DNA of 64,000 nucleotides from Propionibacteriaceae bacterium (GTDB lineage Bacteria; Actinomycetota; Actinomycetes; Propionibacteriales; Propionibacteriaceae): the NCBI GenBank assembly GCA_031265875.1, contig JAISCA010000066.1:1-64000 (forward strand), read 5' to 3'. The translations under genes and the position numbers were made by a program. Positions 1 through 64,000 of the stretch are shown here, in pieces. A model generated the notes under the pieces. The model was not told the DNA's origin and searched no databases. It saw only the letters and a program-made list of their open reading frames with translations. The first letter of the stretch is position 1. Each line of letters opens with the position of its first letter.

Positions 1-1
1 A

Positions 2-118
2 TCACTCCGGGACCGGCTCACCAGACTCGCCCGCGACAAGACCCTCGCCCTCCAAGCCAAGACCACCACGCCCCCGCCCGACACCTCCCGCGGCGTCCGG
101 CTACGCCCCGCGAGCTGA
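2..118 (+). CDS. C-terminal tail of a truncated ORF, possibly transposase-derived
   Basis: An open frame enters from the left edge and ends at the TGA at 116-118. It gives about 38 residues, rich in Arg and Leu (SLRDRLTRLARDK) and then proline-rich. No family can be named from so short a piece. The basic helical tail and the 26-bp direct repeat just downstream suggest the end of a mobile-element gene, but no terminal inverted repeat or catalytic motif is visible. It could equally be the end of an ordinary chromosomal gene. Confidence 0.3.
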   Translation, partial: SLRDRLTRLARDKTLALQAKTTTPPPDTSRGVRLRPAS

Positions 119-125
119 CCCCGGT

Positions 126-186
126 TTCACGGGCATACTTACCTGAGGCACGGGAACCACTTCACGGGCATTCCTACGTGAGGCAC
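126..186. repeat. 26-bp imperfect direct repeat (two copies)
   Basis: Copy 1 is at 126-151 and copy 2 at 161-186, separated by 9 bp. Each begins TTCACGGGCAT and ends TGAGGCAC; they differ at 3 of 26 positions. The pair starts 8 bp after the stop of the truncated ORF. It may be the end of an insertion element or a local duplication. Confidence 0.6.
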
Positions 187-565
187 CTCGGGCTGGCGGA
201 TCACATGTCGGATCCAGGGTCTCGCTGGTCTAGGACGATGGTGTGAAGAGGGGTCGGCCACGACCGGCGGATCGTATGTCGGCTCCGGGGCGGAGGTCCG
301 CCGTCGGAGCAGGGGCCGCTTCGCCCGCGGGTCCGTCCCCAGCCCGTACACAACCGCTCAAGCGCGACCGTCCCCGTCGGCGACCGAGCAGATACGTACG
401 ACGACACGCCGAAACAAAGGGTCGTAACCCTCCGGTCGCGTACCTCCGCTCGCGGGAAGGCCTCGTCCGAGGGCGGTGTACGGCGACGGATCGCCGCCGG
501 GCCGACGGGCGAGCTGGCCCGACGGGGCCGATCAGTCCAAGCGGGGTCAGGCCAAACGGGGTCAG
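187..565. other. Gene-poor region between the left edge and leuB
   Basis: No convincing gene is seen. Open frames here read into the antisense of leuB or lack a plausible start. There is a small hairpin (CGGCGA, 4-nt loop, TCGCCG) at 481-496 without a T-tract, and a 13-bp direct repeat (CAGTCCAAGCGGG) at 533-545 and 567-579 that overlaps the leuB stop codon. Confidence 0.5.
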
Positions 566-1612
566 TCAGTCCAAGCGGGCCAGGATGGCGTCCGCCACGG
601 CCGTGGTCGACCGTGAGGGCTGGCCGATCTGGGCCGCGATGTCGGCTTCTACGGCGTCACGGATCCGGGAGGCCGGCTGGGACAGGCCCAGATGGTCCAA
701 CATCATGGCCCCGGACAGGATGGCGGCCCTGGGGTCGGCCAGGCCTTGGCCGGCGATGTCGGGGGCGGAGCCGTGGACCGGCTCGAACATCGACGGGTAG
801 GCGCCGTCGACGTTGATATTGGCGCTGGCGGCCAGGCCGATGCCGCCGGTCACGGCGGCCGCCTCGTCGGTCAGGATGTCGCCGAACAGATTGTCGGTCA
901 CGATGACGTCGAAGCGGGCCGGGTCGGTCACCAAAGAGATGGTGGCGGCGTCGACGTGGAGGTAGTCGGTCACGACGTCGGGATAGTCGGCCCAGACCTG
1001 GTCGACCAACCGGCGCCACAGCCCGCCGGCGTTGACTAAGACATTGTGCTTGTGCACCAGGGTGAGATGGCCGCCCCGCCGCTGAGCCAGGGCGAAGGCG
1101 TAGCGCACCACCCGTTCGACGCCGTGGGCGGTGTTGATCGACACTTCGGTCGCGATCTCCTGGGCCGTGCCGCCCCTGAAGACGCCGCCGTTGCCGACGT
1201 AGAGGCCCTCCGTGCCCTCACGCACGACCACGAAATCGACCTGACGCCCGGCCACCACCGACTCGGCCAAGGGCGTCGGCACCCCGGGGTAGAGCTTGGA
1301 CGGACGCAGGTTGACGGCCTGATCGAAATCAAAACGCAGCTTCAGTAGGAGGCCGCGTTCGAGCAGTCCGGAGGGAATGGTGGTCGAACCCGGGGCCGCC
1401 CCCACCGCGCCCAGCAGGATGGCGTCGGCCCGGGCCAATTGAGCCATGGTGTCGTCGCTCAAGACCTCGCCGGTGTCCAGCCAGTGCTGGGCCCCGAGGT
1501 CGTAGTGGACGTAGTCCAGCCCAGGGCAGACCCGGTCCAGCACGCGCAGCTCCTGGGCCACCACCTCCGGCCCGATGCCGTCTCCGCCGATCACGGCGAT
1601 CGTCTTGCTCAT
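566..1612 (-). CDS. leuB: 3-isopropylmalate dehydrogenase
   Basis: The enzyme oxidatively decarboxylates 3-isopropylmalate to 2-oxoisocaproate with NAD+ in leucine synthesis. In organisms using the citramalate route the same enzyme also handles beta-methylmalate for isoleucine, which suits the citramalate synthase gene nearby. The protein has 348 residues, the normal length. It starts with a nucleotide-fold segment ([13 protein letters not shown]), has the substrate-binding arginines in [14 protein letters not shown] (about 91-104), [10 protein letters not shown] (about 131-140) and the metal-binding aspartates in [14 protein letters not shown] (about 240-253). The ATG at 1612 is preceded by TAGGGT and a 6-nt gap, which suggests a leaderless message. 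It is divergent from the oxidoreductase gene 75 bp away. Confidence 0.95.
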
Positions 1613-1618
1613 GGATTC

Positions 1619-1624
1619 ACCCTA
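1619..1624 (-). promoter_or_regulatory. Candidate -10 element of a leaderless leuB transcript
   Basis: TAGGGT on the minus strand ends 6 nt before the leuB ATG, so transcription would start at the start codon. No good -35 box is seen. It is one of a recurrent set in this window. Confidence 0.45.
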
Positions 1625-1675
1625 GGCCCGGCTGGGTGGGTCTGGCGCCGATGGTTCCGCTAGGCGGACAGCCAG

Positions 1676-1681
1676 TAGGCT
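1676..1681 (+). promoter_or_regulatory. Candidate -10 element of a leaderless oxidoreductase transcript
   Basis: TAGGCT lies 6 nt before the ATG at 1688, favouring this start over the in-frame ATG at 1730. No clear -35 box or Shine-Dalgarno sequence is present. Confidence 0.45.
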
Positions 1682-1687
1682 CGCGCC

Positions 1688-2734
1688 ATGACTGCGCTCG
1701 GCCTTGTGCCCGATCTCGTGCCCGACCCCATGTCGGCTCCCGCCCTCAACTGGGGCATCCTGGCTCCGGGCGGCATCGCCCGTCGTTTCGTCAGCGAGAT
1801 CCCGCGATACACCAGTAGCAAGGTGTTGGCGGTGGCCTCGCGCGACGCCGGTCGGGCGGCCGATTTCGCCCGCCAGTTCGGCGTCCACCGGGCTTACGGC
1901 TCGTACCAACAACTGGTCGAGGACCCCGAGGTCGACGCCGTGTACATCGCCAGCCCCCATTCCGAGCACGCCGCCCACGCCGAGCTGGCGCTGCTGGCGG
2001 GCAAGCCCTGTCTGGTCGAGAAGGCTTTCACCGTCAACGCCGCCCAGGCCCGCCGCGTCTTCGCCTGCGCCCGCTCGCAGGGGCTCTTCTGCATGGAGGC
2101 GATGTGGGCCCGTTTCCTGCCCCACTACGCCGCCCTCAGGCGGTTGGTGGACCAAGGCGAGCTTGGCCAAGTGGTCGGTCTGCTGGCCAGCCACGCCCAG
2201 GCCCTCGACCCAGACCCGACGGCCCGGCTGTGGAACCCGGAGCTGGCCGGCGGAGCCCTGCTCGACTTGGGGGTCTACCCGCTGTCGTTGGCCCAGATGC
2301 TGCTGGGCCGACCGGATCAGATCGCGGCCCAGGGCCAGTTGACCGCCACCGGCGTCGATCTGTGGGAGTCCATCACTTTGACCTACGGCCGGTCCTGGGC
2401 CGTGCTGGCCAACGATATGGGCGCGGCCGGGGCCAATCACGCCTCCATCATCGGCAGCGCCGCCCGGGTCGACATTCCCGGCTGGTTCTACCCGCCGGCC
2501 GACCTCGTGTTGACTCGCTCCGGCGGGCCACCGGAGGTCCTGCCCACCAAGGTCGCCGGTGGTTTCCAATACGAGGCGGCCGAAGCCGCCCGTCGGATCA
2601 AAGCCGGCGCCTTGGAGTCCGAGATCATGCCTTGGGCCGACACCATCGCGGTTTTGGAGATAGCCGACGAGGTCCGCCGTCAGCTCGGACTGCGCTATCC
2701 GGTCGAGAGTGGAGAATCGTTGGATCTGGGCTGA
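1688..2734 (+). CDS. Gfo/Idh/MocA family oxidoreductase
   Basis: A 348-residue NAD(P)-dependent dehydrogenase of the Gfo/Idh/MocA family, whose members act on sugars, inositols or related polyols. The N-terminal Rossmann domain has WGILAPGGIARRF (about 21-33). It is followed by the family signature around YIASPHSEHAAHAELALLAGK, with the conserved EK pair shown here as LVEKAFTVN. The C-terminal alpha/beta substrate domain contains GGALLDLGVYPL. The family resemblance is clear, but the substrate cannot be read from sequence. It sits between leuB and ilvE with no obvious pathway link and may simply be a neighbour. The start at 1688 is preferred because of the TAGGCT hexamer; ATG 1730 (MSAPALNWG) is the alternative. 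Confidence 0.85.
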   Translation: MTALGLVPDLVPDPMSAPALNWGILAPGGIARRFVSEIPRYTSSKVLAVASRDAGRAADFARQFGVHRAYGSYQQLVEDPEVDAVYIASPHSEHAAHAELALLAGKPCLVEKAFTVNAAQARRVFACARSQGLFCMEAMWARFLPHYAALRRLVDQGELGQVVGLLASHAQALDPDPTARLWNPELAGGALLDLGVYPLSLAQMLLGRPDQIAAQGQLTATGVDLWESITLTYGRSWAVLANDMGAAGANHASIIGSAARVDIPGWFYPPADLVLTRSGGPPEVLPTKVAGGFQYEAAEAARRIKAGALESEIMPWADTIAVLEIADEVRRQLGLRYPVESGESLDLG

Positions 2735-2747
2735 AATGGGATAGCCT
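2720..2747 (+). promoter_or_regulatory. Candidate ilvE promoter
   Basis: TTGGAT (2720-2725), a 16-nt spacer and TAGCCT (2742-2747) are followed 7 nt later by the ilvE ATG. This fits a sigma-70 promoter giving a leaderless message. The -35 box lies inside the end of the preceding gene. Confidence 0.5.
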
Positions 2748-2754
2748 TCAGGCC

Positions 2755-3849
2755 ATGTCGATGTCGTTCCCACTCGTCCCTGATGTCGCGACCACGCCCG
2801 CTGAGGAGATTGCCCGGATCTTGACCGATCCTGGCTTCGGCATTCACTTCACGGACCACATGGCGCTGGCGATCTGGACCGAGGCCGAGGGCTGGCACGA
2901 CGACCGCATCGAGGGTTACCACCCCCTGGCCCTGGGGCCGGCCGGAGCGGTCTTGCATTACGGTCAAGAGATCTTCGAAGGTCTCAAGGCCTACCGGCGC
3001 CAGGACGGCTCGGTCTGGCTTTTTCGGCCCGACATGAACGCCGCCCGGCTCAACCGCTCGGCCGACCGCATGACCTTGCCCCGGCTGCCGGAGGCCGACT
3101 TCCTAGCCGCCATAGGTGGCTTGGTGGCGCTCGACCAAGCCTGGGTGCCGGAGGCCGACGAGATGAGTTTGTACATCAGGCCCTTCATGTTCGGCTCGGA
3201 TCAGTTCCTGGGCGTGCGCTCGGCCGCCGAGGTCACCTTCGCCGCCATCGCCAGCCCCTGCGGGCCCTATTTCGCCGACGGCATATCACCGGTCAAGATC
3301 TGGATCTCGACCGATCTGTCCCGGGCCGGTCAGGGCGGCACCGGCGCGGCCAAGTGCGGCGGCAATTACGCCGCCAGCCTGTTGGCCACCCGCCAGGCCC
3401 AGCAGCAGGGTTGCAGCCAGGTCCTCTTCACCGACGCGGCCGACCACGAGTGGTTGGAGGAGTTGGGCGGCATGAACGTCTTTCTGGTCACCAGCGACGG
3501 CCGTCTGCTCACCCCGCCCACCTCCGGCACCATCCTGGACGGCATCACGCGCGACTCCGTCATGACTCTGGCCCCTGAGTTCGGGCTGACCGTGCAGGAG
3601 CGGCCGATCTCGCTCAGCGAGTTGCTGTCCGGCATCGGCTCGCGCAACGTGGTGGAGGCCTTCGCCTGCGGCACGGCCGCCGTCATCACCCCGATCGGGA
3701 CCTTCCGCCTGGAGCGCGAGGGCAAGATCGAAGACTTCTCCTTGCCCGAGCCCTTCGGGCCCAAGACCGCTGACTTGAGGCGTCGACTGGTCGACATTCA
3801 ATGGGGTCGTACGACCGACCAGTTCGGTTGGACGACCCGCGTCGCCTAA
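2755..3849 (+). CDS. ilvE: Branched-chain amino acid aminotransferase
   Basis: This PLP-dependent class IV aminotransferase carries out the last step of leucine, isoleucine and valine synthesis, with glutamate as amino donor. It has 364 residues, matching type II BCATs. Visible features are HYGQEIFEGLKAYR (about 68-81), the PLP-binding lysine K200 in GTGAAKCGGNYAAS, the loop around EELGGMNVFLV and the C-terminal cofactor-phosphate region VEAFACGTAAVITPIG. The frame stays open far upstream, but residues before MSMSFPLVPD do not resemble the family; the ATG at 2755 has TAGCCT 7 nt upstream. The next gene, citramalate synthase, begins 53 bp later and may share its transcript. Confidence 0.95.
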   Translation: MSMSFPLVPDVATTPAEEIARILTDPGFGIHFTDHMALAIWTEAEGWHDDRIEGYHPLALGPAGAVLHYGQEIFEGLKAYRRQDGSVWLFRPDMNAARLNRSADRMTLPRLPEADFLAAIGGLVALDQAWVPEADEMSLYIRPFMFGSDQFLGVRSAAEVTFAAIASPCGPYFADGISPVKIWISTDLSRAGQGGTGAAKCGGNYAASLLATRQAQQQGCSQVLFTDAADHEWLEELGGMNVFLVTSDGRLLTPPTSGTILDGITRDSVMTLAPEFGLTVQERPISLSELLSGIGSRNVVEAFACGTAAVITPIGTFRLEREGKIEDFSLPEPFGPKTADLRRRLVDIQWGRTTDQFGWTTRVA

Positions 3850-3902
3850 CTCAATAACACCCCAGTCGACTCAAGCTCTGCGCTCTTTCCGAGAGGTCAA
3901 TC

Positions 3903-5477
3903 ATGTTTCCCACCCTGCCCGAAGACTTCCACGTCTTCGACACCACCCTGCGCGACGGCAGCCAACAAGAGGGCATCCACCTGACGCCGCACGACAAATT
4001 ACGCCTGGCCCGTTTGCTCGACCGCTTCGGCGTCACCCACATCGAGGGCGGTTGGCCCGGGGCCAATCCGGCCGACACCGCCTTCTTCGCCGAGGCGGCC
4101 CGTTCTCTGGAGTTGCGACAGTCCCAGTTGGTGGCCTTCGGCGCCACCCGTCGGGTCGGCCTGACCGCCCAGGACGACCCGTTGACCCAGGCTCTGGCTG
4201 AGGCCGGGACCGAGTTCTGTTGCATCGTGGCCAAGTCGCACGTCCGTCACGTCCTAGACGCCCTCAAGACCACCTTGGCGGAGAACCTGGCCATGGTGAG
4301 CCAGACGGTCGAGCACCTGCGCGGCCTGGGCAAGCGTGTCTTCGTCGATTGCGAGCACTTCTTCGACGGTTACCTAGCCGATCCCGGCTACGCCCTGGCC
4401 GTGATCGAGGCGGCCAGCGGGGCCGGGGCCGAGGTAGCGGTGCTGTGCGACACCAACGGCGGCATGGTGCCGCGCCAGATCGCCCAAGTGGTGGAACAGG
4501 TCCTGCCTCACGCGCCCAAACTGGGCATCCACTGCCACAACGACACCGGCTGCGCCGTGGCCAACACCTTGTCCGGCGTCGACGCCGGCGTCAGCCACGT
4601 CCAGGGCACCGTCAACGGTTACGGTGAGCGCACCGGCAACGCCGACTTGACGACCGTGGTGGCCAATCTGCAGCTCAAATACGGCTGGGACTTGGTCACT
4701 CCCGAGGCTTTGCGCGATCTGACCCATCTGAGCCAGGCGGTGGCCGAGATCACCGGGCAGCACTCCTTCGCCCGCCAGCCTTACGTGGGGGCATCGTCCT
4801 TCGCTCACAAAGCTGGTTTGCACGCTTCCGCCATCAAGGTCGACGCCGACCTCTACCAACAGATCGACCCGGAGCTGGTCGGCAATGGTATGCGCATGTT
4901 GATCTCGGACATGTCGGGCCGGGCCAACGTCCAGATCAAAGCCGAGCAATTGGGCCACGACCTGAGCGATCCCGAGCTGGCCGGCCGAGTGGCCGAGGAG
5001 GTCAAGCGCCGGGCCGCCGCCGGGTACTCCTACGAGGCCGCCGACGCCTCCTTCGACCTGCTGCTGCGGGCTTTGACCGGCCAGGCCCCGGATCACTTCC
5101 AGGTCGCCACCTGGCGGGCCGAGACCGACCAGAACGAGTCCAGCCAAGCCGTCGTCCGGGTCAGTTGCGGCGCTGAGAAGGCCCGGCTCTGCGTCGGCGA
5201 GGGCAATGGGCCGGTCAACGCCTTGGACCAGGCCCTGCGCCGGGGCTTGACGCCGCACTATCCGGTGGTGGCGGAGTTCGAGCTGATCGATTACCGGGTC
5301 CGCTTGCTGGACGACGGCCACGGCACCGACGCCATCACTCGGGTGCTGATCGACACCGAGCACGCCGGCCGCAGCTGGACCACGGTCGGAGTGGGCGAGA
5401 ACATCATCGAAGCCAGTTGGGAGGCTCTGGTCGACGCCATCGACTATGGCCTGCTCGTAGTCGAGGGCAAGGCCTGA
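3903..5477 (+). CDS. cimA: (R)-citramalate synthase
   Basis: It condenses acetyl-CoA with pyruvate to citramalate, giving a threonine-independent route to 2-oxobutyrate and isoleucine. The 524 residues show a DRE-TIM metallolyase domain: DTTLRDGSQQEG (about 13-24), the metal-binding HCHND (about 203-207) and GTVNGYGERTGNADL. A linker and a C-terminal LeuA-like regulatory domain follow (about 400-520), containing PVNALDQALR and the end LVVEGKA. The long form with the HKAGLHASAI segment separates it from homocitrate synthases. GAGAGG lies 7 nt before the ATG. Isoleucine feedback through the C-terminal domain is typical of the family. 2-isopropylmalate synthase is a related alternative, but the DTTLRDGSQQEG start and length favour CimA. 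Confidence 0.92.
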   Translation: MFPTLPEDFHVFDTTLRDGSQQEGIHLTPHDKLRLARLLDRFGVTHIEGGWPGANPADTAFFAEAARSLELRQSQLVAFGATRRVGLTAQDDPLTQALAEAGTEFCCIVAKSHVRHVLDALKTTLAENLAMVSQTVEHLRGLGKRVFVDCEHFFDGYLADPGYALAVIEAASGAGAEVAVLCDTNGGMVPRQIAQVVEQVLPHAPKLGIHCHNDTGCAVANTLSGVDAGVSHVQGTVNGYGERTGNADLTTVVANLQLKYGWDLVTPEALRDLTHLSQAVAEITGQHSFARQPYVGASSFAHKAGLHASAIKVDADLYQQIDPELVGNGMRMLISDMSGRANVQIKAEQLGHDLSDPELAGRVAEEVKRRAAAGYSYEAADASFDLLLRALTGQAPDHFQVATWRAETDQNESSQAVVRVSCGAEKARLCVGEGNGPVNALDQALRRGLTPHYPVVAEFELIDYRVRLLDDGHGTDAITRVLIDTEHAGRSWTTVGVGENIIEASWEALVDAIDYGLLVVEGKA

Positions 5478-5514
5478 GCGCGGCCGAGGACGGACCAGAC
5501 TAGGACGCGCCCAC

Positions 5515-5520
5515 TAGGCT
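5515..5520 (+). promoter_or_regulatory. Candidate -10 element before the gene at 5527
   Basis: TAGGCT is followed after 6 nt by the ATG at 5527, the same leaderless layout seen at other genes here. Confidence 0.4.
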
Positions 5521-5526
5521 GTCGCC

Positions 5527-6123
5527 ATGAGTGGCACTGAGCGAGTGGCCGACGGGATCGAACCGCAGGCCGGCGAGCTGACCTGGCGGGTCTATCCCGA
5601 CGCGGCGGAGCAGGGCTCCGCGGTGACCACTTGGACGCCGGCCGTAGTGGAACCGGCTCCGGGCGGCTTGGAGGACGACCTCTACCGGACCTGGCGCCAG
5701 GCCGTCTCGGCTGGGCTGAGCGAAGACAATCCGATGGTCTTCCAGGCCGGCTCCGAGACGGTCAAACGGTCCGGTCGCTGGAGCGTGCCGCCCTATCTGC
5801 GTCTGCGCGGCGGCTCGGGCTCGATCAAACTCGATTTCCGTCAGGCTGTGCCGCTCAGCCCCGTCATCGTGGTCGAGGTCAAAAACGGCCTGGGCGCCAT
5901 CAAGATGATCCTGCCCAGGGGCTGGGCCGTCCGCAGCGACGGCTTGTCCCGCAGCATGGGCACCTGCCGGATCGAGGTGGACGACACGCCCATCCCCGGC
6001 CTGCCCCTGCTGATCGTGCGGGGCAAGCTCAGCCTCGGCACCTTCGTGATGCGCTATCCGACTGCCCGCGAGGACCGTAAATTGGCCAAGCAGCTGGCCC
6101 GGGAAGCCGAATCGTTGCGCTGA
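5527..6123 (+). CDS. Conserved hypothetical protein, beta-rich C-terminal half
   Basis: A 198-residue protein without signal peptide or membrane segment. The N-terminal half includes a short helical stretch (DDLYRTWRQAVSAG, about 51-64). From about residue 80 it alternates short strands (LRLRGGSGSIKLDF, VIVVEVKNGLGAIKMILP, CRIEVDD), the repeated pattern seen in the C-terminal beta domains of LiaF-like and DUF1707-associated envelope-stress proteins. That resemblance is judged by eye and weak. It ends in a basic helical tail (REDRKLAKQLAREAES). No function is assigned. The start is supported by TAGGCT 6 nt upstream. Confidence 0.6.
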   Translation: MSGTERVADGIEPQAGELTWRVYPDAAEQGSAVTTWTPAVVEPAPGGLEDDLYRTWRQAVSAGLSEDNPMVFQAGSETVKRSGRWSVPPYLRLRGGSGSIKLDFRQAVPLSPVIVVEVKNGLGAIKMILPRGWAVRSDGLSRSMGTCRIEVDDTPIPGLPLLIVRGKLSLGTFVMRYPTAREDRKLAKQLAREAESLR

Positions 6124-6214
6124 GTGGTTCGCCCGCGCCGTAGCCAGCGTCAAGAGCCCACACCGGCGGTAGCCGTACCTATCAGCCCGCTCGGCGCCAC
6201 CATTGGCCGCCATT

Positions 6215-6262
6215 GAGCACTTACAACACCACTTTCCGGCGTGTCGTTATGCGTAAGTGCTC
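6215..6262. repeat. Inverted repeat, 10-bp perfect arms
   Basis: GAGCACTTAC (6215-6224) and GTAAGTGCTC (6253-6262) enclose 28 nt, and inner bases partly pair as well (AACAC near GTGTCGTT). There is no T-tract, so it is not a classical terminator. It could be a transcript-end hairpin, a protein-binding site or a small transposable remnant. Confidence 0.5.
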
Positions 6263-6270
6263 TGTGAGTG

Positions 6271-6299
6271 TGGGGTTGGCTGGCCTGGGGTTGGCTGGC
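6271..6299. repeat. Tandem duplication, 14-bp unit
   Basis: TGGGGTTGGCTGGC occurs at 6271-6284 and again at 6286-6299, a period of 15 bp, directly after the inverted repeat. Confidence 0.6.
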
Positions 6300-6491
6300 A
6301 GGCTGGCGTCGGTCCTCCTGTCCGGGTATGGCTCTTAGGTGCTTTGACCCCTGATGGGTGTCTGTCAATCGGCGGCTCAGAGCGTGATTGAGCGATGACG
6401 TCGTTGGGGTGGTGGCTGGGTCCGGCTCGGGTCAGACGGGCTGGACGTTTCTCAGTGGTCCGCTCGGGCTCAGGGGCGGCCCCACCCGCGA

Positions 6492-6497
6492 TAGGCT
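6492..6497 (+). promoter_or_regulatory. Candidate -10 element of a leaderless FAH-family transcript
   Basis: TAGGCT lies 7 nt before the ATG at 6505 and supports that start over the upstream extension of the frame. Confidence 0.45.
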
Positions 6498-6504
6498 CAC
6501 CGGC

Positions 6505-7308
6505 ATGAGAATCGCGCGCTATTCCGTGGCCGACCAAATCCGCTACGGCACCGTCGAACTGGCTCAAGACTCAGGTCAATTCCCCGACAGCGTGGCCGAC
6601 CTGTCCGGCGACCCAGTGGTGGAACCGGTCAAGTTGACCGGGGCCCGGCACGCTTTGTCCGAGGTCCGGCTGTTGGCCCCCGTCCTGCCCCGCTCCAAGG
6701 TCATCGGCGTCGCCCGTAGCTACCTGCCCACGGTCGGGGCCGACGATCCGGCGGCCGGTCAGCCGCCCCAGGTCTTCCTCAAGCCCAACACCTCCGTGAT
6801 CGGCCCGGACGACCCCGTCGTCGTCCCCCGGCTGAGCCGAGACACCGGCTTGGAGGGTGAGCTGGCCGTCGTGATCGGCCGGATCTGCCGGCAGGTGCCC
6901 CTGGAGCGGGTGCCCGAGGTCATCTTCGGCTACACCGTGGCCAACGACGTGACGGCCCGCGACTACCTCGGCTTCGACCTGCCCTGGGGCATCGCCAAGG
7001 GCTTCGACGACTTCACCCCGCTGGGGCCCTGGATCGTCACCCACCTGTCCTTGGAGGAGGTCTCCAACCTGACCATCCGCACCCGGCTGGACGGCCGCGA
7101 GGTGCAGCACGGCACGACCAAACAGTTGCGCTTGGGCGTGGCCGAGCTGGTGTCCTACCTGTCCCAGGTCATGACCTTGCTGCCGGGCGACCTGGTGCTG
7201 ACCGGCACCCCGCCGGGGGCCTGCCAGATCCAGCCCGGCCAGCTCATGGAAGTGGAGATCGAGGAGATCGGCCGCCTCAGCAACCCGGTCATCGCCCAGG
7301 AGGCCTGA
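6505..7308 (+). CDS. Fumarylacetoacetate hydrolase family protein
   Basis: A 267-residue protein with the FAH fold used by fumarylpyruvate and acylpyruvate hydrolases, 2-hydroxyhepta-2,4-diene-1,7-dioate isomerases and oxaloacetate decarboxylases. Visible are the phosphate- and metal-site segments FLKPNTSVIG, TGLEGELAVVIG (metal-binding glutamates), GYTVANDVTARD, and the C-terminal LLPGDLVLTGTPPG. The short N-terminal domain MRIARYS is usual for the actinobacterial form, often encoded next to gltX. Its substrate cannot be inferred from sequence. The frame is open to 6388, but the family homology begins at the ATG at 6505. Confidence 0.88.
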   Translation: MRIARYSVADQIRYGTVELAQDSGQFPDSVADLSGDPVVEPVKLTGARHALSEVRLLAPVLPRSKVIGVARSYLPTVGADDPAAGQPPQVFLKPNTSVIGPDDPVVVPRLSRDTGLEGELAVVIGRICRQVPLERVPEVIFGYTVANDVTARDYLGFDLPWGIAKGFDDFTPLGPWIVTHLSLEEVSNLTIRTRLDGREVQHGTTKQLRLGVAELVSYLSQVMTLLPGDLVLTGTPPGACQIQPGQLMEVEIEEIGRLSNPVIAQEA

Positions 7309-7446
7309 GTGGCAGGCAGATCCGGCGGGGCGCCGTCGATGGGCCGCCTCCGGGTCGCCGCCCAGGAGATTCGAGTGCTACTTCGGGCCGGCGGTGGGGG
7401 AGCTTCGTCGCTGGACGGCGCCCGGACCATCGTCCGGGAGGCCTGA
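7309..7446 (+). CDS. Possible 45-residue small ORF
   Basis: A GTG immediately follows the TGA of the FAH gene and opens a 45-codon frame whose TGA is immediately followed by the GTG of the CPBP gene. The product would be small, basic and Gly/Ala-rich (VAGRSGGAPS at the start, IVREA at the end). The 15-bp sequence GGAGGCCTGAGTGGC occurs at both junctions (7299-7313 and 7437-7451), so the frame may come from a duplication rather than being a gene. No family was recognised. Confidence 0.25.
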   Translation: MAGRSGGAPSMGRLRVAAQEIRVLLRAGGGGASSLDGARTIVREA

Positions 7447-8364
7447 GTGGCTGTCCGGACTAGGCCGGCGGCCGGCGCGACCTATCCGGTGTCGCTGGTC
7501 GGTTCCGACGCCGGCGCCGCCGATCCGGCCTCCCGGGTCCAAGGCATCATCTTCTTCATCATCGGGCTGGCCGCCTACAGCGCCGTCTTCCCCCTGATCA
7601 ACAGCGGTGTGATCGATCTGGCCTGGTGGATCTCGGGCGACGCCGAGCCCTTGGCGGTCTACCAGGAGCAGGCCCAGGCTTTCGCCCGCCCGATCGGTCT
7701 GGTCGCGGCCCACCTCGGCCTGGCCTCCTTGGTGCTGGTGGTCTGGCTGCTCTACCGCTTCCTGCACCATCGGCCCTTGGTCTGGCTCTGGTCGGTCATG
7801 CCCGGGGTACGTTGGCGTTACGCCCTGGTCTGCCTGCTGGTGGCCCTGCCGGTCTTCGCGGTCGCGGTCGGGTTGTCGCTGGGTTCCGATCCGGCTTGGC
7901 AGCTGCCCGACCAGTGGGGTTGGTACTTGGCCGCCATCGTCTTGACCGCGCCCCTGCAAGCCCTGGGCGAGGAGGTCCTGTTCCGGGGCTACCTCTTGCA
8001 GGCCCTGGGTACGGTGGTGCGCCAGCCCTGGTTCGCCATCGTCGGCTCGGCCGCCCTCTTCGCCGCCTACCACGGCACCCAGAACCTCTGGCTCTTCGCC
8101 AGCCGCTTCGCCTTCGGCCTGCTGGCCGGCCTACTGGTCTGGCGCACCGGCGGCCTGGAGGCCGGCGTGGTGGCCCATGTCGTCAACAACCTGGCCGCCT
8201 TCTGCCTAGCCCTCTTCACCGGACAACTGAGCGGGGTTAGGACGGTCAGCGCCCTGGGCTGGAGCGAGGGCCTACGCGACCTGCTGGTCTTCGCCGCCTT
8301 CGCCCTGGGAGCCTGGCTGGTGGCCCGCGCCATGCGCGTGCCCTGGCGGGCCGGGGGTGAGTGA
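7447..8364 (+). CDS. CPBP family intramembrane metalloprotease (Abi/Rce1-like)
   Basis: A 305-residue polytopic membrane protein with about seven hydrophobic segments. The CPBP/Abi motifs are intact: EExxxR at E175-E176 (GEEVLFRGYL), FxxxH in FAAYHG and HxxxN in HVVNN. Members are glutamate- and histidine-based intramembrane proteases related to CAAX prenyl protease Rce1; some bacterial members act in bacteriocin self-immunity. No bacteriocin or prenylation gene is seen nearby, so the substrate is unknown. The GTG at 7447 follows the previous stop directly, so translation may be coupled. The first 30 residues are a soluble tail. Confidence 0.85.
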   Translation: MAVRTRPAAGATYPVSLVGSDAGAADPASRVQGIIFFIIGLAAYSAVFPLINSGVIDLAWWISGDAEPLAVYQEQAQAFARPIGLVAAHLGLASLVLVVWLLYRFLHHRPLVWLWSVMPGVRWRYALVCLLVALPVFAVAVGLSLGSDPAWQLPDQWGWYLAAIVLTAPLQALGEEVLFRGYLLQALGTVVRQPWFAIVGSAALFAAYHGTQNLWLFASRFAFGLLAGLLVWRTGGLEAGVVAHVVNNLAAFCLALFTGQLSGVRTVSALGWSEGLRDLLVFAAFALGAWLVARAMRVPWRAGGE

Positions 8365-8539
8365 GGCCAAACCAGCTAGGCCGATCCTGTGGGCGGACAG
8401 TCTGACCTAGTCAGTCTCTACGCTGGTCGCTTCGACGGGGTTCTAGCCACCGACCGATCCTTACTGATAATTCGCGAGGACGCTGTTCAGATGTGCCAAG
8501 TCTGAGCGGTGGAAGGCAGAGAGGTGAGTTCGGCTCATC

Positions 8540-9055
8540 TCATTGGTTTCTCTCCGGTCGGCGGCGCGTGGCCCAGTGGGCGAGGCCGTGGGCGACCGCG
8601 CCGGAGGCCAGGAAGATGACTGGCCACAGCCGCGAGTGGGTGTCGCGGACCTGATTGGCCTTCAGTGCACGGCGGGCGAAGAGCCAGAAGGGCAAGACGA
8701 TGACCGGTGCGGTGGCGACGCCGGTGACGTAGCGGCGTCGGACCAAGGCTCCGGCGATGTGGCTGAGCCCGTGCAGGCCGAAGGCGTGGAGGCAGGTTTG
8801 GTAGAGCCGGCCCTGGCCGCCGCTGCGCCAGCCGTCGAGCGAGGCCGCCGCCAGGCCTGCGCCCATGATCGCGATGGCCAGATTGACGTGGGCTTGGCTG
8901 AGGCCGTCCCGGCGCAGCTCATCTGGCAGCGGCGCCCACTTCGGGACGCTCCCCAGGATGTCGCGCGAAGTGTTGCGCATGGTGGCCAGTTCCTCGACGT
9001 CGTGGGCCAGCCAGGCGACGAATAGTCCGGCGGTGGCGCCGTCGAGCCGGTTCAC
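8540..9055 (-). CDS. HXXEE domain-containing membrane protein
   Basis: A 171-residue membrane protein. The N-terminal HDVEE (H18, E21, E22) fits the HXXEE motif that names the family, and a second histidine cluster HGLSH lies near residue 95. Hydrophobic segments occur around 10-17, 58-72, 108-125 and 145-160. The family has no established biochemical role; the conserved His and Glu suggest a metal site. Its start overlaps the stop of the upstream DUF2867 gene by four bases (ATGA), so the two are probably cotranslated. Confidence 0.7.
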   Translation of the reverse strand: MNRLDGATAGLFVAWLAHDVEELATMRNTSRDILGSVPKWAPLPDELRRDGLSQAHVNLAIAIMGAGLAAASLDGWRSGGQGRLYQTCLHAFGLHGLSHIAGALVRRRYVTGVATAPVIVLPFWLFARRALKANQVRDTHSRLWPVIFLASGAVAHGLAHWATRRRPERNQ

Positions 9056-9615
9056 GCCGACTCGTTTGCCTCAGTGGATGTCGGTCGGGCTTGCTGGAGC
9101 ATGGCCCGGACGATCCAGGGGTGGAAGCAGCGGACCGCCGCCCAATAGACCTGACCGAAAGTGTTGTTGATCCTCACCCAGGTGGTGAAGGTGACCTGAC
9201 CGTCGGTGGTGGTGACGCCGACCCGGAAGTCCAAGTGGGCGTCGTCCAGGCCGCACACAATTTCGCTCGGTCCGGCCGCGATCAGCGGGAAGCCGGACGG
9301 CGGCGGCTCTTGGTCGGTGGCGGTGGCGAGTCCGAACGGTCGCACCACTAGGTCACGGGCCCGTATCAGAATTTCCACCAGGCCATTGAAGGAGGTGACG
9401 GCTTTGGCCCATTCCACCGGGTCGGTCGTCTCGTCCGGCTGGATCGGCGCGCTCCAAGCGTCCACCGCCTCGAAGCCCTCCGCGTGCTGGCGCGTCAGGT
9501 CGGTCACGGACGGTTCACAACGGCTCACGCTGCGGACCCCTGGCTTGGCCAACTCCCAGACCGCCCAGCCCAGGCCCGCGCCGGCGAGGGTTCCCAACAG
9601 GTATCGCTTTTTCAT
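9052..9615 (-). CDS. DUF2867 domain-containing protein
   Basis: A 187-residue protein with a short N-terminal hydrophobic stretch (YLLGTLAGAGLGWAVWELA, residues 5-23), probably a signal anchor. A DUF2867 domain follows to the end, with the conserved C-terminal pattern TTWVRINNTFGQVYW followed by HPWIVRAML. DUF2867 is found alone or behind NAD(P)-binding domains and lacks a defined activity. It forms a two-gene unit with the HXXEE gene, with GGAAGG upstream of the ATG. Confidence 0.7.
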   Translation of the reverse strand: MKKRYLLGTLAGAGLGWAVWELAKPGVRSVSRCEPSVTDLTRQHAEGFEAVDAWSAPIQPDETTDPVEWAKAVTSFNGLVEILIRARDLVVRPFGLATATDQEPPPSGFPLIAAGPSEIVCGLDDAHLDFRVGVTTTDGQVTFTTWVRINNTFGQVYWAAVRCFHPWIVRAMLQQARPTSTEANESA

Positions 9616-9783
9616 CGGTTGACCGCCTTCCCTTCGCTCAGGGTTCGCTTCTCGCTGCCGATACTAACTACTGGGTCTACAAGTAGGCACGTCAACTGCT
9701 GGCGCTCGATGATTCCGACTGCGGCATCCGTGACGCATCACAATACGCCTATGACTGGTTGACCAATCGTTGTGCGTCAGCCA

Positions 9784-10692
9784 TCACAGGTCCTCGAAGA
9801 AGTCGTCGTCGATCTTGTAGACGGTCGTGACCGATTCCGGTTGGACACCCACGCCGTTGTTGACCATTAGCCGGACGAGTCGTCGGCCGTCGATCAACTC
9901 GATTCGGGATCGGCTCTTGTCCGCTGCCTGTCTGGCGCTATCGGTGAAGGTCGAAGTGGTGATGAAGACTCCGCGATCCCCATGGCTCATGCTCAGAACC
10001 CCCATGAAGGCTTGGATGTCCTTAGAACCGACAGGACCACTAGTGAACCGCTTGGCCTGTAAGTAGATACGATCCAGTCCTAGCGGGTCTTGGCTGATGA
10101 TGCCGTCGATACCTCCGTCACCGGATTTAGAGGTGCTTTCGAGCGAGCCGTCCTTGCCGTAGCCCATGGCGCCGAGGACTCTGAGGACAAGACGCTCGAA
10201 AGCATACGGATCGACTGCCAACAGTCGCTCGAGCAGCTCAGCCTCCAGAATCAAGCGCAGCTCTTCGGCGGCGCTCTCAATGGCTTCCGCAGGAGACACG
10301 TCTACGCCGGCTCCTTCTATGGCAGCTCCACTACGAGGCCCGCTGCTCCGCTTGGACCTCTCGACGAACTCCCGATATTCAGGGAACTCCGACAGTCTGG
10401 CAGCAGTGATGGCGACTCCCTCGGCAAGTAGTCGACGTCCCCGCTCGGTCAGCGCATAGACGCCCCGCTGCGGGCGCTCGATGGCTCCGGCCTGGCCCAG
10501 GTAAGTCGCGGCCCAGCCGATGCGGTTCTTGTAGCGCGGCTGGCCGGAGGGGATGACTTCTCGCATTTCCGCTTCACTCAGGTCAACGATCACGGCGACC
10601 GCCGCGTACAGGTCAGCCAACGACAGTGGACTCCCGTTCTCCAAGGCTTGGAGGACCGGTCCCATGTACTCATCCCATGTGTATGAAGCCAT
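9784..10692 (-). CDS. mrr: Mrr-type restriction endonuclease
   Basis: A 302-residue type IV restriction enzyme that would cut modified DNA. The N-terminal winged-helix Mrr_N domain occupies about 5-95, ending in RGVYALTERGRRLL. A linker precedes the PD-(D/E)XK nuclease of the Mrr_cat type, with D196 in GDGGIDGII and Q212-A-K214 in LQAKRF as the catalytic D-QxK. No methylase or other restriction subunit is adjacent, as expected for a solitary modified-DNA nuclease. By eye its base composition is less GC-rich than its neighbours, and it lies 125 bp from the 3' end of tRNA-Glu, which together suggest horizontal acquisition. Confidence 0.85.
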   Translation of the reverse strand: MASYTWDEYMGPVLQALENGSPLSLADLYAAVAVIVDLSEAEMREVIPSGQPRYKNRIGWAATYLGQAGAIERPQRGVYALTERGRRLLAEGVAITAARLSEFPEYREFVERSKRSSGPRSGAAIEGAGVDVSPAEAIESAAEELRLILEAELLERLLAVDPYAFERLVLRVLGAMGYGKDGSLESTSKSGDGGIDGIISQDPLGLDRIYLQAKRFTSGPVGSKDIQAFMGVLSMSHGDRGVFITTSTFTDSARQAADKSRSRIELIDGRRLVRLMVNNGVGVQPESVTTVYKIDDDFFEDL

Positions 10693-10817
10693 GTCACTCG
10701 TGCTTTCTTGAATCTATGGTCAGTTGGCTGTTTAGGGTAGACCTGAGCTTCATGCGATCTGATTAACCACATTCCCGCTAGCTAAAGACCACCCTTGGCC
10801 AGCACAGCGTCGATTTG

Positions 10818-10890
10818 TAGCCCCGACGGGATTCGAACCCGCGCTACCGCCTTGAGAGGGCGGCGTGCTTGGCCGCTACACAACGGGGCC
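10818..10890 (-). tRNA. tRNA-Glu (anticodon CTC)
   Basis: Read on the minus strand, the 7-bp acceptor GGCCCCG pairs with CGGGGCT. The anticodon stem-loop is CCGCC-CTCTCAA-GGCGG with anticodon CTC, and the T arm has GGTTCGAATCC. It is 73 nt with discriminator A; CCA is not encoded. It lies 26 nt downstream of tRNA-Gln in the same orientation, so both are probably cut from one precursor. Confidence 0.95.
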
Positions 10891-10916
10891 CAAGCCACGG
10901 TCCTAAGACCGCTGCG

Positions 10917-10988
10917 CTGGGGTACTAGGACTCGAACCTAGACTAACGGAACCAGAATCCGCTGGGCTGCCAATTACCCCATACCCCA
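10917..10988 (-). tRNA. tRNA-Gln (anticodon CTG)
   Basis: Read on the minus strand, the acceptor TGGGGTA pairs with TACCCCA. The anticodon loop TTCTGGT lies between GCGGA and TCCGT, giving anticodon CTG, and the T loop GGTTCGAGTCC is standard. It is 72 nt; CCA is not encoded. The Gln-Glu pair next to an FAH-family gene usually accompanies gltX in actinobacteria, but gltX is not in this window. Confidence 0.95.
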
Positions 10989-11076
10989 TGGGGGCATCGT
11001 CAGATGCCGAGGAGTCACTTTAGCCGACGGTGCCAGCCGGGCTCAACTCGCTGTCCCGGCTGGGCGCGTCGAGGCC

Positions 11077-12855
11077 TCACTCGGTCGGAGCGGCGCTTTC
11101 CGGGCTGACGTCGGCCGGGTCGGCGGACGGGCTCAGATCAGTCGACCGATGGCTCCGGCGCCGCCGCCTGGGCCGGCCGGTCGAGGTCCGGTCCGAGGCC
11201 GCCGCCGGCTCGCCGTCGTCGGCCGACGGTCGTTTGGGGGCCGAGGTCCGGCGGGACCGCGGCGGCCGGTCCGAGACGGGGGCCGCGGTCGCTAGATCGG
11301 GGACCGCCGGCGTCGTGGTTGTCGTGGCAGTGGTCGGCGGGACGGGGGCGGCCTCGTCTGGTCCGGCCGGAGTCGCGGCCGACGACGCCTCGTTGCGCGA
11401 CACCGGGACGCCGTTGCGGCGGCGGGTGCGCTGGCGGGAGGACCGTTCGGAGCGGTCGGACCGCTCAGCTCGGTCGGAGGCCGAGCGGTGGGCCGGACGG
11501 GCGGCCGAGCGGGCGGGGGCGCGGGCCGGCCGGGGACGTTCCGGTGGGGCCGTCAACCAACCGCTGGCGTCGGCCGGGATCTCCAATTCCTCCAGCAGCT
11601 GGGCCGTGGTCGAATAGGCCTCCAGCAGGGTGTCGAAGGACAGGCCGAGGGCGTGGTTGATCATCTTCCAGCGGGTCAGGTCGGCCCAGTCGACCAGGGT
11701 GACGGCGACGCCGGTGTGACCGGCCCGGCCGGTGCGGCCGATGCGGTGGACGTAGGTCTTCTCATCGTCCGGGCAGTCGTAGTTGACGACATGGCTGACC
11801 TGGTCGACGTCGATGCCGCGGGCCGCCACGTCGGTCGCCACCAGGACCTGGGCCTTGCCGGCCCGGAAGCGGGCCAGGGCCCGCTCGCGCACCACCTGGC
11901 TGAGATCGCCGTGGATGCAGGTGGCGGTGAAGCCGCGCTCGACCAGGTCGTCGGCCAACCGTTGGACCGACCGCTTGGTGCGGCAGAAGACCATGACCCG
12001 GGTGGCCGAAGGGGCCTGCAGCAGCTTGCCGACGATGGTCGGCTTGTCCAAGTCGTGGGCCTGATAGACGAATTGAGTCGTCTCCGGCACCGTCATGGAG
12101 GCGTCGTGGGCCTCGGCCCTGATATTGATGGGCTGCTTCAGATGGGCCCGGGCCAAGCCCACGATGGCGGACGGCATGGTGGCGGAGAAGAGCATGGTCT
12201 GGCGCTCAGTGGGCGTCTGGGCGATGATCCGTTCGACGTCGGGCAGGAAGCCCAGGTCGAGCATCTCGTCGGCCTCGTCCAGGACCAGGGCCTTGACGGC
12301 GGACAGCACCAAGGAGCGGCGGCCCAACAGGTCGAGCAGACGCCCCGGCGTGCCCACCACCACGTCGACGCCCTCGGCCAAGCCGTCCAGCTGAGGCTCG
12401 TAGCCGACCCCGCCGTAGACGGTCAGGACCTTGGCCCCCCGGGCCCGGCCCACCACTTCGAGGTCGCCCGAGACTTGGAGAGCCAACTCGCGGGTCGGAC
12501 ACATGACCAAGGCTTGGGGCAAGCGCCGCTGGTCGGGATCGTAGCCCTCGTCGCCGGGCAGGCAGATGCGCTGCAGCAAGGGGATGCCGAAAGCCAAGGT
12601 CTTACCCGTGCCGGTGCGGGCTTGGCCGATCAGATCGGAGCCCTGTAGGGCGATCGCGATGGCTAGGTGCTGGATCGGGAAGGCGTATTCGAAACCGGCC
12701 GCGGTCAGGGAATCGACGATGACGGGGGAAACCCCCAGGGAGGCGAAACTAGGCTGTTCGGGCTCGACGGTCCCACTAGGGTCGTTGGTCTCACTGGGAT
12801 CGCTGGGCTCGATCTGGCCGGTCGGCTGAGGGGCGGTCTTGGAGTCTTGCGTCAT
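11077..12855 (-). CDS. DEAD-box RNA helicase with long basic C-terminal tail
   Basis: A 592-residue ATP-dependent RNA helicase for RNA unwinding, probably in ribosome assembly or mRNA turnover. After an acidic N-terminal lead, it has the Q motif (FPIQ, about 59-62), motif I ARTGTGKT (79-86), PTREL, GTPGR, DEAD (193-196), SAT (224-226), the RecA2 motifs and HRIGRTGR. From about residue 445 the chain is low-complexity, rich in Arg, Ser, Ala and Pro with SDR/SER repeats, likely a disordered RNA-binding extension. TGAGGAACT precedes the ATG. DUF3107 ends 6 bp upstream, so the two are cotranscribed. It matches the RhlE/DeaD-type helicases of this actinobacterial neighbourhood. Confidence 0.93.
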   Translation of the reverse strand: MTQDSKTAPQPTGQIEPSDPSETNDPSGTVEPEQPSFASLGVSPVIVDSLTAAGFEYAFPIQHLAIAIALQGSDLIGQARTGTGKTLAFGIPLLQRICLPGDEGYDPDQRRLPQALVMCPTRELALQVSGDLEVVGRARGAKVLTVYGGVGYEPQLDGLAEGVDVVVGTPGRLLDLLGRRSLVLSAVKALVLDEADEMLDLGFLPDVERIIAQTPTERQTMLFSATMPSAIVGLARAHLKQPINIRAEAHDASMTVPETTQFVYQAHDLDKPTIVGKLLQAPSATRVMVFCRTKRSVQRLADDLVERGFTATCIHGDLSQVVRERALARFRAGKAQVLVATDVAARGIDVDQVSHVVNYDCPDDEKTYVHRIGRTGRAGHTGVAVTLVDWADLTRWKMINHALGLSFDTLLEAYSTTAQLLEELEIPADASGWLTAPPERPRPARAPARSAARPAHRSASDRAERSDRSERSSRQRTRRRNGVPVSRNEASSAATPAGPDEAAPVPPTTATTTTTPAVPDLATAAPVSDRPPRSRRTSAPKRPSADDGEPAAASDRTSTGRPRRRRRSHRSTDLSPSADPADVSPESAAPTE

Positions 12856-12861
12856 AGTTCC

Positions 12862-13086
12862 TCAGATCGTGCCGAAGCCGACTGGGCGGGCGTGTTCGGC
12901 CCCCAACTCGACGTAACCGATGCCGTCGCTGGGCACCAACACCCGCCGGCCGTGGACATCGCTCAAGGCCAATAGGCCATGGCTGGCCAGGGCCTCATGC
13001 AAGGCCTCCATTAGTTGATCGGCGGTCTGATCAGACTCCACCACGATCTCTTTGGCCACCTGTCGGATGCCAACTCTGACTTCCAC
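12862..13086 (-). CDS. DUF3107 family small protein
   Basis: A 74-residue protein of the actinobacterial DUF3107 family: VRVGIRQVAKEIVVESDQT at the N-terminus, a middle helix and the GIGYVELG strand near residue 60. The family is annotated as ATP-binding in places but has no settled function. The start is a GTG with AGGAGGAAC just upstream. It is the first gene of a unit with the DEAD-box helicase. Confidence 0.85.
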   Translation of the reverse strand: MEVRVGIRQVAKEIVVESDQTADQLMEALHEALASHGLLALSDVHGRRVLVPSDGIGYVELGAEHARPVGFGTI

Positions 13087-13173
13087 CGTTCCTCCTGCTA
13101 TATCATGAACCGCAGGACAGCTTACCCGAGCCGCTTACAGGCTTCCTCTCGATCGATCAGGCGTCCGCCTAAA

Positions 13174-14199
13174 TCAGATGTTCAGGTTGTCCTGATCGAC
13201 TTCGCCGGGCAGAGCCGGGCGGATCACGATCCGAGTCCAGGCCCCCAGATAGATCCGGTCGTCCGGGCCGACCGGCAACCGGGCGCTGATGGATTGAGTC
13301 GGCAGGTCGCGGCCAGCCGGGGCGACGAAGGTGCCGTTGGCCGAGTCGAGGTCGCTGAGGTACCACTGACCGGCCTGCTCGGTCAGTTCGGCTTGGCGGC
13401 GGCTGCAACCGACGTCGTGACCGCAATCGATCTGCGGCGTCAGATGACGGCTAGTCGAACGGCGGCCGATCAGAGCCGGCGAGGTCAAGCGGAAGACGCG
13501 CGGCGGTCCGACCGTCGGCAGCGGCTCGGGCGGCGACTGGGCGGCGTACCAATCCGGGTCGATCCAGACTTCCGCCACCCAGGGCGGACTGGTCCTAAGC
13601 GACGGTCCGGTCACGGCCACGGGCGTCGATCCGGCTTCGGCCGTCGGGATGGGCGCGGCGGCGTTCGAGGCGACCACGGACAGGTCTAGATCGGCCCAGG
13701 GCTTTCTGGGCGGATCGGCGGGCAGGTCTAACTCGATCGGACCGGCCGAGCGGGAGGAGTCAGACGCGGGCCGGCTGGCGGCGGAGCCAGACGACGGATC
13801 GAAACTAGGGGCGCTGGGTCGGTCGGGCCCATCGAAGCGCGCTGCGCCCACCCGGTCCGAGCCGGGCTGGGCGATCGGCTCAGAGCCGGTCGACCGCTCG
13901 TGGGAGGAGTCCCAGGCCGCGCCCGCGCTCGTCTCTGAGCCCGGCTCAGCTATCTGGTCCGGCTCCGAGCGGGCCAATCCCAAAGCTTCGGCCAAATCGG
14001 TCGTGGGCAAGGCGCCGGTGGTGTAGTCGTAGCCGCAGGCCTCGCAGAAGAGGGCGGCGGCCGGGCGGGGAGCGCCGCAGTGGGGACAGGTCTGAGCCGG
14101 TGGAGCGACCACCGGGGCCGCCCCACCGGCCATGGGCAGACCGCAGACATCGCAGAAGTCGATGGTGGCGGACTGGTGGCCGTTGGAACAGGTGCTCAT
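13174..14199 (-). CDS. Zinc-ribbon and FHA domain protein, last gene of the kinase-TelA operon
   Basis: A 341-residue protein. The N-terminal 60 residues hold two zinc-ribbon-like knuckles (FCDVCGLP and CPHCGAPRP...CEACG). A long Ser/Pro/Asp-rich linker follows (about 65-220), then a C-terminal FHA domain (about 235-330) with LIGRRS, CSRRQAEL and the NGTF motif. FHA domains bind phosphothreonine, so this is the likely reader of the operon's kinase. The FHA signature is slightly divergent, since the usual SxxH is SRRQ here. It begins 1 nt after the VWA gene stop, with AGAGGT upstream. GarA-like signalling is a family analogy, not shown. Confidence 0.85.
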   Translation of the reverse strand: MSTCSNGHQSATIDFCDVCGLPMAGGAAPVVAPPAQTCPHCGAPRPAAALFCEACGYDYTTGALPTTDLAEALGLARSEPDQIAEPGSETSAGAAWDSSHERSTGSEPIAQPGSDRVGAARFDGPDRPSAPSFDPSSGSAASRPASDSSRSAGPIELDLPADPPRKPWADLDLSVVASNAAAPIPTAEAGSTPVAVTGPSLRTSPPWVAEVWIDPDWYAAQSPPEPLPTVGPPRVFRLTSPALIGRRSTSRHLTPQIDCGHDVGCSRRQAELTEQAGQWYLSDLDSANGTFVAPAGRDLPTQSISARLPVGPDDRIYLGAWTRIVIRPALPGEVDQDNLNI

Positions 14200-14200
14200 G

Positions 14201-15481
14201 TCAACCTCTGATACGAGTGGTCTTGGTCGAGGCCGTGTCGAGGGCCATCTCGTCGGCTCGGTCGATGTCGCGACGCAATTGGACCAGGCCGGTGGCGGCG
14301 TCGGACACGTCGACCACCCGGCGCAATTTGACAGTGGCCTCCTCGTTGCCGGTCTGAGCGGCCAATTGGACGGCCCGGCCCAATTTGACCGTGGCGGTGC
14401 GGTCGTCGCCGGCGGCGCGGGCGGCCAAGCCCTCTTGGATGGCCAGAGCCAATTCGGTCTGGCCGGTGTAATGCGCCACCTCCGGGCTGATCCGGGCGGT
14501 CAGACTGGGATCGGCCGACCAGCGAGCCTTGACCAGCCCCTGGGTCAAGACCTGGGCCCCGATCGCCAACTGGACTCGGGCGGCCAACTGCTCGACGCCG
14601 ACCGACTTGGCTGGCAGACGGACGGCGATGTGGTAGTCGCGCGACTCGTCGCCCCAGGCGCCGGTCGGGTAACCCTGGGTCAGAGCATTGATGGGGGAGC
14701 CGCGATGGGTCAGGTCCTCGACCGTGGGCGAGACCTGGCGCACGAACAGGATCTGGGCGTCTTGCGGAGTCCAGACCCGCAACTGGGCGTCGGCCACGCC
14801 TCGGCTCATGGCTTGCTGGACTAGGTCCGCCATGACCTGGGGCAGGTCACGGGCGTCCGGGATGATGTCGACGCTGCCCAGCAAGGCCTGGGCGATCTTG
14901 CGCACCTCGTTGACCTTCCAGTCCACGCCGATGCCCCGGCAGTCGACCTGGAACTGGCCGATGCAGCCGCGGATGGCGGAGTCCAGTTGGGTCGGCGTCT
15001 CGTTGTAGTCCTCGCCGTCGGTCAACAAGATGGCATGACGTCCGACCAGGCTGGGGACGGAGGCGAAGAGCTTGCGCGCCAGCAGCAGCCACTGCCCGAT
15101 GGCGGTGCCGCCGTCGGCCCGGAAGGAGGCGATGGCGGCCTTGGCCGCCTGACGTGAGGCCTGGTCCATCCGGACCATGCCTTGGCCGCTGAAGACGCGC
15201 GGATAGGCCAGGAAAGCCTGATGGGTGCCGGCCACGATGGCGAACCAGGTGCCGTCCAGAATCGAGTCGACAGCGATGGCGGCGGCCCGTTTGGCCATCT
15301 CGACCCGGTCGCCGATCATCGAGCCGGAGGTGTCCACGATGATGATCTCGCCGACTTCGCCCAGCCCGCTGCGGCCGGCCGAGCCGGCTCCTTGGCAGGT
15401 CAATTGGACGATGGCGTGAACGTCGGTTCCTTGATCGGGCAGGAACTCGTTCTGAGAGACGGTGGCGCTGAAGTCGACCAT
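14201..15481 (-). CDS. VWA domain protein (TerY-like)
   Basis: A 426-residue cytoplasmic protein with a von Willebrand A domain at about 45-225. The MIDAS motif is intact: DTSGS (50-54), the threonine in GGTAIG and the aspartate in LLTDGED. A beta-rich middle and a helical C-terminal part follow, ending in a Thr/Ser-rich tail (ASTKTTRIRG). It resembles the VWA component of TerY-P triads (VWA, PP2C phosphatase, kinase) described with tellurite/stress systems. Metal-dependent ligand binding is expected. The exposed C-terminal threonines could be substrates of the kinase and ligands of the FHA protein encoded next; that is inference. Confidence 0.85.
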   Translation of the reverse strand: MVDFSATVSQNEFLPDQGTDVHAIVQLTCQGAGSAGRSGLGEVGEIIIVDTSGSMIGDRVEMAKRAAAIAVDSILDGTWFAIVAGTHQAFLAYPRVFSGQGMVRMDQASRQAAKAAIASFRADGGTAIGQWLLLARKLFASVPSLVGRHAILLTDGEDYNETPTQLDSAIRGCIGQFQVDCRGIGVDWKVNEVRKIAQALLGSVDIIPDARDLPQVMADLVQQAMSRGVADAQLRVWTPQDAQILFVRQVSPTVEDLTHRGSPINALTQGYPTGAWGDESRDYHIAVRLPAKSVGVEQLAARVQLAIGAQVLTQGLVKARWSADPSLTARISPEVAHYTGQTELALAIQEGLAARAAGDDRTATVKLGRAVQLAAQTGNEEATVKLRRVVDVSDAATGLVQLRRDIDRADEMALDTASTKTTRIRG

Positions 15482-15493
15482 GGGGCAATTGTC

Positions 15494-16552
15494 TCAGACC
15501 GAGCAGCGGGCCAAGCCCACGGTGACATTGTCATGGCCACCTTGATCGTTGGCCCAGTCCACCAGGCGTTGGGCCAGGACCAAGGGCGAATCGGTCGGCT
15601 CCGGCTCCAGGACGGCCCGTTCGACCGTCCGGCCCAGGGCCGCCGCCGCTGAGGCGTAATTCCACAAGCCGTCCGAACAGACCAAGAGCCAGCCCGGCTG
15701 GTCCAGTCGCAAATGACCGGCGCAGGGCTCCAGATCGGTCGCGTCCAAGCCCAACCATTTGGTGATGGTGTGGGCCAAGGCGGAGGCCTCGGCCACCGCG
15801 CGCGCCACTCCCTGGTCGATCTGGGACTGAGCCAGGGAGTGGTCCCGAGACAACAGGACGGCATCCCCTTGATCGGGTAGCCAGTAGACCCGTGAGTCGC
15901 CCAGCGAGGCCCAGAAACAAGTTGAATCGTCTATCAGGGCCAGGGCGATGGTGGACGAGGCCGGGTTGGGGCTGTCCGGAGCGGTGGCCTCGATGACGAC
16001 CCGATTGGCCTGTTGGATGGCCTGGCGGAGACGCTGGGCGGTGGCGCTGGCCCGGGTCCGGCTCAAGCCGAGGCCTTGGGGCTGATCCGACCAGAGCAGA
16101 TCGCGGGCCCGGCGGGCCGCCGCCAAGGAAGCCACGTCGGAGTCCTGAGAGGTCGTCACGCCGTCGCAGACCACGATGACGGCCAGTTGGCCCGGTTCGT
16201 CCGTGGCGGCCGTGGCCAAGGCGTCCTCGTTGCATCGATGGGCCCGGCCGATGTCGCAGACACCGGCCACCCAACTGGCTGGGGCCTCGCTGAAATGGTC
16301 GCGGCCGGACTGGGCCTTGGCCCCGCACTGGGTGCAGTAGCCGTCCGGATCGATCACGCCGCCGCAGATGGGACAGGTGTCGCAGCCGGGCAGGTCCGGG
16401 TCGCGACCGCTCGACCAGGGCTGGGTCGGGGCCTCTTCGGTCGGGGCGGTCCAGGTCACTCCCGGAGCCGGGGGCGACTCGGGCGCCGGGACGGACTCGA
16501 GCGGGTCGAGATCTGGCTCAGGGCCGCTGACGGTCGGATCGGTCTCGCTCAT
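15494..16552 (-). CDS. PP2C family Ser/Thr phosphatase with N-terminal zinc ribbon
   Basis: A 352-residue protein phosphatase, predicted to reverse the phosphorylation by the kinase encoded just upstream. Residues 1-55 are acidic and proline-rich. A zinc ribbon with C60, C63, C73 and C76 (CPICGG...GYCTQCG) follows. The PP2C domain runs from about 95 to 352 with RCNED (metal-binding E109/D110), VVCDG (D130-G131), the loop LLVCSDGLWNY and the final aspartate in GGHDNVTV. The start at 16552 gives an ATGA overlap with the kinase stop; a longer frame to 16633 lies inside the kinase gene and is rejected. Confidence 0.92.
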   Translation of the reverse strand: MSETDPTVSGPEPDLDPLESVPAPESPPAPGVTWTAPTEEAPTQPWSSGRDPDLPGCDTCPICGGVIDPDGYCTQCGAKAQSGRDHFSEAPASWVAGVCDIGRAHRCNEDALATAATDEPGQLAVIVVCDGVTTSQDSDVASLAAARRARDLLWSDQPQGLGLSRTRASATAQRLRQAIQQANRVVIEATAPDSPNPASSTIALALIDDSTCFWASLGDSRVYWLPDQGDAVLLSRDHSLAQSQIDQGVARAVAEASALAHTITKWLGLDATDLEPCAGHLRLDQPGWLLVCSDGLWNYASAAAALGRTVERAVLEPEPTDSPLVLAQRLVDWANDQGGHDNVTVGLARCSV

Positions 16553-19047
16553 ATCAGAGTCCACTTTCTGGTCTGGTTCGCCTGATCGATCAACTCGACC
16601 CGTTGTTTCGGATCCAGTTCCAAGCTGGCCCAATCGCGCAAGGTCTGCTCCAACTGGCGGCGCAGGGCGGGCCGGGTCAAGGGGACGCCGCCGAGTTGGC
16701 CACTGAGCGGGTTACGGCCGGCTGAGCGGACCAGCTCCAAAGCCTGCTGATAGACCTTGACCTCGACCTTGGCTTGGGAGACGGGGTCCAACTTGGCGGC
16801 TTGTATGGCGCTCAAGGCTTGCTCCAAGGCCGGCAGGTCACGGCCGTAGGTGACCAAGTAGGTGGCGGCCAACCGACGGGCCTCCGGGTAGCCCCGGGCG
16901 GTGGCGGGGATCAGATCGAGGGCGGCCAGGACCGCGTCCAATTGGACCGGCCGCCCGTCCGGGCCCTGCCGCCGGGCCCGCACCCGGGCCAAGCCGAAAC
17001 CAGCCGCCGTCAGATAACTGGTGTCGGTGGCGGCGCAGACTCCGTACAGACTCTCCGCCAGATCGGGTTGGCCGCCCATCTCGCAAGCCACGGCCAAGGC
17101 GAACTTGGGAGCCAACTCGCCGGGCACCTGGCCTAAGACGGCGTTGAAATACGACTGGGCCAGGTTCCACTGCGACTGCTGCAGGTGGTTCACACCCGCC
17201 ATCCAGGCCGCCCGCCACTCCCAGGGGTCGAGACTCAGCATGGCCTCCACGCGCTGCTCGACGAAGGCGGCGTCGCCCAACTCGAGACCGACCCAGCAGC
17301 GGGCCAACTCGACCTCGGGCGAGAGGATGGGCGGTTGGCTGAGCGCGGCCAGACGCTCGGTCGGCGACAGCAGAGCCAGGCTGGTCAGCCAGCCGAGGGC
17401 CGGGTCGGTCGGGTCGGGTTTGAGCCGGGGCAGGTGCGACCAGTCGAAGCTGTCCGAGGCCACGGTGGGCTGCTCGAACAACTCGGAGGCGGCCGAACTG
17501 GTGGCCACGCCGCCCCGATCGAGGCTGACCGCTTCGCGCAGGACGCCTAGCAATTGGACTCGCAACTCGTCGATCGAACTGAAACGGTCGGACGGGCTGG
17601 GGGCGCAGGCCTTGGCCATCAGGCGGTAAAGCGAGTCGTAGCGGGCCAGACCGGGCAACTCGTCGACCGGTGGCAGGGTGGTCTGGTAGGTCGTCTGGTA
17701 ACCCTTGACCTCGGCGCAGCAGACCAGAAGGGTCCGGCCGATGGTGTAGATGTCCGAAGCGACCGAGCAGCCCTGGGTGGGGACCTCGGGAGCTTGGAAA
17801 CCGGCCGTGCCGAAGATGGGCGAGACGTCGTCGTTCAACCGTCGCACCCCACCCAGATCGATCAGCTTGACGGTGTCGTCCAAGTGCATCAGATTGTCCG
17901 GTTTGAAATCGCAGTAGAGCAGGCCGCGTTGATGCAGGTAGCTGAAGGCCGGCAGGACGCCCAGAGCCAGGGCGATGGCCTGATCCACCGGCAGAGGGTT
18001 GTAGGCCCCGGCGGCTGAGCGGCGGTCCTTCAGGATCTGTTTGACCGAGCGGCCGTTGACGAACTCCATCACGATGTAGGCGGCGTTCTGGTGGGTCACG
18101 AAGTTGAAGATCTCGACGATCAGGGGATGCTGGACCTCGGCCAAGAAACGCTGTTCGGCGATGGCGGAGGCTTGAGCGTTGGCGTCGCCGACGTTGAGCA
18201 GGCCCTTCAGCACGACCCAACGGTTGGACACGTTATGGTCCTGGGCCAGGTAGATCCAGCCCATGCCGCCGTAGGCCAAGGGGCCGCGGACCTCGTATTG
18301 TCCGGCCACCAACTCGCCCACGGTCAGCTTGGGGGTGAAGGAGTAAGGCTGGCGGCACTGGGGGCAGAAGCCCTCCAGCCGGCCTTGCCCGGAGTCACCC
18401 GAGCGGCCCACGGCGGCGCCGCAGCTAGGACAGACTCGGCGTTCCTCCGGGATGGTGGGATCGGTCAAGATGGCGGCCGCCGGGTCGCCGGCCGGTTCCA
18501 CCGGCACCTCGGTCAGGCCGACGCCGAGATGGCCCGAGCGCAGCCGGTTGGAGGTGGTGGCGCGGCTGACCGAGACCGCCACGGAGCCGGATTGCAACCG
18601 GGCCGAGCCCAAGGCGGTGGTGCTCAAACGGCTGGTCAGAGGAGCCACCAAGCCGGTCGTGGGCGGGCGGGCGACTGGACCGGCCGGGGCGCCGCAGATG
18701 GTGCAATAGCCGTCCTCGATCAGACCGGGACAACCAGGGGCCTGGCAGCGCTGAGCGCCGCGGGGCGGCTGTCCACTGGGTTGGGCCGGTCGTCCTGGAG
18801 CCGGTTGGCGGGGGAGAGCGCCGGCGGCGGGCGCCGGGAAGGGAGAGACGGCTCGACCGCCCGGTGTCCCGGTGGCGGCCGCTGGGCCGCCCGGCCGGGG
18901 AGAGGCGGGGTGGACTGGGCCCAAGGGCGGGGCGGGCGGCGCTGGTCGAGGGTTCAGTGGAGCGACGCCGCTCAGCGCCGGCAGGCCACAGACATCGCAG
19001 TAGCCGTCCACGATCGATCCGGAGCATCCGGGACGTTGGCATCTCAT
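16549..19047 (-). CDS. PknG-like Ser/Thr protein kinase with zinc ribbons and TPR-like tail
   Basis: An 832-residue soluble kinase. Two copies of a zinc ribbon (CQRPGCSGSI...GYCDVCG at 3-20 and CQAPGCPGLI...GYCTICG at 101-118) are joined by a Pro/Ala linker. A rubredoxin-like CPSC...CPQC (206-231) then directly precedes the kinase domain (about 250-500). The kinase has a glycine loop LAYGGMG, K281, the catalytic loop YCDFKPDN (D380) instead of HRD, and DLG (D397) instead of DFG, all as in mycobacterial PknG. The C-terminal 300 residues form helical TPR-like repeats. The start at MRCQR (19047) overlaps the upstream stop as ATGA; the extension to 19314 is rejected. The rubredoxin part suggests redox or metal control. 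Confidence 0.92.
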   Translation of the reverse strand: MRCQRPGCSGSIVDGYCDVCGLPALSGVAPLNPRPAPPAPPLGPVHPASPRPGGPAAATGTPGGRAVSPFPAPAAGALPRQPAPGRPAQPSGQPPRGAQRCQAPGCPGLIEDGYCTICGAPAGPVARPPTTGLVAPLTSRLSTTALGSARLQSGSVAVSVSRATTSNRLRSGHLGVGLTEVPVEPAGDPAAAILTDPTIPEERRVCPSCGAAVGRSGDSGQGRLEGFCPQCRQPYSFTPKLTVGELVAGQYEVRGPLAYGGMGWIYLAQDHNVSNRWVVLKGLLNVGDANAQASAIAEQRFLAEVQHPLIVEIFNFVTHQNAAYIVMEFVNGRSVKQILKDRRSAAGAYNPLPVDQAIALALGVLPAFSYLHQRGLLYCDFKPDNLMHLDDTVKLIDLGGVRRLNDDVSPIFGTAGFQAPEVPTQGCSVASDIYTIGRTLLVCCAEVKGYQTTYQTTLPPVDELPGLARYDSLYRLMAKACAPSPSDRFSSIDELRVQLLGVLREAVSLDRGGVATSSAASELFEQPTVASDSFDWSHLPRLKPDPTDPALGWLTSLALLSPTERLAALSQPPILSPEVELARCWVGLELGDAAFVEQRVEAMLSLDPWEWRAAWMAGVNHLQQSQWNLAQSYFNAVLGQVPGELAPKFALAVACEMGGQPDLAESLYGVCAATDTSYLTAAGFGLARVRARRQGPDGRPVQLDAVLAALDLIPATARGYPEARRLAATYLVTYGRDLPALEQALSAIQAAKLDPVSQAKVEVKVYQQALELVRSAGRNPLSGQLGGVPLTRPALRRQLEQTLRDWASLELDPKQRVELIDQANQTRKWTLI

Positions 19048-20258
19048 GGTCGGCCCGTCCTCGGCGCGGCCTCGACTCGGTCTGTGGCCCCGGCCTGGTC
19101 GGAGGAGCCGGTCCGGTCGGGGGCTGGAGCCGGGGCCAACTTGAGGGCGGCCGCGTAAGCGTCCAGCATCGGGCGCAGCACCGCCATCGGCGTGGGCTGA
19201 CGCGACAGCAGAGCCTCGGCTTGATCGGCCAGGCTGGCCAGCTGGGGGTCCGGTTCGGCCATAGCCCGGCCCCGGAGGCGCAGGCGGGCCAGTTCGGCGC
19301 CCGCCGCCGACCAATCGTCCAGAGCCGCCCGGTTGGCCCGCTCGACGAGATCCATGGCTTGGGCGACCATCTCCAACCGGGCGCCGTAGCGTTCCAGCTC
19401 AGCCTCGTCGGTCGGTGGCGGGCCCAGCGCGTCCAGGTGGGGCACGGCGTACTTGGGAGTCGGACGGACCCGTTCACGGACCTGTTCGACCAAGGCGTCG
19501 AGCTTAGTCTCGCGCTGACTCAAGCGTTCCCGCAGGTCCTCGACCTGGGCGGTCCGCTGGGCCACCCGCCGGCGGCGGGCGTTGCCCACGATGAGGTCGC
19601 GCTCAAGCCGGGCGGCCTGGATCTCAAGCGGCCCCAAACGGCCGCCGATGTCGCCCCCCCGGCCGGCGGCGGCCGTCAATTCGGCGGTGGCGCCGGCCAC
19701 CTGGTCGACCTGGGAGCGCCAGTCGGGTCTTAGATCGACCGGTTCCAATTCGACTTGTTGGCGTAGCCGTTCGACCTGGGCCCTCAGCCCGGACAGCCGG
19801 AGCGAGGCTTGGCCGTCCAGAGCGGTCAGGCTGAGCTGGGCCGTCAGCTGGGCGGTCAGAGCGTCGGACAGCCGGCAGGCCTCGGGCAGATTGACCGACA
19901 GGCCCTGGGCGCTGGCGGCGGTCGGAAGAGGGCCGGCCGGAGCCGAGGCGTCGTCCAAGCGGCTCCAGATCAGTTGGGACAGCTGGCGCAACTGGACCGG
20001 ACCGACCCGGCCGGAGTCCCAGCAGCGCGTCAACTCTTGGTAGCGCCGCTGGATCGCCTGCCAAACGGACAGGGCCACCACCAAGTCACCGGTCCCGGTC
20101 GCCGGATCGGGCCGGTCGGCCAAGGCCTGGTCGAGCCGGTCCAACTCGGCCCGCCGTTGGCCCAGCCACTCGCCCAACTGGTCGAGGTAGGTCAGCATCT
20201 GCTGGGGCTGGGCCGGCCGGTCGAGGGCGCCGGGCGGCCAAGGGGCGGTCGGACTCAC
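19044..20258 (-). CDS. Coiled-coil protein of the kinase-TelA operon
   Basis: A 404-residue soluble protein I do not recognise. It is nearly all helical, rich in Leu, Gln, Arg and Ala, with heptad stretches around LRAQVERLRQQVELE (about 157-171) and a long one at about 225-270. It ends in an Ala/Pro/Asp-rich tail. It has no catalytic motif, zinc ribbon or signal peptide. The GTG at 20258 overlaps the preceding stop (GTGA), and its own stop overlaps the kinase start (ATGA). It is therefore locked between the membrane protein and the kinase and may act as a scaffold between them. Confidence 0.65.
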   Translation of the reverse strand: MSPTAPWPPGALDRPAQPQQMLTYLDQLGEWLGQRRAELDRLDQALADRPDPATGTGDLVVALSVWQAIQRRYQELTRCWDSGRVGPVQLRQLSQLIWSRLDDASAPAGPLPTAASAQGLSVNLPEACRLSDALTAQLTAQLSLTALDGQASLRLSGLRAQVERLRQQVELEPVDLRPDWRSQVDQVAGATAELTAAAGRGGDIGGRLGPLEIQAARLERDLIVGNARRRRVAQRTAQVEDLRERLSQRETKLDALVEQVRERVRPTPKYAVPHLDALGPPPTDEAELERYGARLEMVAQAMDLVERANRAALDDWSAAGAELARLRLRGRAMAEPDPQLASLADQAEALLSRQPTPMAVLRPMLDAYAAALKLAPAPAPDRTGSSDQAGATDRVEAAPRTGRP

Positions 20259-21619
20259 TGGAATCGCCTCAAGCGGATGCGGAAGCCGACCAGGGTCAGA
20301 CTCATGGCGAGGACGCCCGGCAGCAAGACTTCGATGTACGGTCCGAGACCTGAGTTGAATCCGCTGCCGTCGACCAGCCAGACCAGCTCGGCTTCGGCCC
20401 CCTGGCCGGCTTGGACCAGTCGCTGCCAGGGCGACTGGGAGTCCAGACGGAAGGCCGTGGCCACTTCGGCCGGGTCGCTGTTAGGAGACAGGTTGTCATG
20501 GGTGGAGCGGATCTCGGCCAAGGTGGAGCGCAGGTCCGACCAGGCTTGGCCATGGCTCAGGGGTGAGCGCTCCAGCGCGTCCAGCTCGGCTTCGGCCTGG
20601 GCCAAATGTTGGCTGGCCTCCGCCCGGTGGAGGTTGAAGGCGTTTGGCGATCGGATGGCCAGACAGTCGGCCGCCGCCACCGACCAAGCCTCGGTTTCGA
20701 TCCGATAGATCAAGCGGACGGCCTGGATCCGTTCGGCGGCCTGGTCCGTATCGCGCTGGAAGCGCTGAGCGGAGACGGACAGCATGGTCGCCATCACGAG
20801 CAGAGCCGCCATGGCGCCGATCAAGCCCAGATTGAGCAGACGATGGGTCCGGCGCGCCATCGGCGCCATCACCAAGATCAAGAGGGCGACGCTGGACCAA
20901 CTGGCGATCAAGGCGATGGTCAGCAGGGGAGACACAGTCCCCGGCCCGGAGTCCAAGTCGGCCCGCTCGATCAGAGTCGTCAATTGGCCGTTGAGCCCGT
21001 CCTGGGCCATCCGGTGCGCCTCGGCCAACTGGTCGAAGCCGCCGCCGGCCCCAGCCGGGTCGGTCCGCCAGGCCGCCTCGACCAGGTCTTGGTAAGCCAT
21101 GGCCGTCTGAGACAGGGCCACCAGTTCCTCGAAGTCGGTCTGATGCGAGCGGACGGCGTTCAAGACGCCCCGGTGGACGTCGCCCATGGCGGCGTTGAAG
21201 GCGTCGATCAGGCTGGGGGAGGCCGCTGGGTCGATCGAAGAGACGGCGATGGCGTCGGCCCGGGCCCAGTCGGTTTGGATGTCACGTAGGTCGACGCTGC
21301 GTTGGGCGGCCTCGTTGAAGATCTCCGCTCGCTGAGGCGGCACGGTGATGGCGAAAGCGCTGAGCAAGGTGGCGATGGCTAAGCAAGCCAAGCAGACCAG
21401 GCGCAAACGGCTCAATAGGCGCGGGGTGGGCAGACGCGAGGCCGAGGCCTGGGGCGGTCGGCCGGCGGGGCTGGTCCGGTTGGACGGGGCCGGCCGGGTC
21501 TGGGCCGGGCCGAGCGGTTGGCTCGGCCCAGACCAAGTTTGGACTGGCCCTGGCGGTGGGACCGCGGCCACCGGCGCGGGAGCGCCGCTATGACGTGGCC
21601 CAGGACCAGGTCTAGGCAT
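20255..21619 (-). CDS. Four-helix membrane protein, GlnX-like topology
   Basis: A 454-residue protein. An N-terminal cytoplasmic Pro/Ala-rich tail (1-70) is followed by membrane segments at about 72-93, 231-252, 263-283 and 430-447. This gives two extracytoplasmic helical domains of roughly 140 residues each (94-230 and 284-429). The topology matches GlnX, the tetraspanning partner of PknG in corynebacteria and mycobacteria, which passes on signals from the binding protein GlnH. No GlnH-like gene is present here. Assignment rests on topology and position next to a PknG-like kinase; sequence identity could not be tested. It may be the sensor of this operon. Confidence 0.65.
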   Translation of the reverse strand: MPRPGPGPRHSGAPAPVAAVPPPGPVQTWSGPSQPLGPAQTRPAPSNRTSPAGRPPQASASRLPTPRLLSRLRLVCLACLAIATLLSAFAITVPPQRAEIFNEAAQRSVDLRDIQTDWARADAIAVSSIDPAASPSLIDAFNAAMGDVHRGVLNAVRSHQTDFEELVALSQTAMAYQDLVEAAWRTDPAGAGGGFDQLAEAHRMAQDGLNGQLTTLIERADLDSGPGTVSPLLTIALIASWSSVALLILVMAPMARRTHRLLNLGLIGAMAALLVMATMLSVSAQRFQRDTDQAAERIQAVRLIYRIETEAWSVAAADCLAIRSPNAFNLHRAEASQHLAQAEAELDALERSPLSHGQAWSDLRSTLAEIRSTHDNLSPNSDPAEVATAFRLDSQSPWQRLVQAGQGAEAELVWLVDGSGFNSGLGPYIEVLLPGVLAMSLTLVGFRIRLRRFQ

Positions 21620-22865
21620 GGCCGGTCTCCGTCTCCGGAATCGGATCGGCTGAGTTTGGGACGCTCCCGGCCGGGTCAGACGTGACCGAGTCAGCCGAGA
21701 CTGGGGCCAGCGGCCAGTCGACCGGCTTCTGATCGGCTGGGCCGATGACTGGGCCGACGACGTCGGCGGGCAAGAGCTGGCGCAACTGTTCTGTGCTGGG
21801 CTCGGCCTCGTCGCGCAGGCGCCAGGCTTGACGGCCGATGGCGGCCTCGAAGACGTTACGGGCGAAGCGGCCGTTGCCGAAGCTGTCGTCTCTGACCTGC
21901 TGGGCCAAGACCAACCGGAAGGCGTCGGTGGCCTCGGCGGTGAGGTCGTAGTCGGCCTTGTCGGCCATCGAGGCGAAGATGTCGGCTAACTCGTCGTCGC
22001 TGTAGTCGTCGAACATGATGGTAGTGCGGAAACGGCTGGCCAAGCCTGGATTCTCGGCTATGAAACGCTCCATCGGAGCGGGGTAGCCGGCCACGATGAC
22101 GACCAGGTCCGAGCGATGGTCCTCCATCTCCTTGACCAAGGTGTTGATGGCCTCTTCACCGTATTGATCGCCGGCTAGGGAATAGGCCTCGTCGATGAAG
22201 AGGACGCCGCCTAGGGCCTGGGACGCCACCTCGGCCGTTTTGATGGCGGTCTGGCCGAGGTAGCCGGCCACCAGTTCGGAGCGGTCGACCTCGATCAGTT
22301 GGCCTTGGCTGAGCAGCCCGAGGGCCCGGTAGATGCCGCCGACCAGGCGGGCCACGGTGGTCTTGCCGGTGCCCGGATTGCCCACGAAGACCAGGTGCCG
22401 GGTCACGGTCGGATCCTTCAGACCGGCTTTGGCGCGCAGCCCCTGGACTCTCAAGATGGCGGATTGATGGTGGATCTCCTGCTTGACCGAGTCCAAGCCG
22501 ATCAACTCGTCCAGCTCGGCCAGCAGCTCCTCCAAGGTCTTGGGCTCTGGTTCCGGTTCCGGCGCCGGCTCGGCCGTGGGGAGCGGCTCGGCCGCTAAGC
22601 CGGTCGGGGCCGACGACGGGGCCGAACCAGCGGTGGTCGCCGCGCCGGCCGGATTGAGCGCGCCGAAGGCGCCCGGACCGTGTGGGTCGAGGCCGCTGAG
22701 GTCGAAGTGGTCGACTGAGGCGGGCAGGTCGGCGGCCGGCAGCCCCAGATCGCGCAGGCGTTGGGACTGTTGGCGCAGTTGCCCGAGGACGCGCGACAAC
22801 AGGGCCGGGGCCTCCTGGGTGAATTCCGTCATGGTCTGCTCAGGCGTCTTGTCCGGCTCCGTCAC
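21612..22865 (-). CDS. CbxX/CfxQ-type AAA+ ATPase
   Basis: A 417-residue AAA+ ATPase. A variable N-terminal region (1-105) contains a helical start and a Pro/Glu linker. The ATPase core has ELIGLDSVKQEI, Walker A GNPGTGKT (162-169), the pore-type loop ELVAGYLGQT, Walker B VLFIDEAYSL and the sensor/arginine region NPGLASRFRTTI. This subgroup includes rubisco activase CbxX and the C-terminal domain of EccA of type VII secretion, which remodel partner proteins. Nothing else of a type VII system is seen. The frame can begin at TTG 22868, but GTG 22865 gives a GTGA overlap with the previous stop, in keeping with the rest of the operon. Confidence 0.88.
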   Translation of the reverse strand: MTEPDKTPEQTMTEFTQEAPALLSRVLGQLRQQSQRLRDLGLPAADLPASVDHFDLSGLDPHGPGAFGALNPAGAATTAGSAPSSAPTGLAAEPLPTAEPAPEPEPEPKTLEELLAELDELIGLDSVKQEIHHQSAILRVQGLRAKAGLKDPTVTRHLVFVGNPGTGKTTVARLVGGIYRALGLLSQGQLIEVDRSELVAGYLGQTAIKTAEVASQALGGVLFIDEAYSLAGDQYGEEAINTLVKEMEDHRSDLVVIVAGYPAPMERFIAENPGLASRFRTTIMFDDYSDDELADIFASMADKADYDLTAEATDAFRLVLAQQVRDDSFGNGRFARNVFEAAIGRQAWRLRDEAEPSTEQLRQLLPADVVGPVIGPADQKPVDWPLAPVSADSVTSDPAGSVPNSADPIPETETGHA

Positions 22866-23407
22866 CAAGCCTCCAGATCGAGTGGGTTGTCTGAGGGCGG
22901 GTCGGCGGGAGCGTCCAGCCGGGTCGCCCCGGGGGCCTCGGGGGCGAACTTCTGGCGTAAGAAACGACCTTGCGCGACCAAGGCGCGGGCGTCCTTCTGC
23001 AAGACGGCGTCGTACATGCGATCGACCGCCGCGCCCAGGAGGTCGAGTTGGTCGATCAGAATCAACAGGCTGGTCTTGCCTTGGGCGATGGGCCTGGTGT
23101 TGGCCCAGTCGCGGGGCAGGCGCAGGTATCCGCTCAAGGACTCCGGCAGGTAGCTGGTGGCGGTGGCGATGAGGGCGTACTGGTCGACCGAGGTCAAACC
23201 GGCATTGTCCATCCGGGGCACGGTCTGGCGCAAGCGGTCGGTGACGCGCCGCACCCGCGCCACCACCGGCGCAGGCAACGTCGGATCGGCCACCGACTGG
23301 TCGACCTGATCGAGGGCGGCGACGATGTCGGCCGGGGTCGGGGCAGGCGGCACCACCGGGGCCGGGCCAGCCTCGTCGTCTCCTTTGATCCAGCCGAACA
23401 AAGCCAC
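22862..23407 (-). CDS. Conserved protein encoded next to TelA
   Basis: A 181-residue soluble protein starting with GTG (MALFGWIKGDDE). A Pro-rich linker (15-26) is followed by an all-helical domain with YLPESLSGYLRLPRDWA (about 85-101). Such small helical proteins often accompany telA; XpaC-type proteins occupy a similar place in other tellurite-resistance loci, but identity with that family is uncertain. No catalytic residues stand out. It lies 11 bp after telA and overlaps the ATPase gene, so its product may work with TelA or the AAA+ protein. Confidence 0.6.
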   Translation of the reverse strand: MALFGWIKGDDEAGPAPVVPPAPTPADIVAALDQVDQSVADPTLPAPVVARVRRVTDRLRQTVPRMDNAGLTSVDQYALIATATSYLPESLSGYLRLPRDWANTRPIAQGKTSLLILIDQLDLLGAAVDRMYDAVLQKDARALVAQGRFLRQKFAPEAPGATRLDAPADPPSDNPLDLEAW

Positions 23408-23418
23408 GGAAGAGGCTC

Positions 23419-24660
23419 TCAGCGGGCGGTGTCGACGTCGAAATCGGTCGGAATGACGGGCTGAGAGGACTGAGCCCGGTCGAGGTAGGCGCGCGACTTG
23501 ACGACCTCTTGCTCCAGCACGCCGATGGTCTGCGACATCGACTGCAAGGCTTCGGCCTTGAAACTATCGATCGTGTCCATGGTCTGGTAGATGTTCTGGA
23601 AAGCGGACTGGAGCTGCTCCAGCCCCAGGGTCGAGCTGGAGGCCTGCTGACGGATCGCGGACGAGTTCTCCTTCAACATCTCCGAGGTCCGCTGGATCAT
23701 GTCCGAGGTGGTCGAGTTGAGGGCCGTGATCTGGTCCAGGACCAGCTTCTGGTTGCCCAGGGCGGCGGCCACGATGACGGCCGTGCGCAGAGCCGAGACG
23801 GTCGTGGTGGCGGCCCGGTCGACGCCCTTGATCAACTCGATGTTGTTCTTGATGATGATGTCGATGGCCAGGTAGCTCTGGATCGAGACCGCTAGCTGGG
23901 TCAACAGGTCCTGGTGCTTCTGGCGGACGTAGAACAGAACGTCCTCGCTCATGACCTTGGCCCGTTCAGTGTCGGTCAGCCCGATCTCGGCCACGCGGGC
24001 GGCCAAACGGCGGTCGAGCTGTTCGGCGATGTAGACGTATTGGTTCAGCCGGCCCATGGTCTGCCACAGGTTCTGCTTCTCCATGTTGAGGGCGACGTTG
24101 TCACGGGTCAGCTCGTCCTGGGCGGAACGCAGGGCGTGCAGGATGGCGTTGAGGTGCGTCTGCGAGGACTGGTACTTACGGAAGTAGTCCTCCAGCTTGC
24201 GTCCGACCGGGAAGATCCCGAGCAGCTTCTTGGTCGGGGAGGCCTCATGGCCGGGATCGAGGTCCTCGATCGTGCGGCGCAACTCCATCAGAGTCTTGCC
24301 CACGCTGGACCCCTCGGCCAAGCCGCCCTCGCGCAGCGATTTGACTGGTGTGTTGAGGAGCCGGTTGGAGGTCTCAGCGGCTCGTCTGATATCGGCGTCG
24401 CCCATGCTGCGGACGGCGTCGGCCTGGGCCGAGAACTCGGGCGAACGGGTTTGAGCCTGGTCGATGGCGGACATGAAGTGCTCCACCTTCTCGTCCAGCA
24501 CCGGCACCTGGGCGGCCTCGACCTGGGGGGCCAGGGCTGGGGCCTGCGTCTCGGTGATGGGCTGGACCGGGGCCGGCGCCTCAAGAGTCAACGGCGGGGT
24601 CGTGATGGGAGTGGCCAGCGGCGCGGCGGCGGCGTTGCCGAGTGACAATGAATCGGTCAT
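23419..24660 (-). CDS. telA: TelA family toxic anion resistance protein
   Basis: The first gene of the nine-gene operon encodes a 413-residue soluble helical protein of the TelA family. The Pro/Ala-rich N-terminus (1-60) leads into long helices with the family-typical stretches FPVGRKLEDYFRKYQSSQ and EQLDRRLAARVAEIG, a run of TTVSALRTAVIVAAALGNQ near 290, and IRQQASSSTLGLEQLQ. TelA proteins are linked to tellurite, antibiotic and envelope-stress resistance, but their biochemical action is unknown. CAGGAGACC precedes the ATG. The promoter must lie in the 215 bp shared with adnA; no box was convincing. Confidence 0.88.
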   Translation of the reverse strand: MTDSLSLGNAAAAPLATPITTPPLTLEAPAPVQPITETQAPALAPQVEAAQVPVLDEKVEHFMSAIDQAQTRSPEFSAQADAVRSMGDADIRRAAETSNRLLNTPVKSLREGGLAEGSSVGKTLMELRRTIEDLDPGHEASPTKKLLGIFPVGRKLEDYFRKYQSSQTHLNAILHALRSAQDELTRDNVALNMEKQNLWQTMGRLNQYVYIAEQLDRRLAARVAEIGLTDTERAKVMSEDVLFYVRQKHQDLLTQLAVSIQSYLAIDIIIKNNIELIKGVDRAATTTVSALRTAVIVAAALGNQKLVLDQITALNSTTSDMIQRTSEMLKENSSAIRQQASSSTLGLEQLQSAFQNIYQTMDTIDSFKAEALQSMSQTIGVLEQEVVKSRAYLDRAQSSQPVIPTDFDVDTAR

Positions 24661-24875
24661 GAGGTCTCCTGATCCTTAGACGATCGGCAGCCCGGGTAGC
24701 CGTTCGTCCGGTCGACCCGGGCTCGGCGGGACCAGAGAACACGCACCTGGGCCCGACCAGCTTCCCACATCTTGACCGACCATGCGAGCTTGACCGGGCC
24801 ATCGGTGGAGGTGAGTCCGGCGCTCGTGAGCACTGGCTTAGAGGCGCTGTCGGACCGATCTGATTTGATGGCGCC

Positions 24876-27800
24876 ATGCCGATCGATCAGCCCGTCTTCC
24901 AACTGGTCCGCCGTTCGGCGCCGGCCCCAGCGGCTGGCCGGCCGACGGCCAGCCAGCGCCAGGTGATCGATTTCGACGGCGCCCGCCTGCTGGTCCTGGG
25001 CGGTCCCGGCGCAGGTAAGACGACCGTCCTAGCGGCGACGGCGGCGGCTCAGCTGGCAGTTCAGCCGGATTGGCGGGCGCTTCTGATCAGTCCGGACCGG
25101 GCCGCAGCCGAGGCTTTGCGGATCGAATTGGCGCAACGTTCACCGGAGGTCTGGGACCGGGTTCGCGTCATGACTTGGTACGGTCTGGCCTTCAGTCTGC
25201 TGCCGGCGACCGGCCCGGGCGGGGCCGCCCGCTGGCTCAGCGCCAGTCGGGCCGACCAGCGCTGGCGTGACTTGATCGATCAGACCGGGCCGGCGGGCTG
25301 GCCGGCCGAGTTGGCCCAGGCTTGTCGCACTGGCCGATTCGCCCGCCAGACCCGCCAGGCGATGGAGCGGTTGCGCCGTCAGGGCTGGAGTCCGGAATCA
25401 TTGGAGTCGCGCGGCCGGGCGGCCGGCCGGGCCGACTGGCGAGCCTTGGCTGGCCTGTGGTCCGATTACGCCGACATCAAAGCCTGGCACGGCGACTTCG
25501 ACTCGGGCGACCTGATGGCCCAGGCTCTGGCGGCGGTCGAGAGGCCAGACTGGCGGACCGGTTCCGGCCTGGGCAAGGATTTAGTCCTAATCGATCAGTA
25601 CGAGGAGATCGAGCCAGATCAGCTCAGGCTGTTGGAGGCGTTGGCTCGCTCAGTCAGCCGGCTGATCGTCTTCGCCGACCCCTGCCAGACGGTGGCTGGT
25701 TTCCGGGGGGCGCGACCCGCCTCGGCTTTCGACTTCGCCCGCAGTCCCGTCGCTGGGGCGACCTCGGCGGTCGTCGAGCTGTGGGAACGGCGCCGCTGGG
25801 GAACGGCCTTGGACCCGGTGGAACGGCGGCTGCGGGCCGGTCTGGCCTTGCCCCGGCGGTGGCCTCAGCCGAGTTCCGAGCTGGACCAGACTCAGACCGA
25901 CGAGCCCACCGGAGACCGAGTCACTGGCCAGGGCGTGGCGGCGGTGGTCTATCCCAGCCCGCGGGCGGAGGCCGAGTCGATCGCCCGCCGACTGAGCCAA
26001 TGGCGTGCGGAAGAGGGCTGGGACTGGACGGAGATGGCCGTGGTGGTGCGCTCGGGCGGGCCGATCCCGGGACTGGTGTCGGCCTTGACGGCCGCCGGCG
26101 TGCCGGTGTCGTTGGCTTGGTCCGAGATCCCACTGGCGGGCGAGCCGGCCGCCGTCACCCTCCTGACGGCGCTCCAACTCTGCGTTCAGGTGGACCCGGC
26201 CCAAGATCCGCGGTGGCCCCGCCTGGTGGCATCGCCCTGGGCCGGTCTGGACCCGGCCGATCAGGCGGCTTGGGCGGCCGGACCGGCCACTGCCGCCGGG
26301 GCGGAGACGGCGCCGAGCCTGAGCCGGTCGGGTGATCGACGGCTGGCCGAGCTGCGCCACCGGCTGGAGCGGGCCCGCCAGTGTCTGGAGGCCGGATCGG
26401 GTCCAGTCGAGCCGCTCTGGGAACTGTGGCGAGGCTCGCCCTGGGCCAGCGCACTGCGAGCCGAGCTCGTCCGGGGGCCGGCGGCGGAGCAGGCGGCCGA
26501 TCGGCAGTTGGACGTGGTCTGCGCCCTCTTCGAACTGGCCCACGAGTTGGGGGACGTCGCCGGTCCAGCCGGAGTGACGGCTTTGGTCGAGCGGGTGACG
26601 GAGCAAGAGATCCCGGGCCGGGGGGGCCGGCGGCTGAGGCCGGGGCGACCGGGCGTGTCGATTCTGACCGCCCACCGGGCCAAGGGCCGGCAATGGTCGG
26701 CCGTCGTGGTGGCATCGGTCTGCGAGGGGATCTGGCCGGTGGTCGACTCGGCGGCGGAGTTGATCGATCTGACCGAGCTGTCGCCCGACGGCCAGTGCGC
26801 CCCGCCCGGGCCAAGCGAGCAAATGGCGAGCGAGCGACGCCTGTTCTACGTCGCCTGCACCCGCGCCCGCCATCGATTGCTGGTCACGACGGTGGATCAG
26901 AACCGAGCCGTCGGCCTGAGGCCGTCTCGTCTGATCGACCGGCTCGGCTGTCCGATCGAACCAGAAGATCGAACTGAGCCGTCTTGGCTGGGGTTGAATC
27001 AGCTGGTGGGAGGATTGCGCCGAGTCACGACCGACCCGGTCGCTCATCCCAGTCTGCGGCAGGCCGCCGCCGCCCGCCTGGCCGACTTGGCCTCACGGCC
27101 TGATCCAGTCAGCGGTCGCCGGCTGGTCCGTCAGGCCGATCCAGAGCGGTGGTGGCCCGTCGGCGGGGACGGCGGGGGCGATCTGGAATCGACCTGGCGC
27201 CTCGGTCCGGGCCAGGCCGGGGCGGCCGACGCCGGAGCCGGGCCGGAGCCAATCGACGGTCCCTGGCGTTTGACCGGCTCGCATCTGCGCTCTCTGCTGT
27301 CCTGCCCTAGACAGTGGTTCCTGGCCCGTCGAGCCAAAGCCGAGGGTCCGCCCGGTCCGGCCGCCGCCGTCGGCGCTTTGGTCCACCGCCTGGTCCAGGA
27401 CCTGGGCTCGGGCTCGATCGACCGGAGTCAAGCCGATCGACGCTTGGACCGCGAGTGGCCCGAGATCCTCTTCCCAGCTCAGTGGCAGGCCGCGGCCGAA
27501 CGCCGGGCGGCGGGGGAGACGCTGGATCGTTTCGAGCGTTGGCTCAGTCAGCGGACCGGCTGGCGTCTGCTCGGGGTCGAGGTCCCATTCGAGTTGTCCT
27601 TGACCATCGGCCAGGGCCGCTTCCAGTTGGTGGGCCGGATCGATCGGATCGATCAGGACGCCAGTGGCCGGATCCGGCTGACCGATTTCAAGACCGCCCG
27701 GCGTCCCCTGAGCGCCGCCCAAGCTGAGTCCGACGATCAACTCGGGGTCTATCAACTGGCCGTGCGATCAGGTGGCCTAGCCGACCTGACCGGGACGGCT

Positions 27801-28121
27801 CCCCGCTTGGCGGCGGCCGAACTGGTCTACTTGCGCTGTCCGGCTGGGCCCCAGGGTGCCCAGCCGACCTTGCGTCGACAGCCCAGCTTGGATCTGACGC
27901 CTCACCTTCAGCGCGATCCGCCCAGCCTAGGGCTGACTGAGGCCGGGCTGGCCCAGGTCGGCCCAGCTCAGGTTTGGCCGACCTGGGTCCATCGCCGTCT
28001 GGCCCTGGCCGGTCAGATGATGACGGAGGGGCGCTTCCCGGCCCTGGCCCAGGCGGGCTGCGCCTGGTGCCAGTTCGCGGCTAGCTGCCCGGCTGGCCGA
28101 CCCGACCAGGAGGACGCATGA
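24876..28121 (+). CDS. adnA: AdnA-like helicase-nuclease subunit
   Basis: A 1081-residue UvrD-family motor fused to a RecB-type nuclease, one half of the AdnAB double-strand-break resection machine. Walker A GGPGAGKT is at 42-49. Walker B reads LIDQYEE (D240-Q241) where DE is usual, which should weaken ATP hydrolysis. Motif VI YVACTRARHRLL is intact. The nuclease has the DFKTA motif. Four cysteines (C810, C1062, C1065, C1071) form the iron-sulfur pattern of AddB/AdnA nucleases. The stop overlaps the adnB start (ATGA). In mycobacteria AdnB is the lead motor, so a weakened AdnA ATPase is tolerable. Confidence 0.88.
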   Translation: MPIDQPVFQLVRRSAPAPAAGRPTASQRQVIDFDGARLLVLGGPGAGKTTVLAATAAAQLAVQPDWRALLISPDRAAAEALRIELAQRSPEVWDRVRVMTWYGLAFSLLPATGPGGAARWLSASRADQRWRDLIDQTGPAGWPAELAQACRTGRFARQTRQAMERLRRQGWSPESLESRGRAAGRADWRALAGLWSDYADIKAWHGDFDSGDLMAQALAAVERPDWRTGSGLGKDLVLIDQYEEIEPDQLRLLEALARSVSRLIVFADPCQTVAGFRGARPASAFDFARSPVAGATSAVVELWERRRWGTALDPVERRLRAGLALPRRWPQPSSELDQTQTDEPTGDRVTGQGVAAVVYPSPRAEAESIARRLSQWRAEEGWDWTEMAVVVRSGGPIPGLVSALTAAGVPVSLAWSEIPLAGEPAAVTLLTALQLCVQVDPAQDPRWPRLVASPWAGLDPADQAAWAAGPATAAGAETAPSLSRSGDRRLAELRHRLERARQCLEAGSGPVEPLWELWRGSPWASALRAELVRGPAAEQAADRQLDVVCALFELAHELGDVAGPAGVTALVERVTEQEIPGRGGRRLRPGRPGVSILTAHRAKGRQWSAVVVASVCEGIWPVVDSAAELIDLTELSPDGQCAPPGPSEQMASERRLFYVACTRARHRLLVTTVDQNRAVGLRPSRLIDRLGCPIEPEDRTEPSWLGLNQLVGGLRRVTTDPVAHPSLRQAAAARLADLASRPDPVSGRRLVRQADPERWWPVGGDGGGDLESTWRLGPGQAGAADAGAGPEPIDGPWRLTGSHLRSLLSCPRQWFLARRAKAEGPPGPAAAVGALVHRLVQDLGSGSIDRSQADRRLDREWPEILFPAQWQAAAERRAAGETLDRFERWLSQRTGWRLLGVEVPFELSLTIGQGRFQLVGRIDRIDQDASGRIRLTDFKTARRPLSAAQAESDDQLGVYQLAVRSGGLADLTGTAPRLAAAELVYLRCPAGPQGAQPTLRRQPSLDLTPHLQRDPPSLGLTEAGLAQVGPAQVWPTWVHRRLALAGQMMTEGRFPALAQAGCAWCQFAASCPAGRPDQEDA

Positions 28122-31100
28122 GTCCCGTTGGCCCGGTCCGTTTGAGCGCGCCTGAGGAGTTGGTGGAGCTCCTGGGGACGGCCTTCTCCGATGAGCAACT
28201 GTCCGCCATCGCCGCGCCCCTGGGTCCAGTCCTGATCGAAGCCGGAGCCGGTTCTGGCAAGACCGCCGTGATGGCGGCCCGGGTGGTTTGGCTGGTGGCC
28301 AGTGGGCGAATCGAGCCGGATCAGGTGCTCGGTCTGACTTTCACTCGTAAAGCCGCTCGCGAATTGGCCGATCGGATCGGCGCGGCCTTGGCCCGGGTCG
28401 GTTGGGGGGATTCGGCCGAGCTCGGCCTCGGCGAGCCCGTCATCGCCACCTACGACGCCTTCGCCGCCGCCTTGGCGCGCGACTACGGGGCCTGGGCCGG
28501 TCGGGACCGGCCCAGCCGGCTGCTCGACGAAGGCGGCCGCCACCGTTTGGCCGGGCAGACGGTGGCCGAATGGGAAGGACCCTTGACGACTCTGAGCCGG
28601 TTCAGCCCAGCCGCTCTGACCGCTCGGGTCTTGGCCTTGGATGCGGCTATGACCGCTCACCTGGTGGACGAGGCGACCCTGCGTCGGCACTGCCGGTCGG
28701 AGTGGGAGGCGTTGGGCTTAGCCCCGCCTGGTCGTCAGGGGCCGACGGCGGCTGTCGCTTCGGCCCGTGACACGATCGCCGCCCGGCTCGAATTGCTCGA
28801 TCTGAGACAGGACTACCGCCGGCGCAAGACAGTGGCCGGCCGGGCCGAGTTCGCCGATCAAATGGCCGAGGCCATCGCTTTGGCGCGTTCCCGGCCGGAG
28901 GTCGGGAACGACCTCAGGCGCCGTTTCGCCGCCGTCCTGGTCGATGAGTACCAGGACACTTCGAGCGCTCAAGCCGCTCTCCTGCGTGATCTCTTCGGGG
29001 CTGGTCTGAACCCGGCTGGGACCGGTTTCCCGATCACGGCGGTGGGGGACCCGCGTCAGGCCATCTATGGTTGGCGGGGAGCGTCAGCGGCCAATCTGGC
29101 TGATTTCTGCCGTGATTTCACCGACCGCGACGGCGCCCCCGCCCTCCGGCGGAGCCTGTCCATCAACCGTCGCAGCGACCAGCTGATCGTGGCCGCCGCC
29201 AACCAGGTCGCTGAGCTCTTGTCCGACGGCCGGTCGGTCCCGGCGGCTGAGCCGCTGCGCTGCGCGGCGACGGCCGGGCCGGGCCTGATCGAGACCGCTG
29301 GCTTCTCGACTTGGCCGGACGAGGTGGCGTGGGTGGCGGACCGGGTGGCCAGCGCCCTGGACCGGGGCGAGGCCAGGGCCTGGGGACAGATCGCCGTTCT
29401 GACCCGAGGCAACGCCGAATCGAGGGCGCTCTGGAGCGCCCTCAGCCAACGTGACGTGCCCGTCGAACTGGTCGGCTTGGGCGGGCTGCTCAACTTGCCG
29501 GAGCTCGCCGGTCTGGTGGCCCACCTGCGTCTGATCGCCAGACCGGGTTCCAACCCCGATCTGGTGACGGTCCTGACCGGGCCGCAGTGGCGTTTCAGCC
29601 GTCTCGACCTGGCCCGGTTGGGTCGTCGAGCCAGCCAGTTGGCGGTGGAATCGGATCAGTCCGGGTCGGATCGGGAGGGGGCCGGATCGTTCCAAGCCAG
29701 CCCAGAGATCGACCTGATGCGGGCGCTGGCCGAACCGGGGCCTAGTTTCCCTCCCGCCCTCAGCCGGCGTCTGGCGGCCTGCTGGCGTCAGCTCGCAGGA
29801 CTGGCCCGTCACCGCCTGGACCCGGTGGTCGACCTAGTCGAGCGGGTCGTGGCCTGGACCGGCCTGGAAGCTGAGTCGGCCAGTCTGCCCGAGCCGGTCG
29901 GACGGGTCCGGCGCGGCCACCTGAACGCTTTCCGCGAGGCCGTGGCGGATTTCGCGGCCGACGACCCGAGCGCCGGCTTGAGCGGTCTGGTGGCCTGGCT
30001 GGAGGCCGAACAAGAATTCGGTGTCGGCCTGGAGCGGGCCGAGGTCAGCCCCCAGGACTCGGTCAAACTGATCACGATGCACCGAGCCAAGGGCTTGGAA
30101 TGGGACGTCGTCTACTTGCCCGCCCTGGTCGCGAACGTCTTCCCCAATAGCCGGGTGACTGACAATCCGCTGCGCAACCCGGCCGCTCTACCGTACGCGC
30201 TGCGGGGCGACCGGGCCGCCTTGCCTCAGTGGGAGCGGGCCGACGCCAAGGGCATGGCCCAGTTCGACCAGGAGCTGCGTCAGCAAGCCCGGCTGGCCGA
30301 GCATCGCCTGGCCTATGTCGCGTTCACCCGGGCCCGCCATCGCCTGATCGCCAGCGCCCACCACTGGTCGGCCGGTCTGGCCCGGCCACGACCGCGCTCG
30401 GTCTACTTCGACCTGCTGCTGGCTTTGGCCCCTGACCCTAGGCCAGGCTCAGACCTGCCCGAACTGTCCGACGACGCCGTCAACCCGATCGACCTGGCCC
30501 ACCCCGGTCTGGACTGGCCCGAGTCAGACGATCCGGATGCCGCCGAGCGGCGCCGCCAAGCCCGTCAGGAGGTGGTCCGGCTGGGTCGTGATCGGACCGC
30601 CCGTCGACAGGCCGAACAGGATCTGGCCCAGGCCCCAGACGAGGTCCGACGCCAGGTCCGCAACTGGGATCGGGCCATCGCCCAAGCCGTGGGGGCCGCT
30701 GAGACCGCCCCCGGCCGAATCGTGCCGGTGGAACTGCCGGTCAGCTTGAGCGCCAGCCAGGTGCTGTGGGCGCGACGTGATCCAGCCGGTCTGGCGGCCG
30801 CCCTGGTCCGGCCTTGGCCGCGTCCGCCGGAGCCGGCGCGGCGGGCGGGCGACCGCTTTCACGACTGGGTGCGCGAGCGCCTGGGCCACCCGGCGCTGCT
30901 CGACCCGTGGGATTGGTCCGACCCAGTCGAGGAGGCCGCAACCGACCCGTCCGATCTCGGCCGCGACCGAGAATTACGCCAGCGCTTCGCCCAGGGCCGG
31001 TTCGGCCAGGCCCAGCCTTGCGCCGTGGAGCAGGGCTTCGCCCTCGTCCTGGGCGGGCGGATCGTGCGGGGGCGGATCGACGCCGTCTACGCGCGAGCCG

Positions 31101-31384
31101 ACGCTCCAGAGTTAGTGCCACCAGGGACCGATTTCCTGGTGGTGGACTGGAAGACCGGCCACAGTCGGCCCGATCCGGCCCAACTGGCCTGGTATCGCCT
31201 GGCCTGGGCCGAGCGGGCCGGCGTCGCTTTGAGACGGGTGGCGGCTGGTTTCTACCATGTCGGGTCGGACCAGCTGGAACTGCTGACGGACTGGCCTGAC
31301 CGGGCCGAGTTGACCGAGTCCTTGGAGGCCCTGGGCGGCCGAGCCGATGAGCCGAGCCGGTGCGGCCGGCCCGGCTCAGAGTAG
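28118..31384 (+). CDS. adnB: AdnB-like helicase-nuclease subunit
   Basis: A 1088-residue partner of AdnA. The N-terminal motor has Walker A EAGAGSGKT (about 44-52), the Walker B box LVDEYQDTSS intact, VGDPRQAIYGWRGA (motif III) and YVAFTRARHRL (motif VI). The C-terminal RecB-like nuclease has the metal-binding aspartate in VVDWKTGHS (about D1010) with QLAWYRLAW as the Q-x-x-x-Y element. There is no cysteine cluster, as expected for AdnB. It forms an operon with adnA by a 4-bp overlap, and nudC follows 9 bp later. The gene order adnA-adnB-nudC with a UvrD2-like helicase nearby recalls the mycobacterial Rv3202c-Rv3198c block. Confidence 0.9.
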   Translation: MSPVGPVRLSAPEELVELLGTAFSDEQLSAIAAPLGPVLIEAGAGSGKTAVMAARVVWLVASGRIEPDQVLGLTFTRKAARELADRIGAALARVGWGDSAELGLGEPVIATYDAFAAALARDYGAWAGRDRPSRLLDEGGRHRLAGQTVAEWEGPLTTLSRFSPAALTARVLALDAAMTAHLVDEATLRRHCRSEWEALGLAPPGRQGPTAAVASARDTIAARLELLDLRQDYRRRKTVAGRAEFADQMAEAIALARSRPEVGNDLRRRFAAVLVDEYQDTSSAQAALLRDLFGAGLNPAGTGFPITAVGDPRQAIYGWRGASAANLADFCRDFTDRDGAPALRRSLSINRRSDQLIVAAANQVAELLSDGRSVPAAEPLRCAATAGPGLIETAGFSTWPDEVAWVADRVASALDRGEARAWGQIAVLTRGNAESRALWSALSQRDVPVELVGLGGLLNLPELAGLVAHLRLIARPGSNPDLVTVLTGPQWRFSRLDLARLGRRASQLAVESDQSGSDREGAGSFQASPEIDLMRALAEPGPSFPPALSRRLAACWRQLAGLARHRLDPVVDLVERVVAWTGLEAESASLPEPVGRVRRGHLNAFREAVADFAADDPSAGLSGLVAWLEAEQEFGVGLERAEVSPQDSVKLITMHRAKGLEWDVVYLPALVANVFPNSRVTDNPLRNPAALPYALRGDRAALPQWERADAKGMAQFDQELRQQARLAEHRLAYVAFTRARHRLIASAHHWSAGLARPRPRSVYFDLLLALAPDPRPGSDLPELSDDAVNPIDLAHPGLDWPESDDPDAAERRRQARQEVVRLGRDRTARRQAEQDLAQAPDEVRRQVRNWDRAIAQAVGAAETAPGRIVPVELPVSLSASQVLWARRDPAGLAAALVRPWPRPPEPARRAGDRFHDWVRERLGHPALLDPWDWSDPVEEAATDPSDLGRDRELRQRFAQGRFGQAQPCAVEQGFALVLGGRIVRGRIDAVYARADAPELVPPGTDFLVVDWKTGHSRPDPAQLAWYRLAWAERAGVALRRVAAGFYHVGSDQLELLTDWPDRAELTESLEALGGRADEPSRCGRPGSE

Positions 31385-31387
31385 GGT
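31382..31387 (+). promoter_or_regulatory. Candidate -10 element before nudC
   Basis: TAGGGT overlaps the adnB stop codon and lies 6 nt before the nudC ATG. It may give a leaderless nudC message in addition to read-through from adnAB. Confidence 0.35.
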
Positions 31388-31393
31388 GGCGCC

Positions 31394-32329
31394 ATGTTGG
31401 ACTCGGATCTCCGTCTCAGGTTCGACCGTTTCGATCACAGTCGCCGGTCTGACCCGGCTTGGGTGGCGGAACGCTGGAACAGCCCCGGCGGACAGATCAT
31501 GTCAGTCGGGGCTGGGCCTTCCGTCAACGTCGGGCGAGACCAGCCCGACGGCGATCACTGGCTGATCGGCGGGCTGGCCGTACTGGGCGGCGTCGACCGA
31601 TCGGATTCGGACGAGGTCCGGCTGGCCGGTCAACCGTCCCGCCGGTCGAGTTACGACGCCCAGCGCCACCTTCTGCTGGGCGGTGTCGGGGACGTCACCT
31701 GGTTCTGCGACCTGTCGGTGGCCCGGCCCGGCCTCGATCTCAGGCTGGCTGTGCCGTTGTTGCCGGCGGCCGAGGCGGCCGTCGCCATGACGGCGGTGGC
31801 GCTGACCAACTGGCACCGGGCGGAGCCGTATTGCCCGGGCTGCGGGGGGCCCAGTCAAATTCGCCAAGCCGGCGCCGCGCGCTGGTGTCAGGGCTGTCAA
31901 CAGGATCTCTTCCCCCGCACCGACCCGGCCGTGATCGTGGCCGTGACAGATGATCGGGACCGCTTGCTGCTAGCCCATAACCGTCTCTGGGAGCAGGCTC
32001 GTTACTCTCTGGTGGCTGGTTTCGTGGAGGCTGGCGAGACCTTGGAGGAGGCCGTCCAGCGCGAGATCGCCGAAGAGGTCAAGGTCCAAGTCGATCGGAT
32101 CCGCTACGTCGCCAGCCAGCCCTGGCCGATGCCGCGTTCTCTCATGTTGGGCTTCGCCGCCCACGCCATCGGCACCCGTTTGACGCCGGACGAAGGCGAG
32201 ATCGGGGACGCCCGTTGGTTCAGGCGCGACCAGATCCCGGGCGCGATCGAGGACGGCAGCCTGCGTCTGCCCGGGCCCGCTTCGATCGCCTTCCGCTTGA
32301 TCCGGGCCTGGATCGAAGGCCTGCTCTGA
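31394..32329 (+). CDS. nudC: NAD(+) diphosphatase, Nudix family
   Basis: It hydrolyses NADH to NMNH and AMP and can remove NAD caps from RNA. The protein has 311 residues. After a divergent N-terminal domain there is a zinc ribbon (YCPGCGG and WCQGCQ, about 145-170). The Nudix box GFVEAGETLEEAVQ then REIAEEVKV follows, and the NADH-specificity signature SQPWPMPRS. The signature normally reads SQPWPFPxS, so Met replaces Phe. It is encoded directly behind adnAB and converges on recD with only 2 bp between stops. Confidence 0.93.
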   Translation: MLDSDLRLRFDRFDHSRRSDPAWVAERWNSPGGQIMSVGAGPSVNVGRDQPDGDHWLIGGLAVLGGVDRSDSDEVRLAGQPSRRSSYDAQRHLLLGGVGDVTWFCDLSVARPGLDLRLAVPLLPAAEAAVAMTAVALTNWHRAEPYCPGCGGPSQIRQAGAARWCQGCQQDLFPRTDPAVIVAVTDDRDRLLLAHNRLWEQARYSLVAGFVEAGETLEEAVQREIAEEVKVQVDRIRYVASQPWPMPRSLMLGFAAHAIGTRLTPDEGEIGDARWFRRDQIPGAIEDGSLRLPGPASIAFRLIRAWIEGLL

Positions 32330-32331
32330 GT

Positions 32332-34158
32332 TCACTCCAGCAGGCGTTCGGTCAACCCGGAGGCGCGTAGGGCGGGCTGCTGGACGGCCTGCCGGATCGA
32401 GTCGAGAGAGCCGATCAGCCGCACCCGCCGCTGGGCCCGAGTGACGGCGGTGTAGAGCAATTGACGAGTCAAGAGGGAGGCTCCCGGGGGCGGCGCCACG
32501 ACGCTGACGGCGTCGTATTGGCTGCCCTGGGCCTTGTGGATGGTGCTGGCGTGATTCGGCTCCAAACCGTCCAACTGGGCGGGGCCGAACAGGCGCAGCC
32601 CACTGGAGGTGTCGAGCACGACCCGGCGCCGGCCGTTCTGTTCCACCACCAGGCCAGTATCGCCGTTGTAGACGCCCAAGGCGTCGTCGTTGCGGGTGGC
32701 TATGACCGGTGAGCCGAGCGGCCAGGGCCCGCCGCGGCCGTAGTCCGGCAGCTCCTGGGCCAGCCAGGTCTCGGCCAAGCGGCTCCAGTGGGAGACGCCG
32801 TATGGCCCCAAGCGGTGGGCGCAGAGCAAGCGATGGGACTGACTGGCGATTAGCGCGGCGGACCAGTCGACCTCGGCCAACCTCTGGCGCACGGCCTGGC
32901 CGGCGTTGACGACATCGGCCCGCAGACCGGCCAATTCGGTCAGGTCGGGCGTCGGAACGAGCGCGCCGAGGGGGACGAACTCGATTCCGTCCGGTTGGCT
33001 GGCCACCAGATCGACCACCGCTTCGGCTTGGCCGTTCCGGATCAAGTCGGCCAAGTCGGCCACCGCGCCGCTGAAGCGATAGTTGTGATCGAGCCGGACG
33101 TAGGGGACGGTCCGGGAGCCGGGCGAGGCCTGCTCGGCCGCCGCCACGATGTCGGCTAAGACGGCGCCAGACTCGACCGAGGCCAACTGATCCGGATCTC
33201 CCACCAGAATGACGCGAGCTGTCGGCGGGACCGCTTGCAGCAACAGTCGCATGTGTCTGAGGCTCAGCATCGAGACCTCGTCCACCACCAATAGATCGAC
33301 TGGCAAGGGCCGGTCGGGGCCGAAGTCGACCGCCCCCCAGGGTTTGAGGCCCAAAACCCGGTGAATGGTGCCGGCGGTCGGGATCGAGTCGGCCAACCGA
33401 TCCAGCCCGAGCTGGCCCAGGTTGCGCCGCACGGCGGCGTCCAAGTGGGCGGCCGCCTTGCCGGTGGGAGCGGTCAGACAGATGCGCGGGGTCAGGTCGT
33501 CGGCCAAGCTGGCCAGGACTCGGGCCACGGTGGTGGTCTTGCCCGTTCCCGGACCGCCGCCGATGACCAGACAATGGTGTTGACGGGCCAAGGCGCAGGC
33601 TCGGGCTTGGGCGGCCGAGGCCGGAGCCGACTGGTCGGCGGGGCCGCTTCCCTGATCTCGATCTACGTCAATGAATAATTGACTGAAATCGTCGGATGGC
33701 TGATCGGTCGGGCGCAAGCGGCGGCTCAAGAGTTCAGCCACCGCTTCCTGATCGGCCCAGGAGCGTTCCAAGTAGAGCCAGTGGCCGACCAAGCGCAGCG
33801 GGCGGTCGCCGGAGCCGTTGGAGCCGGTCTGGACCAAGGGACTGCGCTGGAGTCGATCCAGCCAGAGGTCGAGGTCGGGCCAGACGAGCTGGTCGAGGTC
33901 GGCGGCGGGCGGATCCAAGACGGCCGGCGCCAATTGGTCGAGCCGGGTCAAGTCGAGGCAGACCGATCCGGCTCTGAGCGCGGTCACGCTGAGCGCGGTC
34001 GCCAGCATGACAGATTGGTCCGGCTCGTCGTAGAGATGGGCCAGGTGGCGGGCGATCTGAGTCTCGGCCAGTCCGATCAGCCCCGCCCGGCCGAAGTCGG
34101 TCAACGAGCCGGTGGCGGCGATGCTGAGATCGCCAGAGCGATCGGACGGCGCGATCAT
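32332..34158 (-). CDS. recD: RecBCD subunit RecD (5'-3' helicase)
   Basis: A 608-residue SF1B helicase subunit of RecBCD. The N-terminal helical domain that contacts RecB spans about 1-190. Walker A GGGPGTGKTT is near 208-217, and motifs APTGKAAA, VVDEVSML (Walker B) and VGDPDQLASVE (motif III) follow. The C-terminal SH3-like/2B region ends with TIHKAQGSQYD and LLYTAVTRAQRRV. All helicase motifs look intact. The ATG at 34158 overlaps the recB stop as ATGA, so the order is recC-recB-recD, unlike the enterobacterial recC-ptr-recB-recD. Confidence 0.93.
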   Translation of the reverse strand: MIAPSDRSGDLSIAATGSLTDFGRAGLIGLAETQIARHLAHLYDEPDQSVMLATALSVTALRAGSVCLDLTRLDQLAPAVLDPPAADLDQLVWPDLDLWLDRLQRSPLVQTGSNGSGDRPLRLVGHWLYLERSWADQEAVAELLSRRLRPTDQPSDDFSQLFIDVDRDQGSGPADQSAPASAAQARACALARQHHCLVIGGGPGTGKTTTVARVLASLADDLTPRICLTAPTGKAAAHLDAAVRRNLGQLGLDRLADSIPTAGTIHRVLGLKPWGAVDFGPDRPLPVDLLVVDEVSMLSLRHMRLLLQAVPPTARVILVGDPDQLASVESGAVLADIVAAAEQASPGSRTVPYVRLDHNYRFSGAVADLADLIRNGQAEAVVDLVASQPDGIEFVPLGALVPTPDLTELAGLRADVVNAGQAVRQRLAEVDWSAALIASQSHRLLCAHRLGPYGVSHWSRLAETWLAQELPDYGRGGPWPLGSPVIATRNDDALGVYNGDTGLVVEQNGRRRVVLDTSSGLRLFGPAQLDGLEPNHASTIHKAQGSQYDAVSVVAPPPGASLLTRQLLYTAVTRAQRRVRLIGSLDSIRQAVQQPALRASGLTERLLE

Positions 34159-37100
34159 GTCGCCTCCCCGGCCAGGAGTCGGTCGAAGCCCTCGATCAGG
34201 GCGGTCGGGGGTCGCCAGGCGAAGACGCCGCAGGGCGAGCCATCCACTAGCGGGGTGTCGGGTCCGGCCATGCCCCGGACGAAGAGGTAAGCGATGCCGC
34301 CCAGGTGGGTCTCGGGATCGTACCCTTCGATCCGCCAGCGCAGGAACCGATGCAGGGCGACGTTGTAAAGCAGGGCCTGCAGAGGGTAATGCGAAGCCAT
34401 CATGGCCTCGGCCAGGTGGTCGGGGGTGTAATGCCGCAGGCGCAAGGGCTGCCCGGGCGGAGCCAACCGGTTGGTCTTGTAGTCCACCACCAAGTGACGC
34501 TGGGGCTGACCCAGGCGCAGCACGGCGTCGATCGAACCGGTCAAGTAGCCCTGCAACTGGACCTGGTCCAAACCAGCTAGGCGCAGCCGCCCGGCGTAAT
34601 CGGCCAGGGGATCGGCGGGTGGCAGGTGACGTTCCAAGAGGTCGGCCAGGCCGCCCAAGTCGGCCCGGGGACGGTCCAGGGCCAGCGGCAACTCGAAGTC
34701 CAGCTCGGCCAACCGGTCCTTGAGCGGGATCTGGGCCAGGGAGAGCCCGTCCCCGATCGGGCCGAGCGGTGTGGTCAGACCAGGCCGCAGGGCCTCCACC
34801 AATTGGTCGGGGTCGAGGTCAGTCAACTCGCTCCGGGCCAAGGCGTCGACCACCAACTGGCGCCAGGTGGACGGTTGGGCTGGATCGGCGTGTTCGAAGA
34901 CGGCGTGGACCAAGCTGCCGAAACCGACGCCGCCGGGCCATTCGGCCAGGGGAGAGAGCTGGTCCAAGGGCTCCGAAGGCGGATCATCCGACTGGTCGGC
35001 TAGTGGCGGCGGCCGGTCGGCCAGGTCGAAGTCGGACTCGTCCGGCTCATCCGTCACGGCTTCGCTGGGGGCGTGCTCGAGGTCCGCCGTCAAGGCGGAA
35101 TACGAGGTCCGGCGCCAGAGCGGGTCGATCTCACGGTCGAAGCGACGGCGGACCCGGTCGGGTCTAGGAGGCGTGGTCAGGGCCGGCGGCGCGGCGGTGG
35201 GGTCGATGGCCTGGACCACGAGGCCAGGCAGGTCCAGGCCGTCCCAATCGACCGGCCGGTCCGGCAGGTCGACCCGGGGCGGCACCGAGCCATCGGGCCG
35301 CCGGCCGAAGATGACCCGGTGCAAAGGGGAGGCCTCGCTGTTACGGGGCGTCGGCACCCACCAACAGGTGGCCGAGCAGGCCGCCCGGGTCAAACCGACG
35401 TAGAGCATGCGCAAGGACTCGCCGGCTTCGTCGGCCTGGTGAAGGGCCAAATGGTCGGACCGCTCCGGATGGTCGGGCCGGCCCAGATCGAGGCGGCGCT
35501 GCCCCGATGGCTCGTGGTAGAGGAAGGCCTCGTAGTCGTCGAGGCGGCGCGGGAAACGATCGGCCGCCTGGGGCAGGTAGACCACTGGCCACTGCAAGCC
35601 CTTGGCCTGATGCACGGTCAGCATCCGGATGGCTTGGGCGTCGCGGTCCAGTCGGCGGACGGCTTCGTCTGCCCGCTGGCCGGACCGCTCGATTTGCTGA
35701 CGGAGCCAGGCCGTCTCACCGGCCAGGTCGAGACGGTGGCGCTGACTGGCTTGTCGCAACAGATCGGCTAGATGGCGTAGATCGGTCCACCGGCGCGGCC
35801 CGTCTAGAGAGGCGGCCAAACGTCCGACCAACCCGGTCTGGTCCGCCAGCCACTCCAGCATGACGGCGGGCCCGCCGGCCGCCAAGGCTCGGCCGGCTTG
35901 GCGCACGGTGGCGGCCAAATCGGCCAGGCGATCGGAGTCGGCCGCCACCAAGTCGTCCAGCGACCAGCCCACCAAGCAGGTCAGGCTGGCCGCCCGCAGC
36001 CGGGCTGTGGTGGGCTGTTGGACAGCCTCCAGCCAGGTCAGCCAGTCGGTCGCGGCGGGTCCGGCGAAGACGCTCTGGGCTCCGGTGAAGACGGCCGGTA
36101 GGCCGGCGGCGGTCAAGCGGTCGAGCAATTCGCGACCGCGCGAGTTGGTCGAGACGATGATGGCGATGTCATTGGGTTGGAGCCCGCGGCTGATCCAGCT
36201 GCGGCCTTGAGGCCGGTGGAGGCGGGCCTGGCTGTTCAGCAGAGCGGTCAGATCGCCCACTAGGTCGGCGTCGATCAGTTGACGGGCCTGGCCGGCCGTC
36301 CAGAGCTGGCCGGCCGACGGGGTCCTAAGACGCAGGGGGGGAGCCCAGACAGTGCCCTCGACGCCGCTCAGATAGGGCGTGGCCGGGCTGGTCGAGACCG
36401 GTCTCAGCCGGATCCGGTCGTCGCCTAGGGCGAGGCCGGTCATCAGTTGGCAGACCGCCTCGGCGATGGCGGGGGCGCTGCGTCGATTGGTCTCCAAGGT
36501 GGCCTGTTCGGCTTCGGCCGTGGCTGCCAGATAGGTCCTGACGTCGGCCCCCCGGAAGCCGTAGATCGACTGCTTGGGGTCGCCGATCACGACCACGGCC
36601 GACCGGCCGACGAAGGCGGAACGCAAAATCTCCCATTGCACGGGGTCGGTGTCTTGGAACTCGTCCACCAACACGACGGGATAGAGCTGGGCCAGCCGGC
36701 GGGCGGCGGCCGCACCAGTGACAGGATCGCGCAGGGCTTGGCGCAGACGCAGCAGCATGTCGTCGAAGGTGTAAAGCCCGTCCCAGCGCTTACGCCGTTC
36801 CAGCTCTTGGCGCAGGGTCTCCACGAAAGCGGGTCCGGCCGGGGCCTCGGGGTCGGGGGCGATCGCGAGGCTGGGGGCGAAGACGGCTTCGTGGGCCCAG
36901 CCCAAGGCGGTCTCGAAGCGGAAATCGGTCGGGCCCAGGGCGTAACGGGCCAGATAGAGGTCGGCCGCTGTCTGACGGGTCAGAGCGTCGACTTCCGGGG
37001 CCAGTCGGTCGGATGGGTCGTGGTCGACCAAGACGCCCAGCCCGGACAGCATGCGGTCGCAGAAGCCGTGGGTGGTGAAGATGGCGGCCCGGTCGAAATC

Positions 37101-37466
37101 GCGCAAGGCGGCCTCGGCCCGCCGCCAGCGCAGCCGGGCGGTCTCGGCGTCGACCCGGCAGATCAGGTCCAGGACCGGGTCCGCCCCGGCGGTCGCCGCC
37201 GGTCTTGGGCTCGAGGGGTCGGCCAGACGCTCGGTCAGGGCGGCGGCGAAGGCGCTCAGACGGTCGTGCACCCGCTCGCGCAACTCGGTCGTGGAGGCGT
37301 CCGAGAAGGTTATGACCATGACCTGGTCGATGGCGTGGCCGGCTTCGACTAGGTGGCGGGCGGCCAGGCTGGCCACCGCCCAGGTCTTGCCCGTGCCGGC
37401 GCTGGCCTCCAAGCTGAGAAAATCGCCGGGACCAGGCAAGGGCCGAGTGGGGTCGAATGGTTTCAT
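34155..37466 (-). CDS. recB: RecBCD subunit RecB (helicase-nuclease)
   Basis: A 1103-residue SF1A helicase with C-terminal nuclease. Walker A is ASAGTGKT (21-28), Walker B VVLVDEFQDTD, motif III IGDPKQSIYGFRGAD, motif V VHQAKGLQW and motif VI MLYVGLTRA. The nuclease domain has HAVFEH, the aspartate in SIDAVLRL and the catalytic VVDYKTNR. Its length agrees with RecB. It is joined by ATGA overlaps to recC upstream and recD downstream. RecBCD resects double-strand ends and in mycobacteria serves single-strand annealing more than recombination. Having it beside AdnAB suggests the two share or divide end processing. Confidence 0.93.
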   Translation of the reverse strand: MKPFDPTRPLPGPGDFLSLEASAGTGKTWAVASLAARHLVEAGHAIDQVMVITFSDASTTELRERVHDRLSAFAAALTERLADPSSPRPAATAGADPVLDLICRVDAETARLRWRRAEAALRDFDRAAIFTTHGFCDRMLSGLGVLVDHDPSDRLAPEVDALTRQTAADLYLARYALGPTDFRFETALGWAHEAVFAPSLAIAPDPEAPAGPAFVETLRQELERRKRWDGLYTFDDMLLRLRQALRDPVTGAAAARRLAQLYPVVLVDEFQDTDPVQWEILRSAFVGRSAVVVIGDPKQSIYGFRGADVRTYLAATAEAEQATLETNRRSAPAIAEAVCQLMTGLALGDDRIRLRPVSTSPATPYLSGVEGTVWAPPLRLRTPSAGQLWTAGQARQLIDADLVGDLTALLNSQARLHRPQGRSWISRGLQPNDIAIIVSTNSRGRELLDRLTAAGLPAVFTGAQSVFAGPAATDWLTWLEAVQQPTTARLRAASLTCLVGWSLDDLVAADSDRLADLAATVRQAGRALAAGGPAVMLEWLADQTGLVGRLAASLDGPRRWTDLRHLADLLRQASQRHRLDLAGETAWLRQQIERSGQRADEAVRRLDRDAQAIRMLTVHQAKGLQWPVVYLPQAADRFPRRLDDYEAFLYHEPSGQRRLDLGRPDHPERSDHLALHQADEAGESLRMLYVGLTRAACSATCWWVPTPRNSEASPLHRVIFGRRPDGSVPPRVDLPDRPVDWDGLDLPGLVVQAIDPTAAPPALTTPPRPDRVRRRFDREIDPLWRRTSYSALTADLEHAPSEAVTDEPDESDFDLADRPPPLADQSDDPPSEPLDQLSPLAEWPGGVGFGSLVHAVFEHADPAQPSTWRQLVVDALARSELTDLDPDQLVEALRPGLTTPLGPIGDGLSLAQIPLKDRLAELDFELPLALDRPRADLGGLADLLERHLPPADPLADYAGRLRLAGLDQVQLQGYLTGSIDAVLRLGQPQRHLVVDYKTNRLAPPGQPLRLRHYTPDHLAEAMMASHYPLQALLYNVALHRFLRWRIEGYDPETHLGGIAYLFVRGMAGPDTPLVDGSPCGVFAWRPPTALIEGFDRLLAGEAT

Positions 37467-40400
37467 CGGCGACCTCCGGCCCGCAGCAACGGCTCGTAGA
37501 CGGCCGCCGCCAGAGCTTCGAAGCGGCTACCGGCCTGAGCCGGGGGACCACCTATCCAGCTCTCGTCACTCGGACGGAGAGGCTCGGCCCAGAGCCGGTC
37601 CAGGTCGGGTAAGACCAATCGCCAGGCTGGGTCGCGCTCGTGCTCTTGAGCCCAGCGACGACGCAATTGATCGCGGTCGACGGGCCGGCCCCGGGTCCGG
37701 AACCAGGCCCAGGCGGCGGCGGTGGCGGAGGGCAGGGGCAGGACTTCGGAGCCGGCTAGACGGCGCAACTCAAGCAGACGTTCCAACTCGGCCTGAGCCC
37801 GTTCTGGGGCCGGCGCGCGCAGTTCGACGGCGCCGTCACGGGCCACTAGGACGGCCCGCCAAGGCCGTTCGGGCTGAGCCGCTCGCAGGCCGAGCAGATC
37901 GATCCAAAGCGCCAGTTGATGTCTGGCCTGCAAGCGGCTGGTCTGGACCGCCACGATGACGCCGTCCCGGCTAGCCACCTGCCCGGTCAGGCGTCCCCCG
38001 GTCAAGCCGAGATCGACGGACTGCCAGACGGCCTCCGCTTGGCGCCACGGCGCGGCTTGGCGGGCCACGGCGCTGGCCTCGGCCCAGCAACGGTCCAAGG
38101 CCCTACGGCCCAGGTCGCGCGGGGGCAGGGCGCCCCGGCGCCATTCGGCCGCCAGCAGGGACTCGGGCTCTTGGCCGGCCAAGAGCCCGCTCAAGAGGCG
38201 GTCGGTGATCTGCCAGCGAGCCAACGGGTCCAGTTCCAAGGGCAATTCGTCGGCCGACGGCGCGGGACGGTTCGAGGTCGCGGTCAACGCGGCCGGGGTG
38301 AGGCCGGCCCTCTGGCGGAGGTAATGCGTGGCCGGTTGGCCCACCGCGCTGGCCAGGTCGCTCAGACGGACGAGCGGCGAGCCAGCCTGAGCCACCGGCT
38401 GGGCTGGGCTCTCGGTCAGTCTGGTTCGAGCCGGCCGGGCCAGTCGTGGCGCCGGGTCGAAAGTGGCTAGGTCGGGCCCGTCCCAAGGCTCCAGCCGGCT
38501 GCTCTGGGCCGGGTGACGGCGGACCAAGGCGGCGGCGCGGTCAGGTCCGGCCCAAGCTCCGGCCAGATCCAGGAGATCGCGCAGCGGGGCGGGCGGGTTG
38601 ACGGTGCGATTGTCGCGCGGGTCACGGCCGCGGTAGATGACGATGAAGCTTTGGCGGGCGTCGAGCAGGGAATCGAAGAAGATCTGACGGTCGATCAGGG
38701 TGGGCTGGGCCTGGGCCGGGCGTCCGAGGAGGGCCAGGAGGTCGTCGCCGTCTGGCCGGGGCGCGCGGGGGAAGCAGTCGGCGTCGAGGCCGAGCCAGCA
38801 GATGACCCGGTGCGGCACATGGCGCAGGTCGCCCGGGGCGGCCACGATCAAATCGCCGGTCAAGAGGCGGTCGCGGCCGGTCCGGCGCTGGATCAGGTCG
38901 GTCAGGACGGCTTTGACTTCGGTCAGATCGAGCAGGGGGGATCGATCTGACGGCTGGGCCCAGTCCGCCAGCAGGGCGCGGGCCTCCTGCGATTGCCAGT
39001 CCTGGCCTGGTTCGACCTGGCCCAGGTCGCTCCAAACTTGGTCGAAACGGCGGCGCCATTGGGCCAACGGGGCCGGACTGGAACAGAGCTCCAGCAGGCG
39101 GCGGACCCGGCCGCTGATCTCCAACAGCAGACCGACCAGGCCGGCCTGGTCGCCGCTGACCTGGTCCAAGGGCAAGACTTGGTCATGCCAGACCAGATTC
39201 TGTTCGGACAAGCCGACGCCTAGGACCAGTCGGTTGAGGCCGGCCTGCCAGGTGTTCTCGGTGAACTCGGCTAGGCCATAGCTCCGGCGGCGGGCGGCGT
39301 TGACGCCCCAGCGCACGCCAGCCTCCGCCAACAGGCCGGGCAGGCGGTCGGCTTGAGCCGGTGTGAGGCGGAAGCGGGTTTGGACCGGCGGGCTGAGGCA
39401 GAGGTCGACCAACTGGCTGAGGCCGGCCCGCGAGCCAGCCAGATCGAGGAAATCGAGCAACAGATCCAGCATCGGGTTGGGCCTGACCCGCCAAGAGTCG
39501 GCCAGACGCACCCGCAAGCGATGGCCGGGATGGTTCCAGGCGGTCTCGCCGTCGTCGCCCAAGGTGGCCTCGATCCAGCCCCGGTAGGCCTCCAGCTGAG
39601 GGCAGAGCACGACGATGTGACGTGGCTCCAGGGTGGGATCCGCGGCCAGCAGCTCGAGCAGGACTTGACGCAAGACTTCGACCTGGCGGTCCGGCCCGTG
39701 GCTGGAGTGGAAGGCGAGTGAGCCGTCGTTCCAGTCGGCCCGCTCGGCGTCGGGACCGGGCCGGCCGCTGAGGGCGGCCTGCAGGGCTGCCAAAGCGGTG
39801 TCTGGAAGAGGCGGGTCGTCCAGCCTCCGCTCGGTCTCGGCCAGTGCGCGCAGGGCCCCACTGACCTCGTGGCGGACCTGGCCCAAGGCGGCGGCCAAGC
39901 TGGCCGCTGAACGTTGGGGAGACTCCATGGCCGGTCCGTCGAACGAGTCAGTCGGCGGGATCGAACGGGTGAAGAGGTCGATCTGATGGTGACGGGCCAA
40001 CCGTCTCAGGGCCTGTCCGGCCCAGTCGGTCAACTGGTCGGGGCAGAACAGAGCCACTCGTTCGACCCCGGGCCAGCCGGTCCGGCCCAGTCGTTCCAGC
40101 CAGGCTGGGTCAGGTTCGGCCGGGCCGAGTTGCCCGACCACCGCTCGCCAGAGGCCGCGCTGCCACCCGGCCGGGTGCGCCGGATCGTCCAGATCCGTCC
40201 CGATGACGTCGAGGAGGGTCGGGTCCGGGCCGACCTGGCCCAGGGGGCCGTCGTCGGTTCGGTCGGGTTGGCCCCAGGCCGTCACCAGGTCGGGCCGCCA
40301 GCGGCGATAGCGCTCGAACAGGCTGGTCAGGCGCTGGGCCAGCTGGACCCGTCGCTGGGGGCGATCCGAGGATTGAGCCAGATGACGACGGACCGGCTCG

Positions 40401-40738
40401 AACCATGGTTGGTCCTGTGATTGGTCCAAGGCTGTCAGCAGCGCCTCGGTCAAGGACGGGCCTCGCCAAGGGTCGCCAGTCGGTTGGTCGAGTTCGATCA
40501 GACGGTTCAGCCAAGTCTCTAGGGGCAGGAAGTCGACTCCGGCGCAGACCCCGTCCGAGCCCCGGCTGGCCCCCAGCCGGGTGGACAGCCGCTGAGCCAG
40601 CCAGCGGCGCAGGCCAGGAGAATCGGCGCAGACCAGATCGCGGCCGAAGGGGTCCTGCGGCGGTCGCGCCCACAGTTCGGCCAGCCGATCGGCCAGGACG
40701 GCGGGATCGGCCGCCAGATGGACAGTCAACTGGGGCAC
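37463..40738 (-). CDS. recC: RecBCD subunit RecC
   Basis: A 1091-residue RecC-like scaffold with inactivated helicase and nuclease folds. The N-terminal AELWARPPQDPFGRDLVCADSP and LETWLNRLI segments are family-typical. A middle part resembles a helicase without Walker A, and the C-terminal region forms the Chi-scanning tunnel in E. coli. Which Chi sequence it would recognise cannot be read here. It starts with GTG at 40738; TAACTT lies 6 nt upstream, suggesting a leaderless operon message for recC-recB-recD. The UvrD2-like gene is divergent. Confidence 0.9.
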   Translation of the reverse strand: MPQLTVHLAADPAVLADRLAELWARPPQDPFGRDLVCADSPGLRRWLAQRLSTRLGASRGSDGVCAGVDFLPLETWLNRLIELDQPTGDPWRGPSLTEALLTALDQSQDQPWFEPVRRHLAQSSDRPQRRVQLAQRLTSLFERYRRWRPDLVTAWGQPDRTDDGPLGQVGPDPTLLDVIGTDLDDPAHPAGWQRGLWRAVVGQLGPAEPDPAWLERLGRTGWPGVERVALFCPDQLTDWAGQALRRLARHHQIDLFTRSIPPTDSFDGPAMESPQRSAASLAAALGQVRHEVSGALRALAETERRLDDPPLPDTALAALQAALSGRPGPDAERADWNDGSLAFHSSHGPDRQVEVLRQVLLELLAADPTLEPRHIVVLCPQLEAYRGWIEATLGDDGETAWNHPGHRLRVRLADSWRVRPNPMLDLLLDFLDLAGSRAGLSQLVDLCLSPPVQTRFRLTPAQADRLPGLLAEAGVRWGVNAARRRSYGLAEFTENTWQAGLNRLVLGVGLSEQNLVWHDQVLPLDQVSGDQAGLVGLLLEISGRVRRLLELCSSPAPLAQWRRRFDQVWSDLGQVEPGQDWQSQEARALLADWAQPSDRSPLLDLTEVKAVLTDLIQRRTGRDRLLTGDLIVAAPGDLRHVPHRVICWLGLDADCFPRAPRPDGDDLLALLGRPAQAQPTLIDRQIFFDSLLDARQSFIVIYRGRDPRDNRTVNPPAPLRDLLDLAGAWAGPDRAAALVRRHPAQSSRLEPWDGPDLATFDPAPRLARPARTRLTESPAQPVAQAGSPLVRLSDLASAVGQPATHYLRQRAGLTPAALTATSNRPAPSADELPLELDPLARWQITDRLLSGLLAGQEPESLLAAEWRRGALPPRDLGRRALDRCWAEASAVARQAAPWRQAEAVWQSVDLGLTGGRLTGQVASRDGVIVAVQTSRLQARHQLALWIDLLGLRAAQPERPWRAVLVARDGAVELRAPAPERAQAELERLLELRRLAGSEVLPLPSATAAAWAWFRTRGRPVDRDQLRRRWAQEHERDPAWRLVLPDLDRLWAEPLRPSDESWIGGPPAQAGSRFEALAAAVYEPLLRAGGRR

Positions 40739-40744
40739 AGACTT

Positions 40745-40750
40745 AAGTTA
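40745..40750 (-). promoter_or_regulatory. Candidate -10 element of the recCBD operon
   Basis: TAACTT on the minus strand ends 6 nt before the recC GTG. No SOS box (GAAC-N4-GTTC type) is visible in the 63 bp between recC and the divergent helicase gene. Confidence 0.45.
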
Positions 40751-40801
40751 GCGTCCCGCGCCGACATTCGCCGCCGACCAGGAACGTGGCAAAGTGTGGG
40801 G

Positions 40802-42235
40802 GTGGCATCCGCGGCTGACATCTTGGCCTCGCTCGACTCCGATCAGCGTGAGGTGGTTTGCCGCTGGGGTCGGCCGATGGCGGTCACAGCCGGTCCGGGC
40901 ACGGGCAAGACCCGGGCCATCACGGCCCGTCTGGCTTATGGCGCCGCCTCCGGCCAGCTCGATCCCGAGGCCGCCCTAGCGGTCACCTTCACCACGCGGG
41001 CGGCCCAAGAGTTACGCGACCGTTTGAGCGGCTGGGGAGTGGAGGGCGTCCAAGCCCGTACCATCCATTCGGCCGCCTGGCGGCAGGCTCGCCACTTCTG
41101 GCCCCGGGTCTACGGCTGTGAGCTGCCTCGGCTGTGCCCGCAGCCGACTGACTTGCTGGGGCCGGTGGTGGCCCGTTTGGGCTGGCCGATGCGGCCGGGT
41201 CTGCTTCGAGACCTGGCCCAAGAGATCGCCTGGACCAAGCAGAGCAACGTTCTGCCGGAGGCTTATCCCAATCTGGCGGCGGGAGCTGGCCGCCGGGTGG
41301 CCGGTCTGACGGCCGATCAGGTAGTCGACGCCATCGCTGAGTACGAACGGGCCAAACAGGGACAAGGCTGGATCGACTTCGACGACATCTTGCTCTGCGC
41401 GGCCGCTGTCATCGAATCGAGCGAGGAGGCGGCCCGTCAACTGACTCGGCGCTACCGCCACTTCGTGGTCGATGAGTTTCAAGACATCTCACCCATCCAG
41501 AGTCGCCTGATCGACCTCTGGGCCGGCCCTCGGCCGGATGTCTGCGTGGTGGGCGACCCTGCCCAAACCATCCACCGGTACGCCGGCGCCCGCAGTCAAT
41601 ATCTGACTGGTTTCGCCGCCCGCCGGGGCGGACTGAGTCTCAGTCTGAGACAGAATTACCGCTCCAGCCCCCAGATCTTGACCTTGGCCAACGCCCTGAT
41701 GGCCGACCATGGCGGTCTGACCCTGGTCGGCCGGGCCCAGCCGGGCCCGCCGGTCCAGGTGCGGCCGGCTCAGACGGCGGAGCGGGAAGCGGCCGAGTTG
41801 ACCGCTTGGCTGGTCCAGCTGGCGGCCAGCGGACTCGACTGGTCCGAGATGGCGGTGCTCTACCGCCGACATGGCCAGGCCGAGCCGCTGCGCCGGGCTC
41901 TGGCCCAGGCCGGCTTGCCCGTCGCCGCCATCGACCCGGCTCTGACCCGCCTAGGTTACGGCGACGACCAGACCGCGGCCGGCCAAGCCGGCGTCACCCT
42001 GGCCACCCTGCACGCCGCCAAAGGACGACAATGGCGGGCCGTCGCCTTAGTCGGCCTGCGGGAGGGCGACCTGCCGCACAGCCGAGCCAGTTCGGAGGAA
42101 GACTTGGCCGATGAGCGCCGGTTGCTCTATGTCGGTTTGACCCGACCTCAAGAGCATCTGCGGCTGTCTTGGAGCCAGGAGCGCGGAGGGCAGCGGTCGA
42201 TGTCACGTTTTCTAACCGAGCTGCCTTTGCCCTGA
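40802..42235 (+). CDS. UvrD2-like ATP-dependent DNA helicase, short form
   Basis: A 477-residue 3'-5' SF1A helicase. It has Walker A AGPGTGKT (30-37), TFTTRAAQELRDR (motif Ia), VVDEFQDISPIQ (Walker B), VGDPAQTIHRYAGA (motif III), ATLHAAKGRQWRAV (motif V) and YVGLTRPQEHL (motif VI). It ends soon after motif VI, so it lacks the HRDC domain and the tetracysteine C-terminal domain of mycobacterial UvrD2. Position and synteny next to nudC/adnAB support the UvrD2 relationship; the family assignment is tentative. GTG 40802 and GTG 40796 are both possible starts. The longer frame from 40718 overlaps recC and is unlikely. Confidence 0.8.
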   Translation: MASAADILASLDSDQREVVCRWGRPMAVTAGPGTGKTRAITARLAYGAASGQLDPEAALAVTFTTRAAQELRDRLSGWGVEGVQARTIHSAAWRQARHFWPRVYGCELPRLCPQPTDLLGPVVARLGWPMRPGLLRDLAQEIAWTKQSNVLPEAYPNLAAGAGRRVAGLTADQVVDAIAEYERAKQGQGWIDFDDILLCAAAVIESSEEAARQLTRRYRHFVVDEFQDISPIQSRLIDLWAGPRPDVCVVGDPAQTIHRYAGARSQYLTGFAARRGGLSLSLRQNYRSSPQILTLANALMADHGGLTLVGRAQPGPPVQVRPAQTAEREAAELTAWLVQLAASGLDWSEMAVLYRRHGQAEPLRRALAQAGLPVAAIDPALTRLGYGDDQTAAGQAGVTLATLHAAKGRQWRAVALVGLREGDLPHSRASSEEDLADERRLLYVGLTRPQEHLRLSWSQERGGQRSMSRFLTELPLP

Positions 42236-42249
42236 GCTGAAGACGATCG

Positions 42250-42266
42250 CTGGCTGGTGGAGCCAG
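42250..42266. terminator. Possible weak bidirectional hairpin between convergent genes
   Basis: CTGGCT, loop GGTGG, AGCCAG lies between the uvrD2-like stop and the lexA stop. There is no T-tract. A second palindrome, GACCGGCGCCGGTC, at 42274-42287 overlaps the lexA stop. Confidence 0.3.
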
Positions 42267-42285
42267 TCGGTTGGACCGGCGCCGG

Positions 42286-43014
42286 TCAGACGCGCCTGAG
42301 CACCGCCACGACCCGGCCCAAGATAGTGGCGTCATTGCCGTCGATGGGGGAATAGAGCGGGTTGTGGGGCAGCAGCCAGACCTGGTCCGGGGTGCGACGC
42401 AGGGTCTTGACAGTGGCCTCGTCATCCAGCAGGGCGGCCACGATCTGACCGTTCTCGGCCGTCGGCTGCGAGCGCACCACGACATAATCGCCGTCGCAGA
42501 TGGCGGCCTCGATCATGGATTCGCCTTTGACCTGGAGCATGAAGAAATCGCCCTGGCCGACCAATTGCTGGGGGATGGCGAAGATGTCTTCGACCTCCTG
42601 CTGGGCCAGGATCGGCTGACCGGCGGCGATGCGGCCGACCAGCGGAATGGCCACCGGCCGGATCGGCCAGTCGATCACCTCGGCAGACAGATCCTTCGGC
42701 GGGGTCGGCTGGGCTGGGGGCGGAGCGGCGGTCTCAGACGCCGGCCAGCGCACTTCCAGAGCCCGTGGGCGCCTGGGGTCGCGACGCAGGAAACCCATGT
42801 CCTCCAACTTCTTCAACTGATGGGCCCCGCTGGAGGAACTTGACAAGCCGACTTCCTTGCAGATCTCACGGATGGTGGGGGGATATCCCCGGCTCTCCAC
42901 GGCCGACTGGATGAAGTCGAGGATGCGACGTTGACGATCGGTCAAGAGGCCGGGCGGGGGATCGACCTGATCGGACAGCGGGGCTTCGGACGGACTGGGA
43001 CTGGACTTCACCAT
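42286..43014 (-). CDS. lexA: SOS repressor LexA
   Basis: A 242-residue repressor that self-cleaves when RecA filaments form. The winged-helix DNA-binding domain covers about 22-90, with [12 protein letters not shown] and the recognition helix near [15 protein letters not shown] Pro-rich linker leads to the LexA/S24 domain with the cleavage site A131-G132 (VGRIAAGQP), S166 in KGESMIE and K203 in EATVKTL. The promoter (TTGAAC, 17 nt, TAAGCT) carries an SOS box over the -35 element and predicts a start of transcription at or next to the ATG, so the mRNA is probably leaderless. It is divergent from a small SOS-controlled gene. Confidence 0.96.
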
Positions 43015-43021
43015 GGGCCTC

Positions 43022-43050
43022 AGCTTAGTCGCCGGAACGGTTCAGTTCAA
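43022..43050 (-). promoter_or_regulatory. lexA promoter
   Basis: On the minus strand, -35 TTGAAC (43050-43045) and -10 TAAGCT (43027-43022) are 17 nt apart. The -10 ends 7 nt before the lexA ATG. The SOS box at 43047-43062 overlaps the -35, giving direct autorepression. Confidence 0.65.
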
Positions 43051-43062
43051 ACATCTGTTCGA
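43047..43062. promoter_or_regulatory. SOS box 1 (LexA operator) at lexA
   Basis: TCAAACATCTGTTCGA differs at one position from the actinobacterial TCGAAC-N4-GTTCGA palindrome. It overlaps the lexA -35 element. Confidence 0.8.
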
Positions 43063-43125
43063 AAGTGTCGAGCGCGCTGTCAGTGGTCGGCGCTGGAATG
43101 TGGGGCAGGGTCGATGACACTCCGT

Positions 43126-43141
43126 TCGAACGTCTGTTTGA
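43126..43141. promoter_or_regulatory. SOS box 2 (LexA operator) upstream of the gene at 43209
   Basis: TCGAACGTCTGTTTGA has one mismatch to TCGAAC-N4-GTTCGA and overlaps the -35 element TTGATT of the divergent gene. Confidence 0.8.
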
Positions 43142-43166
43142 TTATTGGAGCGAATTGGGCTAAGAA
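43138..43166 (+). promoter_or_regulatory. Promoter of the SOS-controlled gene at 43209
   Basis: TTGATT (43138-43143), a 17-nt spacer and TAAGAA (43161-43166). SOS box 2 covers the -35 and SOS box 3 covers the expected start of transcription near 43173, so both ends of the promoter are under LexA. Confidence 0.6.
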
Positions 43167-43171
43167 TGGTC

Positions 43172-43187
43172 CCGAACGGATGTTCGA
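43172..43187. promoter_or_regulatory. SOS box 3 (LexA operator) upstream of the gene at 43209
   Basis: CCGAACGGATGTTCGA has one mismatch to TCGAAC-N4-GTTCGA and spans the predicted +1 of the downstream gene. Confidence 0.8.
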
Positions 43188-43208
43188 GAACGACTGAAGG
43201 GGGTCGTC

Positions 43209-43502
43209 ATGACAGCGCAGCTGTGGCAGTTGGAGCAACCTGAGACCGACGCATGGGAACGGCCTCGTCTACGGGTGGTCGAAGACCGGGCGGTCGACCG
43301 GCGGCGGCCGCCGGAGCGGTCGGCGGCTGGGCCGGCTGGCCGACTGGCCTCGGTCCGACTGGCGCCGGCGCGGTCCGCTGGTTGGGAACTGACTCGGCGG
43401 GGCCGGGCATTGGCCCGGGGAACCATGGCGACCCTGTTCGGCGGCGCCGTCTTCACCATCGTTTGGAGTTTCTTCCAGGTCAGCAACGCGCCGCTGCCCT
43501 GA
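43209..43502 (+). CDS. Small SOS-controlled membrane protein, possible division inhibitor
   Basis: A 97-residue protein with an Arg-rich cytoplasmic N-terminal part (1-70) and one membrane segment near the end (TLFGGAVFTIVWSFFQV, 75-91), leaving a tiny outside tail. GAAGGGGG is a strong ribosome binding site, and two LexA boxes flank the promoter. In other actinobacteria the gene divergent from lexA encodes an SOS division suppressor (DivS in Corynebacterium, ChiZ with a LysM domain in Mycobacterium). Here no LysM domain follows; the protein stops just after the membrane helix. A role in halting division after DNA damage is inferred from position, regulation and topology only. Confidence 0.75.
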   Translation: MTAQLWQLEQPETDAWERPRLRVVEDRAVDRRRPPERSAAGPAGRLASVRLAPARSAGWELTRRGRALARGTMATLFGGAVFTIVWSFFQVSNAPLP

Positions 43503-43542
43503 GGCGCGCAGCGGTTCCGGGGGCTTCGAACGGAGGCCCCAG

Positions 43543-43587
43543 AAGGCGGGGTCCAAAAGGCGGGGTCCAATGGGAGGCGGAGTCCAA
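43543..43587. repeat. Three tandem 14-bp repeats
   Basis: AAGGCGGGGTCCAA occurs at 43543-43556 and 43557-43570, and a variant GAGGCGGAGTCCAA at 43574-43587. They run directly into the hairpin that follows. Confidence 0.6.
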
Positions 43588-43625
43588 GCTCATGGGGGAC
43601 CCGCCAGGCGGATCCCCCATGAGCT
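43587..43625. terminator. Bidirectional hairpin terminator
   Basis: Perfect 13-bp arms (43587-43599 and 43613-43625, AGCTCATGGGGGA and its complement) enclose a further GC-rich pairing. It lies between the convergent genes at 43209 and 43676. There is no T-tract, which is common for terminators in high-GC genomes. Confidence 0.65.
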
Positions 43626-43675
43626 GAGCGATTGTGATCTGGCCGATCGGCTCTGGGGTCGGGCGGCCAAACCGG

Positions 43676-44494
43676 TCAGTCGGTGTTGACGACGACGGTG
43701 TCGACGATCTTGTCGGCCAGAGTCTGGCGCTTGACGTCCCAGAGCGGGAAGAGCCAGCCGATGAGGCAGATCAAGGTGTCGACCAGGTGGGCCAGGTGGC
43801 GCAAGAAGGCCAAGCCGGCGCCGATGGGCAGTCCGGTGGAGCGACGCACCAACTTAGTCTTGGCCACCCGGCGGCCGAAGGTGACGCCGGTCGTGCCGCC
43901 GAGGTAGACGGTGTTGTAGATGAGATAGGCGAATCCCACCAGAGACAGGATCACGCCCACCGGGTTGGCGTGGACGCTCACGTTGCCGTAGTAATCCGTG
44001 CTGATGGAGCTGGCGTTGGCGCCCGACAGAATGCTGATGGGGACGTAATCGACCAGAGCGCTCAGGGCTCGGCGGCCCCAATTGGCCAGTTGACCCTGGT
44101 TGGAGCCGTAGCCTGGCCCGCTGTCGTAGGGGGCCGGCGGCATGGCGGCCGGGGGATAGGGAGATTGTTGGTCGTAGGCCGGCGGTGGCGTGTAGGCCGC
44201 CTGTCCATAGCCGGGAGTGGCGTAACTGGAGGGCTGGGATTGCCCGTACCCAGGCGTGCCGTAACCGGGGGCGGCGCCGTAGTCAGGGGCAGGGGCCTGC
44301 GGGGCGCCCCAGGCTGGGGCGGCTGTGCCCTGGCTGGGGTCGTAAGCGGGCGGCTGATAGGCGGGGTTGGCCGGTCCGTAGGGGCCGGCGGACTGGTCAG
44401 GACCCGGAGGTTGGGTCGGTTGGGAGCCGGGATAGGGCGGCTGGGTCGGCTGGGAACCAGGATAGGGCGGCTGGTTCCAGTTGTCGGTGCTCAC
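43676..44494 (-). CDS. RDD family membrane protein with Pro/Tyr/Gly-rich N-terminus
   Basis: A 272-residue protein. The first 130 residues are low-complexity (Pro, Tyr, Gly, Gln) and begin with two copies of PPYPGSQPTQ. The RDD domain then has the defining residues in NWGRRALSALVDYVP (R and D), a middle membrane segment (GVILSLVGFAYLIYNTVYL), GVTFGRRVAKTKLV and a final FLRHLAHLVDTLICLIGWLFPLWD segment. It ends in DVKRQTLADKIVDTVVV. The RDD family is of uncertain function; transport of ions or solutes has been proposed for some. It starts with GTG preceded by AAGGGGAC. Confidence 0.85.
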   Translation of the reverse strand: MSTDNWNQPPYPGSQPTQPPYPGSQPTQPPGPDQSAGPYGPANPAYQPPAYDPSQGTAAPAWGAPQAPAPDYGAAPGYGTPGYGQSQPSSYATPGYGQAAYTPPPAYDQQSPYPPAAMPPAPYDSGPGYGSNQGQLANWGRRALSALVDYVPISILSGANASSISTDYYGNVSVHANPVGVILSLVGFAYLIYNTVYLGGTTGVTFGRRVAKTKLVRRSTGLPIGAGLAFLRHLAHLVDTLICLIGWLFPLWDVKRQTLADKIVDTVVVNTD

Positions 44495-44609
44495 AATTGT
44501 CCCCTTGCGATTGGGCTAAGAAGGTGGCGGACATTTCAGCTTAGCTTATTGGATGAGGTCGTTGGGCGATCGATCCGGTCCACTATCTCATCGCCGGCGG
44601 GTCGTCTGT

Positions 44610-44615
44610 GATAAT
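44610..44615 (+). promoter_or_regulatory. Candidate -10 element of the DUF2752 gene
   Basis: GATAAT, within TGTGATAATG, ends 6 nt before the ATG at 44622, again consistent with a leaderless message and helping to choose that start. Confidence 0.4.
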
Positions 44616-44621
44616 GAGGCG

Positions 44622-45095
44622 ATGTCATCCGAGTCATCCGCCGTCGCGCCGCTTGGTTCCGTTGCCGGTCCAGGCGAGTCGGCGCCGAGCCCGTCGCCCC
44701 GGGAACGCCCGGCCCGTCCGGCCGGTCAGGCGCTGGCGGCGGTCGCCGGCGTCGGAGCCGTCGGCTTGGGGCTGTCCGTCGGTCAGGCTTGGTTCGGTTT
44801 CGGTTTCAGTTGCCCCTTCCGGGCTCTGACCGGTTGGCTCTGTCCGCTCTGCGGCGGCACCGGCGCCGGGTCGGCTCTGCTGACCGGACAGTGGGCGCTG
44901 GCTTGGCGGCTCAATCCGCTGCTGCTGGTGGTGGCCTCTCTGATCGGGCTGCGCACGCTCGGTTGGTTGGTGGAATATCGGCGTCGGCCCCAGGCCAGCG
45001 ACGGCCGGCGTTGGCTGCCGGCGGCCTGGTCGCGGCACTGGCTGGCCATCGCGGCCGGGGTCGGCCTGCTCTACACTCTCTGGCGTAACCTCTGA
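44622..45095 (+). CDS. DUF2752 membrane protein
   Basis: A 157-residue protein with a Pro/Ser/Arg-rich cytoplasmic start (1-35) and about three membrane segments. The DUF2752 core is clear: CPFRALTGWLCPLCGGTGA, with paired CP motifs, and then WALAWRLNPLLLVVASLIGL. The conserved cysteines suggest a metal or disulfide site, but no function is established. Such proteins are often encoded next to RDD or TM2 membrane proteins, as here. The ATG at 44622 is chosen over the longer frame from 44553. Confidence 0.82.
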   Translation: MSSESSAVAPLGSVAGPGESAPSPSPRERPARPAGQALAAVAGVGAVGLGLSVGQAWFGFGFSCPFRALTGWLCPLCGGTGAGSALLTGQWALAWRLNPLLLVVASLIGLRTLGWLVEYRRRPQASDGRRWLPAAWSRHWLAIAAGVGLLYTLWRNL

Positions 45096-45232
45096 CCAGG
45101 GCCGAGGGCTGTGCCCAAGGGCTGACGACCGGTCGCCCTCGCCGCGCCGGCCCCGGACCGGCGGTTCGGCCGGCCTCTGAGCTGAGCGCCGGATCTTCGG
45201 CCAGGTGATGACAGGCCGGTGGGCGAGTCCGA

Positions 45233-45260
45233 TTGACTCCTGGACGAGTGCCACTAATAT
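45233..45260 (+). promoter_or_regulatory. nrdRJ promoter
   Basis: TTGACT (45233-45238), a 16-nt spacer and TAATAT (45255-45260) make the best sigma-70 promoter in the window. The predicted start falls inside NrdR box 1. Confidence 0.7.
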
Positions 45261-45276
45261 CACTACATCTTGTAGT
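45261..45276. promoter_or_regulatory. NrdR box 1
   Basis: CACTACATCTTGTAGT contains a perfect ACTACA/TGTAGT palindrome and fits the NrdR-box pattern. It starts directly after the -10 element, so bound NrdR would block initiation. Confidence 0.7.
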
Positions 45277-45292
45277 CACAAGCGTGTGATAT

Positions 45293-45308
45293 CCCCATGT
45301 ATAGTGGC
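45293..45308. promoter_or_regulatory. NrdR box 2
   Basis: CCCCATGTATAGTGGC is a weaker match, starting 32 bp (about three helical turns) after box 1. That spacing is characteristic of paired NrdR sites. Confidence 0.5.
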
Positions 45309-45347
45309 TACCCCCAAGATGGCCGCGACGAACTCATAGGTTGGACG

Positions 45348-45827
45348 ATGCACTGCCCGTACTGCAAGCACCCTGACTCCAGGGTGATCGACTCGCGTGT
45401 GGCCGACGACGGCGGGGCGATCCGGCGGCGTCGTCATTGTCCGGCTTGCGATCGGCGTTTCACCACTGTCGAGCAGACCCAATTGGCTGTGGTCAAGCGC
45501 TCCGGGGTGATCGAGCCCTTCCTGCGCGACAAGGTCGTCCAAGGCGTGCGCAAGGCTTGCAAGGGCCGACCGGTGACGGACGCCGAGCTGGCCCGGCTGG
45601 GCCAGCGGGTGGAGGAATTGATCCGTCAAGCCGGCTTGGCCGAGGTGCCCAGTTTGAGCGTGGGCCTGGCCATCCTGGGTCCGCTCAGCGAATTGGACCC
45701 GGTGGCCTACCTCCGCTTCGCCTCGGTCTATAACAACTACGAATCGGTGGACGACTTCGAACAGGCCATCACCGAGTTGCGCCACGGCGGTCCGAACGAC
45801 CCCGTCCTCGATCTGCAGACTGTCTGA
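45348..45827 (+). CDS. nrdR: Ribonucleotide reductase repressor NrdR
   Basis: A 159-residue ATP/dATP-sensing repressor of ribonucleotide reductase genes. The N-terminal zinc ribbon has CPYCKHPDS and CPACDRRF (CxxC twice). The ATP-cone follows with [24 protein letters not shown] (described in part), ending around residue 135. The start is the ATG at 45348 (MHCPYCK); the frame opens earlier at 45297, but homology begins at the zinc ribbon. Two NrdR boxes lie upstream, so the nrdR-nrdJ operon is autoregulated. Confidence 0.96.
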
Positions 45828-45880
45828 TCGATCCGCTTGAATTTCCATCACCATCAGCCCCGACCGAGAAAGGTTCTGCC

Positions 45881-48700
45881 ATGACCCAGACCCCGACCAC
45901 CCCTAGCACCGCCAGCAGCTCGGGGTTGGCTTTGCGGCGGACCTTTTCGACCGCTGGCGTCCATCCCTACGACGAAGTCACCTGGCAGCTCCGTGACGTG
46001 GTGCAGACCAACTGGAAGACCGGCCAGACCGTCTTCGAGCAGACCGGCGTCGAGTTTCCCGACTTCTGGAGCGTCAACGCCTCCACCATCGTGACCACGA
46101 AGTACTTCCGTGGCGCTTTGGGCACGCCCCAACGCGAGTCCAGCCTGAAGGTCCTGATCGACCGGGTGGTGACGAAGTACCGACTGGCTGGCCAGGCGGC
46201 GGGATACTTCGCCACCGACTCCGACGCCGAGGTCTTCGGCGACGAGCTGACCTGGATGCTCTTGCACCAGGTCTTCAGCTTCAACTCGCCGGTCTGGTTC
46301 AACGTCGGCACCGACTCGCCGCAGCAGGTCAGCGCTTGCTTCATCCTGTCGGTCGACGACTCCATCGAGTCGATCTTGAATTGGTACCGCGAGGAGGGCT
46401 TCATCTTCAAGGGCGGCTCGGGGGCCGGCGTCAATCTGTCTCGCATCCGCTCCTCCAAGGAGTTGCTCAGCTCCGGCGGCACGGCCTCCGGCCCGGTCAG
46501 CTTCATGCGGGGGGCCGACGCCTCGGCCGGCACCATCAAGTCGGGCGGGGCGACCCGGCGGGCGGCCAAGATGGTCATCCTCGACATCGACCACCCCGAC
46601 ATCGAGGAGTTCATCGACACCAAAGCCAAGGAAGAGGACAAGATCCTGGCCCTGCGCGACGCCGGCTTCGACATGGAGGTGGGCGGGGCCGACATCGTCT
46701 CGGTCCAGTACCAGAACGCCAACAACTCGGTCCGGGTCTCGGACGAGTTCATGCGGGCGGTCGAGCAAGACGCCGACTTCGGCCTGCGGGCCCGCTTGGA
46801 CGCCCGTGTGGTCGAGACGGTCAAAGCGCGTCAATTGTTCCAGCGGCTGGCTCAGGCGGCTTGGCGTTGCGCCGATCCCGGCATCCAATACGACGACAAC
46901 ATCAACCGCTGGCACACCACGCCGGAGTCGGGCCGGATCACGGCTTCCAACCCCTGCAGCGAGTACATGAGCTTGGACAACTCGTCCTGCAACTTGGCCT
47001 CGCTCAACTTGATGAAGTTCCTACGCGACGACGACTCCTTCGACTTCGGCCGTTTCATGGCCGCCGTCGAGGTCGTCATCACGGCCATGGACGTCTCGAT
47101 CTGTTTCGCCGACTTCCCGACCGAGCCGATCGGTCACACCACCCGCCAATTCCGCCAGCTCGGCATCGGCTACGCCAACCTGGGAGCCTTGCTGATGGCG
47201 GTCGGCTTGGCCTACGACTCCGAGGCCGGGCGGGCCCTGGCCGGCGCCATCACCTCGCTCATGACCGCCACGGCCTACCGCCGCTCGGCCGAGTTGGCCG
47301 GCGTGGTCGGTCCCTACGAGGGCTACGCCCGCAACGCCGAGGCCCATCAGCGCGTCATCGTCCAGCATCAGCGGGCCAACCTGGATTTGAAGGTCGAATC
47401 CTGTCAGTTGGCCCAACCGGTCCGTCAAGCCGCCGCCGAGCAATGGCGTCAAGCGGTCGAACGGGGCCGCCAGCAGGGGTACCGCAACGCCCAAGCCTCG
47501 GTCCTGGCCCCGACTGGCACGATCGGTTTCATGATGGATTGCGACACCACCGGGGTGGAGCCCGACTTCGCCCTGGTCAAGTTCAAGAAGATGGTGGACG
47601 GGGCCTCCCTCCAGATCGTCAACGGCACGGTGGAGCGGGCTCTGCGCGCCCTCGGTTACGACTCAGGCCAAATCGAGGCGATCATGGCCCATGTGGCCGA
47701 GCGCGGCCATGTGGTGGGGGCGCCGGGCCTGAGGGAATCCGACTACGCCGTCTTCGACTGCGCCATCGGTGAGCGGGCCATCTCGCCGCTGGGCCATGTC
47801 CGCATGATGGCGGCGGTCCAGCCCTTCATCTCCGGCGCCATCTCGAAGACGGTCAACCTGCCGGAGTCGGCCACGGTCGACGACATCGCCCAGGTCTACT
47901 TCGAGGGTTGGCGGCTGGGTCTCAAAGCCCTGGCCGTCTACCGCGACAATTGCAAGGTCTCCCAGCCCCTGTCCGGCTCGACCAAGGTCGAGCCGCAGGC
48001 CTCCGCGCCCGAGGTCCGGGTCGAGTACCGGCCCCGCCGTCAGCGTCTGCCCAAGTCGCGCCGAGGCAAGACCGTCTCCTTCGAGGTGGCCGGGGCGGAG
48101 GGCTACATCACGGCCAATTCCTACGACGACGGCCGCTTGGGCGAGGTCTTCCTCAAACTGGGCAAGCAGGGGTCGACCCTGGCCGGCGTGATGGATGCCT
48201 TCTCCATCGCCATCTCCATCGCTCTGCAGTACGGCGTGCCGCTGGAGACTTATGTTCAGAAGCTGACCAATCTCAGGTTCGAACCGGCTGGCATCACCGA
48301 CGATCCCGACGTGCGCATGGCCCAGTCGATCATGGACTACATCTTCCGCCGCTTGGCCTTGGACTACCTGAACTTCGACGAGCGGGCCGAATTGGGCATC
48401 TACGCCGCCGCCGAGCGGGCCCGCTACGTCGAGACCGGCTCTTACATGTCGGAGGAGGACGAGGCCCAACTGCTGGAGTCGGAGACTCTGCGCAATGACG
48501 CCGCCGACAACCTGCGGATCGACGAGGCCGGTCCGATCCAGCCCTCTCTGTTGGACCCGCCCCGCACCACGGCCGAGTTGATGGAGTCGCTGGGCCAGGC
48601 CGTCGACGCGCCCTTGTGCCTGACCTGCGGCACCAAGATGCGGCCCTCGGGCAGTTGCTACGTCTGCGAGGGCTGCGGGGCGACCTCCGGCTGTAGCTGA
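45881..48700 (+). CDS. nrdJ: Adenosylcobalamin-dependent ribonucleotide reductase, class II
   Basis: It reduces ribonucleotides to deoxyribonucleotides with or without oxygen, using a B12-derived radical. The protein has 939 residues. The catalytic region shows SACFILSVDD with the active-site cysteine, NPCSEYMSLDNSSCNLASLN (C and E of the radical pair), LAPTGTIGFMMDCDTTG, and the C-terminal TSCPD-type domain. A zinc-binding tail with CLTCGTKM and CEGCG carries the redox cysteines that reload the enzyme. It is encoded 53 bp after nrdR with GAGAAAGG before the ATG. No cobalamin riboswitch is seen upstream. Confidence 0.96.
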   Translation: MTQTPTTPSTASSSGLALRRTFSTAGVHPYDEVTWQLRDVVQTNWKTGQTVFEQTGVEFPDFWSVNASTIVTTKYFRGALGTPQRESSLKVLIDRVVTKYRLAGQAAGYFATDSDAEVFGDELTWMLLHQVFSFNSPVWFNVGTDSPQQVSACFILSVDDSIESILNWYREEGFIFKGGSGAGVNLSRIRSSKELLSSGGTASGPVSFMRGADASAGTIKSGGATRRAAKMVILDIDHPDIEEFIDTKAKEEDKILALRDAGFDMEVGGADIVSVQYQNANNSVRVSDEFMRAVEQDADFGLRARLDARVVETVKARQLFQRLAQAAWRCADPGIQYDDNINRWHTTPESGRITASNPCSEYMSLDNSSCNLASLNLMKFLRDDDSFDFGRFMAAVEVVITAMDVSICFADFPTEPIGHTTRQFRQLGIGYANLGALLMAVGLAYDSEAGRALAGAITSLMTATAYRRSAELAGVVGPYEGYARNAEAHQRVIVQHQRANLDLKVESCQLAQPVRQAAAEQWRQAVERGRQQGYRNAQASVLAPTGTIGFMMDCDTTGVEPDFALVKFKKMVDGASLQIVNGTVERALRALGYDSGQIEAIMAHVAERGHVVGAPGLRESDYAVFDCAIGERAISPLGHVRMMAAVQPFISGAISKTVNLPESATVDDIAQVYFEGWRLGLKALAVYRDNCKVSQPLSGSTKVEPQASAPEVRVEYRPRRQRLPKSRRGKTVSFEVAGAEGYITANSYDDGRLGEVFLKLGKQGSTLAGVMDAFSIAISIALQYGVPLETYVQKLTNLRFEPAGITDDPDVRMAQSIMDYIFRRLALDYLNFDERAELGIYAAAERARYVETGSYMSEEDEAQLLESETLRNDAADNLRIDEAGPIQPSLLDPPRTTAELMESLGQAVDAPLCLTCGTKMRPSGSCYVCEGCGATSGCS

Positions 48701-48776
48701 GGCTGGCCGGCTGCCGGCGCCGCCCCGGGGACGAGACGTCGGCCGCCGGACGGCCGAGGTGAGTGAGGATGGGACC

Positions 48777-49703
48777 GTGGCAGCGCTGACCGGGTACCTC
48801 ACCATCGGTCTCTTGATCGGTTTGGGCTGGCTGCTGGCCCGGATCGGTCTGTTGACCGTGGAGTACCGCCGTTTGATGTCCTCTCTGGCCTTCAATGTGG
48901 CCACGCCGGCCCTGCTCTACTCGATGATGGCCGCCGCCGACCTCGACCAGGTCTTCGCCCGCAGCGTGCCGGTGTCGTACGCCGCCATCGCCGGGGCCGG
49001 TCTGGTCTACCTGGCGGCGTCCAGGCTCTGGCGCGGCCACGATTTGGCCGACCGCACCATCGGGACGCTGTTGGCCTGCTACACCAACGCCGGCAATCTG
49101 GGGCTGCCGGTGGCGGCTTACGTCTTGGGCGACATCACTTGGATGGCCCCCATCTTGTTGATCCAGGTCGGCTTCTTGCAGCCGGTCGCCTTGGTTCTGT
49201 TGGATTTCGCCACCTCCGCTCGCCGCGGTCAGCCGACTTCGAGCTGGCGTCTGATCAGCCTGCCGCTGCGTAATCCCATGACGGTCGGCGTCCTGCTCGG
49301 CCTGGCCGTCAACCTGGCCGGCTGGACCCTCCCGGTCCCCTTGGCCGACCCGGTGGATCTGGTGGCGGGCCTGGCCGTGCCGTTGATGCTGTTGGCCTTC
49401 GGCGTCTCGCTCAGGCTCGAACCCAGGCCAGCCGGTGGGGCGGAGCGGACCGAGAGCTGGTTCCTGGTCCTGGTCAAGACCATGGTCCAGCCCGCCATCG
49501 CCTTCGCTCTGGCCAGTCTCTGCGGCCTGGATCCGGCCACCCGTCGAGCCGTCACGGTGTTGGCCTGTCTGCCGTCGGCCCAGCACATCTTCATCATCGC
49601 CAGCCGTTACGGCGTCCGCTTGGCCTTCGCCCGCGACACCATCTTCCGGGGCACGGTCGTGTCGGCGGTCGTCGTCTTGGCCGTCAGCCTCGTCCTCGGT
49701 TGA
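48777..49703 (+). CDS. AEC (auxin efflux carrier) family permease, copy 1
   Basis: A 308-residue membrane protein with about ten helices arranged as two repeats of five, as in the AEC/BART superfamily of organic-anion and malonate/malate transporters. Typical features are the repeat-1 TNAGNLGLPVAAYVLG and the central PLRNPMTVGVLLGL. In the second half, LPSAQHIFIIASRYGV mirrors the first motif. The start GTG 48777 (VAALTGY) is chosen by comparison with the neighbouring paralogue; a frame from 48759 is possible. The substrate is unknown. Confidence 0.85.
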   Translation: MAALTGYLTIGLLIGLGWLLARIGLLTVEYRRLMSSLAFNVATPALLYSMMAAADLDQVFARSVPVSYAAIAGAGLVYLAASRLWRGHDLADRTIGTLLACYTNAGNLGLPVAAYVLGDITWMAPILLIQVGFLQPVALVLLDFATSARRGQPTSSWRLISLPLRNPMTVGVLLGLAVNLAGWTLPVPLADPVDLVAGLAVPLMLLAFGVSLRLEPRPAGGAERTESWFLVLVKTMVQPAIAFALASLCGLDPATRRAVTVLACLPSAQHIFIIASRYGVRLAFARDTIFRGTVVSAVVVLAVSLVLG

Positions 49704-49769
49704 GCCGTCCGCCCGTTCCATCTGGTGACCGGGCTACCGCCGTCGCGGTCGGAGGGCCAGGATAGACGG

Positions 49770-50711
49770 GTGCACGCCTTGACCGGCTTCATCACCTTGG
49801 CTCTGCTGATCGGGGTGGGCTGGGTCCTGGCCGCCACCGGGGTCTTGAGCGCCGGGCACCGCAGCATGATGACGTCTTTGGCCTTCAACGTGGCCTCGCC
49901 CGCCCTGATGTGCACCATGGTGGCCCACGCCGACCTCGAACGGGTCTTCGCCCAGTCGCTGGTGATCTCCTACAGCGCCATGGCGGTGGCGGCCCTGATC
50001 TGTCTGGCCGTGACGGCGCTGGTCTGGCGCAGGGGCTTGGCCGCCAGCACCTTGAGCGTCTTATTGGGCTGTTATCCGAGTGGCAATTTAGGCGTGCCGG
50101 TGGCGGCTTACGCCCTGGGCGACGTGACCTGGCTGGCTCCCATCGTGCTGGTCCAAGTCATCGCCATACAGCCCTTGGTGCTGGCCCTGCTCGACGCCGG
50201 CACGGCCAGCCGGCGGGGGATCGAGCGGTCCGGTTGGCGGCGGCTGGTCATGCCGCTGCGTAACCCCATGACGGTCGGCGTGCTGGTCGGTCTGGCCATC
50301 AACCTGTCCGGTCTCACCATCCCGCCGGCCTTGGCCGACCCCTTGGAGCAGGTGGCGGGGGCGACCGTGCCACTGATGCTGTTGGCTTTCGGAGCTTCGC
50401 TCAAACTCGACGCCGGCCCCCGTTCGAGCGCCGACCGGGTGGAGAGCTGGTTCCTGGTCGCGGTCAAGGTCCTGCTCCAACCGGCGGCGGCTTTCGCTTT
50501 GGCCCGCCTGCTGGGGTTGGACCCTGGCGTCACCTACGTCGTCACCCTGGTGGCCTGTCTGCCGCCGGCCCAGAGCATCTTCATCTTCGCCGGCCAGTAC
50601 GACGTCCGGGTCGATTTCACCCGCGCCACCATCTTCCGCTCGACCGCCGCCTCGGCCGTCGTCATTCTGGCCGTGGCCAGTCTGCTGTCGTCCGGAGCGG
50701 CCCCCGCCTGA
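49770..50711 (+). CDS. AEC (auxin efflux carrier) family permease, copy 2
   Basis: A 313-residue paralogue of the preceding permease, colinear along its length (SLAFNVASPALM, GNLGVPVAAYALGDVTW, PLRNPMTVGVLVGLAIN, LPPAQSIFIFAGQYDV). The N of the TNAGN motif in copy 1 corresponds to S here (YPSGN). The start GTG 49770 (VHALTGF) matches copy 1; the frame opens at 49725. It begins 66 bp after copy 1, so the two arose by tandem duplication and may form a pair or heteromer. Confidence 0.85.
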   Translation: MHALTGFITLALLIGVGWVLAATGVLSAGHRSMMTSLAFNVASPALMCTMVAHADLERVFAQSLVISYSAMAVAALICLAVTALVWRRGLAASTLSVLLGCYPSGNLGVPVAAYALGDVTWLAPIVLVQVIAIQPLVLALLDAGTASRRGIERSGWRRLVMPLRNPMTVGVLVGLAINLSGLTIPPALADPLEQVAGATVPLMLLAFGASLKLDAGPRSSADRVESWFLVAVKVLLQPAAAFALARLLGLDPGVTYVVTLVACLPPAQSIFIFAGQYDVRVDFTRATIFRSTAASAVVILAVASLLSSGAAPA

Positions 50712-50749
50712 CGGGTCAGACAACCGAGAGTGGTCGGGGCGGCCCGTGC

Positions 50750-50755
50750 TAGTTT
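50750..50755 (+). promoter_or_regulatory. Candidate -10 element before the gene at 50763
   Basis: TAGTTT lies 7 nt before the ATG at 50763 and supports that start over the frame opening at 50730. Confidence 0.4.
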
Positions 50756-50762
50756 GTCCTCG

Positions 50763-51725
50763 ATGACCTTCTCCCCGGACTTCGACCTCGACCGCAGCAC
50801 TGAGCAAGCCTGGTCGGGCTTCGAGGCGCGCTTGAGCGAGGTCCTGTCCATGATGGACGCCACCGAGCCGCTGACCTTGTCGACCTTGGACGGCGAGGCC
50901 GGACTGTCCGGCTACGTGCGCTTCGTGGCCCGTGACTCGCAGCGGATCTGGGCCCTGGTCCCAGACAATGTCCTGATCCCGAGCGAGCACCGTCTGTCCG
51001 GTCCCCAGATCGAAACCATGTTGGAGTCCGGTTTCAGTCCGCCCGACCCGTCGGCCGGCGACGACCGGGCCACCCACTACTGGCTGGCCGGGTCGCAGAC
51101 CGCCTCCGACCAGTTGGCCGCCCGCGCGGTGATGGTGCTGCGCGACGTCTTCGGCGTCCATCACCCGGTCTTCTTGGCCGCCGACGTCTTGGCCGAGGTC
51201 TTGCAGGGGTCGACCACGGCGCTCGAGCCGGGTGAGCCGATCGATTGGGCCGGCTTGCCCGTCGACGAGGTGACGGCCGTCATCCCCGTCAACTCCAGCC
51301 ATCTGCGTCGTCTGGTCGAGCAGGTCTTAGCCGACATGCCCGACATCACGCCGCTGCGGGACGCCGACGGGGATTTCGCCATCCGGGTGGGGTCGACCAT
51401 GGTCTTCGTGCGGGTGCCTCAGGACGGCGCCGAGGTCTTGGTCTTCGCCCCGGTCGTGCATGACGTGGACGGCCGTTCGCGGGCGACCGAGGTCTTGAAC
51501 GACATCAACGCGCACGCCCGCTGGGTCCGTTTCGCACTCTTACGCGACCGCGTCTTCGTCACCATGTCGATCTTGGCCCAGCCTTTCGTGGGAGCGCACC
51601 TGAGACAGGCCATCTCGGAGCTGTGCAAGGTCGCCGATGGGGTGGACGACCTGCTGGCCAGCAGCCTGCATGGCCGCACCACCTTCGCCGGCTCCGACTC
51701 GGACGACTCCGAGGCGGCCTTCTAA
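50763..51725 (+). CDS. YbjN/CesT-like chaperone-fold protein (TY-Chap type)
   Basis: A 320-residue soluble acidic protein. Two regions have the alpha/beta layout of YbjN or type III chaperone folds: about 90-200 (IETMLESGF, MVLRDVFGVHHPVFLAADVL) and about 190-300 (HLRRLVEQVLADMPDITPLRDADGDF, then FVRVPQDGAEVLVFAPVV and NDINAHARWVRFALLRDRVFVTM). This is the arrangement of the actinobacterial TY-Chap proteins, predicted to bind peptides or partner proteins. No secretion system is adjacent. The function is unproven and the assignment is by eye. Confidence 0.68.
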   Translation: MTFSPDFDLDRSTEQAWSGFEARLSEVLSMMDATEPLTLSTLDGEAGLSGYVRFVARDSQRIWALVPDNVLIPSEHRLSGPQIETMLESGFSPPDPSAGDDRATHYWLAGSQTASDQLAARAVMVLRDVFGVHHPVFLAADVLAEVLQGSTTALEPGEPIDWAGLPVDEVTAVIPVNSSHLRRLVEQVLADMPDITPLRDADGDFAIRVGSTMVFVRVPQDGAEVLVFAPVVHDVDGRSRATEVLNDINAHARWVRFALLRDRVFVTMSILAQPFVGAHLRQAISELCKVADGVDDLLASSLHGRTTFAGSDSDDSEAAF

Positions 51726-51812
51726 GCTCTAATCACCGACCGGCGCCGGGCCGGGCGTGGTAGAAAGAGTCAAGGGGCCGTTGCCGGCTCCAGCCCGAGT
51801 GAGGAGGTCAGC

Positions 51813-52691
51813 ATGGACCAGCGAGAGACCCGCGACCGGGTCTTGGTCGGAGTGGATGGATCGGAGGACGGCCTGAGGGCCACTCGCTACGGCGTCGGCC
51901 GGGCCAAGCGGTTGGATTTGGACCTGTGGCTGGTGCACGCCTTGGACGACGGCGTGGTGGCCGGCGGTTGGGGCGTCATCTACGACCCCGGCGTGTTGGA
52001 GCAGTCCGGCCAGGTAGCAGTCCAACAGGCCGTCGATCTGGCTGTGGAGCGAGGCTTGCCGCGTCAGCGCGTCCACACTAGCGTCCTGGTCGGCCATCCG
52101 GCCGTGGTCTTGGAGGAGCTCAGCCATCAGGCCGAGACGATGATCTTGGGCCGCCGCTCGGCCACCGGTCTGGAGCGCATGTTCGTGGGCTCGACCAGCA
52201 CCTCGCTGGCCGCCACGGCGGGCTGTCCCTTGGTCGTCATCTCGTCCGCCTCGACGCCGGAGCCGACCGGCTCACAGCGGCGGGTCAGCGTCGCCATCGG
52301 CACCGGCCGGACCGAGAAAGCCTTGCGCTGGGGCTGTCAGGAGGCGGTCAGCCGGCAATCCGTGCTGGATGTGATCCATGTCATTCCGCCCCAGGCTTCG
52401 ACCGCTCTGGCCCTGGTCAGCCCGCCTTCCCAGGCGGAGCTGGTCTGGGAGGGGCGGGTCAAAGAGGAGCTGGAGCGGCGGGTCAAGCCGCTGCGGCAGG
52501 AGTTCCCCGATCTAGCCATCGAGACCCACCCGATCGTGGGCAGTCCGATCGATCAGTTGATCGCTCAGACTCAGATCTCGGACTTGCTCATCCTGTCGGT
52601 GCGCAGCCGGCCCATCACCGGCATCGCTCTGGGCGGGCCGGTCCGGGGCGTCCTGGCCCACGCCGCCTCACCGGTGGCGCTGATCCGTTAG
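51813..52691 (+). CDS. Universal stress protein, two UspA domains
   Basis: A 292-residue tandem Usp protein. Domain 1 (about 8-145) has VLVGVDGSEDGL and the ATP-binding G-x2-G-x9-GS signature in GRRSATGLERMFVGSTS. Domain 2 (about 155-292) starts RVSVAIGTGRTEKAL and its equivalent loop (SRPITGIALGGPVRG) is degenerate, so probably only domain 1 binds nucleotide. Such proteins are induced on starvation or hypoxia in actinobacteria. GAGGAGG is an excellent ribosome binding site. It converges on the alternative sigma factor gene. Confidence 0.9.
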   Translation: MDQRETRDRVLVGVDGSEDGLRATRYGVGRAKRLDLDLWLVHALDDGVVAGGWGVIYDPGVLEQSGQVAVQQAVDLAVERGLPRQRVHTSVLVGHPAVVLEELSHQAETMILGRRSATGLERMFVGSTSTSLAATAGCPLVVISSASTPEPTGSQRRVSVAIGTGRTEKALRWGCQEAVSRQSVLDVIHVIPPQASTALALVSPPSQAELVWEGRVKEELERRVKPLRQEFPDLAIETHPIVGSPIDQLIAQTQISDLLILSVRSRPITGIALGGPVRGVLAHAASPVALIR

Positions 52692-52742
52692 GACCGAGCT
52701 GGCTCAGTCGTCCAGCCGCCGGCGGGGCGGTGGGGCGACCGC

Positions 52743-53681
52743 TCAGACGGCGTAGGACTGGCGCAATTGGGCGATGGCCTTGCGCTCGATCTGGCGCACC
52801 CGTTCCGGGGTGATGCCCCAGCGTTGGCCGATCTCGACCAGTTTGGAGGGGGAACCATCCAGCAGGCCGTAACGACGCCGCACGATGTCGGCCGAACGTT
52901 CGTCCAAAGGCTTGATCATGGCTTCGACCCGGGCCCGCTCGTCGGCGTTGACCACCATTTCGTCCGCCGTCGGGCTGTGGTCGATGGCCAGTAGGTCGCC
53001 CAGGGTGGCGCTGCCGCCCTCCTCCAAGGGTGCGTCCAAGGAGATGGACTCGCGGGAGTAGCGCAGCAGATCGGACACGGCGGTGGGGCTGAGGCCGAGG
53101 ACTTCGGCGATCTCGGCCGGCTCCGGATCACGCCCCAGTTTGATTTCGAGGTGACGTCGGGTCGACTCGACCTGGCTCAACTGCTCGGCCACGTGGACCG
53201 GCAGGCGAACGGCCCGGCCCTGGTAGGCGATGGCGCGCGAGATGGCCTGGCGGATCCACCAGGTGGCATAGGTGGAGAACTTGTAGCCCTGGGTGTAGTC
53301 GAACTTCTCAACCGCCCGGATCAAACCCCGGTTGCCTTCTTGGATGGCGTCGGCCAGAGGCACCTGGTTGCGGGTGTAGCGACGGGCGATCGAGACCACC
53401 AGACGCAGATTGGCTTCCACGAAGCGGCGCATGGCGGACCGGCCACGTTCGGCCAGCTCAGTCAGAACCGGCCGGTCTTGGTCGTTCAGGGCTGGCTCGG
53501 GCAGGGGCATCCGACCGTCCAAGGCGGCTTCGGCGGCCAGTCCGACCTCGATGGTCTGAGCCAATTCGACCTCGTCGCCGGCCGACAGCAGAGGCGTGGC
53601 CGCGATGGTTTGCAGGTAAGCCCCCACCGAATCAAGGCCGGAGTCAAAGACGCGACGTTCCCGAGTCTGGGACGAGATCAT
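52743..53681 (-). CDS. Alternative sigma-70 factor (SigB/HrdD-like)
   Basis: A 312-residue group 2 sigma factor. Region 1.2 (SVGAYLQTIAATPLLSA), region 2 ([48 protein letters not shown]), region 3 and region 4 (KLVEIGQRWGITPERVRQIERKA) are complete; region 1.1 is absent. It resembles SigB of mycobacteria and HrdD of streptomycetes, which guide stationary-phase or stress transcription. The start at 53681 (MISSQT) is preferred because AAGGAGAGG sits 7 nt upstream, overlapping the alternative ATG at 53699. It lies 49 bp downstream of the oligopeptidase gene in the same direction. Confidence 0.9.
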   Translation of the reverse strand: MISSQTRERRVFDSGLDSVGAYLQTIAATPLLSAGDEVELAQTIEVGLAAEAALDGRMPLPEPALNDQDRPVLTELAERGRSAMRRFVEANLRLVVSIARRYTRNQVPLADAIQEGNRGLIRAVEKFDYTQGYKFSTYATWWIRQAISRAIAYQGRAVRLPVHVAEQLSQVESTRRHLEIKLGRDPEPAEIAEVLGLSPTAVSDLLRYSRESISLDAPLEEGGSATLGDLLAIDHSPTADEMVVNADERARVEAMIKPLDERSADIVRRRYGLLDGSPSKLVEIGQRWGITPERVRQIERKAIAQLRQSYAV

Positions 53682-53730
53682 GTCGAACCTCTCCTTCATG
53701 ACGCCTATGACAACGCTTTGATGGAGCTTT

Positions 53731-55848
53731 TCATTCCCGGGCGGTCAGCTGTTCGATCAACCAGGCCAATTCGGCGGCTTCCTCGGCCCAGGCCTGGAAG
53801 CGGTCGCTGGGCCCGCCGTGCCCGCCCACCAAGTCGGTGCGCAACAGGATGGGGCGATCAGGCGGTTGGCGGGCTCCCTGGCGCAAGGCTTGGACCCAGG
53901 TGGCCGGCTCGGCGTAGCTGACGCGGGAGTCGTTCCAACTGGCGGTGGCCAGGATGGCCGGGTAGGCCGTCGCCTGGACGTTCTCGCTGGGAGCGTAGGC
54001 GGCCATGGCCTGGTAGATCTGGGGGTCCAGGGCCGGGTCGCCCCATTCGTCGTACTCGGTCACGGTCAGAGGCAGGCTGGGATCGAGCATGGTGGTCAGA
54101 GGGTCGACGAAGCCGACTCCGACATGGGCGGCCCGGAAGAGCTGCGGGGCCAGGTTGAGGCTGGCTCCGACTGCCAAGCCGCCGGCCGAGAAGCCCCGTA
54201 GGCCGAGCCGGGCCGGGTCGACCAGGCCGGTGGCGATCAGCCCTTCGGCGCAGGCCACCAGGTCGGAGAAGGTGGTCGCCTTGCGTCCCAAGCGGGCTTG
54301 CTCGTACCAATCGTGGCCCAGCTCGCCGCCGCCTCGGACATGGGCGTAGGCGACCACGAAACCGCGGTCGAGCAGAGACAGGCGGGAGAGGGAGAATTCC
54401 GGCTCCAAGCAGATCTCGTAGGCGCCGTAGACGTACAGCAGTCCAGGACCGCTGCCGTCGATCGGACGGTCGGCCCGACGTAGGCAGGAGACCGGCACCG
54501 CCTGGCCGTCCGGGGCCTCGACCCAGAGTCGTTCGGCTAGGTAATCCTGGGCCGCGAAGGGGCGGCCGGCTGGATCGGGTCCGACCGGGTCGCGGTGGAC
54601 CGGGCGCTGACGGTCGCCGGCCAGATCGAGGTCGTCGACCTGGATCGGGGCGGTGTAGGTCTGGCTCGTGATCATCAGATGGTCGGACTCGAACCAGTCG
54701 TCGGGACAGGCCGTCAGATTGGCCAAGCGGTCGGGCTGGGCCAATTCGCGCGGCTGGCCCAGGCTGGCGCCCTGGCGGGGGTAGAGGCTGAGACCGAGCA
54801 GGCCGTCACGGCGCCAAGACAACACCAACCAATCAGCCAGCAGATCGACTCCGAGCAGACGTTGGCCGGGTAGTCCCAGAATCGAATCGTGCCACTGGTC
54901 GGGTCGGGCCACTTCGGCCCAGGCCAGATCGAAGTCGGCCCGTCGGCGGTTGTGCAGGAAGAAGATGATCGGTCCGGCCACGTCCAAGCAGGTCTCCTGG
55001 CCGGTTCGCCGAGGCCCGCACTCGATCAGATCGGCCGCGGGCTCGGTGCGAGAGACCAGCCAGCTCTGGCTGGTGCGCTTACTGGCGGCGGTCACGATCA
55101 GCCAAGCCTGGTCGGAGGAGGCGTCGAGGTCGAGCCAGAAGGCCTCGTCGGTCTCGTGCCAGAGCAGTTGGTCGGCCGTGCTGGGCTGACCCAGCCGGTG
55201 GCGCCAGACCTGGTACGGCCGCCAACTGTCGTCCAACCGGGTGTAGAGCAGATGATCGTCGTCCAGCCAGGCGATCTGACCCAGGTCGGTCAGCTCGACG
55301 TGGTCGGGTCCGACCCGGTCGAGCGGACGCAGACGGAGCTCGTAGCGCTCCTGACCGGACCAGTCGACGGTCCAGGCCAGACGGTCGCCGTCTGGGCTCA
55401 GAGCCAGGTCGCCCAGGGCGCAGAAGTCGTGTCCGGCCGCTTCTAGGTTGCCGTCCAGCAACAGCTCCGAGCCCTCGCCGGCCAACTCCGGCCCATCGGC
55501 CCGCGAACTGGCGGGACGCCGGAAGTAGCGCGGATAGGGCTGGTCGGCCAGGGTCTGGCTGTAGTGCCACCAGTCCCGTCCACGCCGGTCGCGCGAGAAC
55601 TCGGGGGCGGAGAAATGGTCGCCGGCGTCGCGGCCGCGTATTTCGGCTAGAATCTGGCCGGCCAAGTCGGCCGTGTCAGCGGTCAGAGCTGAGGTGTGGG
55701 CGTTCTCCGCCTCCAGATGCCGTAGCACCGCCGGATCGTCGGCCTGACGCAACCAGGCGTACGGCTGCCAGCGCCGTCGACCGTGCCAGGTGCTGATCTG
55801 GGGTAGACGCTGGGCGCGGGGAGATGACACGTTGGAGAGATTAGACAC
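53731..55848 (-). CDS. Prolyl oligopeptidase family serine peptidase (oligopeptidase B-like)
   Basis: A 705-residue cytosolic S9A peptidase. The N-terminal part (about 1-70) contributes to the hydrolase domain. A beta-propeller of repeated WxxD-type blades runs to about 430, and the alpha/beta-hydrolase domain follows. The catalytic triad is S554 (GFSAGG), D640 (NDSRVSY) and H677 (GGHGG). The family cuts short peptides, after basic residues in oligopeptidase B. The GxSxGG box has Phe where oligopeptidase B usually has Arg. It starts with GTG, is divergent from sigA, and has a 191-bp shared upstream region. No signal peptide is present. Confidence 0.9.
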   Translation of the reverse strand: MSNLSNVSSPRAQRLPQISTWHGRRRWQPYAWLRQADDPAVLRHLEAENAHTSALTADTADLAGQILAEIRGRDAGDHFSAPEFSRDRRGRDWWHYSQTLADQPYPRYFRRPASSRADGPELAGEGSELLLDGNLEAAGHDFCALGDLALSPDGDRLAWTVDWSGQERYELRLRPLDRVGPDHVELTDLGQIAWLDDDHLLYTRLDDSWRPYQVWRHRLGQPSTADQLLWHETDEAFWLDLDASSDQAWLIVTAASKRTSQSWLVSRTEPAADLIECGPRRTGQETCLDVAGPIIFFLHNRRRADFDLAWAEVARPDQWHDSILGLPGQRLLGVDLLADWLVLSWRRDGLLGLSLYPRQGASLGQPRELAQPDRLANLTACPDDWFESDHLMITSQTYTAPIQVDDLDLAGDRQRPVHRDPVGPDPAGRPFAAQDYLAERLWVEAPDGQAVPVSCLRRADRPIDGSGPGLLYVYGAYEICLEPEFSLSRLSLLDRGFVVAYAHVRGGGELGHDWYEQARLGRKATTFSDLVACAEGLIATGLVDPARLGLRGFSAGGLAVGASLNLAPQLFRAAHVGVGFVDPLTTMLDPSLPLTVTEYDEWGDPALDPQIYQAMAAYAPSENVQATAYPAILATASWNDSRVSYAEPATWVQALRQGARQPPDRPILLRTDLVGGHGGPSDRFQAWAEEAAELAWLIEQLTARE

Positions 55849-56039
55849 GATTGAGGCGAACGTCGAGCGCTCGCGCTCGTAAGTGAGCCGATTGAGTGTG
55901 GAGACTCGCGCGAGTCGATACCGGCTTGGATCGAGCCCAAGTCGGTGGCATTATTGAGTAGGAACGGGTTTGACGGCTCTGGGGATTTCTATGCCCTTGA
56001 GGAGAGTCGACCGTCCATCTCTAGACAGAAGAGGTATTC

Positions 56040-57542
56040 GTGCCCCAAGCTCACGCCGCCGCCGAAACACCCATTACCGATTCTCCGACTATCACCCGTC
56101 CGGCCCGGAGCCGCCGCCCCCGAGCCAGTGCATCGACCGTCGTCTCCACCGCTGCGACGACGACCGATGAACCGGTCGTGTTGACGGCCGTCGTCGCCGC
56201 CGAGACGGACGCGCCCCCGCCTGCGGCGGCCCCGGCTCGCCCCCGCAGCCGGACCAGGGCACCTCGCGCCGCCGCCGCTCGAGCCCGTTCGGCCGCGTCC
56301 GCCCCGGGGGCGGACGACGCGCCTGGCCTGGCCGACGACCGGCTAGAGGAGGGCTCGGCCGATGAGGCCGAGGCTGATGGCACGCCTTCGGTCATCGACA
56401 CCGTCCTGGCGGCCTCGGACGGCGAGGTCGAGTTCGAGCTGTCGGCCGGTGGCGACGAGATCGTGCTCAAGGTGGGTGGCAAGAAGCGCAGTCTGGACGA
56501 CGTCGACGAGTCCGAGTTCCAGCCTCAGAAGGAAGCGGTGCTGGAGGCCGAACTGACCGAAGAGGAAGGCTTCTCGCTGTCCGACAGCGATGACGCCGAC
56601 GAGCCGGAGCAGCAGGTCATGGCGGCCGGCGCGACGGCCGATCCGGTCAAGGATTACCTCAAACAGATCGGCAAGGTCGCCCTGCTCAAGGCCGAGCAGG
56701 AGGTCTCCTTGGCCAAGCGGATCGAAGCCGGTCTGTTCGCGGCCGAGAAGGTCAACACCGCCGCCGACGGTCTGCCGCCCGAAGACGTCCGGGATTACGA
56801 ATGGATCGCGGCCGACGGCCAAAAAGCCAAGAACCACCTGCTGGAGGCCAACCTGCGTCTGGTGGTGTCGCTGGCCAAGCGCTACACCGGCCGGGGGATG
56901 CTCTTCTTGGACCTGATCCAAGAAGGCAACCTGGGCTTGATCCGGGCGGTCGAGAAGTTCGACTACACCAAGGGCTACAAATTCTCGACCTACGCCACCT
57001 GGTGGATCAAGCAGGCCATCACCCGGGCCATGGCGGATCAGGCCCGGACCATCCGTATCCCCGTCCACATGGTCGAGGTGATCAACAAGCTGGCCCGGGT
57101 GCAACGCCAGATGCTGCAAGACCTGGGCCGTGAGCCGACGCCGCAGGAACTGGCCCGCGAATTGGACATGACCGCCGAGAAGGTGATCGAGGTCCAGAAG
57201 TACGGTCGCGAGCCGATCAGTCTGCACACCCCTTTGGGGGAGGACGGCGACTCGGAGTTCGGGGACCTGATCGAGGACTCGGAAGCCGTGGTGCCGGCCG
57301 ACGCTGTCAACTTCACCTTGCTTCAGGAGCAGTTGCATGACGTCTTGGACACTCTCAGCGAGCGGGAGTCCGGCGTGGTCTCGATGCGTTTCGGATTGAC
57401 CGACGGGCAGCCCAAGACCCTGGACGAGATCGGTAAGGTCTACGGTGTGACGCGGGAGCGCATCCGCCAGATCGAGTCGAAGACGATGTCGAAGCTGCGT
57501 CATCCCTCGCGCTCTCAAGTTTTGCGCGACTATCTGGACTGA
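56040..57542 (+). CDS. sigA: Principal RNA polymerase sigma factor
   Basis: A 500-residue housekeeping sigma factor (SigA/HrdB/RpoD). The N-terminal 190 residues form an Ala/Pro/Arg-rich and then acidic region 1.1 extension typical of actinobacteria. Region 1.2 ([16 protein letters not shown]), region 2 ([50 protein letters not shown]), region 3 and region 4 ([19 protein letters not shown]) are intact. It starts with GTG at 56040 with AGAAGAGG 6 nt upstream. It is followed 37 bp later by the DUF6882-like gene. Confidence 0.96.
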
Positions 57543-57579
57543 AGCTGAGCCAAAGAAACCCCTAGGAGGAGCATCGGGG

Positions 57580-58350
57580 ATGGCCGAGTCAAACGACCAT
57601 GAGGTTCTCAACGGTTGGATCAGCGCCCACCTGGCTGTCACCATCGAGGGCCAGGCCCACCTGGCCCAACTGATCGGTTCGGACGCCCCCTCGCGTTGGG
57701 AGGCCAGTCTGTCCACCGGTGTGTTGACGTTGGACCAGACCGACTTGGAGTTCGCGCTCTTGGGCTCAGTCTCAGAGGAGGACAACACCTGGCTTTGGAG
57801 TTGGGCCAATCCGGGTCTCGACCCCTCCACCTTGGCCATCCAAAGGGCCCTGGCCCTGCGTGGGTTCGGAGCCGAGTTCGGGCTCTGGGAGTTCAGCGCC
57901 GACACCTTCGACATGACCGGGGTGGTCGATTTCGGCATGACGGCGGGTTCCAGCCTGGCCTCGGTGGCCGGTCCTCAGATCGGTGGCGGCGCCATCTTCT
58001 CCGGGTCCTACCCGGGTGGTCGTTTCCACGTCGTCGTGACCGATCCCAGACTGCAGCGGTTCGGGCCTTCGGCCGTGTCGGCCCCGAAGTACTTCACCCG
58101 GGCGGTCTCCTACGGCTTGGGCCATCAACGTGAGGTGGTCGAGACCTATGCCGCCATCCACCAGTTGCAGATGGTCGAGACCGAGGCGATGGTCCGGCTC
58201 GGCTTCCCCGACCGTTCACACCTGGACGTCAGCTTCGACGAGCATCAGCGCATGACCCGGATCCACGCCAACCTGCACACCAACCGGCCCGCCCCCACTC
58301 TGGCGGACACCAAGCCGTTGCCCCGTTCGTCGGCTCAGCCGCCGGCCTGA
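57580..58350 (+). CDS. DUF6882-like hypothetical protein
   Basis: A 256-residue soluble protein with Trp-rich central strands (NTWLWSWANPG, about 69-79), AEFGLWEFSADTFDMT and a Gly/Ser-rich loop. It resembles DUF6882, a family without known function; that match is from memory of the WSWANP motif. It begins 37 bp after sigA with AGGAGG upstream and may be cotranscribed with it. The C-terminal 25 residues are Pro-rich and probably disordered. Confidence 0.65.
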   Translation: MAESNDHEVLNGWISAHLAVTIEGQAHLAQLIGSDAPSRWEASLSTGVLTLDQTDLEFALLGSVSEEDNTWLWSWANPGLDPSTLAIQRALALRGFGAEFGLWEFSADTFDMTGVVDFGMTAGSSLASVAGPQIGGGAIFSGSYPGGRFHVVVTDPRLQRFGPSAVSAPKYFTRAVSYGLGHQREVVETYAAIHQLQMVETEAMVRLGFPDRSHLDVSFDEHQRMTRIHANLHTNRPAPTLADTKPLPRSSAQPPA

Positions 58351-58425
58351 AGCGGCGCTGGCGGGGGACACTAGCTGGGCTAGGTCACGGCGGCGCGGGT
58401 CCAGGGGACTGGGCCCCAGGTCCAT

Positions 58426-58431
58426 TAGTCT
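58426..58431 (+). promoter_or_regulatory. Candidate -10 element of a leaderless parE transcript
   Basis: TAGTCT lies 6 nt before the GTG at 58438 and supports that start. Confidence 0.45.
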
Positions 58432-58437
58432 GCTGCG

Positions 58438-60540
58438 GTGACTTCGGACGATCTGACCGCCTCTTCGACCCGCCGTGCCCCCCGGAGCGGCGCGGGGGGG
58501 TACGAGGCCCGCCACTTGCTGGTGCTGGAGGGTCCGGAAGCGGTGCGCAAACGGCCCGCCATGTACATCGGCTCGACCGACACCAAGGGCCTGATGCACT
58601 GCCTGTGGGAGATCATCGACAACTCGGTCGACGAGGCCTTGTCCGGCTTCGGCCGCCGCATCGACGTCCGCCTGCTGGCGGACGGGTCGGTCGAGGTGGT
58701 CGACCGGGCCCGTGGCATCCCGGTCGACATCGAGCCCCGGACCGGTCTGGCCGGGGTCGAGGTGGTGTTCACCCGTCTGCACGCCGGCAGTAAGTTCGGC
58801 TCCGGCTCGTACAACGCCGCCGGTGGTTTGCACGGGGTCGGGGCCTCGGTCGTGAACGCCTTGTCGGCCCGGCTCGACGTCGAGGTCGATCGGGAAGGCG
58901 CGACCTGGGCCATGAGTTTTAGGCGGGGGCTGCCGGGCCGTTTCGAGGGCGATGGGCCCGACGCCGGCTTCACCGCTCAGTCCGGTCTGCGCCGGATCGG
59001 CAAAGTGGGCAAGACGGTCACCGGCACCAGGGTGCGTTACTGGCCGGATCGTCAGATCTTCTTGCCCGAGGCCGGCCTGTCCTGGTCCGCCCTGGTCAAC
59101 CGAGCCCGGCAGACCGCCTTCTTGGTGCCCGGTCTGGAGATCGCCCTGAGCGACCGGCGGGGGGAAGCCTCAGTCGACGAGGTCTTCCGCCATGACGGCG
59201 GTGTGGCCGAGCTGTGCGATTTCCTGGCCTTGGACCCGCCTCTGAGCGAGGTCTGGCGGTTGCGCGGACGGGACCGCTTCACCGAGACGGTGCCGATGCT
59301 GGACCAGTCCGGTTCCATGACGCCGCAGGACGTCGAACGCGATCTGGAGATCGAGATCGCCCTGCGCTGGGGGACCGGCTATGAGACCACGCTGGCATCC
59401 TTCGTCAACATCATCGCCACACCCAAGGGCGGCACCCACGTCCAGGGCTTCGAACGCGGTCTGGCCCGTGCCTTCGCCAAGGCCTTGGACGGCACCAGGC
59501 TGACCAAAGCCACCGACGAAGTGCTCAAAGAGGACATCATGGAAGGGCTGACGGCGGTCGTGACGGTGCGTCTGGCCGAACCTCAATTCGAGGGTCAGAC
59601 CAAGGAGGTCCTGGGCACCCCGGCGGTCACCCGTCTGGTGGCCAAGGTGGTCGAGAGCGAGTTGCTCGAACTGTTGACCAGCCAGAAGGCGGCCCTCAAG
59701 CCGGTCGCCCGGACCGTCATGGAGAAAGTGGTGCGGGCGGCCCGCACCCGGCAGCAGGCCCGGGCCCAGCGCGAGGCCCAGCGGGCCAAGAACGCCTTGG
59801 CCTCCAGCTCCTTGCCGCCCAAGCTGTGCGACTGTCGCTCCAACGACTCCGACCGCACCGAATTGTTCATCGTCGAGGGAGACTCCGCCTTGGGCACGGC
59901 CAAGCTGGCCCGCAACTCCGAGTTCCAGGCCCTGCTGCCGATCCGGGGCAAGATCTTGAACGTTCAGAAAGCCTCTGTCACCGACATGCTGAAGAACGCC
60001 GAGTGCGCTTCCATCATCCAGGTGGTGGGAGCCGGCTCGGGGCGCGGTTTCGACTTGGAGCAGGCTCGTTACGGCAAGGTCATATTCATGGCCGACGCCG
60101 ACTCCGACGGGGCCCACATCCGCTGTCTGCTGTCCACTCTCTTCTTCACTTACATGCGGCCCATGATCGAGGCCGGTCGGATCTACACCGCTGTGCCGCC
60201 CCTGCACCGTTTCGAGATCGTCCAGCCCAAGAAGGGCCAGGACCGTTTCATCTACACCTACTCCGACCCGGAGTACCAACGCAAGGCGGCCGAGCTGCAG
60301 AAGCGTGGCATCCGCTTCAAAGAGCCTCAGCGTTACAAGGGGCTGGGCGAGATGGACGCCGACCAATTGGCCGAGACCACCATGTCGCCGCAGCGGCGCA
60401 CCCTGCGCCGGCTACGTATCGAGTCGGCCGAGACGGCCAGCCGCGCCTTCGAGGTCCTGATGGGCAACGAGGTCGCGCCCCGGCGCGAGTTCATCGTCGA
60501 GGGCGCCTACAGCCTGGACGCCGACCGGATCGACCTCTGA
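58438..60540 (+). CDS. parE: DNA topoisomerase IV subunit B
   Basis: The 700-residue ATPase subunit of a type IIA topoisomerase, for decatenation. The GHKL ATPase has the N box EIIDNSVDEAL intact, but its G1 box reads VVDRARGIPVD, with Ala for the middle Gly of DxGxG. The transducer domain, TOPRIM (FIVEGDSALGTAK, DADSDGAHI) and C-terminal EVLMGNEVAPRREFI segments follow. It is called ParE rather than GyrB because it lies near sigA and faces the parC-type gene, as in Streptomyces; gyrB normally lies near dnaA. The start is GTG. It converges on parC with 80 bp between stops. Confidence 0.88.
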   Translation: MTSDDLTASSTRRAPRSGAGGYEARHLLVLEGPEAVRKRPAMYIGSTDTKGLMHCLWEIIDNSVDEALSGFGRRIDVRLLADGSVEVVDRARGIPVDIEPRTGLAGVEVVFTRLHAGSKFGSGSYNAAGGLHGVGASVVNALSARLDVEVDREGATWAMSFRRGLPGRFEGDGPDAGFTAQSGLRRIGKVGKTVTGTRVRYWPDRQIFLPEAGLSWSALVNRARQTAFLVPGLEIALSDRRGEASVDEVFRHDGGVAELCDFLALDPPLSEVWRLRGRDRFTETVPMLDQSGSMTPQDVERDLEIEIALRWGTGYETTLASFVNIIATPKGGTHVQGFERGLARAFAKALDGTRLTKATDEVLKEDIMEGLTAVVTVRLAEPQFEGQTKEVLGTPAVTRLVAKVVESELLELLTSQKAALKPVARTVMEKVVRAARTRQQARAQREAQRAKNALASSSLPPKLCDCRSNDSDRTELFIVEGDSALGTAKLARNSEFQALLPIRGKILNVQKASVTDMLKNAECASIIQVVGAGSGRGFDLEQARYGKVIFMADADSDGAHIRCLLSTLFFTYMRPMIEAGRIYTAVPPLHRFEIVQPKKGQDRFIYTYSDPEYQRKAAELQKRGIRFKEPQRYKGLGEMDADQLAETTMSPQRRTLRRLRIESAETASRAFEVLMGNEVAPRREFIVEGAYSLDADRIDL

Positions 60541-60620
60541 GCGCGGCCGGCCCGGCGGGACGTGGTCCAACGTCGGGGCCAGACGAGTTGGTGGACCCGG
60601 GAGCGGGGGACTGGTCCAGC

Positions 60621-63062
60621 TCAGTCCAACCGGCGGCTGCCCACGGCGGCGATCGGTTGGGCGGCCGGGGAACCTGACATGTCGCGCCTAGAGTCGGGCG
60701 TGGGCAGGGGGACGGGGCTGCCGGAAGCGGCGGCGGCCACCGCCGGAGCCGGACCGGCCCAGGCCAGCAGCAGGCTGTCCTCGCCTTTCAAGAAACGATG
60801 GCAGCGCACGCCGCCGGTGGCCCGGCCCTTGGCCGGGTAGAGGTCCAGGGCCGTCACCTTGACCGTGCCGGCGTCGGTGCCGGGCAGGGCGGCGGCCGAG
60901 CCGGCCACCGTCACCACCTCGGCTTCGGCCGGGTCGACCGCGCCGAAGAAGACGACTTGGGCGCCACGGCCCAAACTGACACCGGCCATGCCGCCGCCGG
61001 CCCGGCCCTGGGGCCGGACCTTGGCGGCGGGGAAACGTAGCAATTGGGCGTCGGAGGTGACGAAGACCAACTCGTCCGACTCTCGCCGCAACTCGACCGC
61101 GCCCACCACCTCGTCGCCGTCGGCCAACCGGATCAGTTCCCAAGCCTCCTTGGACAAGATCTCCGGATTGGTCCGCTTGACCTGTCCCCCCCGGGTGCCG
61201 AAGGCCCAGCCCAGGCCGCCTGGGTCCAAACCGGTCAAGGCCAGAGCCCGTTCGCCCGCTTCTAGGGCGATCAACTCGCTGAGGGGAGCGCCGCCTTGCA
61301 GATTGGGCGCGTCGGCCGTGGGCGGGATGGCGGGCAGGTCGATGGCCTGGCAGCGGACGACCCGCCCCCAAGAGGTCAAGACTCCCAACTCGCCCCGCGT
61401 CACGGTGCGCAAGGAGGAGACGATGACGTCGTGACTGGCTCGCGGCCCGCTGAGGCCCGGTGCTTGATCGGAGTCGATGCGAGCGATCAGGCCAGCCGAG
61501 CCGAGCGCCACCAGACAGGGTCCGTCCGGGATCTCGATGGGAGCGGCCGAGGCCGGGCTGGTCACCCCGGCCCCTGACAGCAGAACGGTGCGACGAGGCG
61601 TGCCGAAGCGGCGCACGACTTCGTCTAAGTCTTCCGCGACCTGCCCGGCCAAACGTTCGGGCGAAGCCAGGATGGCCTCCAAATCTTCGATCTGGGCCCG
61701 CAACTGGTCGGCCTCGGTCTCCAATTCGATACGGGACAGCTTGGTCAGGCGGCGCAGTTGCATGTCCAAGATGTGATTGGCCTGGACCGGCGTCAACTCG
61801 AAAGCCTCGATCAGACGTTGGCGGGCCTCGGCCGCGTCGTCGGAACTCCGGATGATGGCGATGACGTCGTCGATGTCGAGAATGGCGATCAGCAGGCCCT
61901 CGACCAGATGCAAGCGCTGGCTGGCTTTGTCGAGTTGGAAACGAGCCCGCCGCCGGGTGACTTCGAGGCGGTGGTCGAGGAAGACCCGCAGCAACTCGAT
62001 CAAACCGAGGGTGCGGGGCTGGCCGTCGACCAGGGCGACGGCGTTGATGGCGAAGGAGTCCTCCAACTTGGTGCGCAGGTAGAGCTGCTCCAGCAGAGAG
62101 TCCGGGTTGATGCCGTTCTTGACCTCGATCACCAACCGGGTGCCGTGGCTCAAGTCGGTCAGGTCCTTGACGTCGGCCACGCCTTGGATTTGCTTGCGCT
62201 CGACCAGGGTCTTGATCTGCTCGATGATCTTCTCCGGGCCGATCAGGTAGGGCAGTTCGGTCACGACGATGCCCTTGCGCCGGGGGGAGACCTGCTCGAT
62301 CCGGGCCGTGGCCCGGATTTTGAAACTGCCCCGGCCGCTGGCGTAGGCGTCGCGCAGGCCGTCCAAACCGATGATCTTGCAACCGGTCGGCAGATCGGGA
62401 CCGGGTATGAAACGCATGATGTCGTCCAGGCTGGCCTCGGGCTGGGCCAGCAGGTGTTTGAGGGCCTGGACCACTTCGACCAAGTTGTGGGGGGCCATGT
62501 TGGTGGCCATGCCGACGGCGATGCCGGCCGCGCCGTTGACCAGCAGGTTGGGCCAGGCGGCGGGCAGCACCACCGGCTCGGACTCCTTGCCGTCGTAATT
62601 GGGGCGGAAATCGACCGTGTCGGCCTCCAGATCGCCGGTCATGGCCTCCGCCGCCGGCCCTAGCCGGCACTCGGTGTAGCGCATGGCGGCCGGTCCGGCG
62701 TCGGGCGATCCGAAGTTGCCGTGCCCGTCGATCAAAGGCAGGCGCATGGCCCAAGGCTGGGCGATCCGGACCATGGCGTCGTAGATGGCGCTGTCGCCGT
62801 GCGGGTGCAGCACGCCCATGACCTGGCCGACCACGCGGGCGCACTTGACGTGGGGGCGGTCGGAGCGCACCCCCATCTCGGTCATGGAATAGAGGATGCG
62901 GCGTTGGACCGGTTTGAGACCGTCACGGGCGTCGGGCAGGGCGCGAGCGTAGATGACCGAGTAGGCGTACTCCAGGAAGGAGGTCTCCATCTCCTGGCAG
63001 ACGTCGATGTCGATGACGCGCTCATCAGAGTCCTCATCGAGGCCACGCGGCTTGGCTGCCAT
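60621..63062 (-). CDS. parC: DNA topoisomerase IV subunit A
   Basis: The 813-residue DNA-cleaving subunit. The winged-helix domain has the catalytic tyrosine Y129 in AAMRYTECR. The quinolone-determining region HPHGDSAIYD keeps the sensitive residues S91 and D95. The tower and coiled-coil domains are followed by a C-terminal beta-pinwheel (from about 500) whose repeats look degenerate (GLIARIDSDQAPG, GLGWAFGTRGGQVKRT); the GyrA box QRRGGKG is not seen. That supports ParC over GyrA. The tail is Pro/Ala/Ser-rich. The ATG has CAGGAGC 6 nt upstream. Confidence 0.9.
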   Translation of the reverse strand: MAAKPRGLDEDSDERVIDIDVCQEMETSFLEYAYSVIYARALPDARDGLKPVQRRILYSMTEMGVRSDRPHVKCARVVGQVMGVLHPHGDSAIYDAMVRIAQPWAMRLPLIDGHGNFGSPDAGPAAMRYTECRLGPAAEAMTGDLEADTVDFRPNYDGKESEPVVLPAAWPNLLVNGAAGIAVGMATNMAPHNLVEVVQALKHLLAQPEASLDDIMRFIPGPDLPTGCKIIGLDGLRDAYASGRGSFKIRATARIEQVSPRRKGIVVTELPYLIGPEKIIEQIKTLVERKQIQGVADVKDLTDLSHGTRLVIEVKNGINPDSLLEQLYLRTKLEDSFAINAVALVDGQPRTLGLIELLRVFLDHRLEVTRRRARFQLDKASQRLHLVEGLLIAILDIDDVIAIIRSSDDAAEARQRLIEAFELTPVQANHILDMQLRRLTKLSRIELETEADQLRAQIEDLEAILASPERLAGQVAEDLDEVVRRFGTPRRTVLLSGAGVTSPASAAPIEIPDGPCLVALGSAGLIARIDSDQAPGLSGPRASHDVIVSSLRTVTRGELGVLTSWGRVVRCQAIDLPAIPPTADAPNLQGGAPLSELIALEAGERALALTGLDPGGLGWAFGTRGGQVKRTNPEILSKEAWELIRLADGDEVVGAVELRRESDELVFVTSDAQLLRFPAAKVRPQGRAGGGMAGVSLGRGAQVVFFGAVDPAEAEVVTVAGSAAALPGTDAGTVKVTALDLYPAKGRATGGVRCHRFLKGEDSLLLAWAGPAPAVAAAASGSPVPLPTPDSRRDMSGSPAAQPIAAVGSRRLD

Positions 63063-63143
63063 GCTGCTCCTGTTCGGCTGGGCCGGGCATAAGTCCGTCC
63101 GCAGGCTACCGGTTGAGCGGCGTCAGCCGTCGTCGCCGCGCGG

Positions 63144-64000
63144 TCAAGGCCGTTCGGGGGGCGGGGGCAGACAGGCCTGTAGACCGGGCTGCAGACTGGC
63201 GCCGTCGGACCCTCGCACCTCCGGCACCGGTTCGGGCGTCCCCACTCGGTCGCGCCAGCGTTCGCGCCAACTGCCGTGGGCCAGCACCTGCTCGACCGGG
63301 TTCAGCTCCCGGATGGCCACGGCCGCCACCTGGTCGGGGAACTGACGGGCGAAATCGGCGTAGATGACTGGATCGAACTGGCCGTCGTCGCCGATCAGGA
63401 GCCAGCGCACCTGGGGGAAGTCACGGGCCAAGGAGCGCAGAGCCCGGGCCTTGTGCTCGCGACCGCTGCGGAACCAGCCGGTGTTGGTCGGGCCCCAGTC
63501 GCTCAGCAACATGGGGCCGGCCGGGTAGCCGTGACGGAGCATGAAGCGCTCTAAGAAGGGCAGGGTGTTCCAGGAGCCAGTGGAGACGTAGAAGACGGGC
63601 GCGCCGGGGCGTTGACGCAGGATCTCGCGGTACATCTGGGCCATGCCCGGCACGGGCAGACGGGCCGACTCGGTCAGGACTAGGTAGTTCCAAGCCGCCA
63701 CCAGCAGACGGGGCAGGTGGGTGGTGATGATGGTGTCGTCGATGTCGGAGATCAGACCGAAACGGACTTGGTCGGACAGGATCAGGACGCGGGCGGCGGT
63801 GGCGGGGCAGTCGTCGGTCTCGACCGTGACCTGACGCCAACCCGGTCCCAGACCGTGGTGGTCGACCGTGACGTCGATGTAGCCGTCACGGTCGGACACG
63901 ACATGGACCGCCCTGGGTCCGATTCTGATCACGACCGGCCGATTGACGGCCGGCAGGGCGGCCAGGTTGCGCCAACCCCGCCGCTCCAGCCAGGCCTCGT
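63144..64000 (-). CDS. App1-type phosphatase (DUF2183), 5' part beyond the window
   Basis: The frame runs off the right edge; 285 C-terminal residues are visible. A beta-sandwich-like part comes first. The HAD-like App1 domain follows with ISDIDDTI (the DxDxT catalytic motif, given here as SDIDDT), FYVSTGSWNTLPFLERFM, LLSDWGPT and LIGDDGQFDPVIY (motif IV acids). The fungal App1 protein is a phosphatidate phosphatase; the bacterial members are presumed to act on lipids or other phosphates. It lies 82 bp before parC in the same direction. An internal GTG at 63932 is not the start, because homology-like sequence continues upstream. Confidence 0.85.
   Translation of the reverse strand, partial: EAWLERRGWRNLAALPAVNRPVVIRIGPRAVHVVSDRDGYIDVTVDHHGLGPGWRQVTVETDDCPATAARVLILSDQVRFGLISDIDDTIITTHLPRLLVAAWNYLVLTESARLPVPGMAQMYREILRQRPGAPVFYVSTGSWNTLPFLERFMLRHGYPAGPMLLSDWGPTNTGWFRSGREHKARALRSLARDFPQVRWLLIGDDGQFDPVIYADFARQFPDQVAAVAIRELNPVEQVLAHGSWRERWRDRVGTPEPVPEVRGSDGASLQPGLQACLPPPPERP

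What the first reader, a model, noticed from the sequence alone, without database searches (positions are those of the whole stretch)
13174..24660. Nine-gene operon joining a PknG-like kinase, PP2C phosphatase, VWA and FHA proteins with TelA and an AAA+ ATPase
The operon encodes writer (kinase), eraser (PP2C) and reader (FHA) of phosphothreonine, a VWA protein, TelA, a CbxX/EccA-like remodelling ATPase, a four-helix membrane protein and a coiled-coil protein. Kinase, phosphatase and VWA triads (TerY-P) and TelA are known from computational work on tellurite/stress systems, and PknG with GlnX from amino-acid sensing in corynebacteria and mycobacteria. The full combination with FHA, AAA+ and coiled-coil proteins is not one I can name as a characterised system. 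Inference: a membrane-to-cytoplasm stress response in which the GlnX-like protein senses, the kinase signals and TelA plus AAA+ execute.
Basis: partly seen in the sequence, partly recalled or inferred. Interest (0 to 1): 0.85.

Follow-up and report, generated by a model that had tools for sequence, protein, structure and literature searches.

The report
PknG signalling operon wired to TelA
This is a conserved run of nine genes (ten in most relatives) that couples a membrane receptor and the PknG protein kinase, known from tuberculosis and amino-acid-producing bacteria, to a phosphate eraser, a phosphate reader and a TelA stress module; it is shared by many soil, gut and sludge actinobacteria, and no description of it as one system was found.

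Summary
In detail: nine tightly packed minus-strand genes (24660 to 13174), most overlapping or 1-12 nt apart, catalytic motifs intact. They travel together: in 59 of 59 sufficiently long named loci from Propionibacteriales and Micrococcales they are collinear on one strand. Most relatives have ten genes: TelA, h181, AAA+, GlnX, GlnH, CC, PknG, PP2C, VWA, FHA. The window's clade has lost GlnH, the amino-acid-binding lipoprotein, and its GlnX is far more divergent while VWA, AAA+ and (nearly) PknG are not. The kinase is a true PknG (rubredoxin, kinase, TPR). Streptomyces has the seven-gene signalling core without TelA, h181 and AAA+; h181 is an unnamed TelA partner found across phyla. The VWA protein ends in a Thr-rich tail (LDT[AS]ST[KR]T[TS]R) kept in 107 of 107 sequences, the best candidate phospho-switch read by the Zn-ribbon/FHA protein, much like archaeal ArnB/ArnA. 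The known PknG output is not required here: all ten congeners lacking the OdhA family keep PknG. TerD is absent, so it is not a Ter system. Best reading: a receptor-kinase phospho-switch controlling a TelA/AAA+ envelope-stress module; executor step inferred. The GlnX-GlnH-PknG kernel is known; the assembly appears undescribed. New variant of a known kind.

The parts
23419..24660 (-). TelA (413 aa), first gene of the operon
   Evidence: PF05816 304 bits; the only TelA in the genome
22862..23407 (-). h181: helical TelA partner, family without a Pfam or NCBIfam model
   Evidence: no family hits; adjacent to TelA in nearly all actinobacterial TelA loci examined, also in a Sphaerotilus TelA-VWA locus and a Curtobacterium TerD/TelA operon; AF2 helical bundle, pLDDT 81
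21612..22868 (-). AAA+ ATPase of the SpoVK/CbbX/EccA type (Walker A and B, Arg finger present)
   Evidence: SpoVK 273, EccA 240, CbbX 223 bits, all below their curated cut-offs; AAA_lid_6; Walker A in 87 of 87 orthologues
20255..21619 (-). GlnX-like four-TM receptor with two extracytoplasmic domains; cytoplasmic loop ARRTHRLLN between TM2 and TM3
   Evidence: NF058618 4e-14; four hydrophobic segments at 75-93, 232-250, 264-282, 428-446 and the loop motif
19044..20258 (-). CC: all-helical coiled-coil protein of the PknG operon
   Evidence: AF2 pLDDT 91, all helical; homologous to the CC protein of Streptomyces pknG operons (hhalign 95.6 per cent, E 1e-8)
16549..19047 (-). PknG: N-terminal zinc ribbons, rubredoxin, kinase and TPR domains (start ATG 19047)
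   Evidence: PknG_TPR 5e-43, Pkinase 1e-27, PknG_rubred 2e-23; the HRD-equivalent and DxG motifs in 102 of 102 orthologues, catalytic Lys in 100, the other two being truncated
15494..16552 (-). PP2C phosphatase with N-terminal zinc ribbon (start ATG 16552)
   Evidence: PF13672 8e-11, Stp1 1e-31; metal-site motifs in 100 to 109 of 109; conserved DGYCxxCG ribbon
14201..15481 (-). VWA protein with VWA_3_C domain and invariant Thr-rich C-terminal tail (LDTASTKTTRIRG)
   Evidence: PF18571 5e-16; MIDAS motifs in 103 or more of 109 and the tail in 107 of 107
13174..14199 (-). Zinc-ribbon plus FHA protein (phosphothreonine reader), last gene
   Evidence: PF00498 3e-8; phospho-binding motifs in 102 to 104 of 104 orthologues

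Best explanation
A vertically inherited transmembrane signalling operon of the PknG-GlnX kind with a TelA effector module attached. Shown by comparison: common order TelA-h181-AAA-GlnX-GlnH-CC-PknG-PP2C-VWA-FHA, with GlnH lost in this clade. Proposed mechanism: (1) GlnX senses a signal at the outer face (with GlnH in most relatives, on its own or with an unknown ligand here) and passes it through the loop between TM2 and TM3; (2) PknG, docked through its TPR domain and perhaps the CC scaffold, phosphorylates Thr residues in the VWA C-terminal tail DTASTKTTR; (3) the zinc-ribbon/FHA protein binds the phosphorylated tail and forms a complex that PP2C dissolves; (4) the complex controls TelA-h181, which the SpoVK/CbbX-type AAA+ ATPase assembles or resets, adjusting envelope stress tolerance. 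Steps 1 and 2 rest on characterised PknG-GlnX biology plus sequence, step 3 on the invariant tail and the Arn analogy, step 4 on linkage and TelA phenotypes elsewhere.
For: 59 of 59 named loci collinear across Propionibacteriales and Micrococcales; pairwise protein distances of TelA, h181 and AAA+ correlate with those of VWA and CC at 0.83-0.94, though these correlations also reflect shared ancestry. True PknG architecture, motifs intact. GlnX identity falls from 0.58 to 0.26 (0.56 to 0.35 by pairwise local alignment) when GlnH is absent, at equal VWA and AAA+ identity and slightly lower PknG identity, as expected if GlnH and GlnX touch. Tail in 107 of 107 VWA proteins, and STKT kept in Streptomyces. 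FHA phospho-site residues kept. Arn parallel: zinc-finger FHA protein ArnA, VWA protein ArnB phosphorylated at C-terminal ETTRR peptides (PMC6509490). TelA-AAA pair without PknG in L058. A Listeria TelA mutant is more sensitive to nisin and tellurite (PMC12791056).
Against: No phosphorylation, binding or phenotype data. In Sulfolobus, changing single pairs of ArnB phospho-Thr did not break ArnA binding. Mycobacterial PknG works in a three-gene operon without these partners. GlnX similarity to the curated family is below its cut-off. CC and h181 have no informative fold match. Gene linkage does not prove that TelA is downstream of the kinase.
Confidence: 0.5

Rival explanations
1. It is the ordinary PknG-OdhI metabolic switch: PknG phosphorylates the GarA/OdhI homologue to set 2-oxoglutarate dehydrogenase flux, and TelA, AAA+, VWA and FHA are co-transcribed side branches.
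For: PknG and GlnX orthology; an OdhI-like FHA protein (164-aa frame) lies about 90 kb away on the same contig; this genome has an OdhA-type 1,324-aa protein.
Against: Ten of 19 genomes of the genus lack the OdhA family, seven of them at least 90 per cent complete, and all ten keep PknG; two also lack a strong OdhI match. The canonical ETTS site of OdhI is replaced in this genus, Kribbella and Nocardioides but kept in Mycobacteriales and Streptomyces. A Thr often remains nearby, and GarA has other targets, so this output is not excluded.
Confidence: 0.2
2. A tellurite or Ter-type stress system (TerY-P triad plus TelA).
For: Kinase, PP2C and VWA triad with TelA; h181 also occurs inside a Curtobacterium TerD/TelA operon.
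Against: No TerD in this genome or in 12 congeners, and one TerD in 21 genomes searched; the kinase is PknG with GlnX, and the core exists without TelA in Streptomyces.
Confidence: 0.12
3. A phage-defence or conflict system using a kinase, VWA and AAA+.
For: PADLOC hits, mostly generic kinase models; a separate Streptomyces PknG-like locus with a protease-like protein and VWA resembles published conflict systems.
Against: Fixed order, near-universal presence in the genus and joint inheritance are the opposite of defence-island turnover; no hit for CC, GlnX, h181, TelA, VWA or FHA in PADLOC.
Confidence: 0.05

Closest known systems
PknG-GlnX-GlnH amino-acid sensing operon (Mycobacterium, Corynebacterium; PMC6069109, PMC9769921)
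   Same: True PknG with rubredoxin, kinase and TPR; GlnX-type four-TM receptor; genetic linkage; GlnH present in most relatives of this operon.
   Different: Seven further genes here (TelA, h181, AAA+, CC, PP2C, VWA, FHA); GlnH lost in this clade with GlnX diverged; ODH output dispensable in the genus.
Archaeal ArnA-ArnB motility repression module (PMC6509490)
   Same: Zinc-finger plus FHA protein, VWA protein with Thr-rich phosphorylated C-terminus, Ser/Thr kinases and a phosphatase.
   Different: No PknG, GlnX, TelA or AAA+; homology of the VWA and FHA proteins beyond the shared domains was not tested; works like, not member of.
TelA/YaaN loci (Listeria lmo1966-lmo1967 XpaC-TelA; TelA-VWA-h181 of Streptomyces-type and Sphaerotilus genomes; TerD/TelA of Curtobacterium)
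   Same: TelA beside or near a small helical partner.
   Different: No PknG or GlnX in those loci; relation of h181 to XpaC not demonstrated.
SpoVK/CbbX/EccA AAA+ ATPases
   Same: Fold and motifs of the catalytic core.
   Different: Below all three curated cut-offs; sits with TelA, not with type VII secretion, rubisco or sporulation genes.

Membership tests
PknG kinase | Rubredoxin plus kinase plus PknG-type TPR domains | tested here: met
   PF16919, PF00069 and PF16918 all above cut-off
PknG kinase | Catalytic Lys, HRD-equivalent Asp and DxG Asp | tested here: met
   present in the window protein and in 100-102 of 102 orthologues
GlnX | Curated NCBIfam score | tested here: not met
   52.6 bits against cut-off 250; E 4e-14, so a divergent relative
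GlnX | Four TM helices with two extracytoplasmic domains, beside pknG | tested here: met
   four hydrophobic segments and synteny
GlnH-GlnX-PknG sensor system | GlnH binding lipoprotein in the operon | tested here: not met
   absent from the operon and no operon-type GlnH in the genus (best about 125 bits against 407-490 in relatives)
PknG-OdhI-ODH pathway | OdhI with ETTS phosphosite and OdhA present | tested here: inconclusive
   OdhA present in this genome but missing in ten congeners; ETTS replaced in OdhI, a Thr nearby remains
Ter/TerY-P system | TerD family protein | tested here: not met
   none in this genome or in 12 congeners
TelA family | PF05816 full-length match | tested here: met
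   304 bits, profile 2-332 of 332
Type VII secretion EccA | Curated EccA score | tested here: not met
   240 bits against cut-off 467
XpaC as identity of h181 | Match to the XpaC family | tested here: inconclusive
   no Pfam match for any of 31 members, but no XpaC sequence was at hand for a profile comparison

The most novel reading that the evidence does not exclude
PknG's older and wider job in Actinomycetota is not ODH control but a phosphothreonine switch on the VWA tail, read by the zinc-ribbon/FHA protein and erased by PP2C, that drives a TelA/AAA+ envelope module; the three-gene mycobacterial pknG operon would then be a reduced remnant, and this clade a natural receptor swap in which GlnX works without GlnH.
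Probability: 0.3. Interest if true: 0.8.

Novelty: new variant of a known kind. Interest (0 to 1): 0.6.

Why it matters
PknG is a much-studied kinase whose partners are known mainly from three-gene operons. This operon names seven further conserved neighbours, points to one short tail as the likely phosphorylation switch, gives evolutionary evidence that GlnH and GlnX interact (proposed but not demonstrated, PMC9769921), and offers a testable route to what TelA, a widespread protein of unclear function, does.

Tried and rejected
Defence system: PADLOC hits were mostly generic kinase models. Ter system: no TerD. EccA/type VII secretion: score far below cut-off. h181 as XpaC: no Pfam hit, no XpaC sequence to compare, left open. 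Fold searches of h181 and CC gave no informative match; a missing match is not evidence of a new fold. Promoter and terminator scan: nothing above chance. Paper searches for the full combination found nothing in the held open-access library; subscription papers are not covered.

Full report
What is there. Nine minus-strand ORFs from 24660 to 13174 were confirmed. In transcription order: TelA; h181, a 181-residue helical protein; a SpoVK/CbbX/EccA-type AAA+ ATPase; a GlnX-like receptor with four TM helices; CC, an all-helical protein; PknG; PP2C; VWA; and a zinc-ribbon/FHA protein. Real starts for PknG (ATG 19047) and PP2C (ATG 16552) give ATGA overlaps. Upstream, on the other strand, lies an AdnAB-like pair of UvrD-helicase/nuclease genes; downstream a DUF3107 gene and a DEAD-box helicase.

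Do the genes travel together? Yes. All congeners whose contigs are long enough show the same order. A named-genome scan gave 80 loci. Of 59 long enough to judge, 59 are collinear on one strand with AAA, GlnX, CC, PknG, PP2C, VWA and FHA all present (the first five were part of the choice of loci or follow from it; order and strand were not); h181 in 57, TelA in 54 (most of the rest run off the fetched stretch or contig), and GlnH in 44. The hosts include Kribbella, Nocardioides, Microlunatus, Granulicoccus, Micropruina, Cellulomonas, Nostocoides, Mobilicoccus, Ornithinimicrobium and Antribacter. One locus, Propionimicrobium, lacks the AAA+ gene. Contig lengths tie the window's genus to Propionibacteriaceae MAGs (e.g. 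TD116_bin43, Emb289P4bin58, Lab288P4bin79); that these come from termite guts is my inference from the sample names. Pairwise protein distances of TelA, h181 and AAA+ track those of VWA and CC (0.78-0.94), as expected for joint vertical descent.

Wider distribution. Streptomyces-type genomes have GlnX-GlnH-CC-PknG-PP2C-VWA-FHA without TelA, h181 or AAA+ beside them; their CC is a distant homologue. A member of another class (L047) has CC-PknG-PP2C-VWA-FHA with GlnX and GlnH next to it in convergent orientation. So the signalling core looks old and the three-gene mycobacterial form may be derived (inference). TelA with h181 occurs without PknG in many families, often with a different VWA protein between them, also in a betaproteobacterium and in a TerD operon, and TelA with AAA+ occurs alone in L058. 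The operon is thus two modules joined.

GlnH loss. The window operon has no room for glnH (GlnX and CC overlap by 4 nt), and no operon-type GlnH exists elsewhere in the genus. GlnH is also missing in Micropruina, Propionicimonas, Propionimicrobium and Mobilicoccus loci, and in Ornithinimicrobium with a very weak GlnX match. At matched VWA identity of 0.8-0.9, GlnX identity is 0.58 in GlnH-plus and 0.26 in GlnH-minus pairs, while AAA+ is 0.78 and 0.76 and PknG 0.77 and 0.68; pairwise local alignment gives 0.56 and 0.35. GlnX appears released or redirected once its binding protein is gone. CC also diverges somewhat more (0.74 and 0.58). Pairs share ancestry, so these are not independent samples.

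The phospho-switch. Every operon VWA protein ends in LDT[AS]ST[KR]T[TS]R (107 of 107); Streptomyces has LETRSTKTVRVKK. The tail runs past the Pfam VWA_3_C domain, which ends at residue 418 of 426. One caveat: the named loci were found with the pattern DEMALDTA, among others, which favours the start of the tail but not STKTTR. The FHA protein keeps its phospho-binding motifs in essentially all members, and PP2C and FHA proteins carry zinc ribbons. The archaeal ArnA (zinc finger plus FHA) and ArnB (VWA phosphorylated at C-terminal ETTRR peptides) pair is the closest mechanistic parallel. That PknG phosphorylates this tail is a prediction.

Known PknG output. PknG acts on GarA/OdhI to control 2-oxoglutarate dehydrogenase. 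Here ten of 19 genomes of the genus lack the OdhA family, seven of them at least 90 per cent complete, and all ten keep PknG (a second family, E1_dh, finds no OdhA-length protein in the eight of them tested). OdhI is present in most, but its ETTS site is replaced. The operon therefore has a role other than ODH control in those species.

Executor. TelA mutants of Listeria are more sensitive to nisin and tellurite, which suggests an envelope role, but nothing here tests it. TerD is absent.

Verdict. The operon is real, conserved and, as far as the held literature shows, undescribed as a whole; its kernel is known. Best filed as a new variant of the PknG-GlnX kind.

Noticed in passing
window 12862-13086 (-): DUF3107 gene (74 aa, 93 bits) between the operon and a DEAD-box RNA helicase (11077-12855); the helicase also lies downstream of FHA in many Propionibacteriaceae loci.
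   Followed up: partly
window 24876-31384 (+): Two adjacent UvrD-helicase/PD-(D/E)XK nuclease genes (AdnAB-like), divergent from TelA; an AdnA-like gene lies next to TelA in the genus and in some other Propionibacteriaceae.
   Followed up: partly
window 9784-10692 (-): Mrr-type restriction endonuclease (Mrr_N plus Mrr_cat, PADLOC mREase_IV 221 bits).
   Followed up: no
L037, L040, L044, L046: Second PknG-like kinase in Streptomyces-type genomes beside a VWA protein, with a protease-like protein upstream in L037, L040 and L046; looks like a different, conflict-type system.
   Followed up: no
L210 4965-8495: TelA, a VWA protein fused to a substrate-binding-like part, and an h181 homologue with N-terminal TM segments on a Sphaerotilus plasmid, beside a PhoX phosphatase gene.
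   Followed up: partly
L013, L014, L017, L024, L026, L027 next to FHA: In several congeners an ~820-aa protein (weak E1_dh match in those searched) lies beside the FHA end of the operon; not present there in the window.
   Followed up: no
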